Shown: positions 1 through 64,000 of the stretch, piece by piece
Layout of the letters: the number at the start of each line of letters is the position of its first letter
Numbering within the stretch: position 1 is the first letter of the stretch
NCBI GenBank assembly: GCA_029215795.1
Contig: JARDYH010000005.1
Span: 14,354,001-14,418,000 of the forward strand
Reading direction: 5' to 3'
Source: Anniella stebbinsi
Taxonomy: Eukaryota > Chordata > Lepidosauria > Squamata > Anniellidae
Length of the DNA: 64,000 bases
Notes under the pieces: generated by a model
What the model saw: only the letters and a program-made list of their open reading frames with translations
What the model was told of the DNA's origin: nothing
The model's database searches: none
Translations under genes and position numbers: made by a program

Positions 1-1866
1 CTGCCATATGTTGAACTATTTGAAGTTTCCGGACTAGGCACAGAGGTAGCCCTATGTACAGCGCATTGCAGAAGTCGAGCCTCGAAGTTACCAGCGTGTG
101 CACTACTGATTTTAGGTCTTCCAACTCTAGGAAGGGGCTCAGCTGGCATATCAGCCAAAGCTGATAGTAGGCACTCCTGGCAGTCGCATCTATCTGAGCT
201 GTCATTTGGAGCGACGGATCCTGGAGCACCCCCAAGCTGCGAACACAGCCTTTCAGGGGGAGTGTAACCCCATCCAGAACTGGTTGACACACCTCCAATC
301 CCAGGTTGTGGCCCTTGACAGTAAGCACCTCCGTCTTGTCTGGATTCAGCTTCAGTTTGTTTTTCCTCATCCAGCCCATTACGGCCTCCAAGCATTCATT
401 CAGAGGAGACACACTATCCTTAGCTGACAATGTTGTCAAAGGCATAGAGAAATATATTTGGGTGTCATCAGCGTATTGATAGCACCCCGCCCCATGCCTC
501 CGGATGATCTCTCCCAGCGGTTTCATGTAGATGTTAAACAGCATTGGGAATAGGATGGCACCTTGTGGTACACCACATAGCTCCTCCTTCTTTGAAGAGC
601 AATTATCCCCAAGCATCACCATCTGGAACCTGCCCGAGAGGTAGGACTGGAACCACTGAAGCACAGTGCCCCCGAGTCCCAATTCCCTCAGGCGTTCCAG
701 AAGGATACCATGGTCAATGGTATCAAAAGCCACTGAGAGGCCCAGGAGTACCAGCAGGGACACACTCCCCCTGTCAATACTTAAGCATAGATCATCCACT
801 AAGGCGACCATAGCAGTCTCAACTCCATATCCTGCTCTGAAGCCAGTTTGAAATGGGTCTAGAAAATCTGTATCATCCAAAACTGCTTGCAGTTGGAAGG
901 CAAACTGCCCTCTCGATCACCTTGCCCAAAAATGGAAGATTTGATACTGGCCTGTAGTTATTAAAGTCCAGGGGATCCAGGGAGGGCTTTTTTAGAAGCG
1001 GCCATACTACCACTTCTTTTAAACATGATGGAAAACTCCCCTCCCTGAGAGATGCATTAATAATATATTGTAATTGTGATCTAACTGCATCTCCTCCCTG
1101 GGCGACCAGCCAAGAAGGACAGGGATCAAGAGGGCAAGTCGTCCTCCTCACTCGACCAAGCAGCTTGTCCACGTCCTCGGTACTCACCAACTGAAACTGA
1201 TCCAGTGTAATTCTACTCGCGGAGTTGCTGGACACTCCATTGTCAGCCTCTGCTATAACGACGGCATCTAAGTTGGCTCTTATCCGAGAGATTTTATCTG
1301 TGAAATGATCGTTAAAGGCATCACAGCGAACTACCGAAGGCTCTAAAATCGGGTTCAGGGGGGAGGGTGCCTGGGTTAGACCCCTCACCACCCTGAACAG
1401 TTCTGCTGGATGCGAATTCGCAGACGCAATGCGTGCAGAGAAGAAAGCTTTCTTTGCTGCACGTATTGCCACCCCATAGGAACAAAGATGTTCTCTATGT
1501 CGTGTCTTATCAGATATAAGTTGAGTTTTCCGCCATTGGCGCTCCAGTTGTCGTCCTTTCCGCTTCAACTCCCTGAGATCTTCTGTATACCAGGGCGCCC
1601 GATTAGAAGCGGGTCGGAGAGGAGTTTGGGGGCGATCGTGTCGATAGCCCTAGTTAGGTCTTGATTCCATCTATTGACCAGGGCTTCTACAGGATCGTCG
1701 ATGATACCAGCCATAGATCCCTCCAAGGCCTTCTGGAATCCAGAAGAATCCATCAGCCTTCGAGGGCGGACCATCTTAATAGGTCCGCCACCCCTGCAGG
1801 GATGGATGGTAGCCGTGATACTAACCCTGACCAGAAAATGGTCTGTCCATGACAACGCAGACATCC
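1..1866 (-). mobile_element. L2-like LINE, ORF2 reverse-transcriptase remnant
   Basis: Reading the minus strand from 1864 down to 1 gives successive, frame-broken pieces of a non-LTR retrotransposon polyprotein. Seen directly: a stretch ending in NNYRPVSNLPFLGKVIERA (minus strand, about 873-1568), typical of the L2/CR1 reverse-transcriptase fingers, and a YADDTQ catalytic motif near 445-475. The upstream piece (1565-1864) joins by a frame change. The 52548-53165 fragment matches the part near position 1 in the opposite orientation, so the copy runs off the window edge. It is a dead copy. Confidence 0.85.
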
Positions 1867-2358
1867 CTCCAGTAATCTTGGTTTCTCTTGCATTCTTTTA
1901 GAAATCAGAAATAGTTCTTATGATCTTCTCACACATCTATATTTGCTTAGCACTGGGCAATGTCTGCCATGAGGGGGCTGAAGAACGGTTTGTGCTCATA
2001 AAAAAGGCAATTCCATCATTGATCCCACTCTGCAGATTAGGGTCATTAAACTGAGGCTTTTAATCTAAGAGCCAACATCAGAGGGACAGAAGCAAACTTT
2101 GAGATAATAGGGAGGCCATTATTACAGGACAGTGTGTGCTTCAACAGATCTGAATTATACTTGTAATTGAAAACTATTTTATGGGACATGGAAATGACAT
2201 GAATGTGCATTGTCCTGTGGATAATTGCAGACTCTACAGATTTGTGAATTGATAATCTGCCATATACTCCTACATGGGAGTTCTGTTGCTTTCGATGGGT
2301 TACAAACATTCTAGATCTTTGGACGGATCCTCATATCAGTGTCCGGAGAGCAGTAGCC
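1867..2358. other. 5' flank of gene A, no clear core promoter
   Basis: About 490 bases between the LINE and the start codon of gene A. I see no convincing TATA box; the only weak candidate is a TTACAAA-like string near 2301-2309. The segment is presumably the proximal promoter and 5' UTR, by position only. Confidence 0.3.
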
Positions 2359-2494
2359 ATGAAAGTTCTTGCTGTTGTCCTCGTCGGCCTAGCCATCATG
2401 GCAAGTGAAGCCAAAGTGTTTCAGAAATGTGAACTAGCAAAGATTTTCAAAAAGCATGGACTAGATGGATACTCGGGCCACAGACTGGAGGATT
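2359..2494 (+). CDS. Gene A exon 1 (signal peptide and N-terminus)
   Basis: Encodes residues 1-45 plus the first base of the Trp46 codon. The start was chosen because it gives a K-rich n-region, a hydrophobic core LAVVLVGLAIM and a mature N-terminus KVFQKCELAKIFKKHGLDGY, which matches lysozyme C. The donor is T|GTGAGT at 2495. Confidence 0.93.
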
Positions 2495-4801
2495 GTGAGT
2501 TCTGTCACTTGTGTGCACAGCTTCCTTTAGGTTCTTTGCGGTGATTTAAGTCCTTTTGGGGTGGAGGTATTGGTTGTGTGTCTACTAATGGCTCAATGCA
2601 TTGGAAAGTTTTTGGTGTATTTTTCTTTGGTGTATATATTATTGTTGCATATAAATTGATATGGTATCTTAGAGCCGATCTACACGCTAGCTTTGTAACG
2701 TTTTACAAGGGTTACAAAAACTCTTTGGGCCACATGACGCACTCCCTTGAACATTGTATACCCGAGGTTTTTTAAAACTCACTTCAGCTATATAAAACAG
2801 TTTTTACTTTTAATAATTTTTTAAAAGTAAAATAATGTGTCCTTCCTTACCATTTGTGATTTGTGGGGGAAGTGCTTCATTAACCAGCACCCAAATGCTT
2901 AGCCGTTGATTGGTGGGGAAGAAAGAGGGGCTAAGGAGGAAGTGGGCGAGTGAACTACAACACCCACAGTGCCTTGCCCTAAACTCATTGTAAAAACAAA
3001 ACAGAAAGAAATGGACAGAAGGGCGTGAGACCGCACATATCGCTTTGAAGACTGAAGAATTTTTCTCCTGTAACGTGAGTACTCCTTAATGTGGCCTAAG
3101 ACGTTTTGGAACCAGCTTTGAAATCTCTCCACTGGCTGCCAATTAGTTTCCGGGTGAAGTACAAAGTGTTGGTTATTACCTTTAAAGCCCTACATGGTTT
3201 GGGTCCAGGTTACCTGTGGGATCGCCTTCTCACATACAATCCACCCTGCATGCTCAGGTCCTCTGGGAAGAATTTACTACAGTCAACAAAACCTAGGTTG
3301 ACAACTGTTACCCAGAGGACCTTCTCTTCTGCCGCTCCCAGATTGTGGAATGACCTGCCGGGAGAGATCTGCCAACTCACCAGTCTTCAAGAATTTAAAA
3401 GAGCTATAAAGACTGATCTCTTCCGACAGGCCTACCCAGATGAATTGTAAGTGTTTTATTGGTGTTTTATTGGTCTTTTAATGATGTATTGGTTTTACGT
3501 GCTTTTAATCAGTTTTGTGTATTTTATGCTTGATGTTGTTCCCCGCCTTGATCCGGAGGGAGAGGCGGGTAATAAATAAATATATTATTATTATTATTAT
3601 TATTTGGAATGTTTTAAAATACTATTTAAAATGTTCCAAGGTACTGTGTAGATAGGCTCTTAATGATTACCTCATCTGTAATTCAAATATCTTAGTACTA
3701 TGAAATGACTTGTTAGGACTACAAAAGTATCGGCATCACAGTACTGAATATAAAATTTGTGCATGCATCAATTCAAACAGACAAAACGTTCAACATCTTT
3801 CTAAACAAAACTTCTAAGCAGAGTCAGGTACATTTCTTAGACCTCAGTGAACATCAATATTGAACTGACCAGGTTGATTCTACAGGTAACACATCTAGGA
3901 ACTGACCCAAGAACAAAGCTCCTGCTGTTGCACATACAGCATCTCCTTTATATATTTCTTCGATGTTGTAAGATATATGCAAAGCATTTTACTATTCATT
4001 TGTTCCTTCCCCAACAATTGTGGGCATGCAATTCTATTCTTCCCCTAAATCTTTATATGCATAAGAAACATTATTGCATGTCTGAATAAAATCTTTATAT
4101 GTCTAAAAAAAACCCTGAATTTCAAAACTTCTTACGAAGATAAATGATCACAACTCCATCCTTATTCAAACATTTCAGCCTCCCTTGACATGTTACAGGT
4201 GTGTTTGTGACACAGAAATATTTCTTGATTTTATCTTGTCTTCTGACCTTGTTTTCTTATTTCACTCCTGCTGTACTTTATTATCTGGGATGAGAGTTCT
4301 GGTTATTTTATCTGATGGCCTATGGAGCTTGGTTATGGAGGTCATTGTTTTATAGTATCCTCTTTGAAACTGCTAAGAGGACGATGAAGCTATAAATTGA
4401 ACATGGGCACCTCTTTGCCTGGATTCCGCTCTTATCATTAAAGGATGCCAATGATCAATGTCCGATGGCCTGGCATTGCTGTTTCTCAACTAGCAAATGT
4501 CAGAGATGAGACACATTTATTACTCGAGGGGTGGGAGATCAGGGTGTGTTGCATTAGCCATTGGAATGCCATTTTTAGTGCCACAATTTTCTTGGAGGCA
4601 TTCGATAATAGAAATTCCTAATTGGGCAGCAGGGGTTACATAATGTAAATATGAAAGATGTGCCTGGTCTGTCACAACATCATGTAGAAATGTGGCTGGA
4701 GCACCAAATTCCAAATCTCTTATTAGTCCCTTCAATGTCCAACAAAATATCCACCTGGCAAAATTATGATGCTCAGAGAAAGACATATAGGCAAAATACC
4801 A

Positions 4802-4868
<67 letters not shown>

Positions 4869-7800
4869 GGTATGGATGACATAAGATGGCTTGTAGTTTA
4901 TCTAGGCTGGCTTCTCAATTTCAGAAGAAGCTGCCAAACCGGTGGAGGTTGGTAGCTTTGATTCCGGTGGGACTTCAATCCACTCCGGGCTTCGGCCAGA
5001 ACTCTAAACAAGCTATCCAAGGTGTTAAGCCCTATCCCAAAATAGGCTTAGCACCATGGATATCTCCATTACAGTTCTGACTGGTTCTGTTTGAAACCCA
5101 GAATCAATTCACAGCCCCACTGAAATCAGAGACAGCAGCCTCTACTGCTCCCATAACTAACACGAGATTCTGTTGCAGACCCAAATAGTCTAAAATCCAT
5201 GCCTATTGCTAGCTGATTAGTTATTCTGCATTGATCAAGCTCTTTTGGAGACCCTTCCTCAATTCTGTGTGCCATTTCTCTTCTGAATAATGTACTGATG
5301 TCTTGTCTACTGTCTTAATTCAAAAGAAATTCCCCAAATGCCTTAATCTGTACCTTACCATTTCTTTTGGTTACTATCTCGGTCTTTTCACATAGGGAAA
5401 AACCCATTGTTGCTTCCCTTCTAGTTCCTCTTGTACTGTTCTTAATGTGACTTGGTACACTAGCATTCCTAAGCCATAAATACCATTTCACTTCTACTTC
5501 TAGTCCCCAAAACAGACTTTGGTTCATTAATACAAATGATTGTTATTGCGAGCAAGCATCCAAATTAGCTCAGCTACTAAGAGGACCTTTATGACCTTTG
5601 CCTTGATAGTCAATGATGTCAACCCAAGCGGCTGAGTGGCCCAAGATAATCAACATGGCTACACTTCTACTGTCCCCTTCTCTCGGCAAAGGTGATTCCA
5701 CAGGTAGGGATGGGCTAGTCTGTCAGATTGGCTTTCTCCCACATTCAAATTATTGTGATCTCAAGTCCTTTCTCTCCTGACTGTGAAGATCTTTGTGAAA
5801 GCACTCAAAGCCCTGGGACAAATCTGTCCATTTTGGTTCCACCACCACCACCCCCCATTCATGTTTAAAAAAAAAAAAAAGATTCTCCATTTCCTTTTGT
5901 CCCACAGATGTAGAACTTTGCAAATTTTGGCAAATCCTTATCAAAACCAACTGACACAAAATTTCACCCATCCCTACCTACAGGGTGACCATAAACTCAG
6001 GTTGAAGCCCTCTTGAAATGGATCAAGATAATCCATTTCATCAAAGAGGGTCTTGAATTGAAGTACCAAGCTTGCCAGCCACCCACTCAAACATCTTGCC
6101 CACAAAGGGGATGTTGGCAACCACCCTACAGTTATTCACATTTTTTGTGTCCAGATTAGGCCTCTTCAGGAGTGGCCTAATAATAACTGTCTCCTTCAAA
6201 GAGGCTAGTACCACACCTTCTCTGAAGTGGTTGGATATCCGCTCCCTGGTGTTCCTTATATCAAGCGCTTGGGGCAGGGCGGGGAAATGTATTCATTTTT
6301 GAAACAACTTGTCTGTGTTCCTCTGTTCTACCAAATCCTGAATCTTCAGGAGTGTTCGAAGTTGGATTCAATCTGCTTCAGAGAGGCCTCATATCCCAAA
6401 TCATCCCAATTTGGTTCTGGATTCTCAGTTCAGCTGAATTCATAGCACACCCCTAGTAGTTTCTCAAAACTCATGGCAGAGTCAAGATTCAAACTGAGAA
6501 TTTCCCAAAACATAGGTCCATCTCTTAGCCATTAGGCTGCCCCATCTTTTGTGCCAATTTCCTTTTAACAAGGATTTTGTATGTTTTTTAACCTGTATTT
6601 AATCTTCATTCTGTGTCTTTTGTTTTCCCTGCCAGGGATTTGTATTTCCTTTTTTTCAAGTCTTTTCAACACAAATCCTCCAATGGGCAACAGACGAAGA
6701 AAACTATTTGGGCTATTCAAGATTAACAGTGGATATTGGTGCCAGGATGGGAAGTATCCCTCGCGTAACCTTTGCCGCATTGCCTGTCAAAGTGAGTGTT
6801 GTGTTTCTGCCTTACGTGGCTCATGGTGGGCCTGTTCAGACAACACAGCAAGTCATGGTTGCAGTGAGCATGTTTAAACAGTGAGTATGTTTAAACAGTT
6901 AAACAGTGAGCATGTTTAAACCGTGATTATGTAGCCACTAGGGCTGTGCACAGACTCACCCCCAATCAGATCCGGATCCCGATCTGTCAGAGCGCCGCAT
7001 TTGCCAGTCGCGGCGGGTGATGTCATCACCCAGTGTGAGTGGGAAAGTGGCTGGCCCGCAGCGATGAAGAAGGACAACATGGAGGATGACGGGGGACGAT
7101 GCTGAGGAGGCAGCAGATAAGCAGGGAGAGTGGGGGGAGGGAGGGGGAGAGCGGGGAGAGCAGGAGGGAGTGCTGTGCACAGATCAGAATCGGATCCAGA
7201 TTGTGGATCTGATCCGGCCCAATCCGGGCCTGATCCAATCCGGTTCGGATCTGGATCCAGGAGGCCTAGATCAGCCCAATCCGCTCTGGATTCAGGATCC
7301 AGATCCGGATCTGTGCACAGCCCTATTAGCCACCATGGTTAGTAATGGTTCACACAACACATTAAGTCAGGTGTCACACAACACATTAAGCCATCATGTC
7401 TAGCTCAAAATGCTTAACCACTAAGGCTTAGCTTGTCTTCTGAACAGGGTAATTGAGGGAAATTTCATATTATTTATTTCTAGAAAAAGGCCTGCCCTAC
7501 AGTCCCTCTGACCACACCTCCAGTTATAAAAGAATGTGGAGTTTCCAAAAATGAAAAAAAAAAAGTTGCTGGACAGTATCATGTGCGCCATCATAAGAAA
7601 AGATGAAGAGCCCTGCTGGATCAGACCAAAGATCCATCTAGTCCAGCACTCCGTTCACACAGGGCCATCCACCTGCCCATGGCAAACCTATGGCAGGTCA
7701 TGAGTGCAACAGCAGCCTCCTGGCCATGTTCCCCAGCAACTGGTGTATATAGGCTTACTGCCTCTGATACTGGAGAAGTATATCATGGTGTGGCTAGGGC

Positions 7801-10800
7801 TGTGCTTTAGGGTCACATTCCAAGAACCCACAGCTTACCCAAATGATCCCCAAAGGTGATGAAACTGTATTTCCTTGCTGTAGTCATAATGATGCTATGA
7901 GTTCAGGGAGTTCAACATACAAAACTGCACAGGCTTAGAATATTATTATTTTTTAAATCGGGGTTGGCAAACATCGTTGTTATTCTAGCATATCAAGAAT
8001 GATGGTTGTGGGGGGAAGAAGAGAAATGTTAGTTGTGTGTTTCACAACTGGAGTTATCAGACATGGCCGTTTAAAGCCCTGCCCCACATAAGACCATTAG
8101 GTCCACAGTTTTAAACCGGCTAGCATCAACACTGCTCCCATGATGGAATCCTCCCATGAAGGCCTGGCAGGCTCATTGTCTTTGAGGGTGGGGATGAGTT
8201 TCTGGAAGCTATTAGGAGTCGATTGGAAGAGCTTTTGAACTAATTTTCACCATGTTGTCCCTGCTGCTGTGCTGTGGTTCACTCTTTTCAGTCAATTGTT
8301 TCTGTATTAACTCTTTGAACTACTATTACAGTCTATCTGTACTGGTAGTATCAATGCTTCTTCTTTTACTACTTCTATTAGTAGTATGTTTATCCAAATC
8401 ATTCACACAGATTAAACCTGAAGGTTTAATAGCTCTGATTCCAATAGGGAACAAATGGCTGCCATTTCCAAAATCTGTACATTTTGTCATCAGTGGAATT
8501 TCAGGAACTTTCAAAAGCCATTCCTTTGTAGACAGCAGAGATGCTGATGTCATGGACGACATACCTCCAGTCGCAGGGATTGACTTACTATCTAGCTGAA
8601 AGGATAGATGGTGGGGGTGTCAGAGGAAGACATTTATGGGGTAAAGCTCCATGGGTTTTCATCAGCTCAGGCCCCCTGGACCCCATCTCACTCATCCCTG
8701 AACTGGCCTGACGCATCGCACAATGAGTCAGACCACCTCGCCATTTTTTATATATTATTATTTGTGATTTGCGCAAAATTGCAGGTGGAACTATGGAAAT
8801 CACAATATGTGCAAAATTGTGACCATAAATTGTGCAATGTGTGCAAAATTGCAGGTGTAATGGCCATTTACGCTGGCAATATTGCACACATTGTGCTATT
8901 TACAACTGTGACACAAATCACTTCCATAAATATTTACAACCCATAATTTCGAGCAAATCACAATTTGCAAATAATTTTAAAAGGCCAGCAAAGTTCCCGA
9001 GTTTCAGGGACGCTGCAGGAATTCATCATGCCCAAAAAGGACTGGATTTCCCTCCAATGAGCATCCCTAATAGGTGGTCGCAAAGAAGATAAATTGATTC
9101 TCAGGATGCAAAAATAAATTTATTAACAAGAAGCCCAATCCATTTTGCCCTGTCCCTTGATTTGAGGCCTTCTTCGGGGGGGGGGGGGGGTGAAACATTA
9201 GGGATAATAAAAATTACAAATGAGACATCACATAATACAAAAACATGTTTTCAGAATTTATTAATAAAACATATTGCCAAAGGGGCCTATGCATATATAG
9301 TATTTAAAATAAAAATCCATGTAAACCCTGCCATAACACTAGGAATAACATGCTAGAGTGAATAAGAATGTACATATTATTTAACATTTAGGCTCAGCCC
9401 TTAGAGGGCAAAGGAAGCGGCTGCTCTCAGTGGGGGGGGGGAGTTCTCACTCCCTGCCTCCAACTGGGAGCAGCATTCAACTGGGAGATTATCCCACATC
9501 ACTTGAGGGAAGCCCAGTTCCCAATGCAGGCGGGCAGGTGAGCAGGCGGGCAGGCGGGCGGACAGCCGGGCAGGCGGGCAGGCGGTTGGCCAGTCTGACT
9601 TAGTGCTGCCATCTTCAACCAGTCCCTCACTCACTTCCACAGCCTTGTTCATATTCCTTCATTCTGTAGGCTCATAGGAATTGAAATGATGACACCTTTG
9701 TTATTTTACTTGTATTTTTTTTAAAAAAAATGTATATTTTTCTCCTTGAATTTGGTGCCCCACTTAACTTGGCATCATGAGCAGCTATCTAGTTCACCTG
9801 TATGGTTGGGCCGCCCTTGACCTACTTACTTGTGTCTTGCCTCTTCCTTCTGTCTTCACTCGCATTGTGATGGGAGACACACACAACATCCATCAAATTA
9901 CTTCATTCAAAGAAAGTCATTCATCATACCTTACTAGTAACAACCACTGCAATAGGAAGTACCCCCACAATAAGGCACTTTCTTGTTCAAGGAGCCATTT
10001 TCTATTAACTCAGGGGATGGTAACACTTGGAAGCAAGGTGGGTTATTTCAATTAATCTCCATTAGTTCCTCCAACTCTCTGTGTCATTCCCTGTTTTCGT
10101 AGAATTCCTTAATGACGACCTCACCGATGACATTCGGTGTGCCAAGATAATTGTCCAGAGTAAAAATGGGATGGCAGCTTGGTGAGTAACTTTTGTCTTT
10201 CTAAACTAAGAGAGCGCCTTCTCTCCTATCAACCTGCCTATTCACTGAAGTCATCTGAAGGAATGCTACTGGTGGTTCCACATGGACCTATGGTCCAATT
10301 GGGGTCCACCAGGAGAAGAGCCTTCAGTGTGGTGGCCCCCTTCCTATGGAGTTCCCTGCCTTTGGAGGTCAGGCAGGCACTAACCTTGTATACCTTCTGG
10401 TGCCTCATGAAAACGTTGTTGTTCCAGAAATCTTTCCCTCAATGACCAGCCACGGTTTTATTTGCACCTTGTTTCTTTTAAAAATGTATTTTAATGTGTT
10501 TTTATTCTGTTTTTATTCTTTGATTCTATTTTCACCGCTCCAAAATTCTTGAATGGGGAGTGGTATGTAAATATTTAAAAATAAATAAATTAACTCTACA
10601 CATTTAAAAAAGCAGCTGATGTTGCTGATTTATCTACATTTTTCATTTTGTTGCCATGCCCAGCAATCATTTTAAAAACAAACCAGAGATGTATTAAAGT
10701 GTTTCATTTACCAGTGGATGGAATCTAGAAAGCACATGAAGTCTAAGCATACTGAGTAAATTGAAACTCACTGAACAGGGCATAATACAAGTGAGTTTAG

Positions 10801-11116
10801 GACTATGCCTAGGCTACCATGCTTTCTTAATTTTATTGCAGAGTTGCCTGTCTTCATATTTCCTATGTGTGTGTGCTTGCAGAACTGCAGAACAAACTAC
10901 CTTTATTCCAAACCTTGGTTGCATTCCAAAGTTGAGGCAAAATTCCCAGTTTCCAGAACCTTTCCATTTTTTGATATGTTTGAATTATTTGACATGCCCC
11001 TGGTTAAAGGGAAAGAAGGTGATTCTCCTTCTTTCTGTATCCTCAGGCAAGCGTGGACAAAAAGATGCCAAGGGAAAAACCTTCATGGATATCTCAAAAC
11101 CTGCAAAGCGATTTGA
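2359..11116 (+). CDS. Gene A: non-catalytic lysozyme C-like secreted protein (4 exons, 146 aa)
   Basis: Joined exons 2359-2494, 6636-6791, 10103-10181 and 11047-11116 give a 146-residue precursor with the four-exon plan of vertebrate lysozyme C and alpha-lactalbumin; intron phases agree throughout, and codons for Trp46, Lys98 and Trp124 are split across introns. An 18-residue signal peptide (cleavage ASEA|KVFQKC) leaves a 128-residue mature chain, the usual size. All eight cysteines are present (24, 48, 81, 92, 96, 110, 131, 143). The catalytic Glu35 of lysozyme is Ser53, and the loop carrying Asp52 is one residue shorter and reads NRRRKLFG, so muramidase activity is not expected. The calcium loop KFLNDDLTDDI resembles alpha-lactalbumin, with one ligand position changed from Asp to Asn (residue 101). 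The role is inferred to be secreted and non-enzymatic. The identity of the fold is firm; the name is not. Confidence 0.92.
3104..3603 (+). mobile_element. L2-like LINE 3' end
   Basis: Encodes the ORF2 C-terminal signature SLHWLPISFRVKYKVLVITF, then RTFSSAAPRLWNDLP and a phenylalanine/lysine-rich end, followed by a 3' tail ending in ATT repeats. It is about 90% alike by eye to the copy at 52680-53165. Confidence 0.88.
4801..4865 (+). repeat. Compound (AC)n(AG)n microsatellite
   Basis: About 10 AC units run directly into about 23 AG units. Confidence 0.98.
4978..5165 (+). repeat. Unnamed interspersed repeat, copy 1 of 3
   Basis: Shares the order CTATCCAAG ... CTTAGCACC ... TTCTGACTGGTTCTG ... 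GAAACCCAGAAT ... TTCACAGCCCCACTGAAATC ... GCCTC(T/C)ACTG with copies at 41315-41480 and 45455-45600. All three lie in the same orientation. I do not know the family. Confidence 0.6.
5985..6290 (-). mobile_element. LINE reverse-transcriptase scrap
   Basis: The minus strand around 6061-6180 reads PLLKRPNLDTKNVNNCRVVA followed by NIPFVGKMFEW, the L2/CR1 reverse-transcriptase N-terminal signature. It is degenerate, with no intact frame. Confidence 0.7.
6636..6791 (+). CDS. Gene A exon 2 (altered active-site region)
   Basis: The acceptor CCCTGCCAG ends at 6635 and the donor A|GTGAGT starts at 6792. The exon completes Trp46 and encodes residues 47-97. The lysozyme landmarks FNT, FKINSGYWC and RNLCRIAC are visible. 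The position equivalent to Glu35 is Ser, and the loop equivalent to residues 46-54 has three Arg and a Lys in place of the STDYG segment. Confidence 0.92.
6828..7449. mobile_element. MITE with CCTGTTCAGACAAC termini, interrupted by a second element
   Basis: The left end GGGCCTGTTCAGACAACA and the right end GTCTTCTGAACAGGG are inverted repeats. Internal text (GTAGCCAC...CATGGTTAG, AAGCCATCATG) matches uninterrupted relatives at 51352-51564 and 53986-54170. Another element sits inside at 6939-7325. Confidence 0.75.
6939..7325. mobile_element. hAT-like nonautonomous element nested in the MITE
   Basis: The ends are TAGGGCTGTGCACAG and CTGTGCACAGCCCTA, a perfect 15-bp terminal inverted repeat. 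The flanks GTAGCCAC (6931-6938) and TTAGCCAC (7326-7333) agree at 7 of 8 bases, the size of duplication hAT transposases make. The interior has a purine-rich GGAGAG stretch and many GGATCC/GATCCGG-type words. Confidence 0.75.
7593..7785 (+). mobile_element. CR1/L3-type LINE 3' UTR fragment
   Basis: Contains AGCCCTGCTGGATCAGACCA, ATCTAGTCCAGCACTC, TTCCCCAGCAACTGGTGTAT and ACTGCCTCTGATACTGGAG, strings recurring in reverse at 55500-55650. These are typical of sauropsid CR1-like 3' ends. Confidence 0.7.
7790..10102 (+). other. Rest of gene A intron 2
   Basis: No exon recognised. It holds a low-complexity patch built on GTGCAAAATTG words (about 8760-8870), poly-G tracts (9178-9190, 9432-9441) and a GGGCAGGC minisatellite (9527-9586). 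An open frame at 8252-8599 is not convincing. Confidence 0.6.
9527..9586 (+). repeat. CAGGCGGG minisatellite
   Basis: About eight imperfect copies of a GGGCAGGC/GGGCGGAC unit. Confidence 0.85.
10103..10181 (+). CDS. Gene A exon 3 (calcium-loop exon)
   Basis: The acceptor is TTTTCGTAG and the donor TG|GTGAGT. The exon is 79 nt long, the same as exon 3 of gene B. It encodes KFLNDDLTDDIRCAKIIVQ followed by SKNGMAAW. Asp103, Asp106 and Asp107 keep alpha-lactalbumin-type calcium ligand positions; Asn101 replaces an Asp. Confidence 0.93.
10200..10595 (+). mobile_element. L2-like LINE 3' fragment abutting an exon donor
   Basis: The reading frame at 10179-10445 includes RRRAFSVVAPFLWSSLPLEV, the conserved ORF2 C-terminus, followed by a tail with AAATAAATAAAT. 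It begins about 20 nt after the exon 3 donor of gene A. Confidence 0.75.
11047..11116 (+). CDS. Gene A exon 4 (C-terminus and stop)
   Basis: The acceptor CTTTCTGTATCCTCAG ends at 11046. The exon completes Trp124, then reads QAWTKRCQGKNLHGYLKTCK, two more residues and TGA. This matches the lysozyme C terminus with its last two cysteines and ends at the normal place, unlike gene B. Confidence 0.92.
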
Positions 11117-11385
11117 AATTTTAGATGAGAGAAACCCCGGAACTCCACGAGCTGGCCCGACTATCAGGTTACCGAACCAGAATCTGGAGGGTTGAGCTGC
11201 AGAAAGTTTGGTGAACTTCACACAGAGAGAAACAGATTCCTCCAACAACCCTAAGATAATCACAACTAAGAAATTCCACTGGCACAACCGAGTTTTCCTG
11301 GGTCAGAGAAAGTTTATGAAACTGAGAAATGGCAACCTTCTTCATAAGCTACATGGCCAAGGAGGATGTAGCAAGGGGATGAGAC

Positions 11386-11704
11386 TAGGGTAACCATAAG
11401 AAAAGGAGGATGGGCCTCTTGTATCTTTAACAGTTTTATTGAAAATGGAATTTCAGCAGGTGTCATTTGTATGCATGCAGCACCTGGTGAAGTTCCCTCT
11501 TCATCATGACAATTAAAGCTGCTGGAGCCCTGCCCTCTTTACCAGATGCAAAAGAGGCAGGACTCCTGCAGCTTTAACTGTTGTGAAGGAGAGGGAATTT
11601 CACCAGATGCTGCATGCATACAAATAGCACCTGATGAAATTCCCTTTTCTATACAACTGTTAAATATAAAGGAGCCCTGTCCTCTTTTTCATATGGTCAG
11701 CCTA
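11386..11704. mobile_element. hAT-like palindromic element with perfect 8-bp duplication
   Basis: The ends TAGGGTAACCATA and TATGGTCAGCCTA are inverted, and the halves fold on each other around 11550. GATGAGAC flanks it on both sides (11378-11385 and 11705-11712), a hAT-type target duplication. It lies between the stop codon of gene A and its likely poly(A) signal, so it is probably in the 3' UTR. Confidence 0.85.
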
Positions 11705-11777
11705 GATGAGACCCATCCTTTATGTTTGATTGAAGATCTTCTGCTACTCTTGATTTGATTTTGCCACTTGAACATTC

Positions 11778-11783
11778 AATAAA
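11778..11783 (+). terminator. Likely poly(A) signal of gene A
   Basis: AATAAA 662 bases after the stop codon, followed by T-rich CTTTCTTTCATTCATTGTG. Chosen by position; cleavage was not observed. Confidence 0.5.
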
Positions 11784-12189
11784 ATGCTTTAGAAACAAGA
11801 CTCTTTCTTTCATTCATTGTGACAAGATGCAGAGTGAGAGTGTTATCTTTGCAATCTCAGGGTCAGTTTGGGGGTGCCACAGGTGTTGTCAATTTACCCC
11901 TTCATATATGGAGATGGTGGCTTTATTGTAATCCCACGTCTTTTTGCTGGTTCAGCTGCTGGCTATACGAAATGCAGCAGCAGCAGCCTACCTGCCTGCC
12001 TGCCTCTCCTATCAGTACCTCCTTTTTATTTTTGACTAACGAGTATATTGGGGCAATTTAGAATGATTTATACCAAATGATCTAGCTCTTTAGTCCTGGC
12101 TGGCTAAACAAACTTTACTAACCCCAAAATACCAGATTCTTTTAGGATCCAAATGAGAACTGACACAAAAGTCCAGAGTTGAACACCAT
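11784..12189. other. Intergenic sequence, nothing assigned
   Basis: No gene seen. It contains a short CAGCAG/CTGCCTGC low-complexity patch near 11970-12005. Confidence 0.5.
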
Positions 12190-12402
12190 GGCCAGATCTA
12201 CACCAAGCTGGGTATAGTGGTATGAAAGCAGTATATAAAAGGCAGGAGCCGCACCAAGCAGGATATAGCGGTATATGGCATGTGTCAATGGGCCCCAACA
12301 GTTGTCGGTGCACTTCAATACTGCTATAAAGCAGTAGTGTGGCTCCTGCCTTTTATATACCACTTTCATAGTGCAATATCCTGCTTGGTGTAGATGAGGC
12401 CA
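12190..12402. mobile_element. Inverted-repeat MITE
   Basis: The ends GGCCAGATCTACACCAAGC and GCTTGGTGTAGATGAGGCC are inverted. Inner arms with AAGGCAGGAGCC and GGCTCCTGCCTT extend the palindrome. Confidence 0.75.
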
Positions 12403-14669
12403 AAGTCTCAGGATGTTGGGGGGGGGGGGGGGGGACATAGTTTTATTTCTTAAAATAGCCCAATGTTTCAGCCTTTTATGAGAGAGAGGGGGCTTTCTTA
12501 GGAGTTAAACCAAAAGAAGAAAGGGACAATAAAACACAGAAGTATTCATTTTGAAAACCATTAATCACACTGCAATACGCAGCTCAATCGTTCTAAAAAT
12601 TGCCTGCAGAGATCTCTGAAAAAGGTATGTCCCAAGATGAATCCTGTGACTGTGCAGCAGGTTATATACCTATGCTGAAACCTTTCAGCTGTAGCCATGT
12701 TATTTATGATTAGACTCAAGGTCTCCCAATTCTGGACATGCACAATAGTCTTAGGGAGTGTCTCAAATCCTTGTATTTTACAAAAGAGAAAGAAATCTAA
12801 TTCTTTATTAAGGTTCCCAGCAGTCGGCTTTTTCAACCCTAACATCTATTCAAGTTCCTAGAATGTCCTACCAGAGGGGTGCCATGCTTCTTATTTTTTT
12901 TACATTGAACAGATGCACCATTTGACAAAATCGCCTGCATCTTGCATTAATCTGTTTTGTTATATTAATAGCAATGCATTTAGTTTTTCAGGTACTGTAT
13001 ATTCAGATAAGAAGGGATTACCTGTGGTTAGGAGGGAGCTTGTGTGTGATTGGCTGGTTTGGTTCTACCTGGGGTGGGGGAGTGTGATGAGAGGAGAATT
13101 TTTCTGTTTGGTTGATTTAGTTTTGAGGTAGATGGGGTTTGGGGTTTGGGGTTTGGCGACACACCATCTTGCTTTTGAGAGAGGATTTAGAGGGGTAGTG
13201 ACATAGGCTTAGGCTATTTGTTAACCATCCAAGTAAATAATAATATAATCTATAGTAGTGCTGTGCACAGCCCCCCAACTCAGGGCTGGGGACAGCCCCA
13301 ATTTGACTCAGGGTTTGCCTGCCTCTCATCAGTACCAAAGCTGAAGAGAGATTCGGAGGGCCCAAGGCAGTTTGGACTTTGTGTTGTTCCTGGGTTCCAA
13401 CCGTCTGGTGGACAACCCAAGAAAACTGGGAAAGGCTGACTTGGAGTCCATTGGACTCCTGACTCCCTACTCTCTTTTTTGTATCTGGTCATACTAGGCA
13501 GGGCTCCTGCAGCTTTGACTATTGTGATGAAGAGGGAATTTCATCAGGTGCTGCATGCATACAAGTGACACCTGCTGAAATTCCCTTTTCAATACATTTG
13601 TTAAAGATACTGAAGCCCTGTCATTTTCATATGGTCACGCTAGGCTCTGCCACGCCTGTGCTTTATGTCATTTTCAGAGTAATTGACCCCCAAAAAACAT
13701 AGAAATATGAGCATCTGTCTTTTTTTTTTAAAAAGACCAAACTATAAAGGCTGCTCTTTCACTACTCCCTGCACCTATTCCTCTGAAATTTGGCTGTTGT
13801 ACTGTGTGGGGCAGGGGGTAAAGAAGTGATTCGATATTTGGAGCTCAGACCCCATGTCTGCCTTGGATTCAGTCCTTTGGTAAAGTTCCTTTTCTTTTAG
13901 CCTCAGTTCTTTTGCTTTTAGCCTCATCAATTTGCTTTCTGAGAAATGAGTTGTTTTGTTACAGGCCATGCCCACCATGTCAGCCATTTTGTGAGAGCAA
14001 TACAACACACTCTTAAAATTTGAAATTGGCCTACTAGCCCAAAAGGTGGGAAGTCATGCTGGAAGGTGAAATAGAGTGACCATATTTTGGAAACCAAAAA
14101 GGAAGACAACATGGCCGCTCCCGCCCCCAAAGGGAGCACGCCCACCAATATGTCTGGCCCCCAAGAAGGCGTGCCCACCCAAAGACGGCCTTAGTCACAT
14201 GTCTGAATTCACAGCACACAATTAAGACAAACCCGTTCTACATAACATCTTAATGTTAAAATCACTGAAATAAAGAACAAGTGAGACATTCAATGTATCT
14301 GAAATTAACTTCACTCCTACTTTTGAGGCTTTTGCTGTACTTTGAAGCTTTTGCTACACTATGTGTGACATAGTCTCCCCTTCCCTCAAATATCTTTTCT
14401 GTCTGCAAATCCTTCACTGGATGACCATATCTCACCTTTCTTAGCATTTAACACTCTTTCCCCATCACCTTTCTCATATCCATACTCACAGATTTAGCAT
14501 ACTGCTACCACTGAACAAATGAAGCAGTTGACAAGTGCAGAAAAATCTAGTACAACAAACTAACAAACTAGCATTCAGAAACAGAATAAAATATGATGAC
14601 CCTGCAACATTAGCCATGGCACAAAATGAACTAAAGACTTGTACAGTCACTTCTCACTAGCACCTCTTA
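12403..14669. other. Repeat-bearing intergenic stretch
   Basis: No gene recognised. Holds a poly-G run (about 12418-12434), three GGGGTTT units (13134-13156), a half copy of the 11386-type element (about 13495-13645) and an element with TATGGCC/GGGAGCACGCCCACC text (about 14073-14195) related to 22060-22197. Confidence 0.55.
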
Positions 14670-14670
14670 G

Positions 14671-15338
14671 TAGGCTGACCAGATAAAATCCAGATCAGGG
14701 CTCATGTAACTTTAACAATTGTAGAGAAAAGGGAATTTCCAGTGTCATTTGTATGCAATTAGTTCCTGGTGGAATTCCCTCTTCATCACAACAGTTAAAG
14801 TTGCAGGCACTATACTAGAGTGACCATATACAAAAGAAGGCAGGGCCCCTGCAACTTTAACTGCTGTGATGAAGAGGGAATTTCACCAGGAACAAATTGC
14901 ATACAAATGACACTGGCTGAAATTCCCTTTTCTCCACAACTGTTAAAGGTCCCCTCTACAAGGATTCGCTTTTGCGCCTGGTTAGGCGATTATGCGCATA
15001 ATCGCTGAAGCGCATTTACGCCTAATACCTCTGCACGAGAGGCGGCGAGAGGCGGTGAAGCGCATTAACGGATGACCAAAATGCGCTTTACAGGTAGTTA
15101 ATGCGCATAAGCGCTTGTTCACATAGTCAAAATGCGCTTTAACGGCCAGAGCGAAATAAAACTCGCTGTTTAACGCGCATTCGATAATGCGCATAATCGG
15201 AGGGATAGCGCGCCTCTACGCCCGATTTGCGCTCCGTTTTTGTAGAGGTAAAAATTTTAATGCACCTTGAAAGAGCTTTAAATGCCTCTTGTAGAGGCAG
15301 CCAAAGTTACATGAGCCCTGACCTGGATTTTATCTTAT
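14671..15338. mobile_element. Long inverted-repeat element carrying a nested insertion
   Basis: The left GACCAGATAAAATCCAGATC and the right GACCTGGATTTTATCTTATC are inverted ends. The arms CAGTGTCATTTGTATGCAAT and ATTGCATACAAATGACACTG fold around about 14810. The right arm is broken at GTTAAAG by the 14949-15302 element and resumes as AAAGTTACATGAGCCC. Confidence 0.75.
14949..15302. mobile_element. AATGCGC-rich MITE, copy 1
   Basis: 354 bp, ends GTCCCCTCTACAAG and CTTGTAGAGGCAGCC. The interior has many GCGCATT/AATGCGC words, GAGAGGCGGCGAGAGGCGGTG and ATTTGCGCTCCG. Copies 2 and 3 are at 23659-23985 and 29546-29898. It encodes no protein. It is strikingly CpG-rich for its surroundings. Confidence 0.8.
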
Positions 15339-16183
15339 CTTGCTTCAATTTCTGGTTTATCAGTGAGGAACTAATCTAACAATGTGTCATTATACCTCTG
15401 TTTCTTTAGCCATGTAAACAAGACCATGGTCAGTAGCAATACAAAGAAAGGCCAGAATGAATGCCTAGTATCGCAATGCTAGGCACGGATCTTTCCCTCC
15501 TTTGATCCAAACATCTCCTGAATTTACATTGCCTCAAGTGTGCAGAGAAGAGAAATCCCAATTAGGGACCCAAAGAAAACTGCCCAAATAAACCCCAGAA
15601 ATAAGTCCCGTTGATTTCAGTAAAGCTTACTCCCAGATAATATAGGATTGCAGCCTCTTCACATCTGTTCTTACTCTAGCAAGTGCAAGCCCCTCCTGTC
15701 AAGGACAACTATGTACTCAATAGAACCTAGCCTCGTGGATCATGCAACCAGCAGGTGCCCTCCAGAAAGATGCTTTCAGAGCCTCGGAGATCCAGACACA
15801 CTCAAACAAGTCAAGCCAAGCCACACTATGCACTCATACATTACCTTGCTGGGACAGAACAATTCTGGTACTAGACAATACTTTGCAGTCAACCAGACAT
15901 AACAGTCATAAACAAAAAAGAAAAAAATACACCTACCTCATTGACATAGCAATAACTAACAGTAAAAATGTTACAGTAAAGGAAGAAGAAAAGAGAGAGA
16001 AATATACACCACTGGCTATGGAAATGAAAGAACTGTGGCAACAGGAAAAAGTTACAATCATTCTGTTAGTCACATCAGTCACCAGCATCACATCAAAAAA
16101 AATTTGCAGAAAACCTTCAGAAACTAAGCCTACCAAAATACATCCACGCCAACATCCAGAAAGCAGTCATACTTAAAACTAGG
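15339..16183. other. Intergenic sequence, nothing assigned
   Basis: Unique-looking AT-rich sequence. An open frame at 15742-16176 has low-complexity Lys/Glu/Thr content and no recognisable domain. Confidence 0.4.
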
Positions 16184-16765
16184 GATGTGCACAGCCGCAA
16201 AATATCGTATCGTATCATTATCAGAATTTCCAATATAAAAAAAAACGGATCTGATATTATCGGATGTTTTCATATCGTATCTTATCGGATTTCCGATAAT
16301 TAATCGGAAATCTGATAATTATTGGATGACGCCATTTTAGTCATACACTTTCCTTGAAGAACTTAATAAATACATGTAACTTTTTTTTATTTTAAAAGAT
16401 AGAGACATGAAACTTGGGGAGCCAGGACCAGCAACATCCCATCTGCAAAGTCCAAAAAGTTTCATGTCTCTATCTTTTAAAATAAAAAAGTTACACCCAT
16501 TGATTAAGTTCTTCAAGGAAAGCGTATGACACTGTCTAATACATTTTTATATAACTTTTCTATTTTGTAAGTTTGAGACTTGAAAGTGACCCACAGTGCT
16601 TATGGGATATGCCTAAGTATGTGTATTAAATTTCTGAACAATCCCTCCACCCCTGTATTTTATATGAATTTTTGAAAGATCATTTAACTTTTGACAGCTC
16701 TGAATGACAGCGAGAGCCACATGCATTCAGAGCTGTCAAAAAGTTGCACGATCTTTTACATATTC
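16184..16765. repeat. Tandem pair of palindromes after an ATCGTATC patch
   Basis: A start TAGGGATGTGCACAGCCG resembles the 6939 element end. Then come ATATCGTATCGTATC words, a perfect-looking hairpin at 16340-16530 (arms with TTCCTTGAAGAACTTAAT / TTAAGTTCTTCAAGGAA and AAAGATAGAGACATGAAACT), and a second hairpin at about 16672-16765 (arms GACAGCTCTGAATG / CATTCAGAGCTGTC). Confidence 0.7.
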
Positions 16766-18259
16766 TTAAAAAAATACAAGGATGCCCCAATTGTTATGAA
16801 ATTTTTCACAAATGCCTAACATCCTTCTAACTCCACTGTCAGCAATTTTCAAGTCTCTTCTGTTTACTCACAAATGGGTGATTGTGCCAGCGGTGGCAGC
16901 AGCGAGAACATGCGTGACCACCAGCCTCCTTCCTTCCCCATCCATGATGGATGTCTTAGTTAGACAGGCGAAAAAGCCCATCTAGCAAAAATGCAGAGTG
17001 GGAGGACTTCCAGAATTTGACTGCTCCCTAAAACGGCTTTAAAATGTACAAAGAAACCATAGTTCCTATTGAGTCCCTGATTAATGCACTCAAATTACTT
17101 TCTCATCTCTTGTCCCAAGTGAGCCCTTGATTTCAGTTTCTTTTCAACTGTCACCCTGAGGTCCTCAATAGTATGTCCTGGAAGGTTAGTGTTCACTGAT
17201 AGGCTTCTTCATGTCCTTATGCTTGATTTCTGACTGGTGCCCATTTAAACTTTGTCTTTTGGGCCACGATGCAGAAGATCAAATGCCCAGCATTCAATGA
17301 TGCCCAGATATACTTGCCTTGGATGTAGTGGATAGCCTCATTTGATTCATTTCCATTATCACTGGTGTTTATTAGTGGGCATAGCTGGAAATTATAGGCT
17401 TATTGTACGGTTTAGTGCCTTGCTCTGACTCAAGTGATGAGGTTTTGTCCCTGGTCAACAGCTGTTCCAAGTTAGGTGGCTGCTTATAAGCTAGTATCGG
17501 ATACTTTATTTTATGTCTCTGCATGGGTTCATTTTCCAGGATGGGCTATAGGTCTCTGACAATATGCTGCAGCACCCTTAACTGTGAACTATAGGTGATA
17601 ACTAAAGGTGTTCTGTCAATCTTGCTGGTGTTGGAGCAGTTTCCTTCTAAGTAATAATTTAGCCATTCACAATTGTACAGCATAAAGTATTTGTTCATCT
17701 ATATTTCAAATATGACATTAAAATATTTTAACTTAGAAGCATGTCACAGACAATAGCAAATGTATTTCCATAAATTAAATTCATATACATAAATCCCAAG
17801 TGATTAGCACACCGCCTGTGTGGCCCTGGAGCTTCAATGCAAAACTCTGGAAATCAAACAGAATGGAGGAAGATGCTACAATAGCAGCTCAGGAAAAGAG
17901 AAATGTGTCCCCCTAGGCTGGGCACCCCGGCCCACACTGTGGCAGCGCAGCTGGCACTTCTGGTTGCTTGTCTGAATTGTAAACCTGCAGAGTTGCAAAC
18001 TGGTACTAGGTAGGTACTGTGTGTGGATGCTCCATTTGTGAATAACTGCTTGGTCTCAGTTGAGGATGTCCACCGGGAACTTCTCCAAATCCACTCCAGC
18101 AAGATTTGTGCATGTTCTAGGTCCTTTAGGCTCCTTGGGCAAGACACCTTCAATGACCCCCTCCTCACTGAGTTGACCTTCTCATCATCATTGGCACCAG
18201 CTGTTCTTACTACTACTCCTCTTCCTCCTTATTGCTCCAACTTGCTTGCTTGGCAGGCA
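16766..18259. other. Intergenic sequence, weak repeats
   Basis: No gene supported. The end (about 17820-18259) shares short pieces (CCTTGGGCAAGACAC, TTGCTTGCTTGGCAGGC) with 31430-31780, suggesting an old interspersed repeat. Confidence 0.4.
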
Positions 18260-19637
18260 TAGGGTGACCAGACGCCCGGATTTGTCCGGACATGCCCGGG
18301 AAATGGGGTGCAAATCCGCATCCGGGCGGAAAAACCATTTTGGGGGGCCAAATCCGGAAATTTAGCCCCCCAAAACGGTGACCAGATGGCCCTGGGGCGA
18401 GCCGGGCCAACTGGGGGGCGGCGGGGGCAAACCGGGGCGGCGGGGGGTCACGCGGCGGTGGCGGGAGGCTGGCGGCGCGAGGCACCTACCGGCTGGGGCG
18501 TCCGTTTCCCTCCGGTGCTCGGAATCTACTGAGGAACAGGCTTCGCGGCCTGTCCCTCAGTAGCGCGCCGGGTGATGACGTCATCACTCGGCGCGCTGAG
18601 AGGCAGGCCAGGAAGCCTGTTTCTCAGTAGATTCCAAGCACGGAGGGAAACGGACGCCCCAGCAGCAGCAGGTAAGGAGCGCGGGGCGGGTGGGGGGGTG
18701 GGGGGTGCGGCGCGGGTGCTCGCGGCGGGTGGGGGGTGCGGCGCGGGTGCTCGCGGCGGGTGGGGGGGCGGCGCGGGGGCGCGGGGCACTTACCTGCTGG
18801 GTCTTCCCACCGTTGCTTGGAATCTACTGAGAAACAGGCTTCGCGGCTTGTCCCTCAGTAGCGCGCTGGGTGATGATGTCATCACCCGGCGCACTGCTGA
18901 GAGACAGGCCAGGAAGCCTGTTTCTCAGTAGATTCCAAGCACGGAGGGAAACGGACGTCCCAGCAGCAGCAGGTAAGGAGCGGGGGGCGGGGGGGTGGGG
19001 GGCGGGGGGTGCGCGGGGCACTTACCTGCTGGTCCTAACGGGGAAAACTGGGGCAATCCGGGCCGACAGGGGGGTGGCGGGGGCTAACCGGGGAAAGGAT
19101 CAGCTCTCCTCCCGCCCTAAAATGCCTGCGCTTCTCCCCGGCCTCCGCAAGAAAGAAGAGCTCAGCGTTAGGGAGCGTCAACAAATTCCTTGTCTGGTGG
19201 CTAACTGCTTTAGCCTCCAGACAAGGAATTTGTTGACGCTCCCTAACCCTGAGTACTTGTTTCCTGTGGAGGCCGGAGCAGCGCCGGCATTTTAAAGCAG
19301 TCTCTTCCTCCTCCTTTGCCTGCTGCTGCTGTTGCTGTTCCTCAGATACCTCCAGGGAGCCCAGGAGCAGGGCAAGAAGGGTGAGGGGACTGCAGGGGTC
19401 ACGCGGCAGTGGAGGAGATCGGCGGTGGCAGGACCAGGTAGGTCTGGGCTGGGTTTTTGGAGGTGTGTGACTTGGTGGGGGGGTTGTTTCGGGTGGGGGG
19501 GTGGCGGAGGTGTCTGCTTGTTAGCCATATGGCGGGCAGCTTTTTTAATTTTTTTATTTTATGTTGAGGGGGGAGGCTGCTTTGGTGGGGTGGTCGTTTT
19601 GGACAGGGATTTTGCTTTCCAAAATCTGGTCACCCTA
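18260..19637. mobile_element. GC-rich composite of inverted repeats
   Basis: It is bounded by TAGGGTGACCAGACGCCCGG and TCTGGTCACCCTA, but without matching flanks, so it is probably two or more fused elements. Inside, a hairpin block (GAATCTACTGAGGAACAGGC ... GCCTGTTTCTCAGTAGATTC around a GATGACGTCATC centre) occurs twice, at 18523-18635 and about 18818-18938. Another hairpin is at 19166-19250 (arms GAGCGTCAACAAATTCCTTG / CAAGGAATTTGTTGACGCTC). GC content is far above its surroundings. Confidence 0.65.
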
Positions 19638-19802
19638 GCTGGGGGGGGGGGGTGTCAGCCAGATGCACGTTTGGGCCTCCGGAACTGTGCAGATCACTGC
19701 CGCCATTAGCCTGGCTGGCTGGGAAATATCTGTGCATTTGCAGTTGTTCTCCAGCCACGCCAATGGCAGCAGCAATCTGCAGTTTCCAGTGGCCTTAGAA
19801 AT

Positions 19803-19918
19803 GTGTGCTCGGCTCGCCCCATCCCCCAGCCAATTGATGCCTAAAGGATCTCTTAATGCAAGCGTTAAGAGACCCTTCAGGCATCAATTGGCTGGGGGGG
19901 AAGGCGAGCCGAGCACAC
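19803..19918. repeat. Hairpin with 55-nt arms
   Basis: GTGTGCTCGGCTCGCC...CCAGCCAATTGATGCC is repeated inverted as GGCATCAATTGGCTGG...GGCGAGCCGAGCACAC, with only a few bases between the arms. Confidence 0.85.
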
Positions 19919-20206
19919 GTTTGCCGGGCCTCCTGTGCAGATCCCGCCCTCTCTGTCCTGGAAATCTCAAGTCTCACAGGGCTTTCATCAAGTGAGACTT
20001 GAGACTTCTGGAAGAGGTGGAGCGTGCATATGCACGCCAAACAAGAAAAAGCAGAAGGCAGCAGCAGCACGATCCCAGGGCACAAGAGGCAGGTGAGGCA
20101 GGTGAGGTGTGACACGAGAGACGGGCGAGAGGCGAGGCAGGAGCGACCCAACAACAGGAACACAAACAGAATGCAAGCTCCATGCCCAAAAAATAAAAAT
20201 TACTCT

Positions 20207-20315
20207 TAAACAAAAAAAGATCCTATGCATGTTTAGACAGAAAAAAAAATCCTACAACTCCTAGAATCCCTTAGCCAGCATGGCTAAACATGACTAAACA
20301 TGCATAGGGTTGCAC
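20207..20315. mobile_element. Short palindromic MITE (ATGCATGTTTAGACAG type)
   Basis: CCTATGCATGTTTAGACAG on the left and CTAAACATGCATAGGGTTGC on the right are inverted. The middle has CCTACAACTCCTAGAATCCC. Relatives lie at 61633-61758 and 62007-62134. Confidence 0.75.
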
Positions 20316-20360
20316 CTTAAGTGAGTTTAAAATGTGAAACTCCTCACATGTGTGGAATCG

Positions 20361-20362
<2 letters not shown>

Positions 20363-20398
<36 letters not shown>
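20363..20398 (+). repeat. (AT)n microsatellite
   Basis: Eighteen uninterrupted AT units. Confidence 0.98.
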
Positions 20399-20401
<3 letters not shown>

Positions 20402-21080
20402 CTCTAGTATCAGAAATGTAGCAGTTGTCATTGTGGAAGATATACCTGCCATTTGAAGTGAAGCAATGCATTTTTAGCTATAAAGGGGGCTATAAGACTA
20501 TGACACTCAGCATCTAAAATTGCTTAACTACACCATTGTAAGCTAGTACCTGATTATGCAGAGAGAGCTGCTCAGCCAATTATGACCAGTAGATTGACTG
20601 TTGACATATTCATTGGAGTGCCAGAGACCTTTACCTGTTGCTTCTTCCAAGCTGCTCAGGCAAGGTGACAGAAGTGGTACTGCAGCAAAAAGGGATGTGA
20701 GCAGCCATGTTTGGACTAGTGGCAAGGTAATATGTGGGTATGTAGTGTGGTTTGGCTTGAATTGCTTGTGTCTGGATCTCCTTGGCTCTGAAAGCATCTT
20801 TCTAGACTGTATCTGCTGGTTACATGATCCATGAGGCCAGGTTATGGTGGGTGTATAGTCCTCCTTGACATGAGGGGTTTGTACTTGCTAGAGAAAGGTG
20901 AACAAATGTGAAGAGAAGCATAGGGAGCTCTTCTTCTTTTGTGTTCAGTAAACTCAATTGAATTTACTTCTGAGTAGGATTATGCTCTGCTGTCTAGGCA
21001 TTCATACAAAGTTAACCAGAATTAACCTGAACTTCACATTGACTATCCATTTAATATTGCTAGTATATTAAATGTCTGAG
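20399..21080. other. Intergenic sequence, nothing assigned
   Basis: No gene, RNA or named repeat recognised. Confidence 0.4.
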
Positions 21081-21316
21081 TTGTGGATTGTGGTGTAGTG
21101 GCTAAAGTGTTGGACAGAGATTTGGGAGATCTGGATTCTAGTTCCCACTCAGCTATGGAAGCTCACTGGGTGACTTTGGGCCAGTCACAGACTCTCAGTC
21201 CAGCCTACCTCACAGGGTTGTTGTTGTGAGGATAAAATGGAGAAGAGGGGGATTATGTACACTGCTTTAGGTTCCTTGGAGGAAAAATAGCAGGATATAA
21301 ATGGAATAAATAAAAT
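21081..21316 (+). mobile_element. tRNA/CORE-type SINE
   Basis: The head GTGTAGTGGCTAAAGTGTTG and GGATTCTAGTTCCCACTCAG fit A- and B-box-like tRNA halves. They are followed by a core-like CACTGGGTGACTTTGGGCCA and CCTCACAGGGTTGTTGTTGT, and an AAATAAA tail. This is the plan of CORE/MIR-like and squamate SINEs. Confidence 0.75.
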
Positions 21317-22055
21317 GTAAACTCTGTAATCTTTTAACTTGTAGTTAGATATTTTGATAGAGGTATAGTTAATATGAGTTTCTACTAAACCCTAACTGAG
21401 GCCATACTGTGGATGCTTATCACCAGTTCTCCCAATAGTGTACACATAAAATCTGCAAAAGGCTATTTCTGGAGCAAAACCTTTAGTTTATATTACATCT
21501 CAAGTGTTACAATGTTTTAAAGAGAGACACTCTTCCTTTCTTAATATTAATGAAATCACACTAAAAGGCTGAGAAAAGATTGCTACAGTGGCTCAATCAT
21601 TCTTTCTCTCTTCTTTCTCCACCTTTACCTGGGAATAAGTTCTATTAAACTCAGTGAGCTTGCTTCTGGTTAGGCCACAATCCTATACATGTTGGCTGTG
21701 GAATGCTGGGAGTTATAGGATTTGTTTTCTGGCTAGAGGATTGCACCTGTTGTGTACCTTTCTAATCTTTCCTTACCACATATTTCCCATTTTCTGTTTC
21801 GTCTAGCACTGGTGTACCCCTTCCTAACCACAGTGTTCTTTAGCTATTTTTTTCTAATCTAGGACCTGTTTTCTTTAGAAAAATGGAAAATAATAGATTT
21901 TATTTTCTGTTGATGTACAGCAACTAAAAATACATGTTAATTTCAGATACATTGGATATTTCACTTGTTCTTTATTTCAGTGATTCTAACTTTAACATAT
22001 TATTTAGAACAGGTTTGTCATAATTATGAGCTGTAGAATCAGACGTGACCAAGGC
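21317..22055. other. Intergenic sequence
   Basis: A half copy of the ATGCATGTTTAGACAG-type MITE (about 21671-21750); otherwise nothing assigned. Confidence 0.4.
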
Positions 22056-22400
22056 CATGTTCAGGTGGGCACACCCCCTTGGGGGCTGAGCATGTTGATA
22101 GGCACACCCCCTTGGGGGCTGGGCATGTTGGTGGGCACGCCCCCTCAAGGGCGGCCATGTTGTCCTCCTTTTTGGTTTTCAAATTATGGTCACCCTAGGC
22201 AGGCAGGCAGAGAGCCAGGGAACAAGCAGGCAGTGGGGGCATCTTCTGCTCCTCCTTCTTGCCACCACTGTAGTCTGCTCCAGAGCATAAAACAAGTGAA
22301 CAAGCAGGTTGTTTTTGTGAAGAGGAGGAGCAACATCAGGGTGCTGCTGTCAATGGGCCCCTGTTGGGGCCTGGGCCATTGGCAGGTGCCCAACCATGCC
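22056..22400. repeat. Interspersed repeat with GGGCACGCCCCCTTGGGGC words
   Basis: Tandem near-copies of GGCACACCCCCTTGGGGGCT, ending GGTTTTCAAATTATGGTCACCCTA (related to 14073-14195 and 25995-26050). They are followed by a segment shared in reverse with 31430-31640 (AACAAGCAGGTTG, GGGGCCTGGGC). Confidence 0.5.
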
Positions 22401-22409
22401 TACCCTTGA

Positions 22410-22962
22410 TAACAGGGACCAGACTCTGGCCTGCTTGCATTGGCTGCTTGTACATTTCCGAGCCCGATTCAAGGTGCTGATTCTAACCTATAAAGCCTTA
22501 CATGGCTTGGGATCATAATACCTGATGGAAAGCCTTTCCCGACATGAACCTATCCATACACTACGCTCAACATCTAAGGTCCTTCTCCAGGTGCCTACTC
22601 TGAGGGAGGCCCAGAAGATGGCAACAAGGGAGAGGGCCTTCTCTATGGTGCCCCCCCATTATGGAATGATCTCCCCATCGAGGCCCACCTGCTGCCAACA
22701 TTGCTATCTTTTCGGTGCCAGGTTAAAACTTTTCTCTTTTCCCAGGCATTTACCAATATGTGATGAACTTCAACGATCCTGGATCTGTTTTTATAGTTGG
22801 CTATAAAGTTGTTTATGGTTTTAAGATATATGTTTCTGTGTATGTTGCATGTTTTTGTGGTTTTAAATTTTGTATATTGTTTTTAATTGTTTTAATCTTA
22901 TGTAAACCTCCCAGAGAGCTGTGGCTATGAGGCCATATAGAAATGTAAACAATAATAATAAT
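22410..22962 (+). mobile_element. L2-like LINE 3' end
   Basis: CTGCATTGGCTGC-type text encodes the ORF2 C-terminus, with GGAGAGGGCCTTCTCTATGG preserved. The tail is GTAAACAATAATAATAATA. Confidence 0.75.
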
Positions 22963-23658
22963 ACCCTTGACACTGAAGCAGAGCAAGATGAATCATGGCT
23001 AGATGGATGCTGTACAGAATACAGAAATCCAAAAGAGACACAGTAAGGTAACAAAAGGGTACATGAGCTGGGGCCTCCTTGCTTGTTCACATAGTACATT
23101 GCCATTAGAATGTTGGGGATAATTTGTACTACATGACGAGACACGGGTGAGAAATTCATAGGGTTCCTGTTTTAATATGTCTGCACATCTCCCAGAATGA
23201 ATGTGGGCCAGAGCACAATTTGCAGTTGAAAAATCCATACTTTTCTGAGTAGGCATTCTGTCTTGCAAAACAAAACAAAAACGTATGCAACTGCATGTGC
23301 ACATTTGAAACCATGTGCAAAGAAAAATGTGTGCCTTTCTAAAATGTGCACAATCATGCTTTAGTCAATGGGTGCATACGTATAAAATGCATACAGTTGA
23401 AAAAGGTGCACATTTCAGGGGGAAATGTGCAGAGAGAATGTGAATGAAGTTCTGTCCAGGAGGGGGTTCACATGGACCTGGGACAGAACATGCTCGGTGG
23501 TGGAAAAATGAGAGCCCCAGTGAAATCAAACTTGACAGATTTGCCCATCCCAGTCATATATTCTTGAAAAGAGGAAAACAAGACAGAGCATAGTGAATGG
23601 CTAGCATCTCAAAGCAACCAGTGTGAGCTATCTGCCCAGCATTTTCTGATAGTCCATG
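22963..23658. other. Intergenic sequence, nothing assigned
   Basis: No gene. There is a patch of diverged TGTGCACATTT words around 23290-23430. Confidence 0.4.
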
Positions 23659-23985
23659 GTCCCCTCTACAAGATTTCGCTTTGACGCCAGGTTGCCCAAT
23701 TATGCGCATATCCGGATAAGCGAATTTACTCCAAATACCTATTTACGAGAGGCGGTGAAGCACATTACGGACTGTATGAAACACGCTTTAAAGTTGTTTA
23801 CATGCGGAGAATCGCATGTTTACATGGCCATAAGGGCTTTAACTTCTGCAGTAAATTAAAACTCGCTATTTAACGCGCATTCGAAAATGCGAATAATCAG
23901 AGATAAAACGCAACTAGACCCCTGATTTGCGCTCCGCTCTTGTAGAGGTAAATTTGGTAATGTGCCTTGAAGGAGCCAGAAGCTT
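23659..23985. mobile_element. AATGCGC-rich MITE, copy 2
   Basis: Begins GTCCCCTCTACAAGATTTCG and shares GAGAGGCGGTGAAGC, TTTAACGCGCATTCGA and ATTTGCGCTCCG with copy 1. It is the most diverged copy; its last part is eroded. Confidence 0.75.
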
Positions 23986-24646
23986 CTACTGGGTGGGTGG
24001 TGAGAAGCTAATTAGCTGTGGGCTACTAGCAGCAATCTTACTGTGCACCTTAAATTTAGAAAGCAACACTTTTCTGGTTCTCTTGGGGATTGGAGCTAGG
24101 GTTGTACACGCTTCAAAGGAATTTACTTTGAGCTTGGTGCAGATTCCTGGTGCCCAAGTGAGATAAAGCAAGGAGAAAAGTTGGGGCTTTTCCACATTCA
24201 GCAAAAACTCCCACAGCCTTACTGGCTTTGTCTTCTGGAGTCTTTGGAAGTTTAACGATCGGCATAATACATGAGCTTCCAACCCCACCCCACCCCACCC
24301 TGATTTTGCCAGTTTCTTCCCATGCGTTTCAATTTTATCACCAGCAGATGGAGCTGTTTTATAGCGCATTTTCCATTTATTACTGCATTTTCAGGGTTTT
24401 ATCAAATGATGGATTTCTGCTTGAAAACAGCAGAAGAGGCACCGGAGGTTGGCGCCATCACAAAAACGAACCGCTAACTTCCATGAGTGACCAATCATGA
24501 GCGTGCAATGAATCGCTCGTGTGGAGAAGCTCTTGCTCATTCAGATTGGCAGAAGCATCAGGTCAACTAGGATCGCTTAACTGGAGAGGAGGGGGAAAGA
24601 GTGGTAAAAGAAACAAATTGTGCGGTGTAGTTCAGCCCCCTACAAC

Positions 24647-24759
24647 CGGGTGCCCTCCAGATGTTTTGGACTACAACTCCCATAATCTTTGACATTGTCC
24701 ATGCTGTTGGGTCTTTGAGGGGGTTCTAGTCTATAATATCTGGAGAGCACCAGGTTGCC
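24647..24759. repeat. MITE with CCTCCAGATGTTTTGGACTACAACTCC text
   Basis: Left CAACCGGGTGCCCTCCAGAT and right ATCTGGAGAGCACCAGGTTG are inverted. Relatives are at 36666-36790, 39150-39260 and 41100-41230. Confidence 0.7.
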
Positions 24760-25026
24760 TGCCCTGGATCTAGATATTGTTCCGTTTGCTAAATTGCTAC
24801 ATCTCAGCCCGTGTTCTGTCCCTGGAGAAATGGAAACGCCACAGAACTACAGCTCAATTTGGCCATGGAACCCAGTTGCTGGACTGGTTCCCATCTATTG
24901 TTTCTTGTGCAACTGTTTTTGGTACTTCTTGATCATGTTCTTGAACTACTGCAAGGCTGTTGATGCCAAACATCCTGTTTGGCCTCAGCAGACTGGTCTT
25001 TTGTGAGAAGCTTCTCCAGTCCCATA

Positions 25027-25028
<2 letters not shown>

Positions 25029-25071
<43 letters not shown>

Positions 25072-25096
25072 CGCACACACACACACACACACACAC
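25029..25096 (+). repeat. (AT)n(GC)(AC)n compound microsatellite
   Basis: Nineteen AT units, then GCGCGC, then about 13 AC units. Confidence 0.98.
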
Positions 25097-26402
25097 CAGC
25101 TTCCCAATCCACTTCATGCCTATGGCAAAGTGGATTGTAGCCCACTGAACTTTCCACCACCATAAAGTAGCTAATCTTTTCAGATGCCATAAGTCTCCTC
25201 CTTTCTGGGTTTGGCTACAGTAGCACGGCTTCTTGACAGGGTTCCTGCAAAAACAGAGAGCAGCCCAAAACTGGGGCCAAACTAAAAACGACGCCATGGA
25301 AGAAATGATTAAATTGGTGAATGGGGACCAAACTGGATTGGGACTCCAATACGGGATGGCCCCTCATTCCTGTGACTGCAATGGAAGGAAAACTCCTATT
25401 TGCATCAATGGAGGCTTTCCTTCTGGTACAACTAGTAGGCATTCTCAACCAGGGGGCGGGGGAGGAGGGAGTCCAGATTGGGACGACTACTGGGGGCAAG
25501 GGTTAAGGCCCCAATCCGTCCTCCTCTACCAGGGTCCTGATCCGATTCAGGGGGGGCCATGCCCGCTAGCTAAACTTAAGAACAATGTCAGGGGAATTGC
25601 TAATTGTATGCACGGTATCACATTCTTTTTGGCATCGGAGATCAAAATTAGTTCGGACAAACAGGATCATCATCAAAAGAGAACGTATACCTTCCCCAGC
25701 CCTTGAGTGGAGTGCTCCTGTTTACAGGGCTGTGCAGAGGGGGGGGGGCAGTGGGGCCAGTTGGCCCGGGGTCCACGATTTTGAGGGGGCACTCCGAAGA
25801 GGAGGTCCCCCCCAGCTTATGCTACTGCTTCCGTAGCATAAGTGACCCATCGAGAAGCAAGGAGCCTGCCTTGCGTAAACAGTGCAGAAGCCATCCGTCG
25901 TGAATACCACAGTCAGACTACAAGCTCCAGAGGGCCATGTGGCCATGGGATATATGTGCCTTGAGATGTTGTAGAACAGGTTTAATATGAAGGTGTTATG
26001 TAGAATGGACATGTTGGTGGGCACGCCCCCTTGGGGCAGCCATGTTGTCCTTTTTTGAAATGGGGGGGCACACACTTCCCATCTGGCCTGGGCATATTAC
26101 CAGCTCTGCATGGCCCTGCCTGTTTAAGGCTCCAGCCAGCTAGGAACAGGAGCCTTTTTCAGGCCTCCCTCATGACATGGTGGTGTTCTCAGGAGCATTC
26201 TGTCCCTGCCAGGAAGATGACTGAAACAAACAACCCCAACACTTGCAGCAGCAGCAAAGAATTGTTTTCCCTTATTAAAGGAGGGGAAGGGAAGGGAACA
26301 TCAGCCCACATATCTCAGGTACAACCAGTATTGTAGAAACTCAACAAACACCTGAAGATTATTCCAATATTTTGCAGGGTGAACTTTTCTCCCCACTGCC
26401 AA
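25097..26402. other. Intergenic sequence with repeat scraps
   Basis: No gene recognised. Contains a G-run near 25739-25748 and a GGGCACGCCCCCTTGGGGC-type scrap (25995-26060). Confidence 0.4.
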
Positions 26403-26410
26403 CAGTTACC

Positions 26411-27171
26411 TAGGGTGACCAGATTTTGAAAACCAAAATCCCGGTCCCCCCCGCCACCCTCCCCCACCCAAAACAACCCCCCCACCAAGCCACCCCCCCA
26501 AAAAAACACCAGCCTGGATCTACCGGGTTCTCTTCCGCCGCCCGCGCCGGGTCCTCTGCTGCCGCCCCTACCGGGTCAGCCGCTGCCCCCAGGTCCCCCG
26601 CCGCCGCCGGGTCTCCCTCCACCACCGCCAGATCCTTCGCCGCCGCTGCCGGGCTCGTGAGGCCAGAGGCCGCGCGGAAGAGACGGGAGAGTGCCGATTA
26701 CATCACTTCCGGATCCGGCCCTCTCCCGTCTCTTACGCGAGCCACGCGGAAGAGACGGGAGAGGGCCGGATCCGGAAGTGATGTAATCGGCACTCTCCCG
26801 CTTCTTCCGCGCGGCCTCTGGCCTCACGAGCCCGGCAGCGGCGGCGAAGGACCTGGCGGTGGTGAAGGACCCGGTGGCGGTGGTGGCGGAGGAGCCCGGG
26901 AAGCGGCCGTCCCAGCAGGTAAGTGCCCCCCCTCGCGTCTCGCGCTCCGGAGGGAAGCGGATGCCCCTGCAGGTAAGGAGCGCTGGGGCGGCCGCTTCCC
27001 GGGCTCCTCCGCCGCCACCGCCTCCGGGTCTACCGCCGCTCGTCGCCGCTCCCTGCCACCGCCTCGTGACCCCCCGCCACCCCAGTTTTCCCCCGCCACC
27101 CCCCGGTTGGCCCGGATCGGCCTAGGTTTCCCAGTTAGGACCGGGAAACCCCGGGCGATCTGGACACCCTA
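26411..27171. mobile_element. GC-rich hAT-type element with 8-bp duplication
   Basis: The ends TAGGGTGACCAGA and TCTGGACACCCTA are inverted. CAGTTACC flanks it exactly on both sides (26403-26410 and 27172-27179). The interior is very GC-rich with a large hairpin at about 26640-26860 (arms GAAGAGACGGGAGAG / CTCTCCCGTCTCTT and GATTACATCACTTCCGGATC / GATCCGGAAGTGATGTAATC). No transposase is encoded, so it is nonautonomous. Confidence 0.85.
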
Positions 27172-27179
27172 CAGTTACC

Positions 27180-28980
27180 ACCACCACCCCAAAAAAGAAA
27201 AGAAACGCTGAGCCAAATACATCTGTGTGAAATACTATGCTTACACTTGCAGCTAATATAAAAAGGCAAGAGTGATGTGCTGCAGGTCAATGATCTGTAG
27301 TTGAGACACAGATGGGGAACCTTCCACAGCAATGGCTCAATCTCGTACTGCCAGGCCTCCCCATCTGGGAAAGGCAAGGAGAAAGCAAAGCCAGGAGCCA
27401 TCACTTCAAAGTGTTCCTGTTTGGAGGGTATGAGTGGCAACTCCAAAAGCTTCCATTCTTCTGTTGTTAACTGTGTGTGAGAGAGAAAGACAGAGAGAAT
27501 TTATAGGAGTATGGGTAGCATATGCCAGCTGTGATCCCCACACTCCTCATAATTTTGGGCAGTGGCCACTATCGCTGTTGATATGTGGGCCCATAGTCAT
27601 GCGCAAGGGGTGTGATGGATGTGCCCAGGCACACCTTAATGTCTCAAGCAAGAGGCGCCAAATGGAGGGAGCATTGTGTAGGGATCTGGAGAGGGCTCCA
27701 GACGCAGTGAGAATGGGCCTCTGGCTGACTTCTGGCTGCTCCACCATCGCACCAAAGAACTGCTGCCTCCGGGAGAGCACCATTGCTCCCGGCAGCAGGA
27801 GCAAAAAGGAATTGCTCTGCTAGGAGCTTCTCCTTGGCCACTAGGCCTCTGCTGGAATGGCTGTTCCAACCAGCCTCATGCCAACAGAGGCACGTGCAAA
27901 TGATACCGGGCGCACGCCATGCCAAACTGTTGCCCATGCAGTGGGAACGGCCCTCTGGCTGCTCCGCTGCCACCACCCCTGGCAGCGTGCTGTTACTCCC
28001 AGCAGCAGGGATGGAAATGAATCGCTCTGCTGGGACTGGGAGCCTCTCTGCCAGGAGCCGCACTTCGAAAAGGCCAGGAGGAGGCGTCCCAAAAGGCTAA
28101 AATTGTCTCGTAAGTCCCTCCTCCAGACAGCGTCACCACAAAGCCTCACCAATGCTGGGGCTTGAGGAGCATCATTCCCCACCCCAACCCCCAACCCCAC
28201 CCCACTCACCCGCAACAGCCCTCCCACAGTCAGGCAAGCCAAACGCGGAGCAGGGCATCAGCATCTATAGTGTTCAATAAATAAATGAATACACATAATG
28301 TGGTTTATGATTGAGTAATCAATAAATCTTTGCCTTAAAAAAATATGCTGCGCATGCCTATGTGTAATCCTCAAAGTCTAAGGGCCAATTTAACCCTCTG
28401 GCTGAAAAACATTCCCCACCCCCAACCCCGAGCTAAGAGATGCTGACAAGCTGGAACTGGTTTGAACATGAAGTGCCAAGCTAGAATGTGGGAGGGGGAT
28501 GCTTGCCTATATTGACTTGGGGTTCCAATAAACCAATAGTTTCCCAGTAAATAGCCATTGAAATTACTATTTCAATCGTACTTTCAATAATTCCAAGTTA
28601 AGAAAATGATGCCTGGATGCAAAACTGAATATGACTGAAAAATGGACACACCCAGAGCCTGGCTTCCTGCCTAATGAGCAACAGGATATCCCGACTTCCT
28701 GACCACAGAGCACAAGCTAATACCCCAAGGGGCCCGGCTGAAACATCTCATTCCCAGGGCGAAAGTAGACACGATGTCAGAGATCCGTGATCCGATTTCC
28801 TCTCTCTTTAAAGTTTGCCAAGTTGCATCAGGATAGGCGGGGTGGGGGGGGATGGGTGGGGCGGGGGGGGGGTTGTTAACCATTTCTCCCTGTGCCATTT
28901 TCCCAGTGAAAATCCCCTCTCCCCCCCTGAAGCTGTACATGCATATTTTCATTCAGGAGGTAAATAGCAGCTTGGCATGA
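27180..28980. other. Intergenic sequence with a diverged internal duplication
   Basis: About 27700-27840 and 27945-28060 share CCTCTGGCTGCTCC, CCCGGCAGCAGG/CCCAGCAGCAGGG and AAT(T/C)GCTCTGCT text in the same order. The long open frames here are GC-driven and have no recognisable domain. Two G-runs lie near 28852-28872. Confidence 0.4.
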
Positions 28981-28989
28981 GGTGCAGGA

Positions 28990-30310
28990 AAGAAGGGGTT
29001 AAAAATGACCCGGGTGATTGACATGATTGCGCCTGAGCGCTCTCTCCTGTGTAGAGCTCATATGGCTCCATGGTATACCCCAGAGCGAAGAAACAAAACA
29101 GGAGACGGCTTGAGGGCAGATGGAGACAAACTCCTAGTGGATGCAGCCAAACACTGGTAAGTGCCTATAGTAAGGTGTATTCAGGGACAGTGAGGGCGGC
29201 AAAGAAGCAATACTTTGCTGCCACTATCAGATCATCAATCTGCCGCCCAGTGGAGCTTTTCAGAGTTATCCAGGGGCTATTACATGCCGGCCGACCCCAA
29301 GGACATGGTACAACCATCTGAGGCCTGCTGTACTGAATTTGCTAGGCACTTCCAGAATAAAACCTTGGGCATCCGCCAGGACTTAAGACTCCAGTGTTAT
29401 AACAGGTGAATCTAGCAAGGTGTCCAGAGCACAGGCTTGTCCTGTTTTCTTGGATGAGTTTCAGTTGATACAGCTCGAGGATGTTGACAAGGTGCTTGGA
29501 CAGGTTCGTGCAGCCACCACTGTATTGGAGCCTTGTCCCTCTTGGGCCCCCTCCACAAGGATGCGCTTTTGCGCCCGGTTTGGGGATTATGCGCATTATC
29601 GCAGAGGCGCATTTACGGCTAATCCCTCTGCACGGGAGGCGGCGAGAGGCGGCGAAGCGCATTAATTGATGTCCAAAAAGCGCTTTAGAAGACGTTAATG
29701 CGCATAATCGCTTGTTCACACGGCAAAAATGCGCTTTAACGGCCGGAGCAAAATAAAAGTCGCTATTTAACGCGCATTCGAAAATGCGCATTATCGGGGA
29801 GATAACGCGCCTGTACGCCCGTTTTGCGCTCCGCTGGTGTGGAGGTAAAATTTATAATGAGCCTTCAAGGCTCATTAAACATCTCGTGTGGAGGAGGCCT
29901 TGGCTAATAAAAACTAGCAGGGATGGAACAGCTAGCTGGGCCAGGGAAGGTATTAATGCCTCTCTGTGAGAGGGAGTGGCCCCAGGCTGTCTGAAAGAGG
30001 CGGTAGTGAGACCACTTCTGAAGAAATCTTCCCTGGACCCAGAAAATCTGAATAACTACAAGCCGGTGGCAAATGTTCCATTCCTGGGAAAGATCCTTGA
30101 GCAAGTGGTTGCGAGCCAGCTCCAGGCACTCTTGGATGAGACCGATTATCTGGATCCATTTCAGTCGGGTTTCAGGCCTAGTTCTGGCACTGAAACAGCC
30201 TTGGTCGCCCTGGATGATGACCTACGTCAGGAGAAAGACAGGGGGAGTTTGACTCCGTTGATTCTCCTTGATCTCTCAGCAATAAATAATAATAAAAATA
30301 ATGAGCTCCC
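28990..30310 (+). mobile_element. L2-like LINE, 5' and middle part, interrupted and internally truncated
   Basis: ORF2 text seen before the interruption is LDEFQLIQLEDVDKVLGQVR, matching the minus-strand copy near 1200. After it come NNYKPVANVPFLGKILEQVV and DPFQSGFRPSSGTETALVAL. It stops at LILLDLSA and passes directly into an AATAATAATA tail at about 30283. The AATGCGC-rich element lies inside at 29546-29898. Confidence 0.85.
29546..29898. mobile_element. AATGCGC-rich MITE, copy 3, inserted in L2
   Basis: 353 bp; the ends GCCCCCTCCACAAG and CGTGTGGAGGAGGC form an imperfect 14-bp inverted repeat. CTTGG flanks it (29541-29545 and 29899-29903). The L2 text on either side (CCCTCTTGG | CTAATAA) rejoins after removing element and one CTTGG, which fixes its borders. 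Confidence 0.88.
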
Positions 30311-31429
30311 TTCACATAGAGAAGTGACACTGAGGAACCATGGTTCTCATCTTGCCCTTCTCCTTTTCCCATTCATTCATTCATTTTCTATGTGCAGGGC
30401 ACATGGTAGAGCAGCTAAAGCTGGGGCAAAAGGGAGGGGAGTGGCATTTCCCCTGGGGAAAAGAGTGATTCAAACTTGGAGGGGTGGGAAGACATAAACT
30501 TATAAAGACCTTTCCTGAAGGATGAAATGCCAAGGGACGGACTGATTGATTTGTATTTTCTTTCTCCAGTTGGCCGGGGGCGGGGGTAATTCCAGATTTG
30601 GGGGGGGGGAGAATACAAGCAGAAAAGGCCACAAAAAGTACAGAAAAACAAGAAGGAATGCAGGCAACTTATTTTGCCAGTTTTTTGTTCCACTCATGGA
30701 ACAGGGCGTTGCCAGTCCATGATGGCATCATAATGCTCTGGACTTATTAGTCCCAGGTATCACAACTTGACATGACTGTGCCATTTTCTCCCTCATTGCT
30801 GCCTTTGCTCTATTTTCCCACATTTTTTTTATTATGGAAACAGCTTTGCTGGACGGCTGATAGGATTCCTCCATCTCTGCTAAGTGGTATATTGAAGCTT
30901 TGCTTCTTTCTGTTTCCCTTCGCTAACGCGTATGAATATACTCTACAGCGTTCTTCCTACGTTTCTCAGTTTGACCGTGTACGTTCAACTAGCCCTTTGA
31001 TTTATTTTAAAAACAATGGTTTTAGCCAAAACTTTTCATTCACACCCCTTCATACCTTCTTTTATTAAATCATTCACCAATGTCTAAATTTAAATGGAAC
31101 ACTACCCTCCCCTTCTTATTAGGTTCGTTACATATGTTACTGCCTCTTAGGGAGGGGAAGCGTATGAATACCCTTGAATACCATTGTTTAAATACAATTA
31201 TTCAATCCCCCTTCATAGGCAGAGCAATCCTGGGGGGAGGGGAGATTCCATGTAGAGCAATTAAGCCCTGACACAGCTCACTGTGGCCAGGGCAGAATGT
31301 GAAGGGTAGCTCATTTATTTCAAAGTTTATCTTCACCACCACCACCACCACCACCATTTCAGTCAAGTGAAGGGAATTACCAACACCAGCTCCAGGGATG
31401 ACACAGCTCCATTTTGGGAAACAAGGGGA
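30311..31429. other. Intergenic sequence, nothing assigned
   Basis: No gene recognised. A G-run (30600-30609) and a short ACC repeat (31333-31356) are present. Confidence 0.4.
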
Positions 31430-31780
31430 CCGGCAATAAGGGGAGGCATGGTCAGGCACCCACCCATGCCCCAGCAGGGGCCCACTACCAAGAGCCCCTT
31501 AGAGCTCCTCCTCCTCTTCATCACTGCAACCTGCTTGTTCACTCACCCCTTGCTCTGGCCCAGACAACAGAGGTGGTGAGGAGCAGCAGATGCCTCGGCC
31601 TCCTTGCTCCCTGGCTCTCTGCCTGTCAAGCAAGCAAGTAGGAGCCAGGAGGAGGAGGAGGAGGAAGAGGAGGAGGCGCAAGAGCTTCTGGTGACAAGAG
31701 CAATGGGAAGAAAGACTCATTGTGGGGGCCAACTGAGAGTGTCTTGCCCAAGGGACCTCCATAACCTGAAGCCGGCACTA
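31430..31780. repeat. Interspersed repeat shared with 22200-22400 and 18190-18260
   Basis: CCAGCAGGGGCCCA, CTGCAACCTGCTTGTTCACT and GCAAGCAAGTAGGAGC have reverse or direct matches at those loci. It includes a GGAGGAGGAGGAGGAAGAGG purine run. Confidence 0.45.
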
Positions 31781-33470
31781 GAGTTGAAGATGCCGCAGAT
31801 TCTCACCTGCCCCCAACACACCCTCTTCTTCTCCCACTGCCAACTGTCCAAACACTGCAGGTGGGAAATCTATGCCTGGGGAGATTTCCATGGACATACC
31901 GGGGCCATCAGGCAGTGTGAGTCCTGTCTCACCTGTGGGCTTCCTCCACAGGTAGAAAGCATCACTTACCACTACATGAAACAGCTTGCCTTTAGCTGGC
32001 TTCAGGATTGCACCCTAACTTTACTACATGAATTCTCTGACTTGCTCGCTGTTCCTTTTCTTCTGATTAGGAGCTGTTGTCAATTTTCCCCCTCAAAGAT
32101 TTTGTTGTATTTTTGCACTCACATCCGTATAATCCCTTTCTACGATGTATGTTTCTAACTTTAAATGAAAGCTGCTCTCCAAACGTAACTGTAATTTTCT
32201 AACCACTCAAGTCTTATTTACTTCCCTTTCTTCTTTCCTTAGACATATATGTTCAGCTTTATTCCTTTTATAGTTTTGCTCATTCTCTGCTTTTTCTCCA
32301 TTTATATCAGTTTATTTTGTTTTATTCTTCCGGATGGATGATTGCTTAACATTCGGCTCTAGTTCTCCTCCTTCCTCCCCCCACTGGAGTCTCAGAAATT
32401 GGTCTCTGGCTCATTCTGTAGCCCTCCTTCCAGACAGCGGGCTCCTAGGGTTGCTTTAACATCATGCGGGGTTGTGATGGGCTGTCTACTTTAACATTTT
32501 CTTCCTTTCCTTTCCTTCATGTTGCTACATGCCATCCAGATTGGCAGGTGGAGCATTATGGCATGTTTCCAAATTTCAACAGCCTTGTCTGCCCCCTCTG
32601 CTATAGCCCTTCCATTGTTGAATAATAGGAACAACTCCGCATGCTTCCAGACACTAGAGGGCAATAGAGAATGTGTTGCATCAACAGCTGTCTCCAGTTC
32701 ATCCCCCTTGTTGTCTGGTAACTTGATCAGTTTCTTGTTCCTACTCCCTCCCCTTCCCCTTCCTCTTCCTTCTTCTGCCTCTGCAACAAGCGCTTTTTTC
32801 CGAAAGGAAGCAAATAACCCTATTTCATGCCTTCACTTACTTACACTCATGCGTCCAGCTTTAGGGGGTGCTTGCAGTTAAACAGTGTTAGATAGCTTTC
32901 CCTAATGTTGTGTGTAAAAGCACTAATAAAATAAGTTGATTTGAACTTCTTCTAAATTGGCTCTAGTCTGCTTTTATTGCCTCTGATACTAAATGCTGTG
33001 TTGCCATGCTTCCTCTGTATAAAGCAACTCCGCTGTTAATCACACCAGACTTTCCAACGTCCCTTACTGTGAATTTTTGGAGGCATGCATGCAGCTATTG
33101 TTGGCCACCACCTAGGCGGAGTTTGCAGCTCTTCTAACTGCACCAGTCATATTCTCTCACGTCTTCCTGCATGTTTGTAGTGACATCTTACCTATAGCCA
33201 CATGTTGACTTCTTTCAGATACACGTCAGAAGTCACAAGGCTTACAAGGCAATATGCAATGAAACTTCCAAGTTCAAAAGTCCACGCTTCTGCCCCGAAA
33301 GCAAAAACAGTGCCTGATTTGCTAACCCCAACTCATTCACACCACTCACGCCACACCTCCTCCATGGGTGCAGCCAGTGTTCTTGTGCTCATGTGTGTAA
33401 CGGCCACAAGTACATCCAAAGTCAACTTTCCCAATTCAATGGGCATTGCATCATCTAAATTCAATCAAGG
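31781..33470. other. Intergenic sequence, nothing assigned
   Basis: T/C-rich, no supported gene or RNA. Confidence 0.4.
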
Positions 33471-33720
33471 GCTGGATGAGGGTGAACATGCTGAAATTAA
33501 ATCCAGACAAGATAAAGCTGGTGATGGTCAGTAGCAGGTCTTGCTCGGGGATTGTGATCCAACTGGTTCTGGATGGAGTCACTCTCCCCTTGAAAAATCC
33601 AATTCGTAGCTTGGGAGTACTCCTGGATCCTATGCTGTCAACAGTTCTTCAGGTGACAGTGGCAGCAAGGAGCAATGATGGCACAACCACATTTAGTGTG
33701 CCACCTGTGACCATGCCCAG
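33471..33720 (+). mobile_element. L2-like LINE reverse-transcriptase C-terminal scrap
   Basis: The frame at 33446-33736 includes KLNPDKIKLVMVSSR and LVLDGVTLPLKNPIRSLGVL, the region just after the YADD motif in L2 ORF2. Confidence 0.8.
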
Positions 33721-35729
33721 CCAAGAATCACCCTAAATTGGGGCAAGCAGTATCCCCAAGTAGGAAGGAAATGGAATAGGCCCCAATACTACTGTAATAC
33801 CACATACTAAACTATGTAATTTGGGTTGAAATTCCACATACTTAAATATACAATGTTATCTACTGACAGCATTTGGGCAGCTACAGGAGAAGGATTCCAA
33901 TATTATGCATTGCCCTGGGTTCCCTCTCTGCGGCCTTGGAAAGGGCAGTCAGCAATGGACTGAGGAATCTGAACAAAGTACAGGTGGAGGAAAACAGAGA
34001 TCTGAGGAAAAGACAGATAGGAGAGGAGATTGGCAAAAGAATGAACGAATAAAGAGGTGGGATGTAGAAGGTTCCAGAAAGGGGATGGGGGAAGGTGACT
34101 GGGAGCCAGAGCAGCTGATCGAAGCAAGAGTAAGCTAGGCAATGCAAGAAAAAAGCAGGAACGTGAGGAAATAATGACCCAGTCCACACACAATGGACAA
34201 CCATGGTTAACAAACTGTGGGTTGTTTGGAGCATGTGGGAGCAAGTGAGCATGCTGGCTCTTGACCATTCGCCAACTTCCAGTGCACTAAACAAACTAGA
34301 GGCATGTGAACCCAGAACTCTGGGTTGTTGAGAGAGAAACAAGCCAGGGTTTGAGCCCATGGTTTGCGTGTGGACTTGGTCAGAGACTGGTGGAGGCAGA
34401 AAGGTAAAGAAAGGAGACACCAAAGAGGGGGGTGGGGGGAAGAAGAGCTACAACATGGCCCACAATCCTCTGCAACTTGCAAGGTTTCTATGGTAGATCC
34501 TCAGGGGCTCCTTGGCAAGTGTAAATTGTTCCCACTTGGCCTAGGTGAACAAAGAGAACCCGTCGAGGTTGTGGTGGCAAGCGGGGGGTGGGTTATGTGT
34601 GGCTGCAAATATACACAGCCCAGCCTCAAATGTCTTCCTAGCATTGCTGGTGGTCTTTAAGAGATGCAGAAAACCACAGAGTCATTGGGTCACCTGAGTC
34701 ATTGTTTGTGCCCATTGGCTTGGTTCTGCCCCCAGCAGACTTGGCTGCTGCAGCTGACTGAATTTCCATGAAACAAGGCTGTGACACCTGCAAAGCCTGA
34801 CTGACCACCTCCAGTTCCGGGATCCTTCCTCTTAACTCATGAGTCCCCAAAACTGCTGCTCTATAAGACTTACATCTTCCGACGCTACCTATTACCCTTT
34901 CACCCACGACAAATCCTCCTTTCTTGCAACCATTCCAATAGCCTCTGCCATATAGCTCTCCCCACACCTCCCTCCATCTCAGACAATAGTCCATTCATTT
35001 TATTCCTCTCCACTTGGGATCAGTGTTAGGTTCTGAAAAGAGTTCGGATTAATAGCAAGTAACTGGAAGACAGCTCGGATGTTGACAGTATCTCTGTGGA
35101 AAAAGAAAATTTGGGACATAGCAAACGAAAAGCTCACACAGAAGTTAAGGGTACATAGAGGAATAAAGAAAAGAGATACTTTAAAGAAGGACTGGCAAAA
35201 ATACATAGACGATATGAAAAAAGAATCAAACAAAATAACTTTGGCAGAAGCTTATAGAAATTTGTGGGACTCATGAAAAGACGATTATATATAAATGAAT
35301 GAAATAGAAAAAAAAATCAGTATACCACCCTGGAATAGAAAAAGAAAATGAGAAGAAGGCCCCATCCACCTAATCCACTTTTAGGTTTCTGTTTCCCAGC
35401 TTTTCCCAAGAAAAGGACAGAAATGAAAACAAATCTCTCTTCCTCACTTGTTTATTTGGGATTTTGCCTGAGCATTTAAGCCAACCTCAGCAGGTTGTTT
35501 TGGAGCTGCTGCTTAATAGTATGCGAACTGCTGCCTTTCTTGTTGTTTCTTTTTTTGAAATAGATAAATACAGAAATATAAAGAAAAGAGTATTTCGGGG
35601 TCTACAGCCTGACTGGAATCTGAGCTCTCTGACCTGGAAATCCTGCCCCCTAAATCCCTTTCTATGGCAGCAGCTGGCTAAAGGAACCTCGTGGTAAAGT
35701 AAAGTGTTCTACAATTGTTCAGGTCCCCA
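33721..35729. other. Intergenic sequence, nothing assigned
   Basis: No gene recognised. A Lys-rich frame at 35079-35276 (KKDWQKYIDDMKKESNK) may be a LINE ORF scrap but cannot be placed. Confidence 0.4.
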
Positions 35730-36540
35730 TCTTCTGCTGCTTTTAAGTTCAGTCAGTCAGTCAAGTTTATTGCTTTTGGCCAATGGCCTTTGCACAAAAC
35801 AAACAATAACAGTACAATCACCAAAAAATAAAAATAAATAAATAATAATAATAATTTTAAAAAACATAAAGGTTATTCGTTATGTATATAGACATAATGA
35901 TATATACAAAATTTAAAAATATAGACTAGTATGTCATAGGTGATCCATCAGTGATGTAATGTAAATTGGACATGGTCAAACGCAATCATCTCCTTTACAA
36001 TGAGTGGCTCTCTCTGCTATGTATTTCTTTCTAATCTTTTTGGCAGCTGTGGCAAACAGAGTTACACGCCAAGTCACATCTGTATCCAGGTCTACTAGGA
36101 GGTAAAAGATCATTTCCAGTGGGCTCTGGCAAAAGTACTTTCCAATTCAGGGTGCCACAAATTGTTCCCTTGGGTCATTGCATAGGGAACAGTAAAGAAT
36201 GTAATGGATAAGATCCTCTGGCTCAGGGCAACCACAAATACAAGTACGCTCGTTTTTTGGGATGCCCCTGTGCCTCCCATCCCTATAAGCAGTGTCCATC
36301 ATATTTAACCTTAACTCTGTGAAAGCTTTCCGAAGCTGTAAAAATGTCAAGCTTTTAAAGTAATCTGCACAATCACAAGCCTCTTTGAGTTTAAAATATA
36401 ATGGTGCACATGGGGACATATAAACAGAGTTTAGATCATTTTTGAAAGCAACCTCCCTTATCGTTCTCTTGATAATGTTTTTCAGTATATCTGATGGGAA
36501 GCCTTTAAGCTCGGTCAGTGAAAAACTGTTTAAATATCCC
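35730..36540 (-). mobile_element. Non-LTR retrotransposon 3' part, clade uncertain
   Basis: The minus-strand frame 36147-36419 ends with a zinc-finger-like TCICGCPEPEDLIHYILYC, the Cys/Cys/His/Cys pattern found C-terminal to reverse transcriptase in several LINE clades. Its 3' UTR ends near TTTTGGCCAATGGCCTTTGC. It differs from the L2 copies. Confidence 0.65.
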
Positions 36541-36665
36541 AGAGAAGAAACTTAACTTCATGTACAGGTTTGGAAAGTATTCTTCTGATGAATCCTGGTT
36601 AATATTACACTATGTCCTCTGCCTTGGCATTCCACAAATCTCGCTTCAATAGATTCTGTATTTTC

Positions 36666-36790
36666 CCTGTAGACCAGGGGTGGGCAACTTTTGGCCCTCC
36701 AGATGTTTTGGCCTACAACTCCCCAAATCCCTCATCATTAGCTATGCTGGCTAGGGCTGAAGGGAACTGTAGGCCAAAACATCTCAAGGA
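36666..36790. repeat. MITE with CCTCCAGATGTTTTGG text
   Basis: GGCCCTCCAGATGTTTTGGC and AGGCCAAAACATCTCAAGG are inverted around a GCTATGCTGGCTAGGGC centre, as at 24647-24759. Confidence 0.65.
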
Positions 36791-38263
36791 ACACAAATTG
36801 CTCTCTTTATTGTCTCACATTTCGGTGGGAGGACTTGGAATCATGACACAAAGTCATGCTGACCCTTTCGCATGCATAGTTGTGTCCAGCTCCTCCAGAA
36901 GAGTGCCACAGAACCTGTATCCAACTAGAATGACTCAGCTGTCCTCCAACTTGACAGCATCCTTAGCCCACTTGCAGAGCCCCAAGTTCAGCCTGGGCTT
37001 CTCCCTAACTATCCAACTGTCACCAAAACAAATGCATCCTTTCCATCAGCAATATGAGAGCCAGACATATCCTCAATACATCCTGGTCTAGTTTGGAAGG
37101 AGGCTTTTTATTGTTATCTGAACTGGGCGGGGCTTTTTATTTGTTGCTTATTTAAAATATATCTATGCCACCTTTCAGAGCAGGAGCCATCCCAAAGCAG
37201 TTTACAACAATAAAATTCCATATAGTAAAATCCCATACATTGATCAAACAGGAAAAAAACCCCATAAAAATAAATGAATGACAGCAATAAAATACCTGGC
37301 CTAGGGAGGACTATAAATCAATGATATAATTGCAGCTACCAACAAAATCAGTCCAATACATAATCAGTGGAAGATCTGAGAAAACAAATCAATCTTCAGG
37401 GCCTTCCTAAAAGCTTGCAATGATGGGGCCTAATGGAGCCCCACAAGTGGCCCATTCCAGAGGTGTGGGCCACTGCAGAAAGAGCTTCTCTACATGAGTA
37501 ATTTATTGCACACTCATGATTGGTCACTCACAGAAGTCTGCAGATTCTTTACACGACGCTGTCAACCTCCAGGATGTCTCCCATGTTTTTCTCTCCCATG
37601 CAGTATTTTAAATTATCACAGGATATCCCCAGTGTGTAATGCTGGTGTAGCACTACACACGGAGTGTTTCCTTTTCTGCTTTTCCTAGATAATCTCTAGT
37701 TGACACTGTGGTGTAGCAGAATAGCATAAATAAACAAGAGGAAATTACGCTTTCTTTCATCTTCACAATGAAGTGCCACATTTTCCTTGCTCTAAAAAAA
37801 ATTGCAGGAAGTCCTGGCTAGACACAGAAGCAAAACTGGAGGATCACGACATTGTCCAAAGCCATTCACATTCAGTATTACTGAAGCATGTTACTCACTA
37901 TCTATGGTGAAGCTAGGCAATTTTAGACCCAGGATCCTTTCGACGGACATGTGTATAACTACAGTTGTGAAGCACACAATGAATATTTCTCTTCCACTCT
38001 CCCAGAACCATTCCATGCTTTAAAACTGCTTCTGCACCCCTGAAATGTTAGAACAACAAAACAGTTTGCCAACCCTGGTTAAAGAGGGGATTCTCTGAGT
38101 GTTTGTGCATTTAAAACTTACTTAAATAATAGCACCACAATGACGACAGGGTTCAAATCAAGTTTGTTTATACACCTGCCACTTTCTGGGTGCTCATTGG
38201 GGGGGGGGAGGGACAGGACATACTGAGCTATGAGCCCCCTGGCCGTTCATTTAGTTTGTTGAA
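36791..38263. other. Intergenic sequence, diffuse repeat remnant
   Basis: About 37140-37480 has TTACAACAATAAAATTCC and CTTCAGGGCCTTCCTAAAAG text typical of old interspersed repeats on either strand. No gene recognised. Confidence 0.35.
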
Positions 38264-38555
38264 CTAATGCAAGAATCCAGTTTTGGCCTCCTGAATCTCT
38301 ACAAGCTGTGGAGAAGAGGGACATTCTTCATGTATAAGCTTTTCAAGCTCCAGCAGCATTGTGAGTGATGTAACAATAGACTTTCCTTCTTCTACATAGC
38401 GACTAAAGGTACATGAGGGCTCACACTGAGTGGATTGGCCGGCATCGTGGGCAGCTTTCATTACCATCACTTTGGGTTGCATACCAGCGATGCATTGGAC
38501 TGCGTCAGTTTTGAAGACGTGTATGTACGTTCCAGCACACGGTGGGAACTGGCCT
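38264..38555 (-). CDS. Unidentified open frame upstream of gene B
   Basis: A minus-strand frame stays open over about 95 codons; from the Met at 38482 it gives 72 residues ending at 38264. It contains TYIHVFKTDAVQCIAGM and STQCEPSCTFSRYVEEGKSI, five cysteines in all, and an even, protein-like composition. It runs away from the gene B promoter. I do not recognise the family. It may be an exon or gene fragment, a domesticated transposon piece or chance. Confidence 0.25.
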
Positions 38556-38622
38556 TTTCCTAGGGTCGAGGTGACACCAGCATGGAGAGGGAGCTGGGCA
38601 GCTCCACCTCTTCCCTGGAAGG

Positions 38623-38628
38623 TATAAA
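38623..38628 (+). promoter_or_regulatory. TATA box of gene B
   Basis: GGTATAAAGAACT, with TATAAA 37 nt before the start codon. This implies transcription starting near 38650 and a very short 5' UTR. Confidence 0.75.
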
Positions 38629-38664
38629 GAACTGTGCAGTGCCTGCATTATCATCGCTACCGAG

Positions 38665-38806
38665 ATGACGACACCTAACTTAGCTCTTCTCTTCCTCCTT
38701 ATCATAGTGGCCAAGGACAATGCCATCATCATTGACAGATGCAACTTGACAGCTATCCTGAGGGACGAGGGCTTGGAGGGGTTTGCAGGAACTACAATAG
38801 CAGAGT
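38665..38806 (+). CDS. Gene B exon 1 (signal peptide and N-terminus)
   Basis: Encodes residues 1-47 and one base of Trp48. Hydrophobic core LALLFLLIIVA; mature start near IIIDRCNLTAILRDEGLEGF. The donor is T|GTAAGT. The ATG follows the TATA box at the expected distance. Asn27-Leu-Thr is a glycosylation sequon beside the first cysteine. Confidence 0.9.
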
Positions 38807-41800
38807 GTAAGTGCCCCTCAATTTTGTTCTGCATCTTCACAGCCCCTACAGTCAGCTCAATGTTCCACCTCTGAGAGGAGTTTCAGACTTTAGCCACGTG
38901 GGATGGAAAGATATGCCTGAGGGTCGGGTGAATTAAGCCAATGTCATTTGAGAAGGGTTGCATGCATGTTGGGTTCATGATGATAGACCCACCCCACAAC
39001 CATTCTATGCCTGAGATTGGACATCCAACTGGTCTGCAGCACACCTTTTATCACAGGATTTCTTTTACCTCGTTTCCCTTTAATGGTGCCCAAAATCATC
39101 CTCTAAGGGCAGCTAGCTGCCTCATGGTAAAGCTGGACCTATTTATCAGGGGAACCTGTAGCTCTCCAGATGTTGTAGTCCTACAACTATAATTATTCTT
39201 GATTATTGGCCAGACTGACTGGAGCTGATGGGAGTTGGAGTCCAACACCATCTGGAAAGTGATGAGTTCCTCAGCCCTGCCCTTTGTAGTAATCCACACT
39301 CTCAACACTGGCCAGTGAACATATCAAAAAGAATAAATTCAGGGTGACCTTGCCTCATATGGTAATGGCCTGCACTGTGAAATTCAGCCCTCAGATGATA
39401 ATGGCACAACCCTCTTGACATGACACATGAGTCAGGATTAGATCTAGAAGTGACCCTAAGAGAAAAGATGAAGATCATTCAAGCTGAGGCATCTGAGACA
39501 GATGTGGAAATTTTGAGTCCAAATCAGCACTGCCCTTTAGTGAGGGTAGTGGCTAAAGTGTTCAGCTAGCTAAAACTTTAAGGTCAGGTAGGAATTTATC
39601 TAAATCGGGACTTTTAAAAAATGATGTCCAAACTTCAGTTAGTAATTGTAAATGGGTATTAATTTGATTAAAATATGTGAATGGGCAATAGGGGTGTGGG
39701 TAGGTGGGTGGGTGGGTGGGTGTACATCCATGTAGGGGGTCCTACATAGCAATGATTCCCTCCATTTGCAGAAGTCATGATAAAAATCAGTGTGTGCAAG
39801 AGATCAACCCAACCCACTGATCCTCACAAGACCATCTCCTATCATGGTAGCAGGAAGGAACTACCAATCTAGGAGACAACTGTGAATGTGAACCCTTAGA
39901 CTTTGACGAGTTGTACTTTGTGAATAGAAAGGCAGATTTGCATGAACTTTGATCTCCCACAGGGGAGAGGGAGTAGGGTAGAGAGAGAAGAGAGAGGAGA
40001 GAGGGGGAAAGGAGAGAGACTAGCCACTCCATCACTTTCCCAATCCACAGGCAAACGTCTACTACCTTAAATACAGATACTTCTGCCTGTTGGTTCTTGC
40101 AACACCTCTGTGATGGGGAATTCAAATCCATTTTCCTCCACCGCCAGGGATTTGTTTGGTGTTTCATAGTAGCGGCTTTGACACATCAGCCCTCAACAAG
40201 GGACCAAAGGGTACCAATCATGGGATCTTCTTCCTCAGTTCAAGGTGGTGGTGTAACAATTCCAAGACGCCATATGCACGCAACTACTGCAACTTAAGTT
40301 GTGAAGGTAAGGACCCGTATCCCTACAACACACAGTGTGTGTAGTGGTGTAGTGAGAGCCACTATGGCCAAAGAATCAGACTGTACTCCCTGGGCAATGA
40401 TTAAAGACTCTCTTGCATGACATAAGTCCCTTCCCATTATTGCTACCTAACAGTATGTTCTGCTTTGTCTTCCTTACTATATCTCATACTGTGTAATTAA
40501 TGATAATTGCATCCCGATAGATATCCCACTTCATTTTTTTTTAATTATCCCAGTCCCTCACTCCTCTCATCTCTCTTCCAGAGCTCCAGGATGACAACAT
40601 TACGGATGACATTCACTGTGCAAAAAGAGTTGTACAAGAAAGCAAGGGCTTCGAGGCATGGTAAGCAGATCATCTTTATCCCTGGGTATCCATTATCATA
40701 TCAGCTGGGGAGGGGGAGGAAAGGGAAAGCAACAACAGAGAATGGCCGGCAGGCCTTCGCTCTCTGCAAGGGTGCACAAGAGACAACCTTCATAGTCAAT
40801 CTCAATTGGGGCTACCACCAACCCCTGCTCCTGGAGTCTTTTGGCATGCACAGTGAATGTGGGGAAGGGAAAAGGTCTCTCTCTGGCCTCTCCTTTGAGC
40901 TTGGAGGTGGGTTGTTGTTACTGACTGTGGTCCATACTTTGGAAGCATTCTTTAGTTTGTCATGAGCCAGAAGTCCAGCAGTGACCTGAACCCTGAGGCC
41001 GAAAAACCAGTGGTGCCAACAGAAGAAACTCTGGATCTGAGCATCACTATACAGCTGTTGGAGCCTCCTGAGCCTGAGCTGCCAAAGTCCAGCTTTCCCC
41101 CAACTTGATGCTCTTCAGATGGTTTGAGTACAGCTGCCAGGATTCATGATCATGGGCTATGCTGCCTCAGGCCCAATGGGAAATGAAGTCCAAAACATCT
41201 GGAGGATGGCAGGTTGGAGAAGGCTAGACTAGCCCTATGGACTAGCTATGAACTAGATATGTTTTTTAAAAAAATTGAAGTGCTTTCCCCTAAAAGAACT
41301 ATCCAAGGTACTTTTCCCCTAAAGGTGCTATCACTAAAGATGCTATCCAAGCTGCTGAAACCTATCCCCAAAACCAGTTCAGCACCTTGAACAGCTCCTT
41401 TAGCACTGGTTGGTTCTGACTGAAACCCAGAATGGATTCACAGCTCCACCAAAATTGAAACCACCTGCCTCCACTGACTATAACATACCTACATCCAGCC
41501 TCAGAACACCTGAGATGAGGTAAAATAGACCTTACTTTCCAGGCAGCATCACTTGTTTCATATGCTTACAAAACCTATAGCGTAGACTGCACCAAAGATT
41601 CCTGCTGCTTGTTTGGATGGGAGACCAAACCCTACATGTACAAGACTGCTTTTCTATGTTGTTGTTCTGAGGATACCATCCTCATCCTCAGTTTGTGCAG
41701 CTGTCTGGATTCCCAACCCCACTGTTTTGCACTCATGATCTTCAGGTCACTTGATTCTTGTACAGTGGGAGTTGTTTGTGAAACTGGAGAATGTGTGTCC

Positions 41801-42899
41801 AAATGTGTGGCTATGTGGATTCTCCCTCACCATCCCCCATACATAATCAAAACAGGAAAGTGGGTCCCATGTTGCAGGTTGTGAATCAGAGGTAGGTCTC
41901 AGGTCAGGACAGATTGTAGAGCACTGGTTTGAAGGATGGATATACTATGTTCCAGGCAAATGCTTAAAGCACTTCATAGAATAATGACACTAGTAAATGC
42001 TGCAGTAGTAAAGAAAGAAATTAAAAATAGAAGATATCAATATCCCAGGAAATGCCAAAATTGTACCCCACCAAAATACCTTGAGACAGCCCTGCAGCCA
42101 TACAGACAGGACACTGATCTTGCTCATAGAACTTGAGCATTCTGTAGATGGAATAACGTTGCATCCGGCACTGGTAACTATTTCAGAGCTCCGTTGTCAT
42201 ATGACAGCATAGCACTTTTTATCTTCCCAGCCAAGCATCTATTGAGTTGAATGACCAGCACTATTTTGACCAAGGGTTTCTCATTATAGGAGAGCCTGGA
42301 GGAGGTATTGCAATGGACAAGATCTGAAGCAATATGTCGCAGGCTGCGAGCATGAAGTCACCCTCACCCCCAGCCAGACAACTTCAGTAACAACCCCTGC
42401 TACTGACCGTAGGCCAAATGCTACACTTTCAGCAATAGATCTTGCAGACACCACTTTTCTATTCAAGGGTCCTCCAGAACCTACAAGCTCATTGAAGCAG
42501 CAACCAAACACCAGCCAGCCAGCCAAGGGTCCTCCACAACCTACGACCTCACTGAAGAAGCATCCAAACACCAGCCAGCCAGCCAAGGGTCCTCCAGTAC
42601 CCACTCTCTCAATCAAGGAGCCCCCAAACACTACCCCCTTCCCAGCCAAGGATCTTCCACAACCTACTATTTCCATCAAGGAGCCCCCAAACTCCACCCT
42701 GCCAGAAAACCCCATCTCATTCAATGAACCCCCAAACCCTACCTTCCCAGCTGAGGTTCCTCCAAAACCTGCCATACCAATCAAGGAGTCCTCAAACTCT
42801 ACCCCTTCAACCGTTGGTCCCAAACACTCCACTCTCCCTGCTGGTGGTCCTCCAAAGTCCACTGTTGTTATCAAGGAGCAACCAGAAGACAAGCGGTAA
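38665..42899 (+). CDS. Gene B: lactalbumin/lysozyme-fold protein with mucin-like C-terminal tail (4 exons, 329 aa)
   Basis: Exons 38665-38806, 40148-40306, 40582-40660 and 42290-42899 join in phase; codons for Trp48, Glu101 and Trp127 are split, exactly as in gene A. Signal peptide 1-20, lysozyme-fold domain 21-146 with all eight cysteines (26, 50, 83, 95, 99, 113, 134, 146), then a tail 147-329. Lysozyme Glu35 is Ser55 and Asp52 aligns with Asn71, so it should not cleave peptidoglycan. FHSSGFDT (53-60) matches the FHxSGxDT stretch of mammalian alpha-lactalbumin, where the Phe-His pair helps contact galactosyltransferase. The calcium loop has Asp104, Asp109 and Asp110 all kept. The tail is Pro/Thr/Ser/Lys-rich in about 20-residue repeats with several N-x-S/T sites and no stop before 42897. 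A secreted, calcium-binding, possibly glycosylated non-enzyme is inferred; function unknown. Confidence 0.9.
38807..40147 (+). other. Gene B intron 1
   Basis: Contains a MITE scrap (about 39150-39260), a GGGT microsatellite (39696-39722) and a purine tract (39960-40020, GGGAGAGG/AGAGAGAGG). No further exon seen. Confidence 0.6.
40148..40306 (+). CDS. Gene B exon 2 (lactalbumin-like segment)
   Basis: The acceptor is CACCGCCAG and the donor G|GTAAGG. It encodes residues 49-100, starting ICLVFHSSGFDTSALNKGPK. Later landmarks are FLSSRWWCNNSKTP and RNYCNLSC. The lysozyme catalytic residues are absent, and the loop is one residue shorter than in hen lysozyme. Confidence 0.92.
40582..40660 (+). 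CDS. Gene B exon 3 (calcium-loop exon)
   Basis: The acceptor CTCTCTTCCAG ends at 40581; the donor is TG|GTAAGC. The exon is 79 nt. It encodes ELQDDNITDDIHCAKRVVQ then ESKGFEAW. Compared with alpha-lactalbumin, the three side-chain Asp ligands are present, and the two backbone-carbonyl positions are Glu and Asn. Confidence 0.93.
40661..42289 (+). other. Gene B intron 3
   Basis: Contains a MITE scrap (about 41100-41230) and copy 2 of the unnamed repeat (41315-41480). Nothing else assigned. Intron 2 is only 275 bases. Confidence 0.55.
41315..41480 (+). repeat. Unnamed interspersed repeat, copy 2 of 3
   Basis: GCTATCCAAGCTGCTGAAACC, TTCAGCACCTTGAACAGCTC, TTGGTTCTGACTGAAACCCA and TTCACAGCTCCACC align with copies at 4978 and 45455. 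Confidence 0.6.
42290..42899 (+). CDS. Gene B exon 4 (end of fold plus repeat tail)
   Basis: The acceptor TTTCTCATTATAG ends at 42289. The exon completes Trp127 and reads RAWRRYCNGQDLKQYVAGC, the normal lysozyme end. It does not stop but continues with EHEVTLTPSQTTSVTTPATD and the proline-rich repeats to TAA at 42897-42899. The acceptor fits the known intron position, so the tail is part of the same exon rather than a spliced-on unit. Confidence 0.88.
42462..42896 (+). repeat. Coding tandem repeats, ~60-nt unit, in gene B tail
   Basis: About seven imperfect units built on GPPxPTxSxKxxPNTSQPAK. Units 1 and 2 are nearly identical over their shared parts; later units diverge and lose parts. The period keeps the frame. 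Most NTS, NTT and NST triplets fall at the same place in each unit, giving regularly spaced N-glycosylation sequons. Confidence 0.88.
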
Positions 42900-43025
42900 A
42901 GTCAGGATTTGATTTGATTACCAAATTGTGTATTTTGGGTTAAAAGCATCTAACATACCATGGATCTGCAGTGATTATGCCTACAACATTTACTGATATG
43001 GATCCATCCCCACATCCCGTTTTGA

Positions 43026-43031
43026 AATAAA
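43026..43031 (+). terminator. Likely poly(A) signal of gene B
   Basis: AATAAA 127 bases after the stop codon, followed by a T-rich stretch. Confidence 0.65.
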
Positions 43032-43990
43032 TCAGTTTTTAAAAGGCATGTTATTTTATAAATATTCTCTGCATCAAGAGAATGCTCCCAATAGAATTAG
43101 GTAACCACAAAATGGGACATAAAATATGATTGTAGTCATGACCATATGTGCATGTTCACAATGCAATATAAAACCCAATGACATCACTTTAAAACAATGC
43201 ACATTCAAGTAGTTCATTAGAAAATGTTTAATAATGCAAGATACTGTCTCTGAAAACATAATCCAGTACAGTGATGAAATCCATCAACCTCATATTAGTA
43301 CTGATTATTAATAAGCCTGAAATAAACTTGCAAACCTCTTGCTGATGTCTGTAAATTGATATGATATTATGGGACATAAATATGATGGTCGCAGTGATGA
43401 CCAGGTACCTATTTTATGAACAGAACTCAACTGGAAACCTAAATGCCTGTTCTATGTATGGTATATGTTTACTCCATGAGGTAGACAATATCGCTAATAT
43501 AATCCAAGTTAAAATTATTCTTGAAAACAGTTTATTTCACAAGGGCACAGAGCAAAGATGGCCATGAAGCACTTCAATAGGGCCACTGCATGCCTTCTCA
43601 CAGTTGCAGTCTTCTACAACAGAGAAGAGAAGGTAGTTTTGGCTGGGCAAGTTGGAGCCAATCCCCAAAGATTTCACTCCAAATTGTTTAATAATAGCAG
43701 CCACAAAATGACTCCTCCATGGCCACCTTTAAATTATCCTGCTGAAATGAAGAAAGCTTGGGGTAACCAGGAGTAGATTTTTGTGGAGAAGGACTGCAGG
43801 TTCCATTCAGTTCTGAGACTGAAAACAAATCCCAGGGCCCAGAATTCTTTGATCCTATGTCTCTTGCGCCAGGTTCCATTCGGTGGATCTCAGAGTTCTA
43901 GTAAAACAACATCCCAAATTTGATCCTGCAGTCTGCCTGCCCCTTTAACCATCCAGCGCTGCAGGGTTAGCTGGCAGTACTCCATTCACT
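43032..43990. other. Intergenic sequence, nothing assigned
   Basis: No gene or named repeat recognised downstream of gene B. Confidence 0.4.
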
Positions 43991-44498
43991 GGCTGGTTTC
44001 GGACGACACTTTAGGCAACAAGAGGGGGAAATAGCGTACTGACCGTGCATTAGGTAGGTGGTGCTCCCCACACAACACGTTGCAATGCCGGTGCTTGTGC
44101 AGCTGAAAGTTCCGGCGGCCATCTTGGTTGCTACGTCTGCTCCCTCCCCCTCCCTCAGTCCTCCAGCCGTATCCCAGCATGCACCATGAGTTCTGCTGGC
44201 TGTATAGAGCAGCCGGGGGGGGGGGGGGGGTCGGCTGCTCCGGCTGGCAAAACTCTATTCCCAAATAGTCCATGGGGAGAGGTGGGGTTGGTTTCAGACG
44301 ACACTTTAAACAACAGGGCTTCGGGCTAAACAACATGCAAGCCCGTTGTTTCTCTCCGTTGCTTAATTGGGTGGAATAGGGTACTGTCAGTTGTGTGTGC
44401 GTGGTGTGTAACCCTCCACTCGACACAATAAGCAACACAACTGACGATTGCTTCCCCCACCCCCACCCTGTTACTTAATGTGTCGTCAGAAACCAGCC
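43991..44498. mobile_element. Element with GGCTGGTTTCGGACGACAC termini
   Basis: The left GGCTGGTTTCGGACGACAC and the right TGTGTCGTCAGAAACCAGCC are inverted. An internal copy of the left end (GGTTTCAGACGACACTTTAAA) at about 44289 suggests one element beside or inside another. A G-run lies at 44217-44231. Confidence 0.7.
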
Positions 44499-45454
44499 AC
44501 TGTGTTTGAGTGGACTTTGGCTCCACCTAATGGTAGCTTCCGACCAGACTTTTGAAATAGTTGGAGCTAATGATTTTGAATTCCCACTTTTAGCCACTCC
44601 TGTTGCATAAGGGGGGACTGCTCCAAACGGGCCACAGAACAGGCTAATAACAAATAACATGAGGTGGGCAATTCTTATTTCATCCTCTAAAAAATAAACC
44701 CTTTTGGTTGCAAACAAATGGAAGCATCTCTCCGCTTTTAATTCAGAAAAAAAAGCAGCACACCTCAGCTATTAGAACTTCTGTCTTAGCCATGCCTTGC
44801 ATTATTTATTCATTCATTCGTTCATTTATTTGCAATATCTATATACAGCTCCCCATCCAAAGATTTCGGAGCGGTGAACAAAAAAATGGAATAAAAACAA
44901 ACAAAAAAATCATATTAAAATTACATTTTTAAAAGAACCAGTCATGCAACTTTGTCAGTTCCCCATTTCAGGTAAGATGAAGTAGAAGCTGAGCAGTACC
45001 AATATATGAAGGAATCCATTCAGTTCCACAAACAGCAGGTGTTAAATGAAGCTGTGCACATTTGCACAATAGACTTGTTTCCTTGATGCAACTTTTTTGT
45101 TTGGTTTTTTTTACTTTGTGGGACAGGGCATTCATAATTCTGACCTCTTCCCTTCCTATTTCTACCACATGCTGTGGTCCCTGCTGCCCTCTGCGGTCCC
45201 ACAATGGGCCACACGTTGCTGATGCAAGGAGACAGGATCTAGGGGGAAATAAGACACGTTGTATTCTCAGCTGAGTTTGAGCTTGGGTTTGCGTTTCCAT
45301 CTAGATTTCTGTCGCACTCATCACCAAAATAGGATGCTTTGTCCATTACTTCCATACCTTCATAACATCCTAGCATTCTTTCAACCATTTACATTGGAGT
45401 TGACTCTCCACTAAAGCATGGGGGTGGGGACAGAAGAGAGAAGTGCTGTTGTGA
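44499..45454. other. Intergenic sequence
   Basis: A SINE- or LINE-tail-like scrap (about 44790-44890, CATTCATTCGTTCATTTATT). Nothing else assigned. Confidence 0.4.
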
Positions 45455-45600
45455 ACATGGTAGCCTGCAATAAGCCAATGTTGGGGTTCAGCACCTCGGA
45501 TAGCTCCTTTAGAGTTCTGGCTGGTTTTGACTAAACCCCCAAATGGGATCACAGCCCCGCTGAAATCAGAGCCACCAGCCTCCACTGGTTTTCCTCTTTA
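45455..45600 (+). repeat. Unnamed interspersed repeat, copy 3 of 3
   Basis: TTCAGCACCTCGGATAGCTC, AGAGTTCTGGCTGGTTTTGA and CACAGCCCCGCTGAAATCAG align with copies 1 and 2, same orientation. Confidence 0.6.
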
Positions 45601-46825
45601 TTTTGGACAGAACAGCACATTGGGAGCGGAGGGAGGGATCGCCCCATCCCACGGTTTAACTGACCGCCTGGTTCTGCGGCGTGAGAAAGAAGACTTTTAC
45701 CTCAAAAAAAGACACGGGCACCGAAACCGAGCTTGCTCATTAAATTTTTTAATACGTTAAAAAAAATAGAGACCAGTTCTGATTTGATCATTCTTTAAGA
45801 TAATTTCACTCTTTTCTTCTGGTGGAAAAGAAGCTCACACGCACACAAAAACAAAAAAACCTGACTGAGAGAGGCATGTGGAAAGGGGTCAGGGGGTGTT
45901 TGCTGCTGCCGCCGCCACCGCCGCCAGCTACACTGAAGGAAGACGCACAACAAAACCACAAGTTAGCAAGTGACATACAGCTATGGCTTCTGTAGAACTT
46001 CCCTGAACAGGACATGCTGGAATCTCTCAGCATCCATCCATCCCATCTTCCCTGCTCCCCAAAATAAAATTTTAAAACAATTTTCCTGGTCCTCAAACAG
46101 AATTAACCATCCAAACTGAGCAACCTTGAAGCAAAGAAAAACATGCCCGAGGCAACAATTCAAGTTTTAGATGTTTCTGGGGGAATGAAGGGGCAGGTCT
46201 CAGTCAGCAGGGTTCTTCCAAGGAGGAAAGCCTACTCTTAAATCCCATCCTTCCCGTGTCTGCTGATGATCATGCTGCGGATCTAGAAGTCTCCAGGACA
46301 GTACTAAGTTTGACAGTGAGGGCCCAGCTAAGTTGAAGCAACAGAGAAACAGACCCAAACCAATGCATAAACCGCCTCCACGCTCCCATTGTATCAACAT
46401 ATAGTGCGACTTTGCCAAGCAAGTGAGGACTGTTAAAAGTGCAGGGAACTAGGGATTAGCACAAGCTGCTTCAATGTGCCACTGGCCACACTTCAACTCT
46501 CTGGCAGGAGTTGAGCAAACGACTGAAGCAAGGCAAGAGTCTAGTCTCTGAAAGAAACCTCTCTCTCTATGCCAGAAATGCAGAAGCAGCTTACCAGTAG
46601 CAAGAGACAGAAAGACACAGAAGACCGCAACAAGAGGAGCATGACTTTCTTGTGCCAAGCTATTGAACAAGGCGGGGGGGGGGGGGGGAGATATAAAGCT
46701 ATTTACGGCAAGGAATGATCCGTTTAGATATCCAAGCCATTTCCAGTGTCAAAATAAAACTTCTGCCCATTCACGGCCCCACAGGGCTGAGTCCTGTCCC
46801 CAAATGCCCCTGCCCGGCTTGGTCC

Positions 46826-47287
46826 TCAACGGGCCCCGCTTCCTGATGGCCAAGGGTTGAGCCGGCACTGCGGGCAGCAGCCTGAGTACACAAGAACGTC
46901 GCAAGCCTCAGACCGTTCGCCGGCGTGCCAGCCTGCGGGCCAGCCGGAACAAAGCCGATAGGCTTCCAGGTCGCAGATAAGTTCCACCACCTCATCGACC
47001 GTGGTGAGGCGGGCAGGGTGGCTGGCATAGAGTTCGTGCTCGGGAGGTACAGGCAGGTCTCGCACCACCACGTGGAAGAAAAGGCCCGGGCGGATGTGGA
47101 TGACCGCTGCCGACATGGTGGAGTGTTTCGAGCGCTGTACGAGGCGCAGGTCGGGGCCTCCCAGTGGGGGCAGCACCTCCCAGTGAGCCGGGAGAGGGAT
47201 CTCGTTCAGCTCGGCCAAGAACTCTCGCAGGACGCTGTCCAACTGGGCAAGGGGCTGCACACCACCCAGGCTATAGATCTCCATGAT
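46826..47287 (-). CDS. Gene C last coding exon (C-terminal domain)
   Basis: The acceptor TTGTCTGTCTTTCCCCAG ends before 47287. 153 codons and TGA at 46828-46826. Seen: LDSVLREFLAELNEIPLP, AAVIHIRPGLFFHVVVRDLP and LTTVDEVVELICDLEAYRLC, mixed hydrophobic/charged and clearly protein-like, with a CCPQC near the end. The plus-strand frame over this exon is a shadow. Confidence 0.85.
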   Translation of the reverse strand: MMEIYSLGGVQPLAQLDSVLREFLAELNEIPLPAHWEVLPPLGGPDLRLVQRSKHSTMSAAVIHIRPGLFFHVVVRDLPVPPEHELYASHPARLTTVDEVVELICDLEAYRLCSGWPAGWHAGERSEACDVLVYSGCCPQCRLNPWPSGSGAR

Positions 47288-50200
47288 CTGGGGAAAGACA
47301 GACAAAAGAAGGTCCGTTCAGTACACTATCCTTTCCGCTTTCACAACATGGTGCCCAGGACCAAGAAAGTGCAGCTGATGCAACACTGGCTCAGCTTTAC
47401 CTTCGGGCTCAACATCTGGAATTTCAAGGGTGGAAGGAGGTGGCATGCAACTTCCCCTAAAACCAATAACACCCCAAATGGGGGGAAAAAACGACAAAAA
47501 ACAAAATTTAGATGTGCTGCCATTTCCCCCAGCTTACACCACATCGTACATAATCCCCTCAACCCTCAATTCCTTTCATGTGATAGCGCTATGGATGATG
47601 GGATCAAGCATAGAAATGTTTTATAAGGAATTACACATTTCTGTGTTTAAGGAAGAGGCAAAGGATTCCGCTAATTCAGCATTTCAGTCTCTGGATATAG
47701 AATCATAGGAGAGTTGGAAGGGGCCTATAAGGCCATCGAGTCTAACCCCACTGCTCAATGCAGGAATCCACCTTAAAACATACCTGACAGATGGCCGTCC
47801 AGTTGCCTCTTGAATGCCTCTAGTGTGGGAGAGCCCACCACCTCCCTAGGTAATTGCTTCTATTGTTGTACTGCTCTAACAGTCAGGAAGTTTTTCCTGA
47901 TGTCCAGCCGGAATCTGGCTTCCTGTAACTTGAGATCATTATCCCGTGTCCTGCACTCTGGGATGATCAAGACGAGATCGTGACCCTCCTCTGTGTGACA
48001 CCCTTTCAAGTATTTGAAAAGCACTATTCAAGTCTTGGTTTAAAGGATGGATTTGAGTTATTCTGGTCTAAAGACATGAACAACGGGTTTGAGGGACTGC
48101 AGCCTATCACGTGCCTCCTCAACCTTTGCTCCTTTTTAGGTTATTACATCAAGCACATCTGGGTGAAGGAGAACAAATATCAATCCATCACAAATAACCC
48201 CTTCTTAGGAGAAGTGCTTGAGCAAGTGGTTGTTCAGCAACCCCGAGGGCTCACAGATGAAACTGGTGAGTGGCAACATTGGATTCAACCCATAATCTAA
48301 AACAAGAGCATGGTTTTGTGGACGAAATAAAAAAATATTCCATGGGTTTTTATGATGGTGTCTCACTGCGACAGACACACACACACACACACATCTTGAT
48401 ATAAGCAAGACACACATAACCAAACTTGAAACCGCCACCGTCCCTTATTGGCCTTAGCATTTGTTCCACCCTCACTAATTCCAGCCTGCCACACCCGCTG
48501 TACTGGTCATCCTCAGAATGTGGGCAGGCTGGCCTGGAACAACAGCCTCGGCCTTCTCCTCCCCCAGAGTTACAAAGAAAGAAGCCGGGGATGTCCTGTT
48601 ACTGAGATACTTGACCACTCACCACTGGGGGGCGCATTTGCTGCAGCTGCTCCACCTCATCGTCCTCTTCATCATCCAGAACCACCACTTCCCGGCCCTG
48701 CGTTCCCCGGGCCATCTTAAACTGAGGAAGTCCCGCTGACACCTGTAGCAATAGAGACAGGCAGGAGGTTCAGTTTGGTGGGCAGGCCTCCCTTAGGCGT
48801 TCAGATACCCAGGTGCCATTTCAGAGAGCAACTCTGGCACTAGAGGGGAACAGTGGCCAGCCGCACACACAAAATTACAGAGAATTGCTGAAGGAGAGAA
48901 GTTGGATGGCAAGACCACCCAAATTCTAGTTTCCCTGGCCTCAATCCTAAACACGCTTACTAGGCAGTAGTAAGTCCCCACAGTAGGACATACATCTGAG
49001 TCAGCAGGCCTAGGAGTACGTTGGGAGCCACAAAGGAGGTTTACTTAAAATATACATGAAGGGTGGGATTTAAAAGGGCTACGAACCCTTTCAGAATTGG
49101 TATGGCTGGACATCAACACCCTGCATTGTCACATTTTAGACTTTGGGCCAACAATGGAGAATCCATTGTAACTGCAGCCCAAGCCAACTGCAACGTGCCT
49201 ATCCAACATTATGCTCCTAGAGGCCAGGACCAGACATGAGGAAAACAAACCATTGCACCATTTGTCCTGTCCAACTTAGCTCAAGGTGCCCAGAGGTGCT
49301 GACATTAGCAAGACTCATACAAGAAAGCTGGGTTAATGCAAGACCCCTCCCCCCCCCGGGGCAGGTGAGCTCACATCCAATCAGATCAGGTCAAGTCAGG
49401 TTTGATGTGCTGAACAGCAAGGCCAAGTTAGACCAGGCAGGGACTTTCAGGACCTTGGCAAGTTCCAAGTTAGTGGCGCCTCAGTCAAGATGAGCTGTTG
49501 ACTCAACCAGTCAAAGGCTTTCTGAAGCCTTATAAAGGCCAGCAGCTCAAGGCCTGCAGTTAGCTCCACCCCCTCAGAAAAGCAGTTTGTTTCTTAAGGG
49601 GCTAATATCTAATTTGAAGCTGCTGACTCCTATGGGGTGTGGATGGTCAAGGCTGTAATGGGGAAGTGTCCTCTGCATCTGAATAGTCAGGTAGAGGCCC
49701 AGCCTCTGGCCTGGAAGGCCCTGGCAGAGCAGGAGTTGGGTTAATGGAGGGAGTCTCCTCTGCCTGCAATTCCTCTTCAGAACCAGAGGACGGGTCAAAG
49801 CTGGGGAACATAACACCATTCATTCAGCCTGGTGTCAATTGTTGTCAGGTATAAGTCTTCAACAAGGCCAGAGGCCTTGTTGATTTAAGTAGAAATAGTT
49901 TTAGAATGTCAATGCCTCTGCAAGCTTATCTTTGTCAGAGTTTCTCACGGGAATAGCTCTCTCACCCGCTGTCATGGCCTTGAAGCTCTAAAGGTTTTCC
50001 TGGGAACCTGAAAGGTGGGGGGGGGGGGGAAGACGCTTGTTGAAAGAGTCCATGTGCAGAGTGCTTTCAAAGTCCCAAACGGAGATGGATCCAAACAGGA
50101 GAGATTTCAGGCCTTGTTTCGAAAGATCAACCTAGCAAAGCTCAGCTGTGCCCCCCTGATTATAAAGGCTTCTTCAAAGCCACTTGACAGACAGGTCCTG

Positions 50201-51250
50201 TGACCTGTAAAACTTGCCCATGTGCCAACAAGGCGGGACTGCTCAACCCACTGAGATGACGGTACCATCTGAGTTACTCTTTCAACAAGTGCCCCACCAC
50301 CACCACCTTTCAGGTTCCCAGGGAAACCTTTAGAGCTTCGAGGCCACAACAGGAAGTTAGAGAGCTACTCCTATGAGAAACTTTGACAGAGATAACTTTG
50401 CAGAGACATTGACATTCTAAAACTATTTCTACTTAAAATCAACAAGGTCTCCGGACTTGTTGAAGATTTATACCGGACACTTGTATTAAGTGGTTGTGAT
50501 AATATTTGTGTCACTATTAGCGTAGGGGTGCAGAACCTCAGGCTCCGGGGGCCAAATCCAACCCTCCAGAGTTCCCCAGATGGCCCCACTCCCTTTCCCC
50601 TGACCAACGATCTTTGGGTGGTTTCCCAGTTCTTCTGCAGTTTTTTTCCCCTGTTCTAAAAAGCAGAAATGCTTTTCCTAAAGCTTAGTTACTGGCAGGA
50701 AAAGCTTTAAGCTAAAATATGCTGGTATTTTTGGCCTCGTCCACCACTGGAATGTGCTCCCGCCACCACACGAAAGCTTCTCCAAAGTGGAATTCGGTCC
50801 TCAGCCTGAAAGAGGTTCAACAACCCTGCGCTAGCAAAACAGTGCCAACTCTTGTAATTTTCCCATTAGCATAACACTGGATATAGCCCAATGAGTCTTT
50901 TAATACTTAGATGCCTTCCATGAAGGGAACAGTACAATTGTGCCCACTTGACAAAAGGGAAAGGATGGGAGACCATGAGATGGAACGAAATTGAGATAAA
51001 GTAATCCATTAGTAACATTTCTGTTGCTGTGATCCATTGAAAGTAGCTACTTCTGCAACTGCTGCCGCAAAATTCTAGCAAGCACGCGTGTTAATAAGAT
51101 TTCAGAGGATGCTGATTCTTGGTAACATTGTCCTTAACTGAGTCATGACTGGAACCGTTAGAAAACAAAAAAGTAACAACGTTGTGAACTTTTCTGCACT
51201 GAAAGTATAATAAAGAGAGAGCTTCGGCTATGGGGCGGTATATAAATGTA

Positions 51251-51284
<34 letters not shown>

Positions 51285-54200
51285 CAACCAAGCAAGCATT
51301 TTGTGGAGATGTCTAACACTTCAGGAGCCTAAGGGGCAGACTAGATACAATGGGCCTGTTCAGACAACATGCTAAGCCATGGTTAGGCCGCTAACCCTTT
51401 TGCAGCAAATAGTTAATGATTGTGTTTAAACTGTGGTTATGTAGCCACCATGGTTAGGAATGGTTTACACGACATTCTATGTCATGATTCACACAACACG
51501 CTAAGCCATAATGTTTAGCTCAAAATGCTTAACCACCGTGGCTTAGCGTGTTGTCTGAACAGGGTCTAGGGAGGGAGGGGAGCTCAGGTTGTTTGTCAGA
51601 AAGGCTTCATTATCGACATTTAATAACGCCCCGCTCTATGACACCCTTACAGAACAGGCATTTTGGATCTGTAACACAGGACTCTATTCAGGAACCTCCT
51701 GGTGAATTCCACTGTCCTAATTCCAGTTTGTCTAGAAACGTTAAAAAGAACAGGATTGATGAGTCTGATGACCAGGAACATTGAGGACATCAGGTGGGAA
51801 AGAAGCGTGGCCTAATCGGGAGCTTACCGGAGAGTCACTGGATGGCCGACGGTCCCCACCTGGGTCTGCATGCTCCTGTTTGATTTTGGGAGAAGTGGCA
51901 AGAAGGAGGTTGACATCAGGGAATCGGGTGTCGGAATCCTTGGAGTAAGACAGAAACATTGCAGTCCATAATAGTTGTATACAAATTTCAAGAAACCATA
52001 GGAGTGCTCCCGCACATATACACACACAAGGGTGTGTGTGCGTGTGTGTATGTGCCTATTGCTCACGCTCAAACTTGCTAGGTTAGCAGTATCATTGGTC
52101 AGACTCAACAGACAATGGTAGGAGCTTCACTCCATCCTAGGGACATCAGAGAAATCTGCAACAGATTCATATGAGTTCAGATTTCTATGAAACTGACCTG
52201 CAGATTCCAGGGCAGACCAGGTTTATTCCAAGTCATGTGGATTCCTCAGACTGGAGGGCCGGTTTTTCACTGGGGGGGGGGGGGGTGTTAATCTGCATGA
52301 CCACAAATGCACATTAGAGTTTTTGCGCAAGTAATGCACTTGCATTAATGGAAATTACCACAAGTAGAACAAAATCCTGATTCTAAAGAAAACGATTTTG
52401 TCAATGAGCAGACGGTAGGGCAAAGATACCTAACAGTCCACGAAACACAGATGGGACGGATTTAATGAAGTCTGCATGTAGAATCATAGAAGCCTAGAAT
52501 AGCGGAGTTGGGAGTGGCCCCTTCCTAGAGTTGGAAGACCTAAAGACAGTAGTACACGCGCTGGTAACTTTGAGGTTCGACTTCTGCAATATATTGTACA
52601 TAGGGCTACCTCTGTACCTAGTCCAGAAACTTCAACTAGGCAGCCAGGTTGGTCACCGGTACACCTAGGGGTGACCTTATCACACCAGCTTTAAAATCAC
52701 TCCACTGGCTGCCAATTACTTCTCGGGCGAAGTACAAAGTGTTGGTTATTACCTTTAAAGCCCTACATGGTTTGGGTCCAGGTTACCTGCAGGATCGCCT
52801 TCTCCCGTACAATCCACCCCGCACACTCAGGTCCTCGGGGAAGAATCTACTACAGTCGGCCAAGACTAGGCTGACAACCGTTACCCAGAGGACCTTCTCT
52901 TCTGCCGCTCCCAGACTGTGGAACGACCTGCCGAGAGAGATTCGCCAACTCACCAGTCTTCAGGAATTTAAAAGATCTATAAAGACTGATCTCTTCCAGC
53001 AGGCCTACCCAGTCTAATTTTAAGACTTGATTGATTTTAATAATGTATTAATTGTATATGTTTTCAATCAGTTTTATGTATTTTATATTGTCTGTATTGA
53101 CGTTGTTCCCGCCTCGATCCAGAGAGAGAGGAGGGTAAGAAAAAAAATATTATTATTATTATTATTATTAGGCCATCGAATCCAACCCCCTGCTCGCTGC
53201 AGGAATCCACCTTAAAGCCTCCCTGACAGATGGTTGTCCAGCTGCCTCTTGAATGCCTCTAGTGTGGGAGAGCCCACGACCTCCCAAGGTCATTGGTTCC
53301 ATCCCTATTCAATGCACAGGGGAAAGGCTTGCTGGGGATGGGGAGCCTCTTTGTGCTCTCCCCCCACCCCACCCCTCCCTTATATTTGGAAAACAGGTGA
53401 TGCACACGAAGAGAAAAACAAGAAGGACTTCGCCTTGACTGTGGGTGTCACTTTCCCCCCTTTTAAAGTAGGGGTGACTGATTTATTTATTCTCTGGGGT
53501 GTTCTATTCTCCAGACAGTGTTCAGAGGCCAGAAGCTCTAAACTCCATAATACAGTTGGTGCTTTTCCACCGGAAAGACGACATAGCTGTGACTTCTAAG
53601 CGATTTGGAGGTATTTTATACCACCCTTTCCCAACCTGCGGCCCAGCTGTGTCGCACTACGAAATCCAACGTGGCTGGCTGGGGTATGCTGAGAGTTGTA
53701 GCTGAACATATCTGGAGGACCCCAGGGTGGAGAAGGCTGTTTTATACAATATGCAAATGAAAATGAGGACAGACTGAAACCAAAAACTCGTGACAATTTA
53801 TCGAAAGATACCTTGGGCTGATAAGCAACATGACAAGTTATTTTTTAAAAAATAAGGGATTCACTATTTGTAACACAGACTGAACACGCTACCAGTCTGA
53901 CGAGGTGTTGGATTGCTGGATATGTGACTGTATGCTTTTGTTAAGTTTTAAATCACCAAAAATATATTTTAAAAAACAACACAATGGGCCTGTTCAGACA
54001 ATACCCAAGCCATGGTTAGGCCGCTAAACTCTTTCGCTGCAAGTGGTTAGTGAGCGCGTTTAAACAGTGATTATGTAGCCCCCGTGGTTAGGAATGGGTC
54101 ACACGACACGCGAAGTCATAATGTTTAACTCAAAATGCTTAGCCACCGTGGCTTAGCGTGTCATCTGAACGTTGTAGATGTGCGCTGGTGATGCCGTCAA

Positions 54201-57200
54201 GTGACAGCTATATGGCTCTCTGCCAGACATAATAAACACAAAGTATGTTCATTGTTTGGGGGGGGGGGGGGAGGTAACTTGCTCCTGCAGCTGGAGCTCT
54301 TTTGTAAAGGGGGCCTTCCAGGCCGTAAGCCCTGAGGAGGAGGTGTGCTCGAAGGTGCAGCCTAGGTCAATGGGAAACAACTCGAGCGCAAAACACAGCA
54401 AGAAAGAAGATGCACAAGAAAAAGGATGAAGACTCACACACACAGAGTAAAAACAGTGAAGTGGTTAGATTAAACTTCGTTCAATTTCTTCAATGAGTGA
54501 AGAGGCAAACAACGCATCAAAACAATGCTGCCACAGTGGAAGTGACGGGGAAGGGGGGGGTTACGTCCCTTACGCCTGCCCTCAGCTCTAGAACACTCCA
54601 AACCAAGCCCTGAGCAGGCGTGTGACGAACAGACACCACAAAGGAGAACATTCAAAAATGCCAGTCTCCTGCCCCTTGCAAACACTTTTGAAAGGGCCAC
54701 TGGGGGCCAGGCAAAATGGTCCCAGGGGCAAGCTCTGGCCCATGGGCTCCTATTTGCTCTTCCCCATTTCAACAGCTGAATTTACATGGACACTCATGCA
54801 GTACAGCAGGAAGCTTTTCAAAAAAGGAAGTAACGCCCATCAGCGAGGTCCCATGGGCTAACCGAGAAAAGCCCATGACAAGTCATCAGCAGCCAGCAAT
54901 TCCAACAACAGAGGCTTGTTTGCCTGAAGAAACGCATTTAACAAGATATTTCTAATTGCTATGAGTGTACTGGGTTTGTAGCCAAACATACGGCAAGCGG
55001 GAGATAGGGCACCTATGCAACCAGAGGGCTACAGAGATTTCTTTAAGCCAAACGTATGAAGATCCTGCTCAGAGTGGCACGGCCTTCTGAAAGTTAGGAT
55101 CATGGCCCCAAGGAGCAGAGATTTCTGAGTCTTGGCATCCATCCCTCGCAAGTTCCTTCCCAAGGGAAGTTCATCAGGCTTATTCATTGTCTTTAGAAGG
55201 CTCGTCAAAGCGATTTCACTTCAAAAAGCCTTCAGGCGATCTGAAATTTTAGGCGGCTTTTATTACTGCTGCTTTTATCTGTTTCATCCAATCGTTTTAC
55301 CTGATCTTCGTTTTTATGTCTTAGTGGCTGTGGACAGACAAAAGGAAGGACTTCTTCACGCAGCGCATAGTTAAACGATGGAATTCGCAACCTCAAGATG
55401 TGGTAACGGCCACCAATTTGGACGGCTTTAAAAGGGGGTTAGGTAAATTCCTGGAGAAGGCGGCTATCAATGGCTACAAGTCCTGATGGCTATGTGCTAC
55501 CTCCAGTATCAGAGGCAGTAAGCCTATACACACCAGTTGCTGGGGAACATGGGCGGGAGGGTGCTGCTGCACCGTGTCCTGCTTGTGGTTCCCTGCTCGA
55601 CAGCTGGTTGGCCACTGTGTAAGCAGAGTGCTGGACTAGATGGACCCTCGGTCTGATTGTTTGATTTATGGGCCAGATACAGAGGGAGAGGCATAAACAA
55701 AAAGTATTCGTGTTTGTCTTTTTTTTCCTAAATAACTGCAAACATGCAGCTTCAGCATTTGGCACTTCCACTGCCAAAACAGGAGTCGGGAAGAATTAAG
55801 GGCGGAAGCAGCCGCAAAGGAGGCAAGAGGAGAGAATTCTCACTTACCTTCACCAGGACCTGGGGGGGCGGGGTGGGGGGGCGAGGTACATCTGGCTCCT
55901 CTTTGACATGCTGCGGCAGGATGGGGCGGCCCCTCGCGGGTTCCTGGGCCACAACAGCGTCGTCTCTCTCTGGCTCGGTCTTTAATCTCAGCGGCTGCTG
56001 TGGCTGAAGCTGCTGCTTCTCTGGGCCCTGTGACTTGGGCTGATGAATAAATTCGCTGCTTGAAGAGGACTCCTGCAGTGACATGGGGGGGGGGGGGAGG
56101 ACACAATCAAATTAAGAACATAGGAAACTGCCTTTTACCAGATCAGACGACTTTATCTGTCTATTCCACTATTTTCTAAACCAATTGGCAGTGACTTTCC
56201 AGGATCTCAGGCAGAGAGACCTGCCCTGTTAACTATGAACGATTACCTGACCTTCTTAACGGGAGATGCCAGGGGTCTTCCTCATGCAACACATGTGCTC
56301 TGCCACTGAGCCACAGTCCTCCCAAGGCTACCTTGCATCCACAGCTACCTCACATAAGGGATTGGCCATCTGGTGCAGGATTTGGCATCCAGAAGATCTC
56401 AGCTCCTGTGGCTGCTGAGATTAAAGCTTTACAAATCTCATGAGGCCAGAGTGGAATACAAGCAGGGCTTTCCGGTCCCTGGAGGTGGGAGGGAAGGCTC
56501 TGTAATCTACGTAGCTTTGCCCTTCCTCTTTGGCGAACTGGAGGCATTTTATTCATTCGCATCATTTTACTGAATTTGTAGAGTCTGGGTATCCACTCGC
56601 ACCACCCAGTAGAGTGTACAGAAGTTTGATTGTAGCACCGTCTGAAAATCGCTGCTCTCTACCTCCAGTGCACCCAAGAAGGACCTGAAGCAAATCCACG
56701 AGAAAGCCACCCTGGACCAAACTAGCGAATTTCTCAGCAACAAAGCCTTGTGTCAGACATATTTCAGAAGCCAGCACACACATTGTTAACTTTCTGTAGT
56801 TTTAACACACTGACAAGTTTCTTGGCCAGGTGCCGGACAACACACATGTTGCACCTATTCTAAAAGTTAGTTCACTGTAAAATGTTAGAGACATGAGCAA
56901 GCCCTTAACACTCAATACGAAGTCTTGAAATATCACAGGTGTAAAATCAATGTCTCTTTGTCCTGGATGCTTTGATACATTTGCCATTGCATTTACAAAC
57001 TTTGCCACAACCATGAGAGCTAGGAACTTGTTTGACAAAATAAAGTCAAAACTCCCTTGATTCCAACACGAGCTTTATGGCTACCTAAGAATGTTTTAGG
57101 TACGGCACTTAGCCCGCCCCCAATTAGGGTATATATAGACAGGGTCACTTGAGGAGCAGGGTTATCAGGTGAGTGTAACCGTTTTTGATTTGAGTTTTTC

Positions 57201-59396
57201 ACAAGCCACATGACATCCGCACCAACTGCCCAGTCGTCTGCACAGAAATCTGGAACCATCGCTGTTTCTCTGCACAGAGTCAGAGCACAGCACAGAATCG
57301 GCTTCTTGGGTACTTGTTCTGCAGACCTCTTCCTTGAGGTTCTAGTTTTAGGGCTTGTAAGGCTCCAGGAGTCTAGAAAACTCCCTGGAAAATTCTCCGT
57401 ACTTGTGGTGGGCAGGAGAAGGGACCCTTGAGTTTCTTTGAACAACCAGAGCAGTAACTATGCGCTCCAGGCTCTATGAGCTGTGGGTGCTCTGGCACCG
57501 AGCTGACTTTTCTCACTGCCAAACACCGCCACACAAGAAGCACACGAAGAGAACTGACTGACATTTTATATAGGACGATCTAGGCAGAACAGAGAAGTAT
57601 TTATGTATTCAATGCACTCCTTAGCAACCCTCAGCCTACATCAGGGATAGGCAACCTTTGAGAATTTGAGAAACTCACCCTGGGCACTATGAAAAAAAAA
57701 AGGCTGCCATGGGAAGCATGGCAAAGGAGAAGAAACCTGCCCAAAAGACTGAGCACAAGGCAGAGGTGGGGACTGCGCCCCAACAGACTTAACAACTCCT
57801 TTGAACTCCCAGTTTTCAGCACCAACAGAAACCTATTTCACAGAAATCCCAGCTGCCTGTAAGAAAACGGGTTATTTTTTTTTAAAAAAAAAATGGAAGA
57901 GGTAAGACACTTTGGTGGGTGCCCAGAAATATGTCCACCGTTACATCGGTCCCCATGAGCACCATTTTGCCTAAAGGAATGTCTCAGCCAGGATCATAAT
58001 GATGACGTTAAGATTTCAAAGAACGTGTTATTGGAGAGAGCCGTTCTCACTCACAGAGCCTGATATGCATCTCTGTACCTTTTTTTGACTCAATATATTG
58101 TACTCCTGCTCTAATCTTGCGATCTTATTCCGCTCCCATTGATTTCAGTAAAAATCGGCCCCTCAATTATTATTTTTTAATGATCTAGAAAGGCCTTTTG
58201 TCTGAGAGATGGTTGCTGATGTATTTCATGGAGCTGCTGCTAGTTGATCTGTTTGATTTGACTGTAGTTTTAACGTATGCTACTGGTTTTTATTGCATAT
58301 TTATATCTGATATCCTAAATTGACTGCAGCCGCCACAAGAGATGCATATTTGACTGTCAGGACACAAGTCTTAAAATAAATAAAATAAATGCCCCAGACC
58401 GGTCACGAAATCGACACCCAGTTATCCATTCTAAGGTGACACATCAAGATTTATGTGGATAGTAACTCATAATAGAAACAACTATCAGCTCCCAGCCACC
58501 AGCCTTAGTATGCATACATTTATGACATGTATATCCCACCTTTCTTCCATCATGGATCTCAAGGTGGCTACATCGGATTCTAAGGTGGACACCCATCCAG
58601 GCACAGACCACGCCCAAACCTGCTTGGCTTCAGCAAGGTGACGCCTCAGGTGCCTTCAGACCAGGCCCTGGGACACGAGTATACAAGTCGCGGAGTTGCA
58701 GCCACAGTTCTGAACTGGCCCACGTTCCTGTGCAATGCCCCCGGGAACCTGCCCCTTTGCCCCAAACCCTCAGCAAAGCCCACAAGAGTCAACAGCAGAG
58801 AAAGGCAGATACAGCAGGAAGGAGGAAGGGACCTGAACGGGGCAATTCTGGACAGGAAGGAAATGGCCGTGAAGACAATGGGTCCTGGAAGAGACCCGAG
58901 GCGACGGACAGGAGGAAGAAACCCAGGAGTTCGGGAGGACATTTATCCTCAAGGGTATCGCGGAAACGGCTAGCTTGCCTCCATCTCACTGCCCATACTC
59001 CACAGCTCGGGGACAGGAAGGGAGATAACAGAACTGCAGAATAAAAAGAAGGAGGAAGGCGAGATACCACCAGCATCAGTGACTACTTCCCAACCTCCAG
59101 AGAGGGATTTGACAGCGGCGGGGTCGGCCCGGAGCACCACGACATGGTGTGGACAGGGCACAGCGGCAGCACGTGGGATGTGTGGGGAGAGGGGGGGCAG
59201 TTACCTCCGGCTGGAAGCTGGCTTTCGCCCGTCGCTTCTGGCCTCTCCCCTTGGCTCCCCGCCGCCCCACCTGCTTGATCCTGGCTGGCTTGCGGCTGCG
59301 GCCACCGTAGGCGTTCCTCCTCCTCCTGACCTTCCAGCCCGCTGCCGCCGCCCCCTCCGCCTCCGGGCTGCTCCACTCCTCGGGAAGCAGCCGCTT
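46826..59396 (-). CDS. Gene C: probable nuclear protein, five coding exons (N-terminus missing)
   Basis: Minus-strand exons, in transcript order 59396-59205, 56072-55848, 51938-51828, 48742-48623 and 47287-46826, are all multiples of three with phase-0 borders and join to 369 residues with no stop. Order of features: a basic segment (KVRRRRNAYGGRSRKPARIK, then KGRGQKRRAK), a Gln/Pro/Glu-rich disordered part, three SUMO-acceptor-type motifs (LKTE, VKEE, IKQE), a hydrophobic-acidic REVVVLDDEEDDEVE that fits a SUMO-interaction motif, and a globular-looking C-terminal ~150 residues (from IMEIYSLGGVQPLAQ). I do not recognise the family by name. A nuclear regulatory role is inferred from composition. 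The initiator exon is not placed. It converges on gene B. Confidence 0.8.
47699..48020 (+). mobile_element. CR1-type LINE 3' UTR in gene C intron
   Basis: AATCATAGGAGAGTTGGAAG, ATCCACCTTAAAACATACCT and CTTCCTGTAACTTGAGATCA, the common sauropsid CR1 3' end. A shorter relative is at 53166-53300. Confidence 0.85.
48140..48295 (+). mobile_element. LINE reverse-transcriptase scrap
   Basis: The frame reads NPFLGEVLEQVVVQQPRGLT followed by DETG, the start of an L2-like reverse transcriptase. Confidence 0.7.
48623..48742 (-). CDS. Gene C coding exon d (acidic motif)
   Basis: The acceptor is TTGCTACAG and the donor GTG|GTGAGT. 40 codons from VSAGLPQFKMARGTQ through VVVLDDEEDDEVEQLQQ to RPPV. Confidence 0.82.
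48743..49848. other. Gene C intron sequence, nothing assigned
   Basis: A C-run near 49347-49357; no exon or named repeat recognised. Confidence 0.4.
49849..50474. mobile_element. Element with ~195-bp terminal inverted repeats
   Basis: The left GGTATAAGTCTTCAACAAG and the right CTTGTTGAAGATTTATACC are inverted, and pairing continues through AGAAATAGTTTTAGAATGTC / GACATTCTAAAACTATTTCT to GAACCTGAAAGGTGG / CCACCTTTCAGGTTC. The spacer of about 230 bp encodes nothing seen. A G-run (50017-50029) sits in the left arm. Confidence 0.82.
50475..51210. other. Gene C intron sequence
   Basis: About 50521-50830 carries a repeat with GGGGTGCAGAACCTCAGGCT and GGCCAAATCCAACCCTCCAG text. The rest is unassigned. 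Confidence 0.45.
51211..51284 (+). mobile_element. L2 3' tail with (AAT)n
   Basis: GGGGCGGTATATAAATGTAA followed by about eleven AAT units. Confidence 0.7.
51352..51564. mobile_element. MITE, CCTGTTCAGACAAC family, intact copy
   Basis: GGGCCTGTTCAGACAACATG and GTGTTGTCTGAACAGGG ends are inverted. The interior has AAGCCATGGTTAGG and TTATGTAGCCACCATGGTTA. Confidence 0.85.
51828..51938 (-). CDS. Gene C coding exon c
   Basis: The acceptor is TTACTCCAAG (AAG, less usual) and the donor CCG|GTAAGC. 37 codons from DSDTRFPDVNLLLATSPKIK to PSSDSP, containing IKQE. Confidence 0.78.
52480..53300 (+). mobile_element. L2-like 3' end joined to CR1 scraps
   Basis: A short CR1-like start (AATCATAGAAGCCTAGAATA) precedes an L2 ORF2 C-terminal frame (SLHWLPITSRAKYKVLVITF, RTFSSAAPRLWNDLP) with an ATT tail near 53150-53169. 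CR1 3' text (TGCAGGAATCCACCTTAAAG) resumes afterwards, suggesting L2 inserted into CR1. Confidence 0.8.
53301..53985. other. Gene C intron sequence, nothing assigned
   Basis: A MITE-like scrap (about 53625-53735, TTTCCCAACCTGCGG ... TCTGGAGGACCCCAGGGTGG). No exon recognised. Confidence 0.4.
53986..54170. mobile_element. MITE, CCTGTTCAGACAAC family
   Basis: GGGCCTGTTCAGACAATACC at the left and GCGTGTCATCTGAAC at the right; the same interior as 51352-51564. Confidence 0.8.
54171..55300. other. Gene C intron sequence, nothing assigned
   Basis: A G-run (54259-54271). No exon or named repeat recognised. Confidence 0.4.
55301..55665 (+). mobile_element. CR1/L3-type LINE fragment
   Basis: GACAAAAGGAAGGACTTCTT, GGCTATGTGCTACCTCCAGT, ATCAGAGGCAGTAAGCCTAT and GCTGGACTAGATGGACCCTC, the opposite strand of the family at 7593-7785. 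Longer than that copy. Confidence 0.8.
55848..56072 (-). CDS. Gene C coding exon b (SUMO-motif exon)
   Basis: The acceptor is CACTGCAG and the donor AAG|GTAAGT. 75 codons, starting ESSSSSEFIHQPKSQGPEKQ and holding the LKTEPE and HVKEEPD motifs and a PRPPTPPP run. Confidence 0.82.
56100..59100. other. Gene C intron sequence, mostly unassigned
   Basis: A tRNA-SINE-like scrap, minus strand, about 58510-58640 (ACCACGCCCAAACCTGCTTG). Short open frames here have no recognisable domain. No further exon of gene C was found between 56072 and 59205. Confidence 0.4.
59205..59396 (-). CDS. Gene C coding exon a (basic segment)
   Basis: The acceptor follows a strong pyrimidine tract (CTCTTCTCTTCCCTTCCCTAG); the donor is GAG|GTAACT. 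64 codons, starting KRLLPEEWSSPEAEG and ending KASFQPE. It lies in a CpG-rich stretch (about 59100-59620), suggesting the promoter is close. The other two frames are also open here, so the frame was chosen by the phase-0 join and the Arg/Lys pattern. Confidence 0.7.
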
Positions 59397-59699
59397 CTAG
59401 GGAAGGGAAGAGAAGAGGGAGATACGAAGAGGAGCGCGCTGTGGAGGCGGTAAGCGGCAGGCGCGGAAACAGGAGCCCCAGCCCCAAAGCAAGCAGCGCC
59501 GTCGCTTGGTCCGCTCCTTCTGGCAACCGCTATCCTACCGCAAGCCCGGCTCTCCCCTCCCTGGGCAACCGGGCTTGGCACCTGCAACCCACCCCACCAT
59601 TCCTTGAAAGTGCATCCAAGGCACCCCAGGGCAGCCCAAGGCACGAGAGAGCAGCTCTTCCCGTCGTCCTCCCGCAAGAAGCAGCGAGGCTCCGACATA

Positions 59700-61632
59700 G
59701 GCACAGCTAGGACCAAAGAAAGAGAGCGAAGTAGTTGAGGTTTGCAAATCGAGACCGTGGGGTTTAGGGCAACTAGGGTAAACCAGGGAGCTAAAGTCAT
59801 GAGTTCTGGAGGTCTACTGAGCTTCAACTGTATTATGAAATAAAGCAACTTGGAAAGAATGGTTGAATCTCAAAGTTGCTGCCCCCGTCTTTGCTTTCTA
59901 GAGAGCACAAGTTTCAGGGTTGCAAAAATGTCAGAAAAATTTGCAGAAAACAGGGACTGCAGTGGTCTGACTGGGACTACTTGACGTAGCCTGACATCAG
60001 CCCATCCCTACAGCCCCCCCCCCGCCCCCCAGGTTTCTCTGCTCTCTATCTTGTTCCCCCAGTCTCTCTCAGACCAAACCTCTAACCCTAGGGAAACAAA
60101 AGAAAAAAAGAATCTTCCCAAAGCTGTGCAAACATGCGCACCCTGTGAAGCAAATTCAACAAACATATGCATGGTTTTAGTCTGCAGGGTTGATGCCACG
60201 ACAAGATGCAAGCAGGTTTGGTGCGGAGGTCCTGAGCTCCTCTGGCTATGCATTAGGGGTGCGCACTGCCAAATTAAGAAGCTTCCAGAGGTGCTGTAGA
60301 GGACTGGGTTTTTTTTTTATATAGTAGGCTGATGCCTTTTGACTTTTACAGCCTCTATTTTCAAAAGTATTTCTGTTTTGTGAGTCATTCTGGAGAGAGC
60401 AGGGATGTTCATTCCACTTCCTGGTACATACATACAACACACTCAATTTCTACACACACGCCCAATTTTCATTGGCCTGTCTTCTATAGCACCTTTGGAT
60501 ATTTGCCTCTTAATTTTGCTGTGGATTAATGCAGCTCTCTAGGACTGTGCACAGGCAGGGTAACGCATGAGAGAGTCAGGGAGGACAGAGCAGGACTGGG
60601 GATCAGGGGCAGGTGGCTGAAAGGGTAGTCCAGGTCAAGGTTTGGTGAGCATCAACCAAGGCAGGAGGAGAAGAGCAATGAAGGGCCAAATCAGGAATAT
60701 AGACTGTGGCTCAGCAGCTTTTCTGGAGCTCTCTGTCCTCACGGTTGCAGAAAAGAATATTGGTGGCACCCAGTATGTGCTTAATCTGTCCGCACCTCTC
60801 TTCCTGCATCTCCTCTGTATTCCCGTCTCCCATTTCACCCACCCATAAACAGGGCTGTATTCCCTCTAGGGCTGTATGTATGTCCTAATTCCATAGGAGT
60901 ACGAAAATAAAAATTAAAAAAGAGCTGAACGCTGCACTGAGTGCAGAATTCAGCTCCCTGAGAAACTAAGCATTCATTATGAATGGAGTCACTCCGTTTA
61001 GCCAGAAGGCTATAACAATACTTTCATGTTAAAAAAAAACCCATAAGGGCAAGTTTCTAGTCCTTATGGCTATGTTTCCGGGGGGGGGGGGGGTCGGTCC
61101 AGTGCCTTTTGTTGATCCTTATGCTGACAAAACCAGAATAAATCAAGCAGATTTGCTCAGTTAGCATAATTTATGCAAGGTGCAGAATCCACTTTTTCTT
61201 GGCTGAATTTGGATTAACAATTCGATTTTTAAGTTCTCTTTTTTTCTTTTTTCTTTTTAAAAAAAGGATCATACACAGCCCTGATCAGTTTTTTTTTTAA
61301 AGCCAAAGCTGTACCTTTCCCCCGCCCTTGCTGGCATTTGAATTGTTCAGAAACAACTGGCTTCTTAACCAATTAAGTGGGCACATGTTTGCTACACACA
61401 GACGGGACAAACACAGAGACTAAAATTAACCTTGTAAATAAAGTTCACAAGAGTTATTAGCCCACAAAAAATGTTCACTTGCATGTACATCCGCATATAA
61501 TGCAAGCCATTGGAAGCACAACAATGTAATCTAAAGAAGTAAAGAGCTAGCCCTCTTTCCAAAAACGTTGCTCCTCAGCTGCTTGGATATTTCAGTTCAC
61601 CACAGGCAAGTGGCTATTTAAAAGCCTGAAAG
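59700..61632. other. Upstream of gene C, nothing assigned
   Basis: C-run (60015-60029) and G-run (61080-61092). I could not place a first exon here with confidence. Confidence 0.35.
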
Positions 61633-61758
61633 CACAATCCTAAGCATGTTCAGACAGAAAAAAAAAGTCCTACAACTCCCAGCATTCCCCAGCCAACCAT
61701 ACTGGCTGGGAGTTGTACAACGTTTTTCTCTTTAAACATGCATAGGATTGTGCCCTTA
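61633..61758. mobile_element. Short palindromic MITE (ATGCATGTTTAGACAG type)
   Basis: AGCATGTTCAGACAG at the left and TTTAAACATGCATAGGATTG at the right, around CTACAACTCCCAGCATTCCC and its inverse TGGCTGGGAGTTGTA. Confidence 0.75.
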
Positions 61759-62006
61759 GTAAGGGGAACTGCTCAAACCTATAAAGCAGAACCCCAGCTC
61801 CGTAATCAGACTCATTTCAGACTACCTTTTCGTAAACCAAAAGGTCTAAACATACAAACAAAAGAAAAGAAAACTACATCAAACGTAAATCTTGTAGTCT
61901 GTTTAACATAATTTTTCTCCATTAACTTTAGAGGCAGGAATGTGGGTGGAATCCATATGATTGCTTGGGTATTTTCTTCAAGGTTCTTCATAACAGCAAA
62001 TTATGT

Positions 62007-62134
62007 TAAGGGTGCAACCCTCTGCATGTTTAGACAAAAAAAGGCTTACAACTCCCAGCATTCCTAAAGCAGCATGGGATGCTGGGAATTGTGGAACTCT
62101 TTTCTGTCCAAACATGCATAGGATTGCACCCTAA
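62007..62134. mobile_element. Short palindromic MITE (ATGCATGTTTAGACAG type)
   Basis: TAAGGGTGCAACCCTCTGCA and ATGCATAGGATTGCACCCTA are inverted; the middle has ACTCCCAGCATTCC and TGCTGGGAATTGT. Confidence 0.8.
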
Positions 62135-64000
62135 GTCTCTTTTCTAAATTCTGAGGAAAGGCTTTGGTAGACATGGCTGATGTAATTTTCTTTTCTTCTT
62201 TTTGTTTCTTTGTATGTTCATCTTGTCTTTGGAAACGTAATACAAGAATTAGAAATAAACAAACAAACCTCAACAGGGCTGGCAGGCAGCCCAAGACCAT
62301 CAAGGACCATGACATGTCCCAAGGCACAAGAGATCCTTCATACGCCAACCCTCCACAATTCAGATCACTGGAACATACAAGGGGTGTTACATCCAGGCCG
62401 CCAGCAGAAAAGAAAGCTTTGGCAGGCTCAGGCAAGTGAGCAGGTTAAATCCTATAAACATGCAAAGGGCCCAGGGGGGGGGGGGGGAAGGCCACACAGC
62501 GCCTATGGAGTCCCCCAGCCAGCTTGAACTGGAGTAATGTTTGCTCTCAACTGTATTACAGTGGTCAGGAAGACCTGGGTATCAAAGCAGATCACTTGGG
62601 CCTCCTACCCATAGGGGAATGTTACCTTGCTTTGGAGAGGGGGAAGCCTTACCCCACATCACCTGCCCTATATATGCAGCAGCCCTAGATGCTGCTGAGG
62701 AAGAAGGCCTTAAGTGGGGACAAAACGTTTTCATCAGTGGCATCACAACTGAGATACTAGAATGAAATATTTCTATCTTGTTCCTCGTGAGCAGTCTTAA
62801 CCAAAGCCGAAACCACATTTCAAGGCCGCTAGACCAAACCCTCCACTCCACGCTTCACATATACAGCTGAATAAGGAAAGTGCCTGCCGGGCTAAGAGAC
62901 CAAGGTTAGGTTACAGGAGGAGCACAAATCTTTTGTCCCCTGGCTTTATCTTGCTACACTTGCGAATTCCGAACAGCCACTCTCTTGCAGAGAGACAATA
63001 TCCCAAGTCACCATCACCGTTGTGTGCGGTCTACTCAGAAAAGCAAGACACCTACACGCAATGCAGTCAGAACAGAGCCCAGTGGGCAAATCCTTACCTC
63101 TGGTTCTGCCTCAGTTCCTATAAATTCTCAACTATGCAGCAATTTAGCCCAGAACTAAAAGTTCACAGTTACAGCAAACTGAACAGGCTTTGAATTCATT
63201 TCTCCATCAGGCGGATAAAGTCCGCTGCTAACCTGGTGGGCGGCAGGGCTTACTAAGGAAAAAGGGATGCTTCCGTGGACCTTCAAATGTGGCCACTGCC
63301 TGTGCTGGGAGAAGAAATGTCAAGCTGGAAGAGCTGCTCAAGATGGGCGTGGGGCAAATTCTGTCCTTAAACCTGTTTCACATGAACAATAATGCTCCTG
63401 TGCTGGTCCCATTGAGGTGTGAGTACAGTTTTCAATATTACGGTCATGTCGGCATTCGAATGTGGGGAGAAAAGGGCATTCGGCTGATCTTGCAAGAAAC
63501 TCCGGCGTATCGGAGCATTAATTCAAATCTAGGGGAGGGGAGTTCACAGTGCATACACAAGGGGGTAGGGAGAGAAAAAGGAGCAGAGGACATGACAGGT
63601 GTTTATCGAAATTAATACAAACCATGCAGAGACAGGGAGATATTTATCACCCTCTCACTACCGGATCGCAAGACGGCTGGAGGTGGAGCCAGCATCCACA
63701 AAAGCATATACATCTTGACACAGCGTATTTCACTTACAGAATTCACTAACGTAAGAGGTGCTCCTAGCTCGTTTAGACAGCTTTAAAACCGCTTTCGGAG
63801 CAGCGGCTCGTTGCTCCGACTCATTGAAAACAAAGCAAACGTACAAGCTTACAAAATAAGTGCATTTGAGTCCATCAGTTGAGGAATTCACCTTCCTCCA
63901 TCATAACGTATGAATCTGAATACAGATTTGATCGAAACACTCGGCTGTCACATAAAGACTTCCCTGCCATGCCACATGATTGCAACTTATCAGGCAGGGG
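62135..64000. other. Window end, nothing assigned
   Basis: A G-run (62475-62488). No gene, RNA or named repeat recognised. A good minus-strand donor sequence (GAG|GTAAGG near 63090) could belong to an unseen upstream exon of gene C but has no convincing coding text. Confidence 0.3.

Follow-up and report, generated by a model that had tools for sequence, protein, structure and literature searches.

That one protein fold can be put to new uses is a classic lesson of the c-type lysozyme family. Its lysozymes and lactalbumins usually end a few residues past the last cysteine, a habit that is not formally defining; rat alpha-lactalbumin has a short extension, and the vertebrate members are, to our knowledge, short proteins. 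Gel-forming mucins carry VWF-D and cystine-knot domains, and membrane mucins carry SEA domains. Lysozyme and lactalbumin genes have a layout of four exons (PMC3141428). The stomach lysozyme of the hoatzin is enzymatically active (PMC6887759), and SLLP1 (SPACA3), in which Glu35 and Asp52 are replaced in mammals, is non-catalytic and reportedly takes part in the binding of sperm to egg (PMC5104373). Carboxyl ester lipase or bile salt-stimulated lipase (CEL) has a repeat tail encoded by its last exon, with O-glycosylated threonines and 3 to 23 copies of the repeat (PMC8692231).

Here we describe gene B, located in the window (the whole stretch of 64,000 nucleotides of Anniella stebbinsi DNA that was analysed). 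With c-type lysozyme and alpha-lactalbumin (PF00062) it shares the fold, eight cysteines, four coding exons, a leader and a place in a tandem cluster; unlike that family, it lacks both catalytic residues and has a repeat tail of 183 residues. Identity to gene B is 47% for the hoatzin stomach lysozyme (PDB 6T5S/6T6C; 125 positions), 47% for the lysozyme of the frog Mantella (126 positions) and 38-40% for the other references. The hoatzin protein has the stretch G-TTIA-WICLV-H and the same short loop in common with gene B, but its PDB chain has no tail. Alpha-lactalbumin is, like gene B, non-catalytic, with a calcium loop, an FH-T-SGYDT motif and Ser59, whereas it is a mammalian milk protein whose human form has no repeat tail. 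SLLP1 has a lysozyme fold from which Glu35 and Asp52 have been lost, as in gene B, and a tail goes unmentioned in the available part of PMC5104373. CEL has the same layout, in which a tail of tandem repeats follows a secreted globular domain, but its head is an active lipase and its repeat is 11 residues long, and it is an analogue of gene B, not a homologue. As a separate observation, a lysozyme copy at C5:12.897 Mb (L008), a gene distinct from gene B, has Glu35 and Ser52; these residues fit a reptile SLLP1 as described in the available part of PMC5104373, which makes L008 a candidate for that assignment.

Gene B runs from an ATG at 38665 to a TAA ending at 42899 and encodes 329 aa in four coding exons, in agreement with the original prediction of a four-exon family gene at these positions. 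Splice sites were sought with a script that tried the GT/AG pairs lying in stretches of some 10-20 bases about each expected boundary; a single solution was obtained (Table 1), and alternative splicing near these sites was rejected on that ground. The boundary between exons 1 and 2 falls within the codon of Trp28 (hen numbering), and the exon 1 leader was called a putative signal peptide by eye. A TATA box and a poly(A) signal frame the gene, as had been claimed. The repeat array in exon 4 consists of overlapping rows with periods of 60, 63 and 105 bases. Rfam gave no match in the window at gathering thresholds, and NCBIfam gave no match.

Table 1. Features of gene B, in positions of the window.
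Feature	Position	Strand	Basis
TATAAA box, 42 bases 5' of ATG	38623..38628	+	sequence
Exon 1: hydrophobic leader, fold start, first cysteine	38665..38806	+	unique splice model
Exon 2: cleft region	40148..40306	+	splice model, residue table
Exon 3: calcium-loop sequence DDNITDD	40582..40660	+	splice model, residue table
Exon 4: fold end with eighth cysteine, 183-residue tail, TAA	42290..42899	+	splice model
Tandem repeat array encoding units of about 20 residues	42464..42804	+	repeat search
AATAAA poly(A) signal	43026..43031	+	sequence

The Pfam domain Lys (PF00062) matched the gene B protein with an E-value of 1.6e-41 and 141.9 bits against a curated cut-off of 27. Residues 23-146 aligned to positions 3-123 of the 123 in the profile. 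The predicted lactalbumin/lysozyme fold is complete through the eighth cysteine; no other Pfam domain was found in the protein at E up to 1. The eight cysteine columns are invariant in the window and seven orthologs, and the identity of the head between the window and nine orthologs is 70-82%. Exon 2 encodes Ser for Glu35 and Asn for Asp52, so that neither residue of an active lysozyme is present; in the residue table, Glu35 is absent from 10 of 10 orthologs (Ser, Thr or Ile instead) and Asp52 from the same number (Asn throughout). Trp62 and Trp63 are retained in gene B and in 10 of 10 orthologs, and Trp108 is present in the eight of eight ortholog rows that have exon 4. The Cys at this position in Anolis arises because the Anolis model stops just beyond exon 3, and the end of that model was trimmed before the residue table was made. 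Two further cleft-lining residues, Gln57 and Asn59, are substituted in 10 of 10 orthologs, and glycan binding may therefore be lost. At lactalbumin positions 82, 84, 87 and 88, which we take to be those of the calcium loop, the nine of nine orthologs reaching the loop have D, N (S in Anolis), D and D, with acidic residues at 82, 87 and 88 in every row; D, N, D and D are also found in horse milk lysozyme. By these residues, gene B may be placed with the calcium-binding lysozymes and lactalbumins.

The 183 codons between the eighth cysteine and the stop all lie in exon 4 and form the in-frame Pro/Thr/Ser/Lys repeat tail that had been predicted. Pro, Thr and Ser make up 45% of the window tail, and its repeat of about 20 residues, with a unit of about KGPPKPTVSIKEPPNSTLPA, gives it the Pro/Thr/Ser-rich tandem repeats of a mucin; the domains of gel-forming (VWF-D, cystine knot) and membrane (SEA) mucins are absent from the protein (Pfam, E up to 1). 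The chance openness of the 549-base frame was estimated by first-order Markov simulations (20000 each), in which it was open 166 times with the tail's own composition and 3 times with the composition of positions 38000-45000. One antisense frame across exon 4 is likewise open, and the open tail frame is therefore by itself only modest evidence. The pooled pN/pS among the repeat units of the window is 0.83, so the exact residues of the tail seem to be under little constraint.

Eighteen relatives were found in the databases, as records that are apparently gene predictions, and eight of these, from seven squamate species (snakes, a lacertid and an amphisbaenian), include the last exon of gene B. 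All eight carry the tail in frame, with repeat units that can be recognised, and its frame is open in each of these models, which, to the extent that gene predictions allow, answers the question raised in the original prediction of whether stops break it in relatives. The tail is 156-254 residues long in seven of the eight records and 81 in the Crotalus model, which lacks the middle of the tail; each tail has 34-46% Pro+Thr+Ser and 1-5 N-glycosylation sequons. Similarity z over shuffles was 8-23 for the six tail pairs tested, and a repeat profile made from the window and Rhineura units matched units in the seven other tails, the best unit in each at 2e-5 or below. The 20-residue periodicity is weak in snakes (the strongest lag in one of five snake tails), and the Podarcis tail has been enlarged by a new 25-residue repeat. 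Being common to snakes and lizards, the tail looks real and of old origin, not the product of misreading, and it appears to have been retained since before the snake/lacertoid split. Exon 4 is missing from nine of the 18 relatives, which are fragments or chimeric models and include records from Anolis, Varanus, Podarcis and Pseudonaja; this leaves the tail unverified in Anolis and Varanus and makes shorter isoforms possible.

Gene B sits in a tandem cluster with other lysozyme-like genes. Ten clear paralog last exons were located, stopping 2-3 residues past the last cysteine, and one further is degenerate; gene B, at 183 residues beyond that cysteine, lies outside the usual family ending. Its tail had been proposed to come from capture or growth of a repeat. 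Growth fits the tandem array. Capture from elsewhere was rejected, as neither search gave a source: in the genome, at E 0.001, the sole match of exon 4 was to itself (of 160 candidates, 150 were scored, so that counts are lower bounds; the paralogs' short last exons were also missed by this search), and in the cluster DNA examined it matched nothing besides its own repeats, apart from three stretches of 18-32 bases at E 0.61.

We lean towards the reading that in several squamate lineages gene B encodes a two-part glycoprotein, with a non-catalytic, calcium-stabilised, glycan-binding head and a glycosylated, flexible repeat tail. A duplicate of a c-type lysozyme would have lost both catalytic residues and kept the eight cysteines, the calcium loop and the tryptophans lining the sugar-binding cleft; the ancestral stop would have been lost from the last exon, and a tandem repeat of about 20 residues would have grown in frame. 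Stabilised by calcium, the head would probably bind GlcNAc-type glycans in the manner of a lectin, with no cutting of them, and the flexible Thr/Ser/Pro tail would bear O-glycans and some N-glycans, keeping the protein in solution, resistant to proteases and retained in a secretion at a surface or in a lumen. The mucus, egg or skin named in the original prediction is a guess at the tissue. It is possible, if rather unlikely, that the tail is instead the working part, in a glycoprotein made in bulk for mucus, egg or skin, and that the head, which would not bind sugar, only aids folding and export. The persistence of composition and repeats while tail residues vary, the substituted Gln57 and Asn59 and the growth of the Podarcis tail all point in that direction, but the good conservation of the head and its invariant cleft tryptophans argue against it.

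The kinship of gene B was examined in a tree, from which, as from the residue table, P0005, P0009, P0011, P0013, P0014, P0015, P0017 and P0018 were left out, these being a second Podarcis record, fragments and chimeric models; paralogs with partial exons were left out too. Ten orthologs form one clade with support 100/98 and a long stem. In the best tree human LALBA, the one LALBA sequence included, adjoins this clade with support 69/72, and the data do not reject (p-AU 0.37) an alternative in which the clade groups with hoatzin lysozyme. Kinship to alpha-lactalbumin is possible. It seems decidedly unlikely that gene B encodes alpha-lactalbumin in its squamate form, a tailed protein that binds calcium, lacks catalysis and regulates a galactosyltransferase. 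The loss of both catalytic residues, Ser59, an FH-T-SGYDT-like motif in most orthologs, the His that 10 of 10 orthologs have at lactalbumin position 32, the short loop with the calcium loop, and the place of LALBA in the best tree would all suit it; against it, besides the modest support and the hoatzin grouping, hoatzin and frog lysozyme have both the short loop and the His, so neither is lactalbumin-specific, residues 31, 110, 117 and 118, presumably the lactalbumin contacts, differ among orthologs, and squamates have no milk. The family PF13891, which we take C12orf41 (KANSL2) to carry, gave three matches (C1:196.22, C1:196.24 and C5:27.70 Mb), none of them near the window at C5:14.39 Mb. 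C12orf41 and CCNT1 are given as the neighbourhood of LALBA (PMC3141428), and synteny of gene B with LALBA was rejected on the absence of PF13891 nearby. Also quite unlikely is a reading in which these are squamate secreted glycoproteins with a calcium-binding, non-catalytic, lectin-like lysozyme head and a mucin tail of variable length, their lost catalysis being shared with alpha-lactalbumin by common ancestry.

That gene prediction has wrongly attached untranslated DNA to the gene as a tail, with another splice or last exon supplying the genuine end, is highly improbable. In its favour, an antisense frame is open too and nine database models lack exon 4; against it, 183 stop-free codons follow the last cysteine in this frame, and the homologous in-frame tail in all eight relatives with the last exon is the deciding evidence that it is real.

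Literature searches on tailed lysozymes, ortholog locus names and lizard-gland lysozyme gave no description among the matches listed; the claim that no such family had been described stands to that extent, but gene models of the relatives are already in public databases, named 'YLP motif-containing protein 1-like', 'uncharacterized protein' or 'putative Lysozyme C-2 protein'. Lysozyme C is abundant in the femoral gland secretion of the marine iguana and cannot be tied to gene B, as the available part of that source gives no sequence (PMC8143647).

A squamate lineage appears to have gained a mucin-type tail by tandem growth within a last exon, and gene B would be a comparable example of a mucin-like region arising on an enzyme scaffold. 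In snakes and lizards it is a candidate for a secreted protein of defence or reproduction. A true link to alpha-lactalbumin would make it a non-mammalian relative of a milk protein, and, were the common-ancestry reading true, the lactalbumin lineage would survive outside mammals in a member that does another job.

The window (C5:14354001-14418000) comes from a genome of 1.89 Gb in 91 contigs. Near the expected boundaries a single canonical splice model was obtained for gene B, the lysozyme/alpha-lactalbumin-fold gene with a mucin-like repeat tail, and it gave a protein of 329 residues. The leader was judged by eye to be a putative signal peptide, and the lysozyme/lactalbumin domain was the sole Pfam match (residues 23-146, 141.9 bits). 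The tail consists of 183 residues past the eighth cysteine, is 45% Pro, Thr and Ser, has a pI of 8.9 and carries four N-glycosylation sequons. When sequences of the tail's composition were simulated with a first-order model, 166 of 20,000 kept a 549-base frame open; with the composition of window 38000-45000, 3 of 20,000 did. One antisense frame over exon 4 is likewise open. The open frame is insufficient alone, and the claim rests on relatives with the tail.

Features of the window, with strand and basis
Feature	Position	Strand	Basis or remark
Gene A exon pieces (gene at 2368-11116)	about 2368, 6638-6790, 10102-10182 and 11048	+	
TATAAA of gene B	38623	+	sequence
Gene B exon 1	38665-38806	+	single splice model
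Gene B exon 2	40148-40306	+	single splice model
Gene B exon 3	40582-40660	+	single splice model
Gene B exon 4	42290-42899	+	single splice model
AATAAA of gene B	43026	+	sequence
Open frame, 163 residues	46829-47317	-	no Pfam match
Reverse transcriptase match	2-916	-	Pfam RVT_1
Reverse transcriptase match	29970-30494	+	Pfam RVT_1, under curated cut-off

Three protein searches (cut-offs 1e-3, 1e-20 and 1e-10) returned 18 different proteins in total; relatives in other lineages may be missed because candidates were limited by length and shared words. Exon 4 is present in eight of them, from Rhineura, Thamnophis, Protobothrops, Naja, Pseudonaja, Crotalus and Podarcis muralis (two records), and all eight have the tail. 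Nine others (P0009-P0015, P0017, P0018), Anolis and Varanus among them, lack exon 4 and are either fragmentary or chimeric models; P0016 is a frog lysozyme without a tail. None of the 18 records combines a complete gene B fold with a normal end. The Anolis carolinensis model (P0010) stops directly past exon 3, so either the model omits the last exon or Anolis has lost it. In the Pseudonaja and Podarcis models P0015 and P0017, exon 1 of another lysozyme-like gene is fused to gene B exon 2, which hints at a tandem neighbour in these animals too, or at read-through transcripts.

Judged from their alignments, the tails are homologous, beyond mere likeness of composition. Each of six tail pairs scored higher in local alignment than any of its 200 shuffles (z 8 to 23), and the last 75 residues of four pairs scored higher than any of 500 (z 6 to 13), values that are somewhat flattering because shuffling breaks up repeats. 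A 20-residue repeat profile built on window and Rhineura units also found units in all seven other tails, the best in each at 2e-5 or lower. The strongest identity lag is 20 in the window, Rhineura and Naja, 25 in Podarcis, which has an additional 25-residue repeat, and not 20 in the other four snake tails; the Crotalus tail model lacks its middle. Final units can be aligned across the window, Rhineura, Podarcis and Protobothrops. The two Podarcis muralis records of one locus, P0005 and P0006, differ by a few substitutions and by 50 residues, the length of two 25-residue units, which may be allelic (a coding length polymorphism) or an assembly matter. Pooled pN/pS among units of the window array was 0.83, so the exact residues are weakly constrained. 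As the window's animal has the tail in common with snakes, a lacertid and an amphisbaenian, the tail's origin is expected to lie before these lineages diverged, well over 100 million years ago.

The genome holds at least 20 lysozyme-family matches, all those listed lying on C5: three of exon-3 type and 17 of exon-2 type, the latter at 12.84-12.90 and 14.03-14.39 Mb and including gene B and gene A, the window's other lysozyme-like gene. One further exon 2, outside the listed 20, lies at 14.276 Mb. In the cluster DNA examined, gene B excluded, all 10 clear paralog last exons stop 2-3 residues past the last cysteine, and one degenerate last exon was also seen; in the 12.8-12.9-Mb group the search covered about 3 kb around exon 2 of four copies. 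A search of the cluster DNA found no last exon for the copies at 14.276, 14.288 and 14.308 Mb. Among the genome matches listed, the whole of gene B exon 4 matched only itself. The paralog last exon L012:1844 (C5:14151844; 13.3 bits) lacks one cysteine and is probably a decaying copy.

Residues of the head were compared among 10 orthologs, the window included (hen lysozyme numbering). All 10 carry Ser, Thr or Ile at position 35 and Asn at 52, so loss of catalysis is to be expected; position 59 is Ser in each. At position 57 the window has Phe and the others Leu. All 10 retain Trp62 and Trp63; Ala107 is kept in all nine orthologs reaching it and Trp108 in all eight with exon 4; the CCS end of the Anolis model, at the Trp108 region, was trimmed from the residue table. 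The tryptophan part of the cleft thus survives and Gln57 and Asn59 do not. The calcium loop (lactalbumin positions 82, 84, 87 and 88) is D-N-D-D (D-S-D-D in Anolis) in all nine orthologs that reach it, from which calcium binding would be expected. The catalytic residues are also lost in gene A, L030, L031 and the copies at C5:14288711 and C5:14308404, paralogs at about 14.28-14.36 Mb, so that gene B adjoins a series of lysozyme-like genes that appear to be non-catalytic. Gene A has Ser at 35, Leu at 52 and a normal, tail-less end. The copy L008 (C5:12895390-12898557) retains Glu35 and has Ser at 52, the pattern reported for SLLP1, a sperm lysozyme-like protein, of snakes and anole (PMC5104373).

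The window head is 70-82% identical to the nine other orthologs, nearest to Varanus (82% over 79 columns). Against the other references its identity is 47% (hoatzin and frog lysozymes), 40% (echidna), 39% (horse, and human alpha-lactalbumin, LALBA), 38% (hen) and 28-44% (the paralogs included). All 10 orthologs grouped in a single clade (100/98) with a long stem in a tree of 29 rows, and human LALBA was its weakly supported neighbour (69/72); grouping with hoatzin lysozyme was not rejected (p-AU 0.37). Profile matches in this genome to PF13891, which we take to be the C12orf41 family, lie elsewhere than near gene B. The lactalbumin gene lies near C12orf41 and CCNT1, and a survey of the family reports no strong candidate for an ortholog of lactalbumin outside mammals (PMC3141428). 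On these sequences we make no claim that gene B belongs to the lactalbumin lineage.

Lysozyme folds and mucin-type tails are each a known kind of part; a vertebrate gene that combines the two appears to be undescribed. The orthologs stand in databases as unnamed or oddly named records, and literature searches on tailed lysozymes, the orthologs' locus names and lysozyme in lizard glands gave no description of this layout. In design the closest parallel is carboxyl ester lipase (CEL), whose repeat tail is likewise encoded in the last exon; this tail is built of an 11-residue repeat, variable and O-glycosylated on threonines, which may prevent degradation, aid secretion or raise solubility (PMC8692231). 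For the head, the nearest functional precedent is sperm SLLP1 (PMC5104373). The sequences themselves establish the gene structure, the conservation and the residue losses, and from these we infer secretion, binding and tissue, as well as disorder and glycosylation of the tail. On the best reading the gene B product would be a secreted, calcium-stabilised glycan binder without catalysis, bearing a flexible, glycosylated tail.
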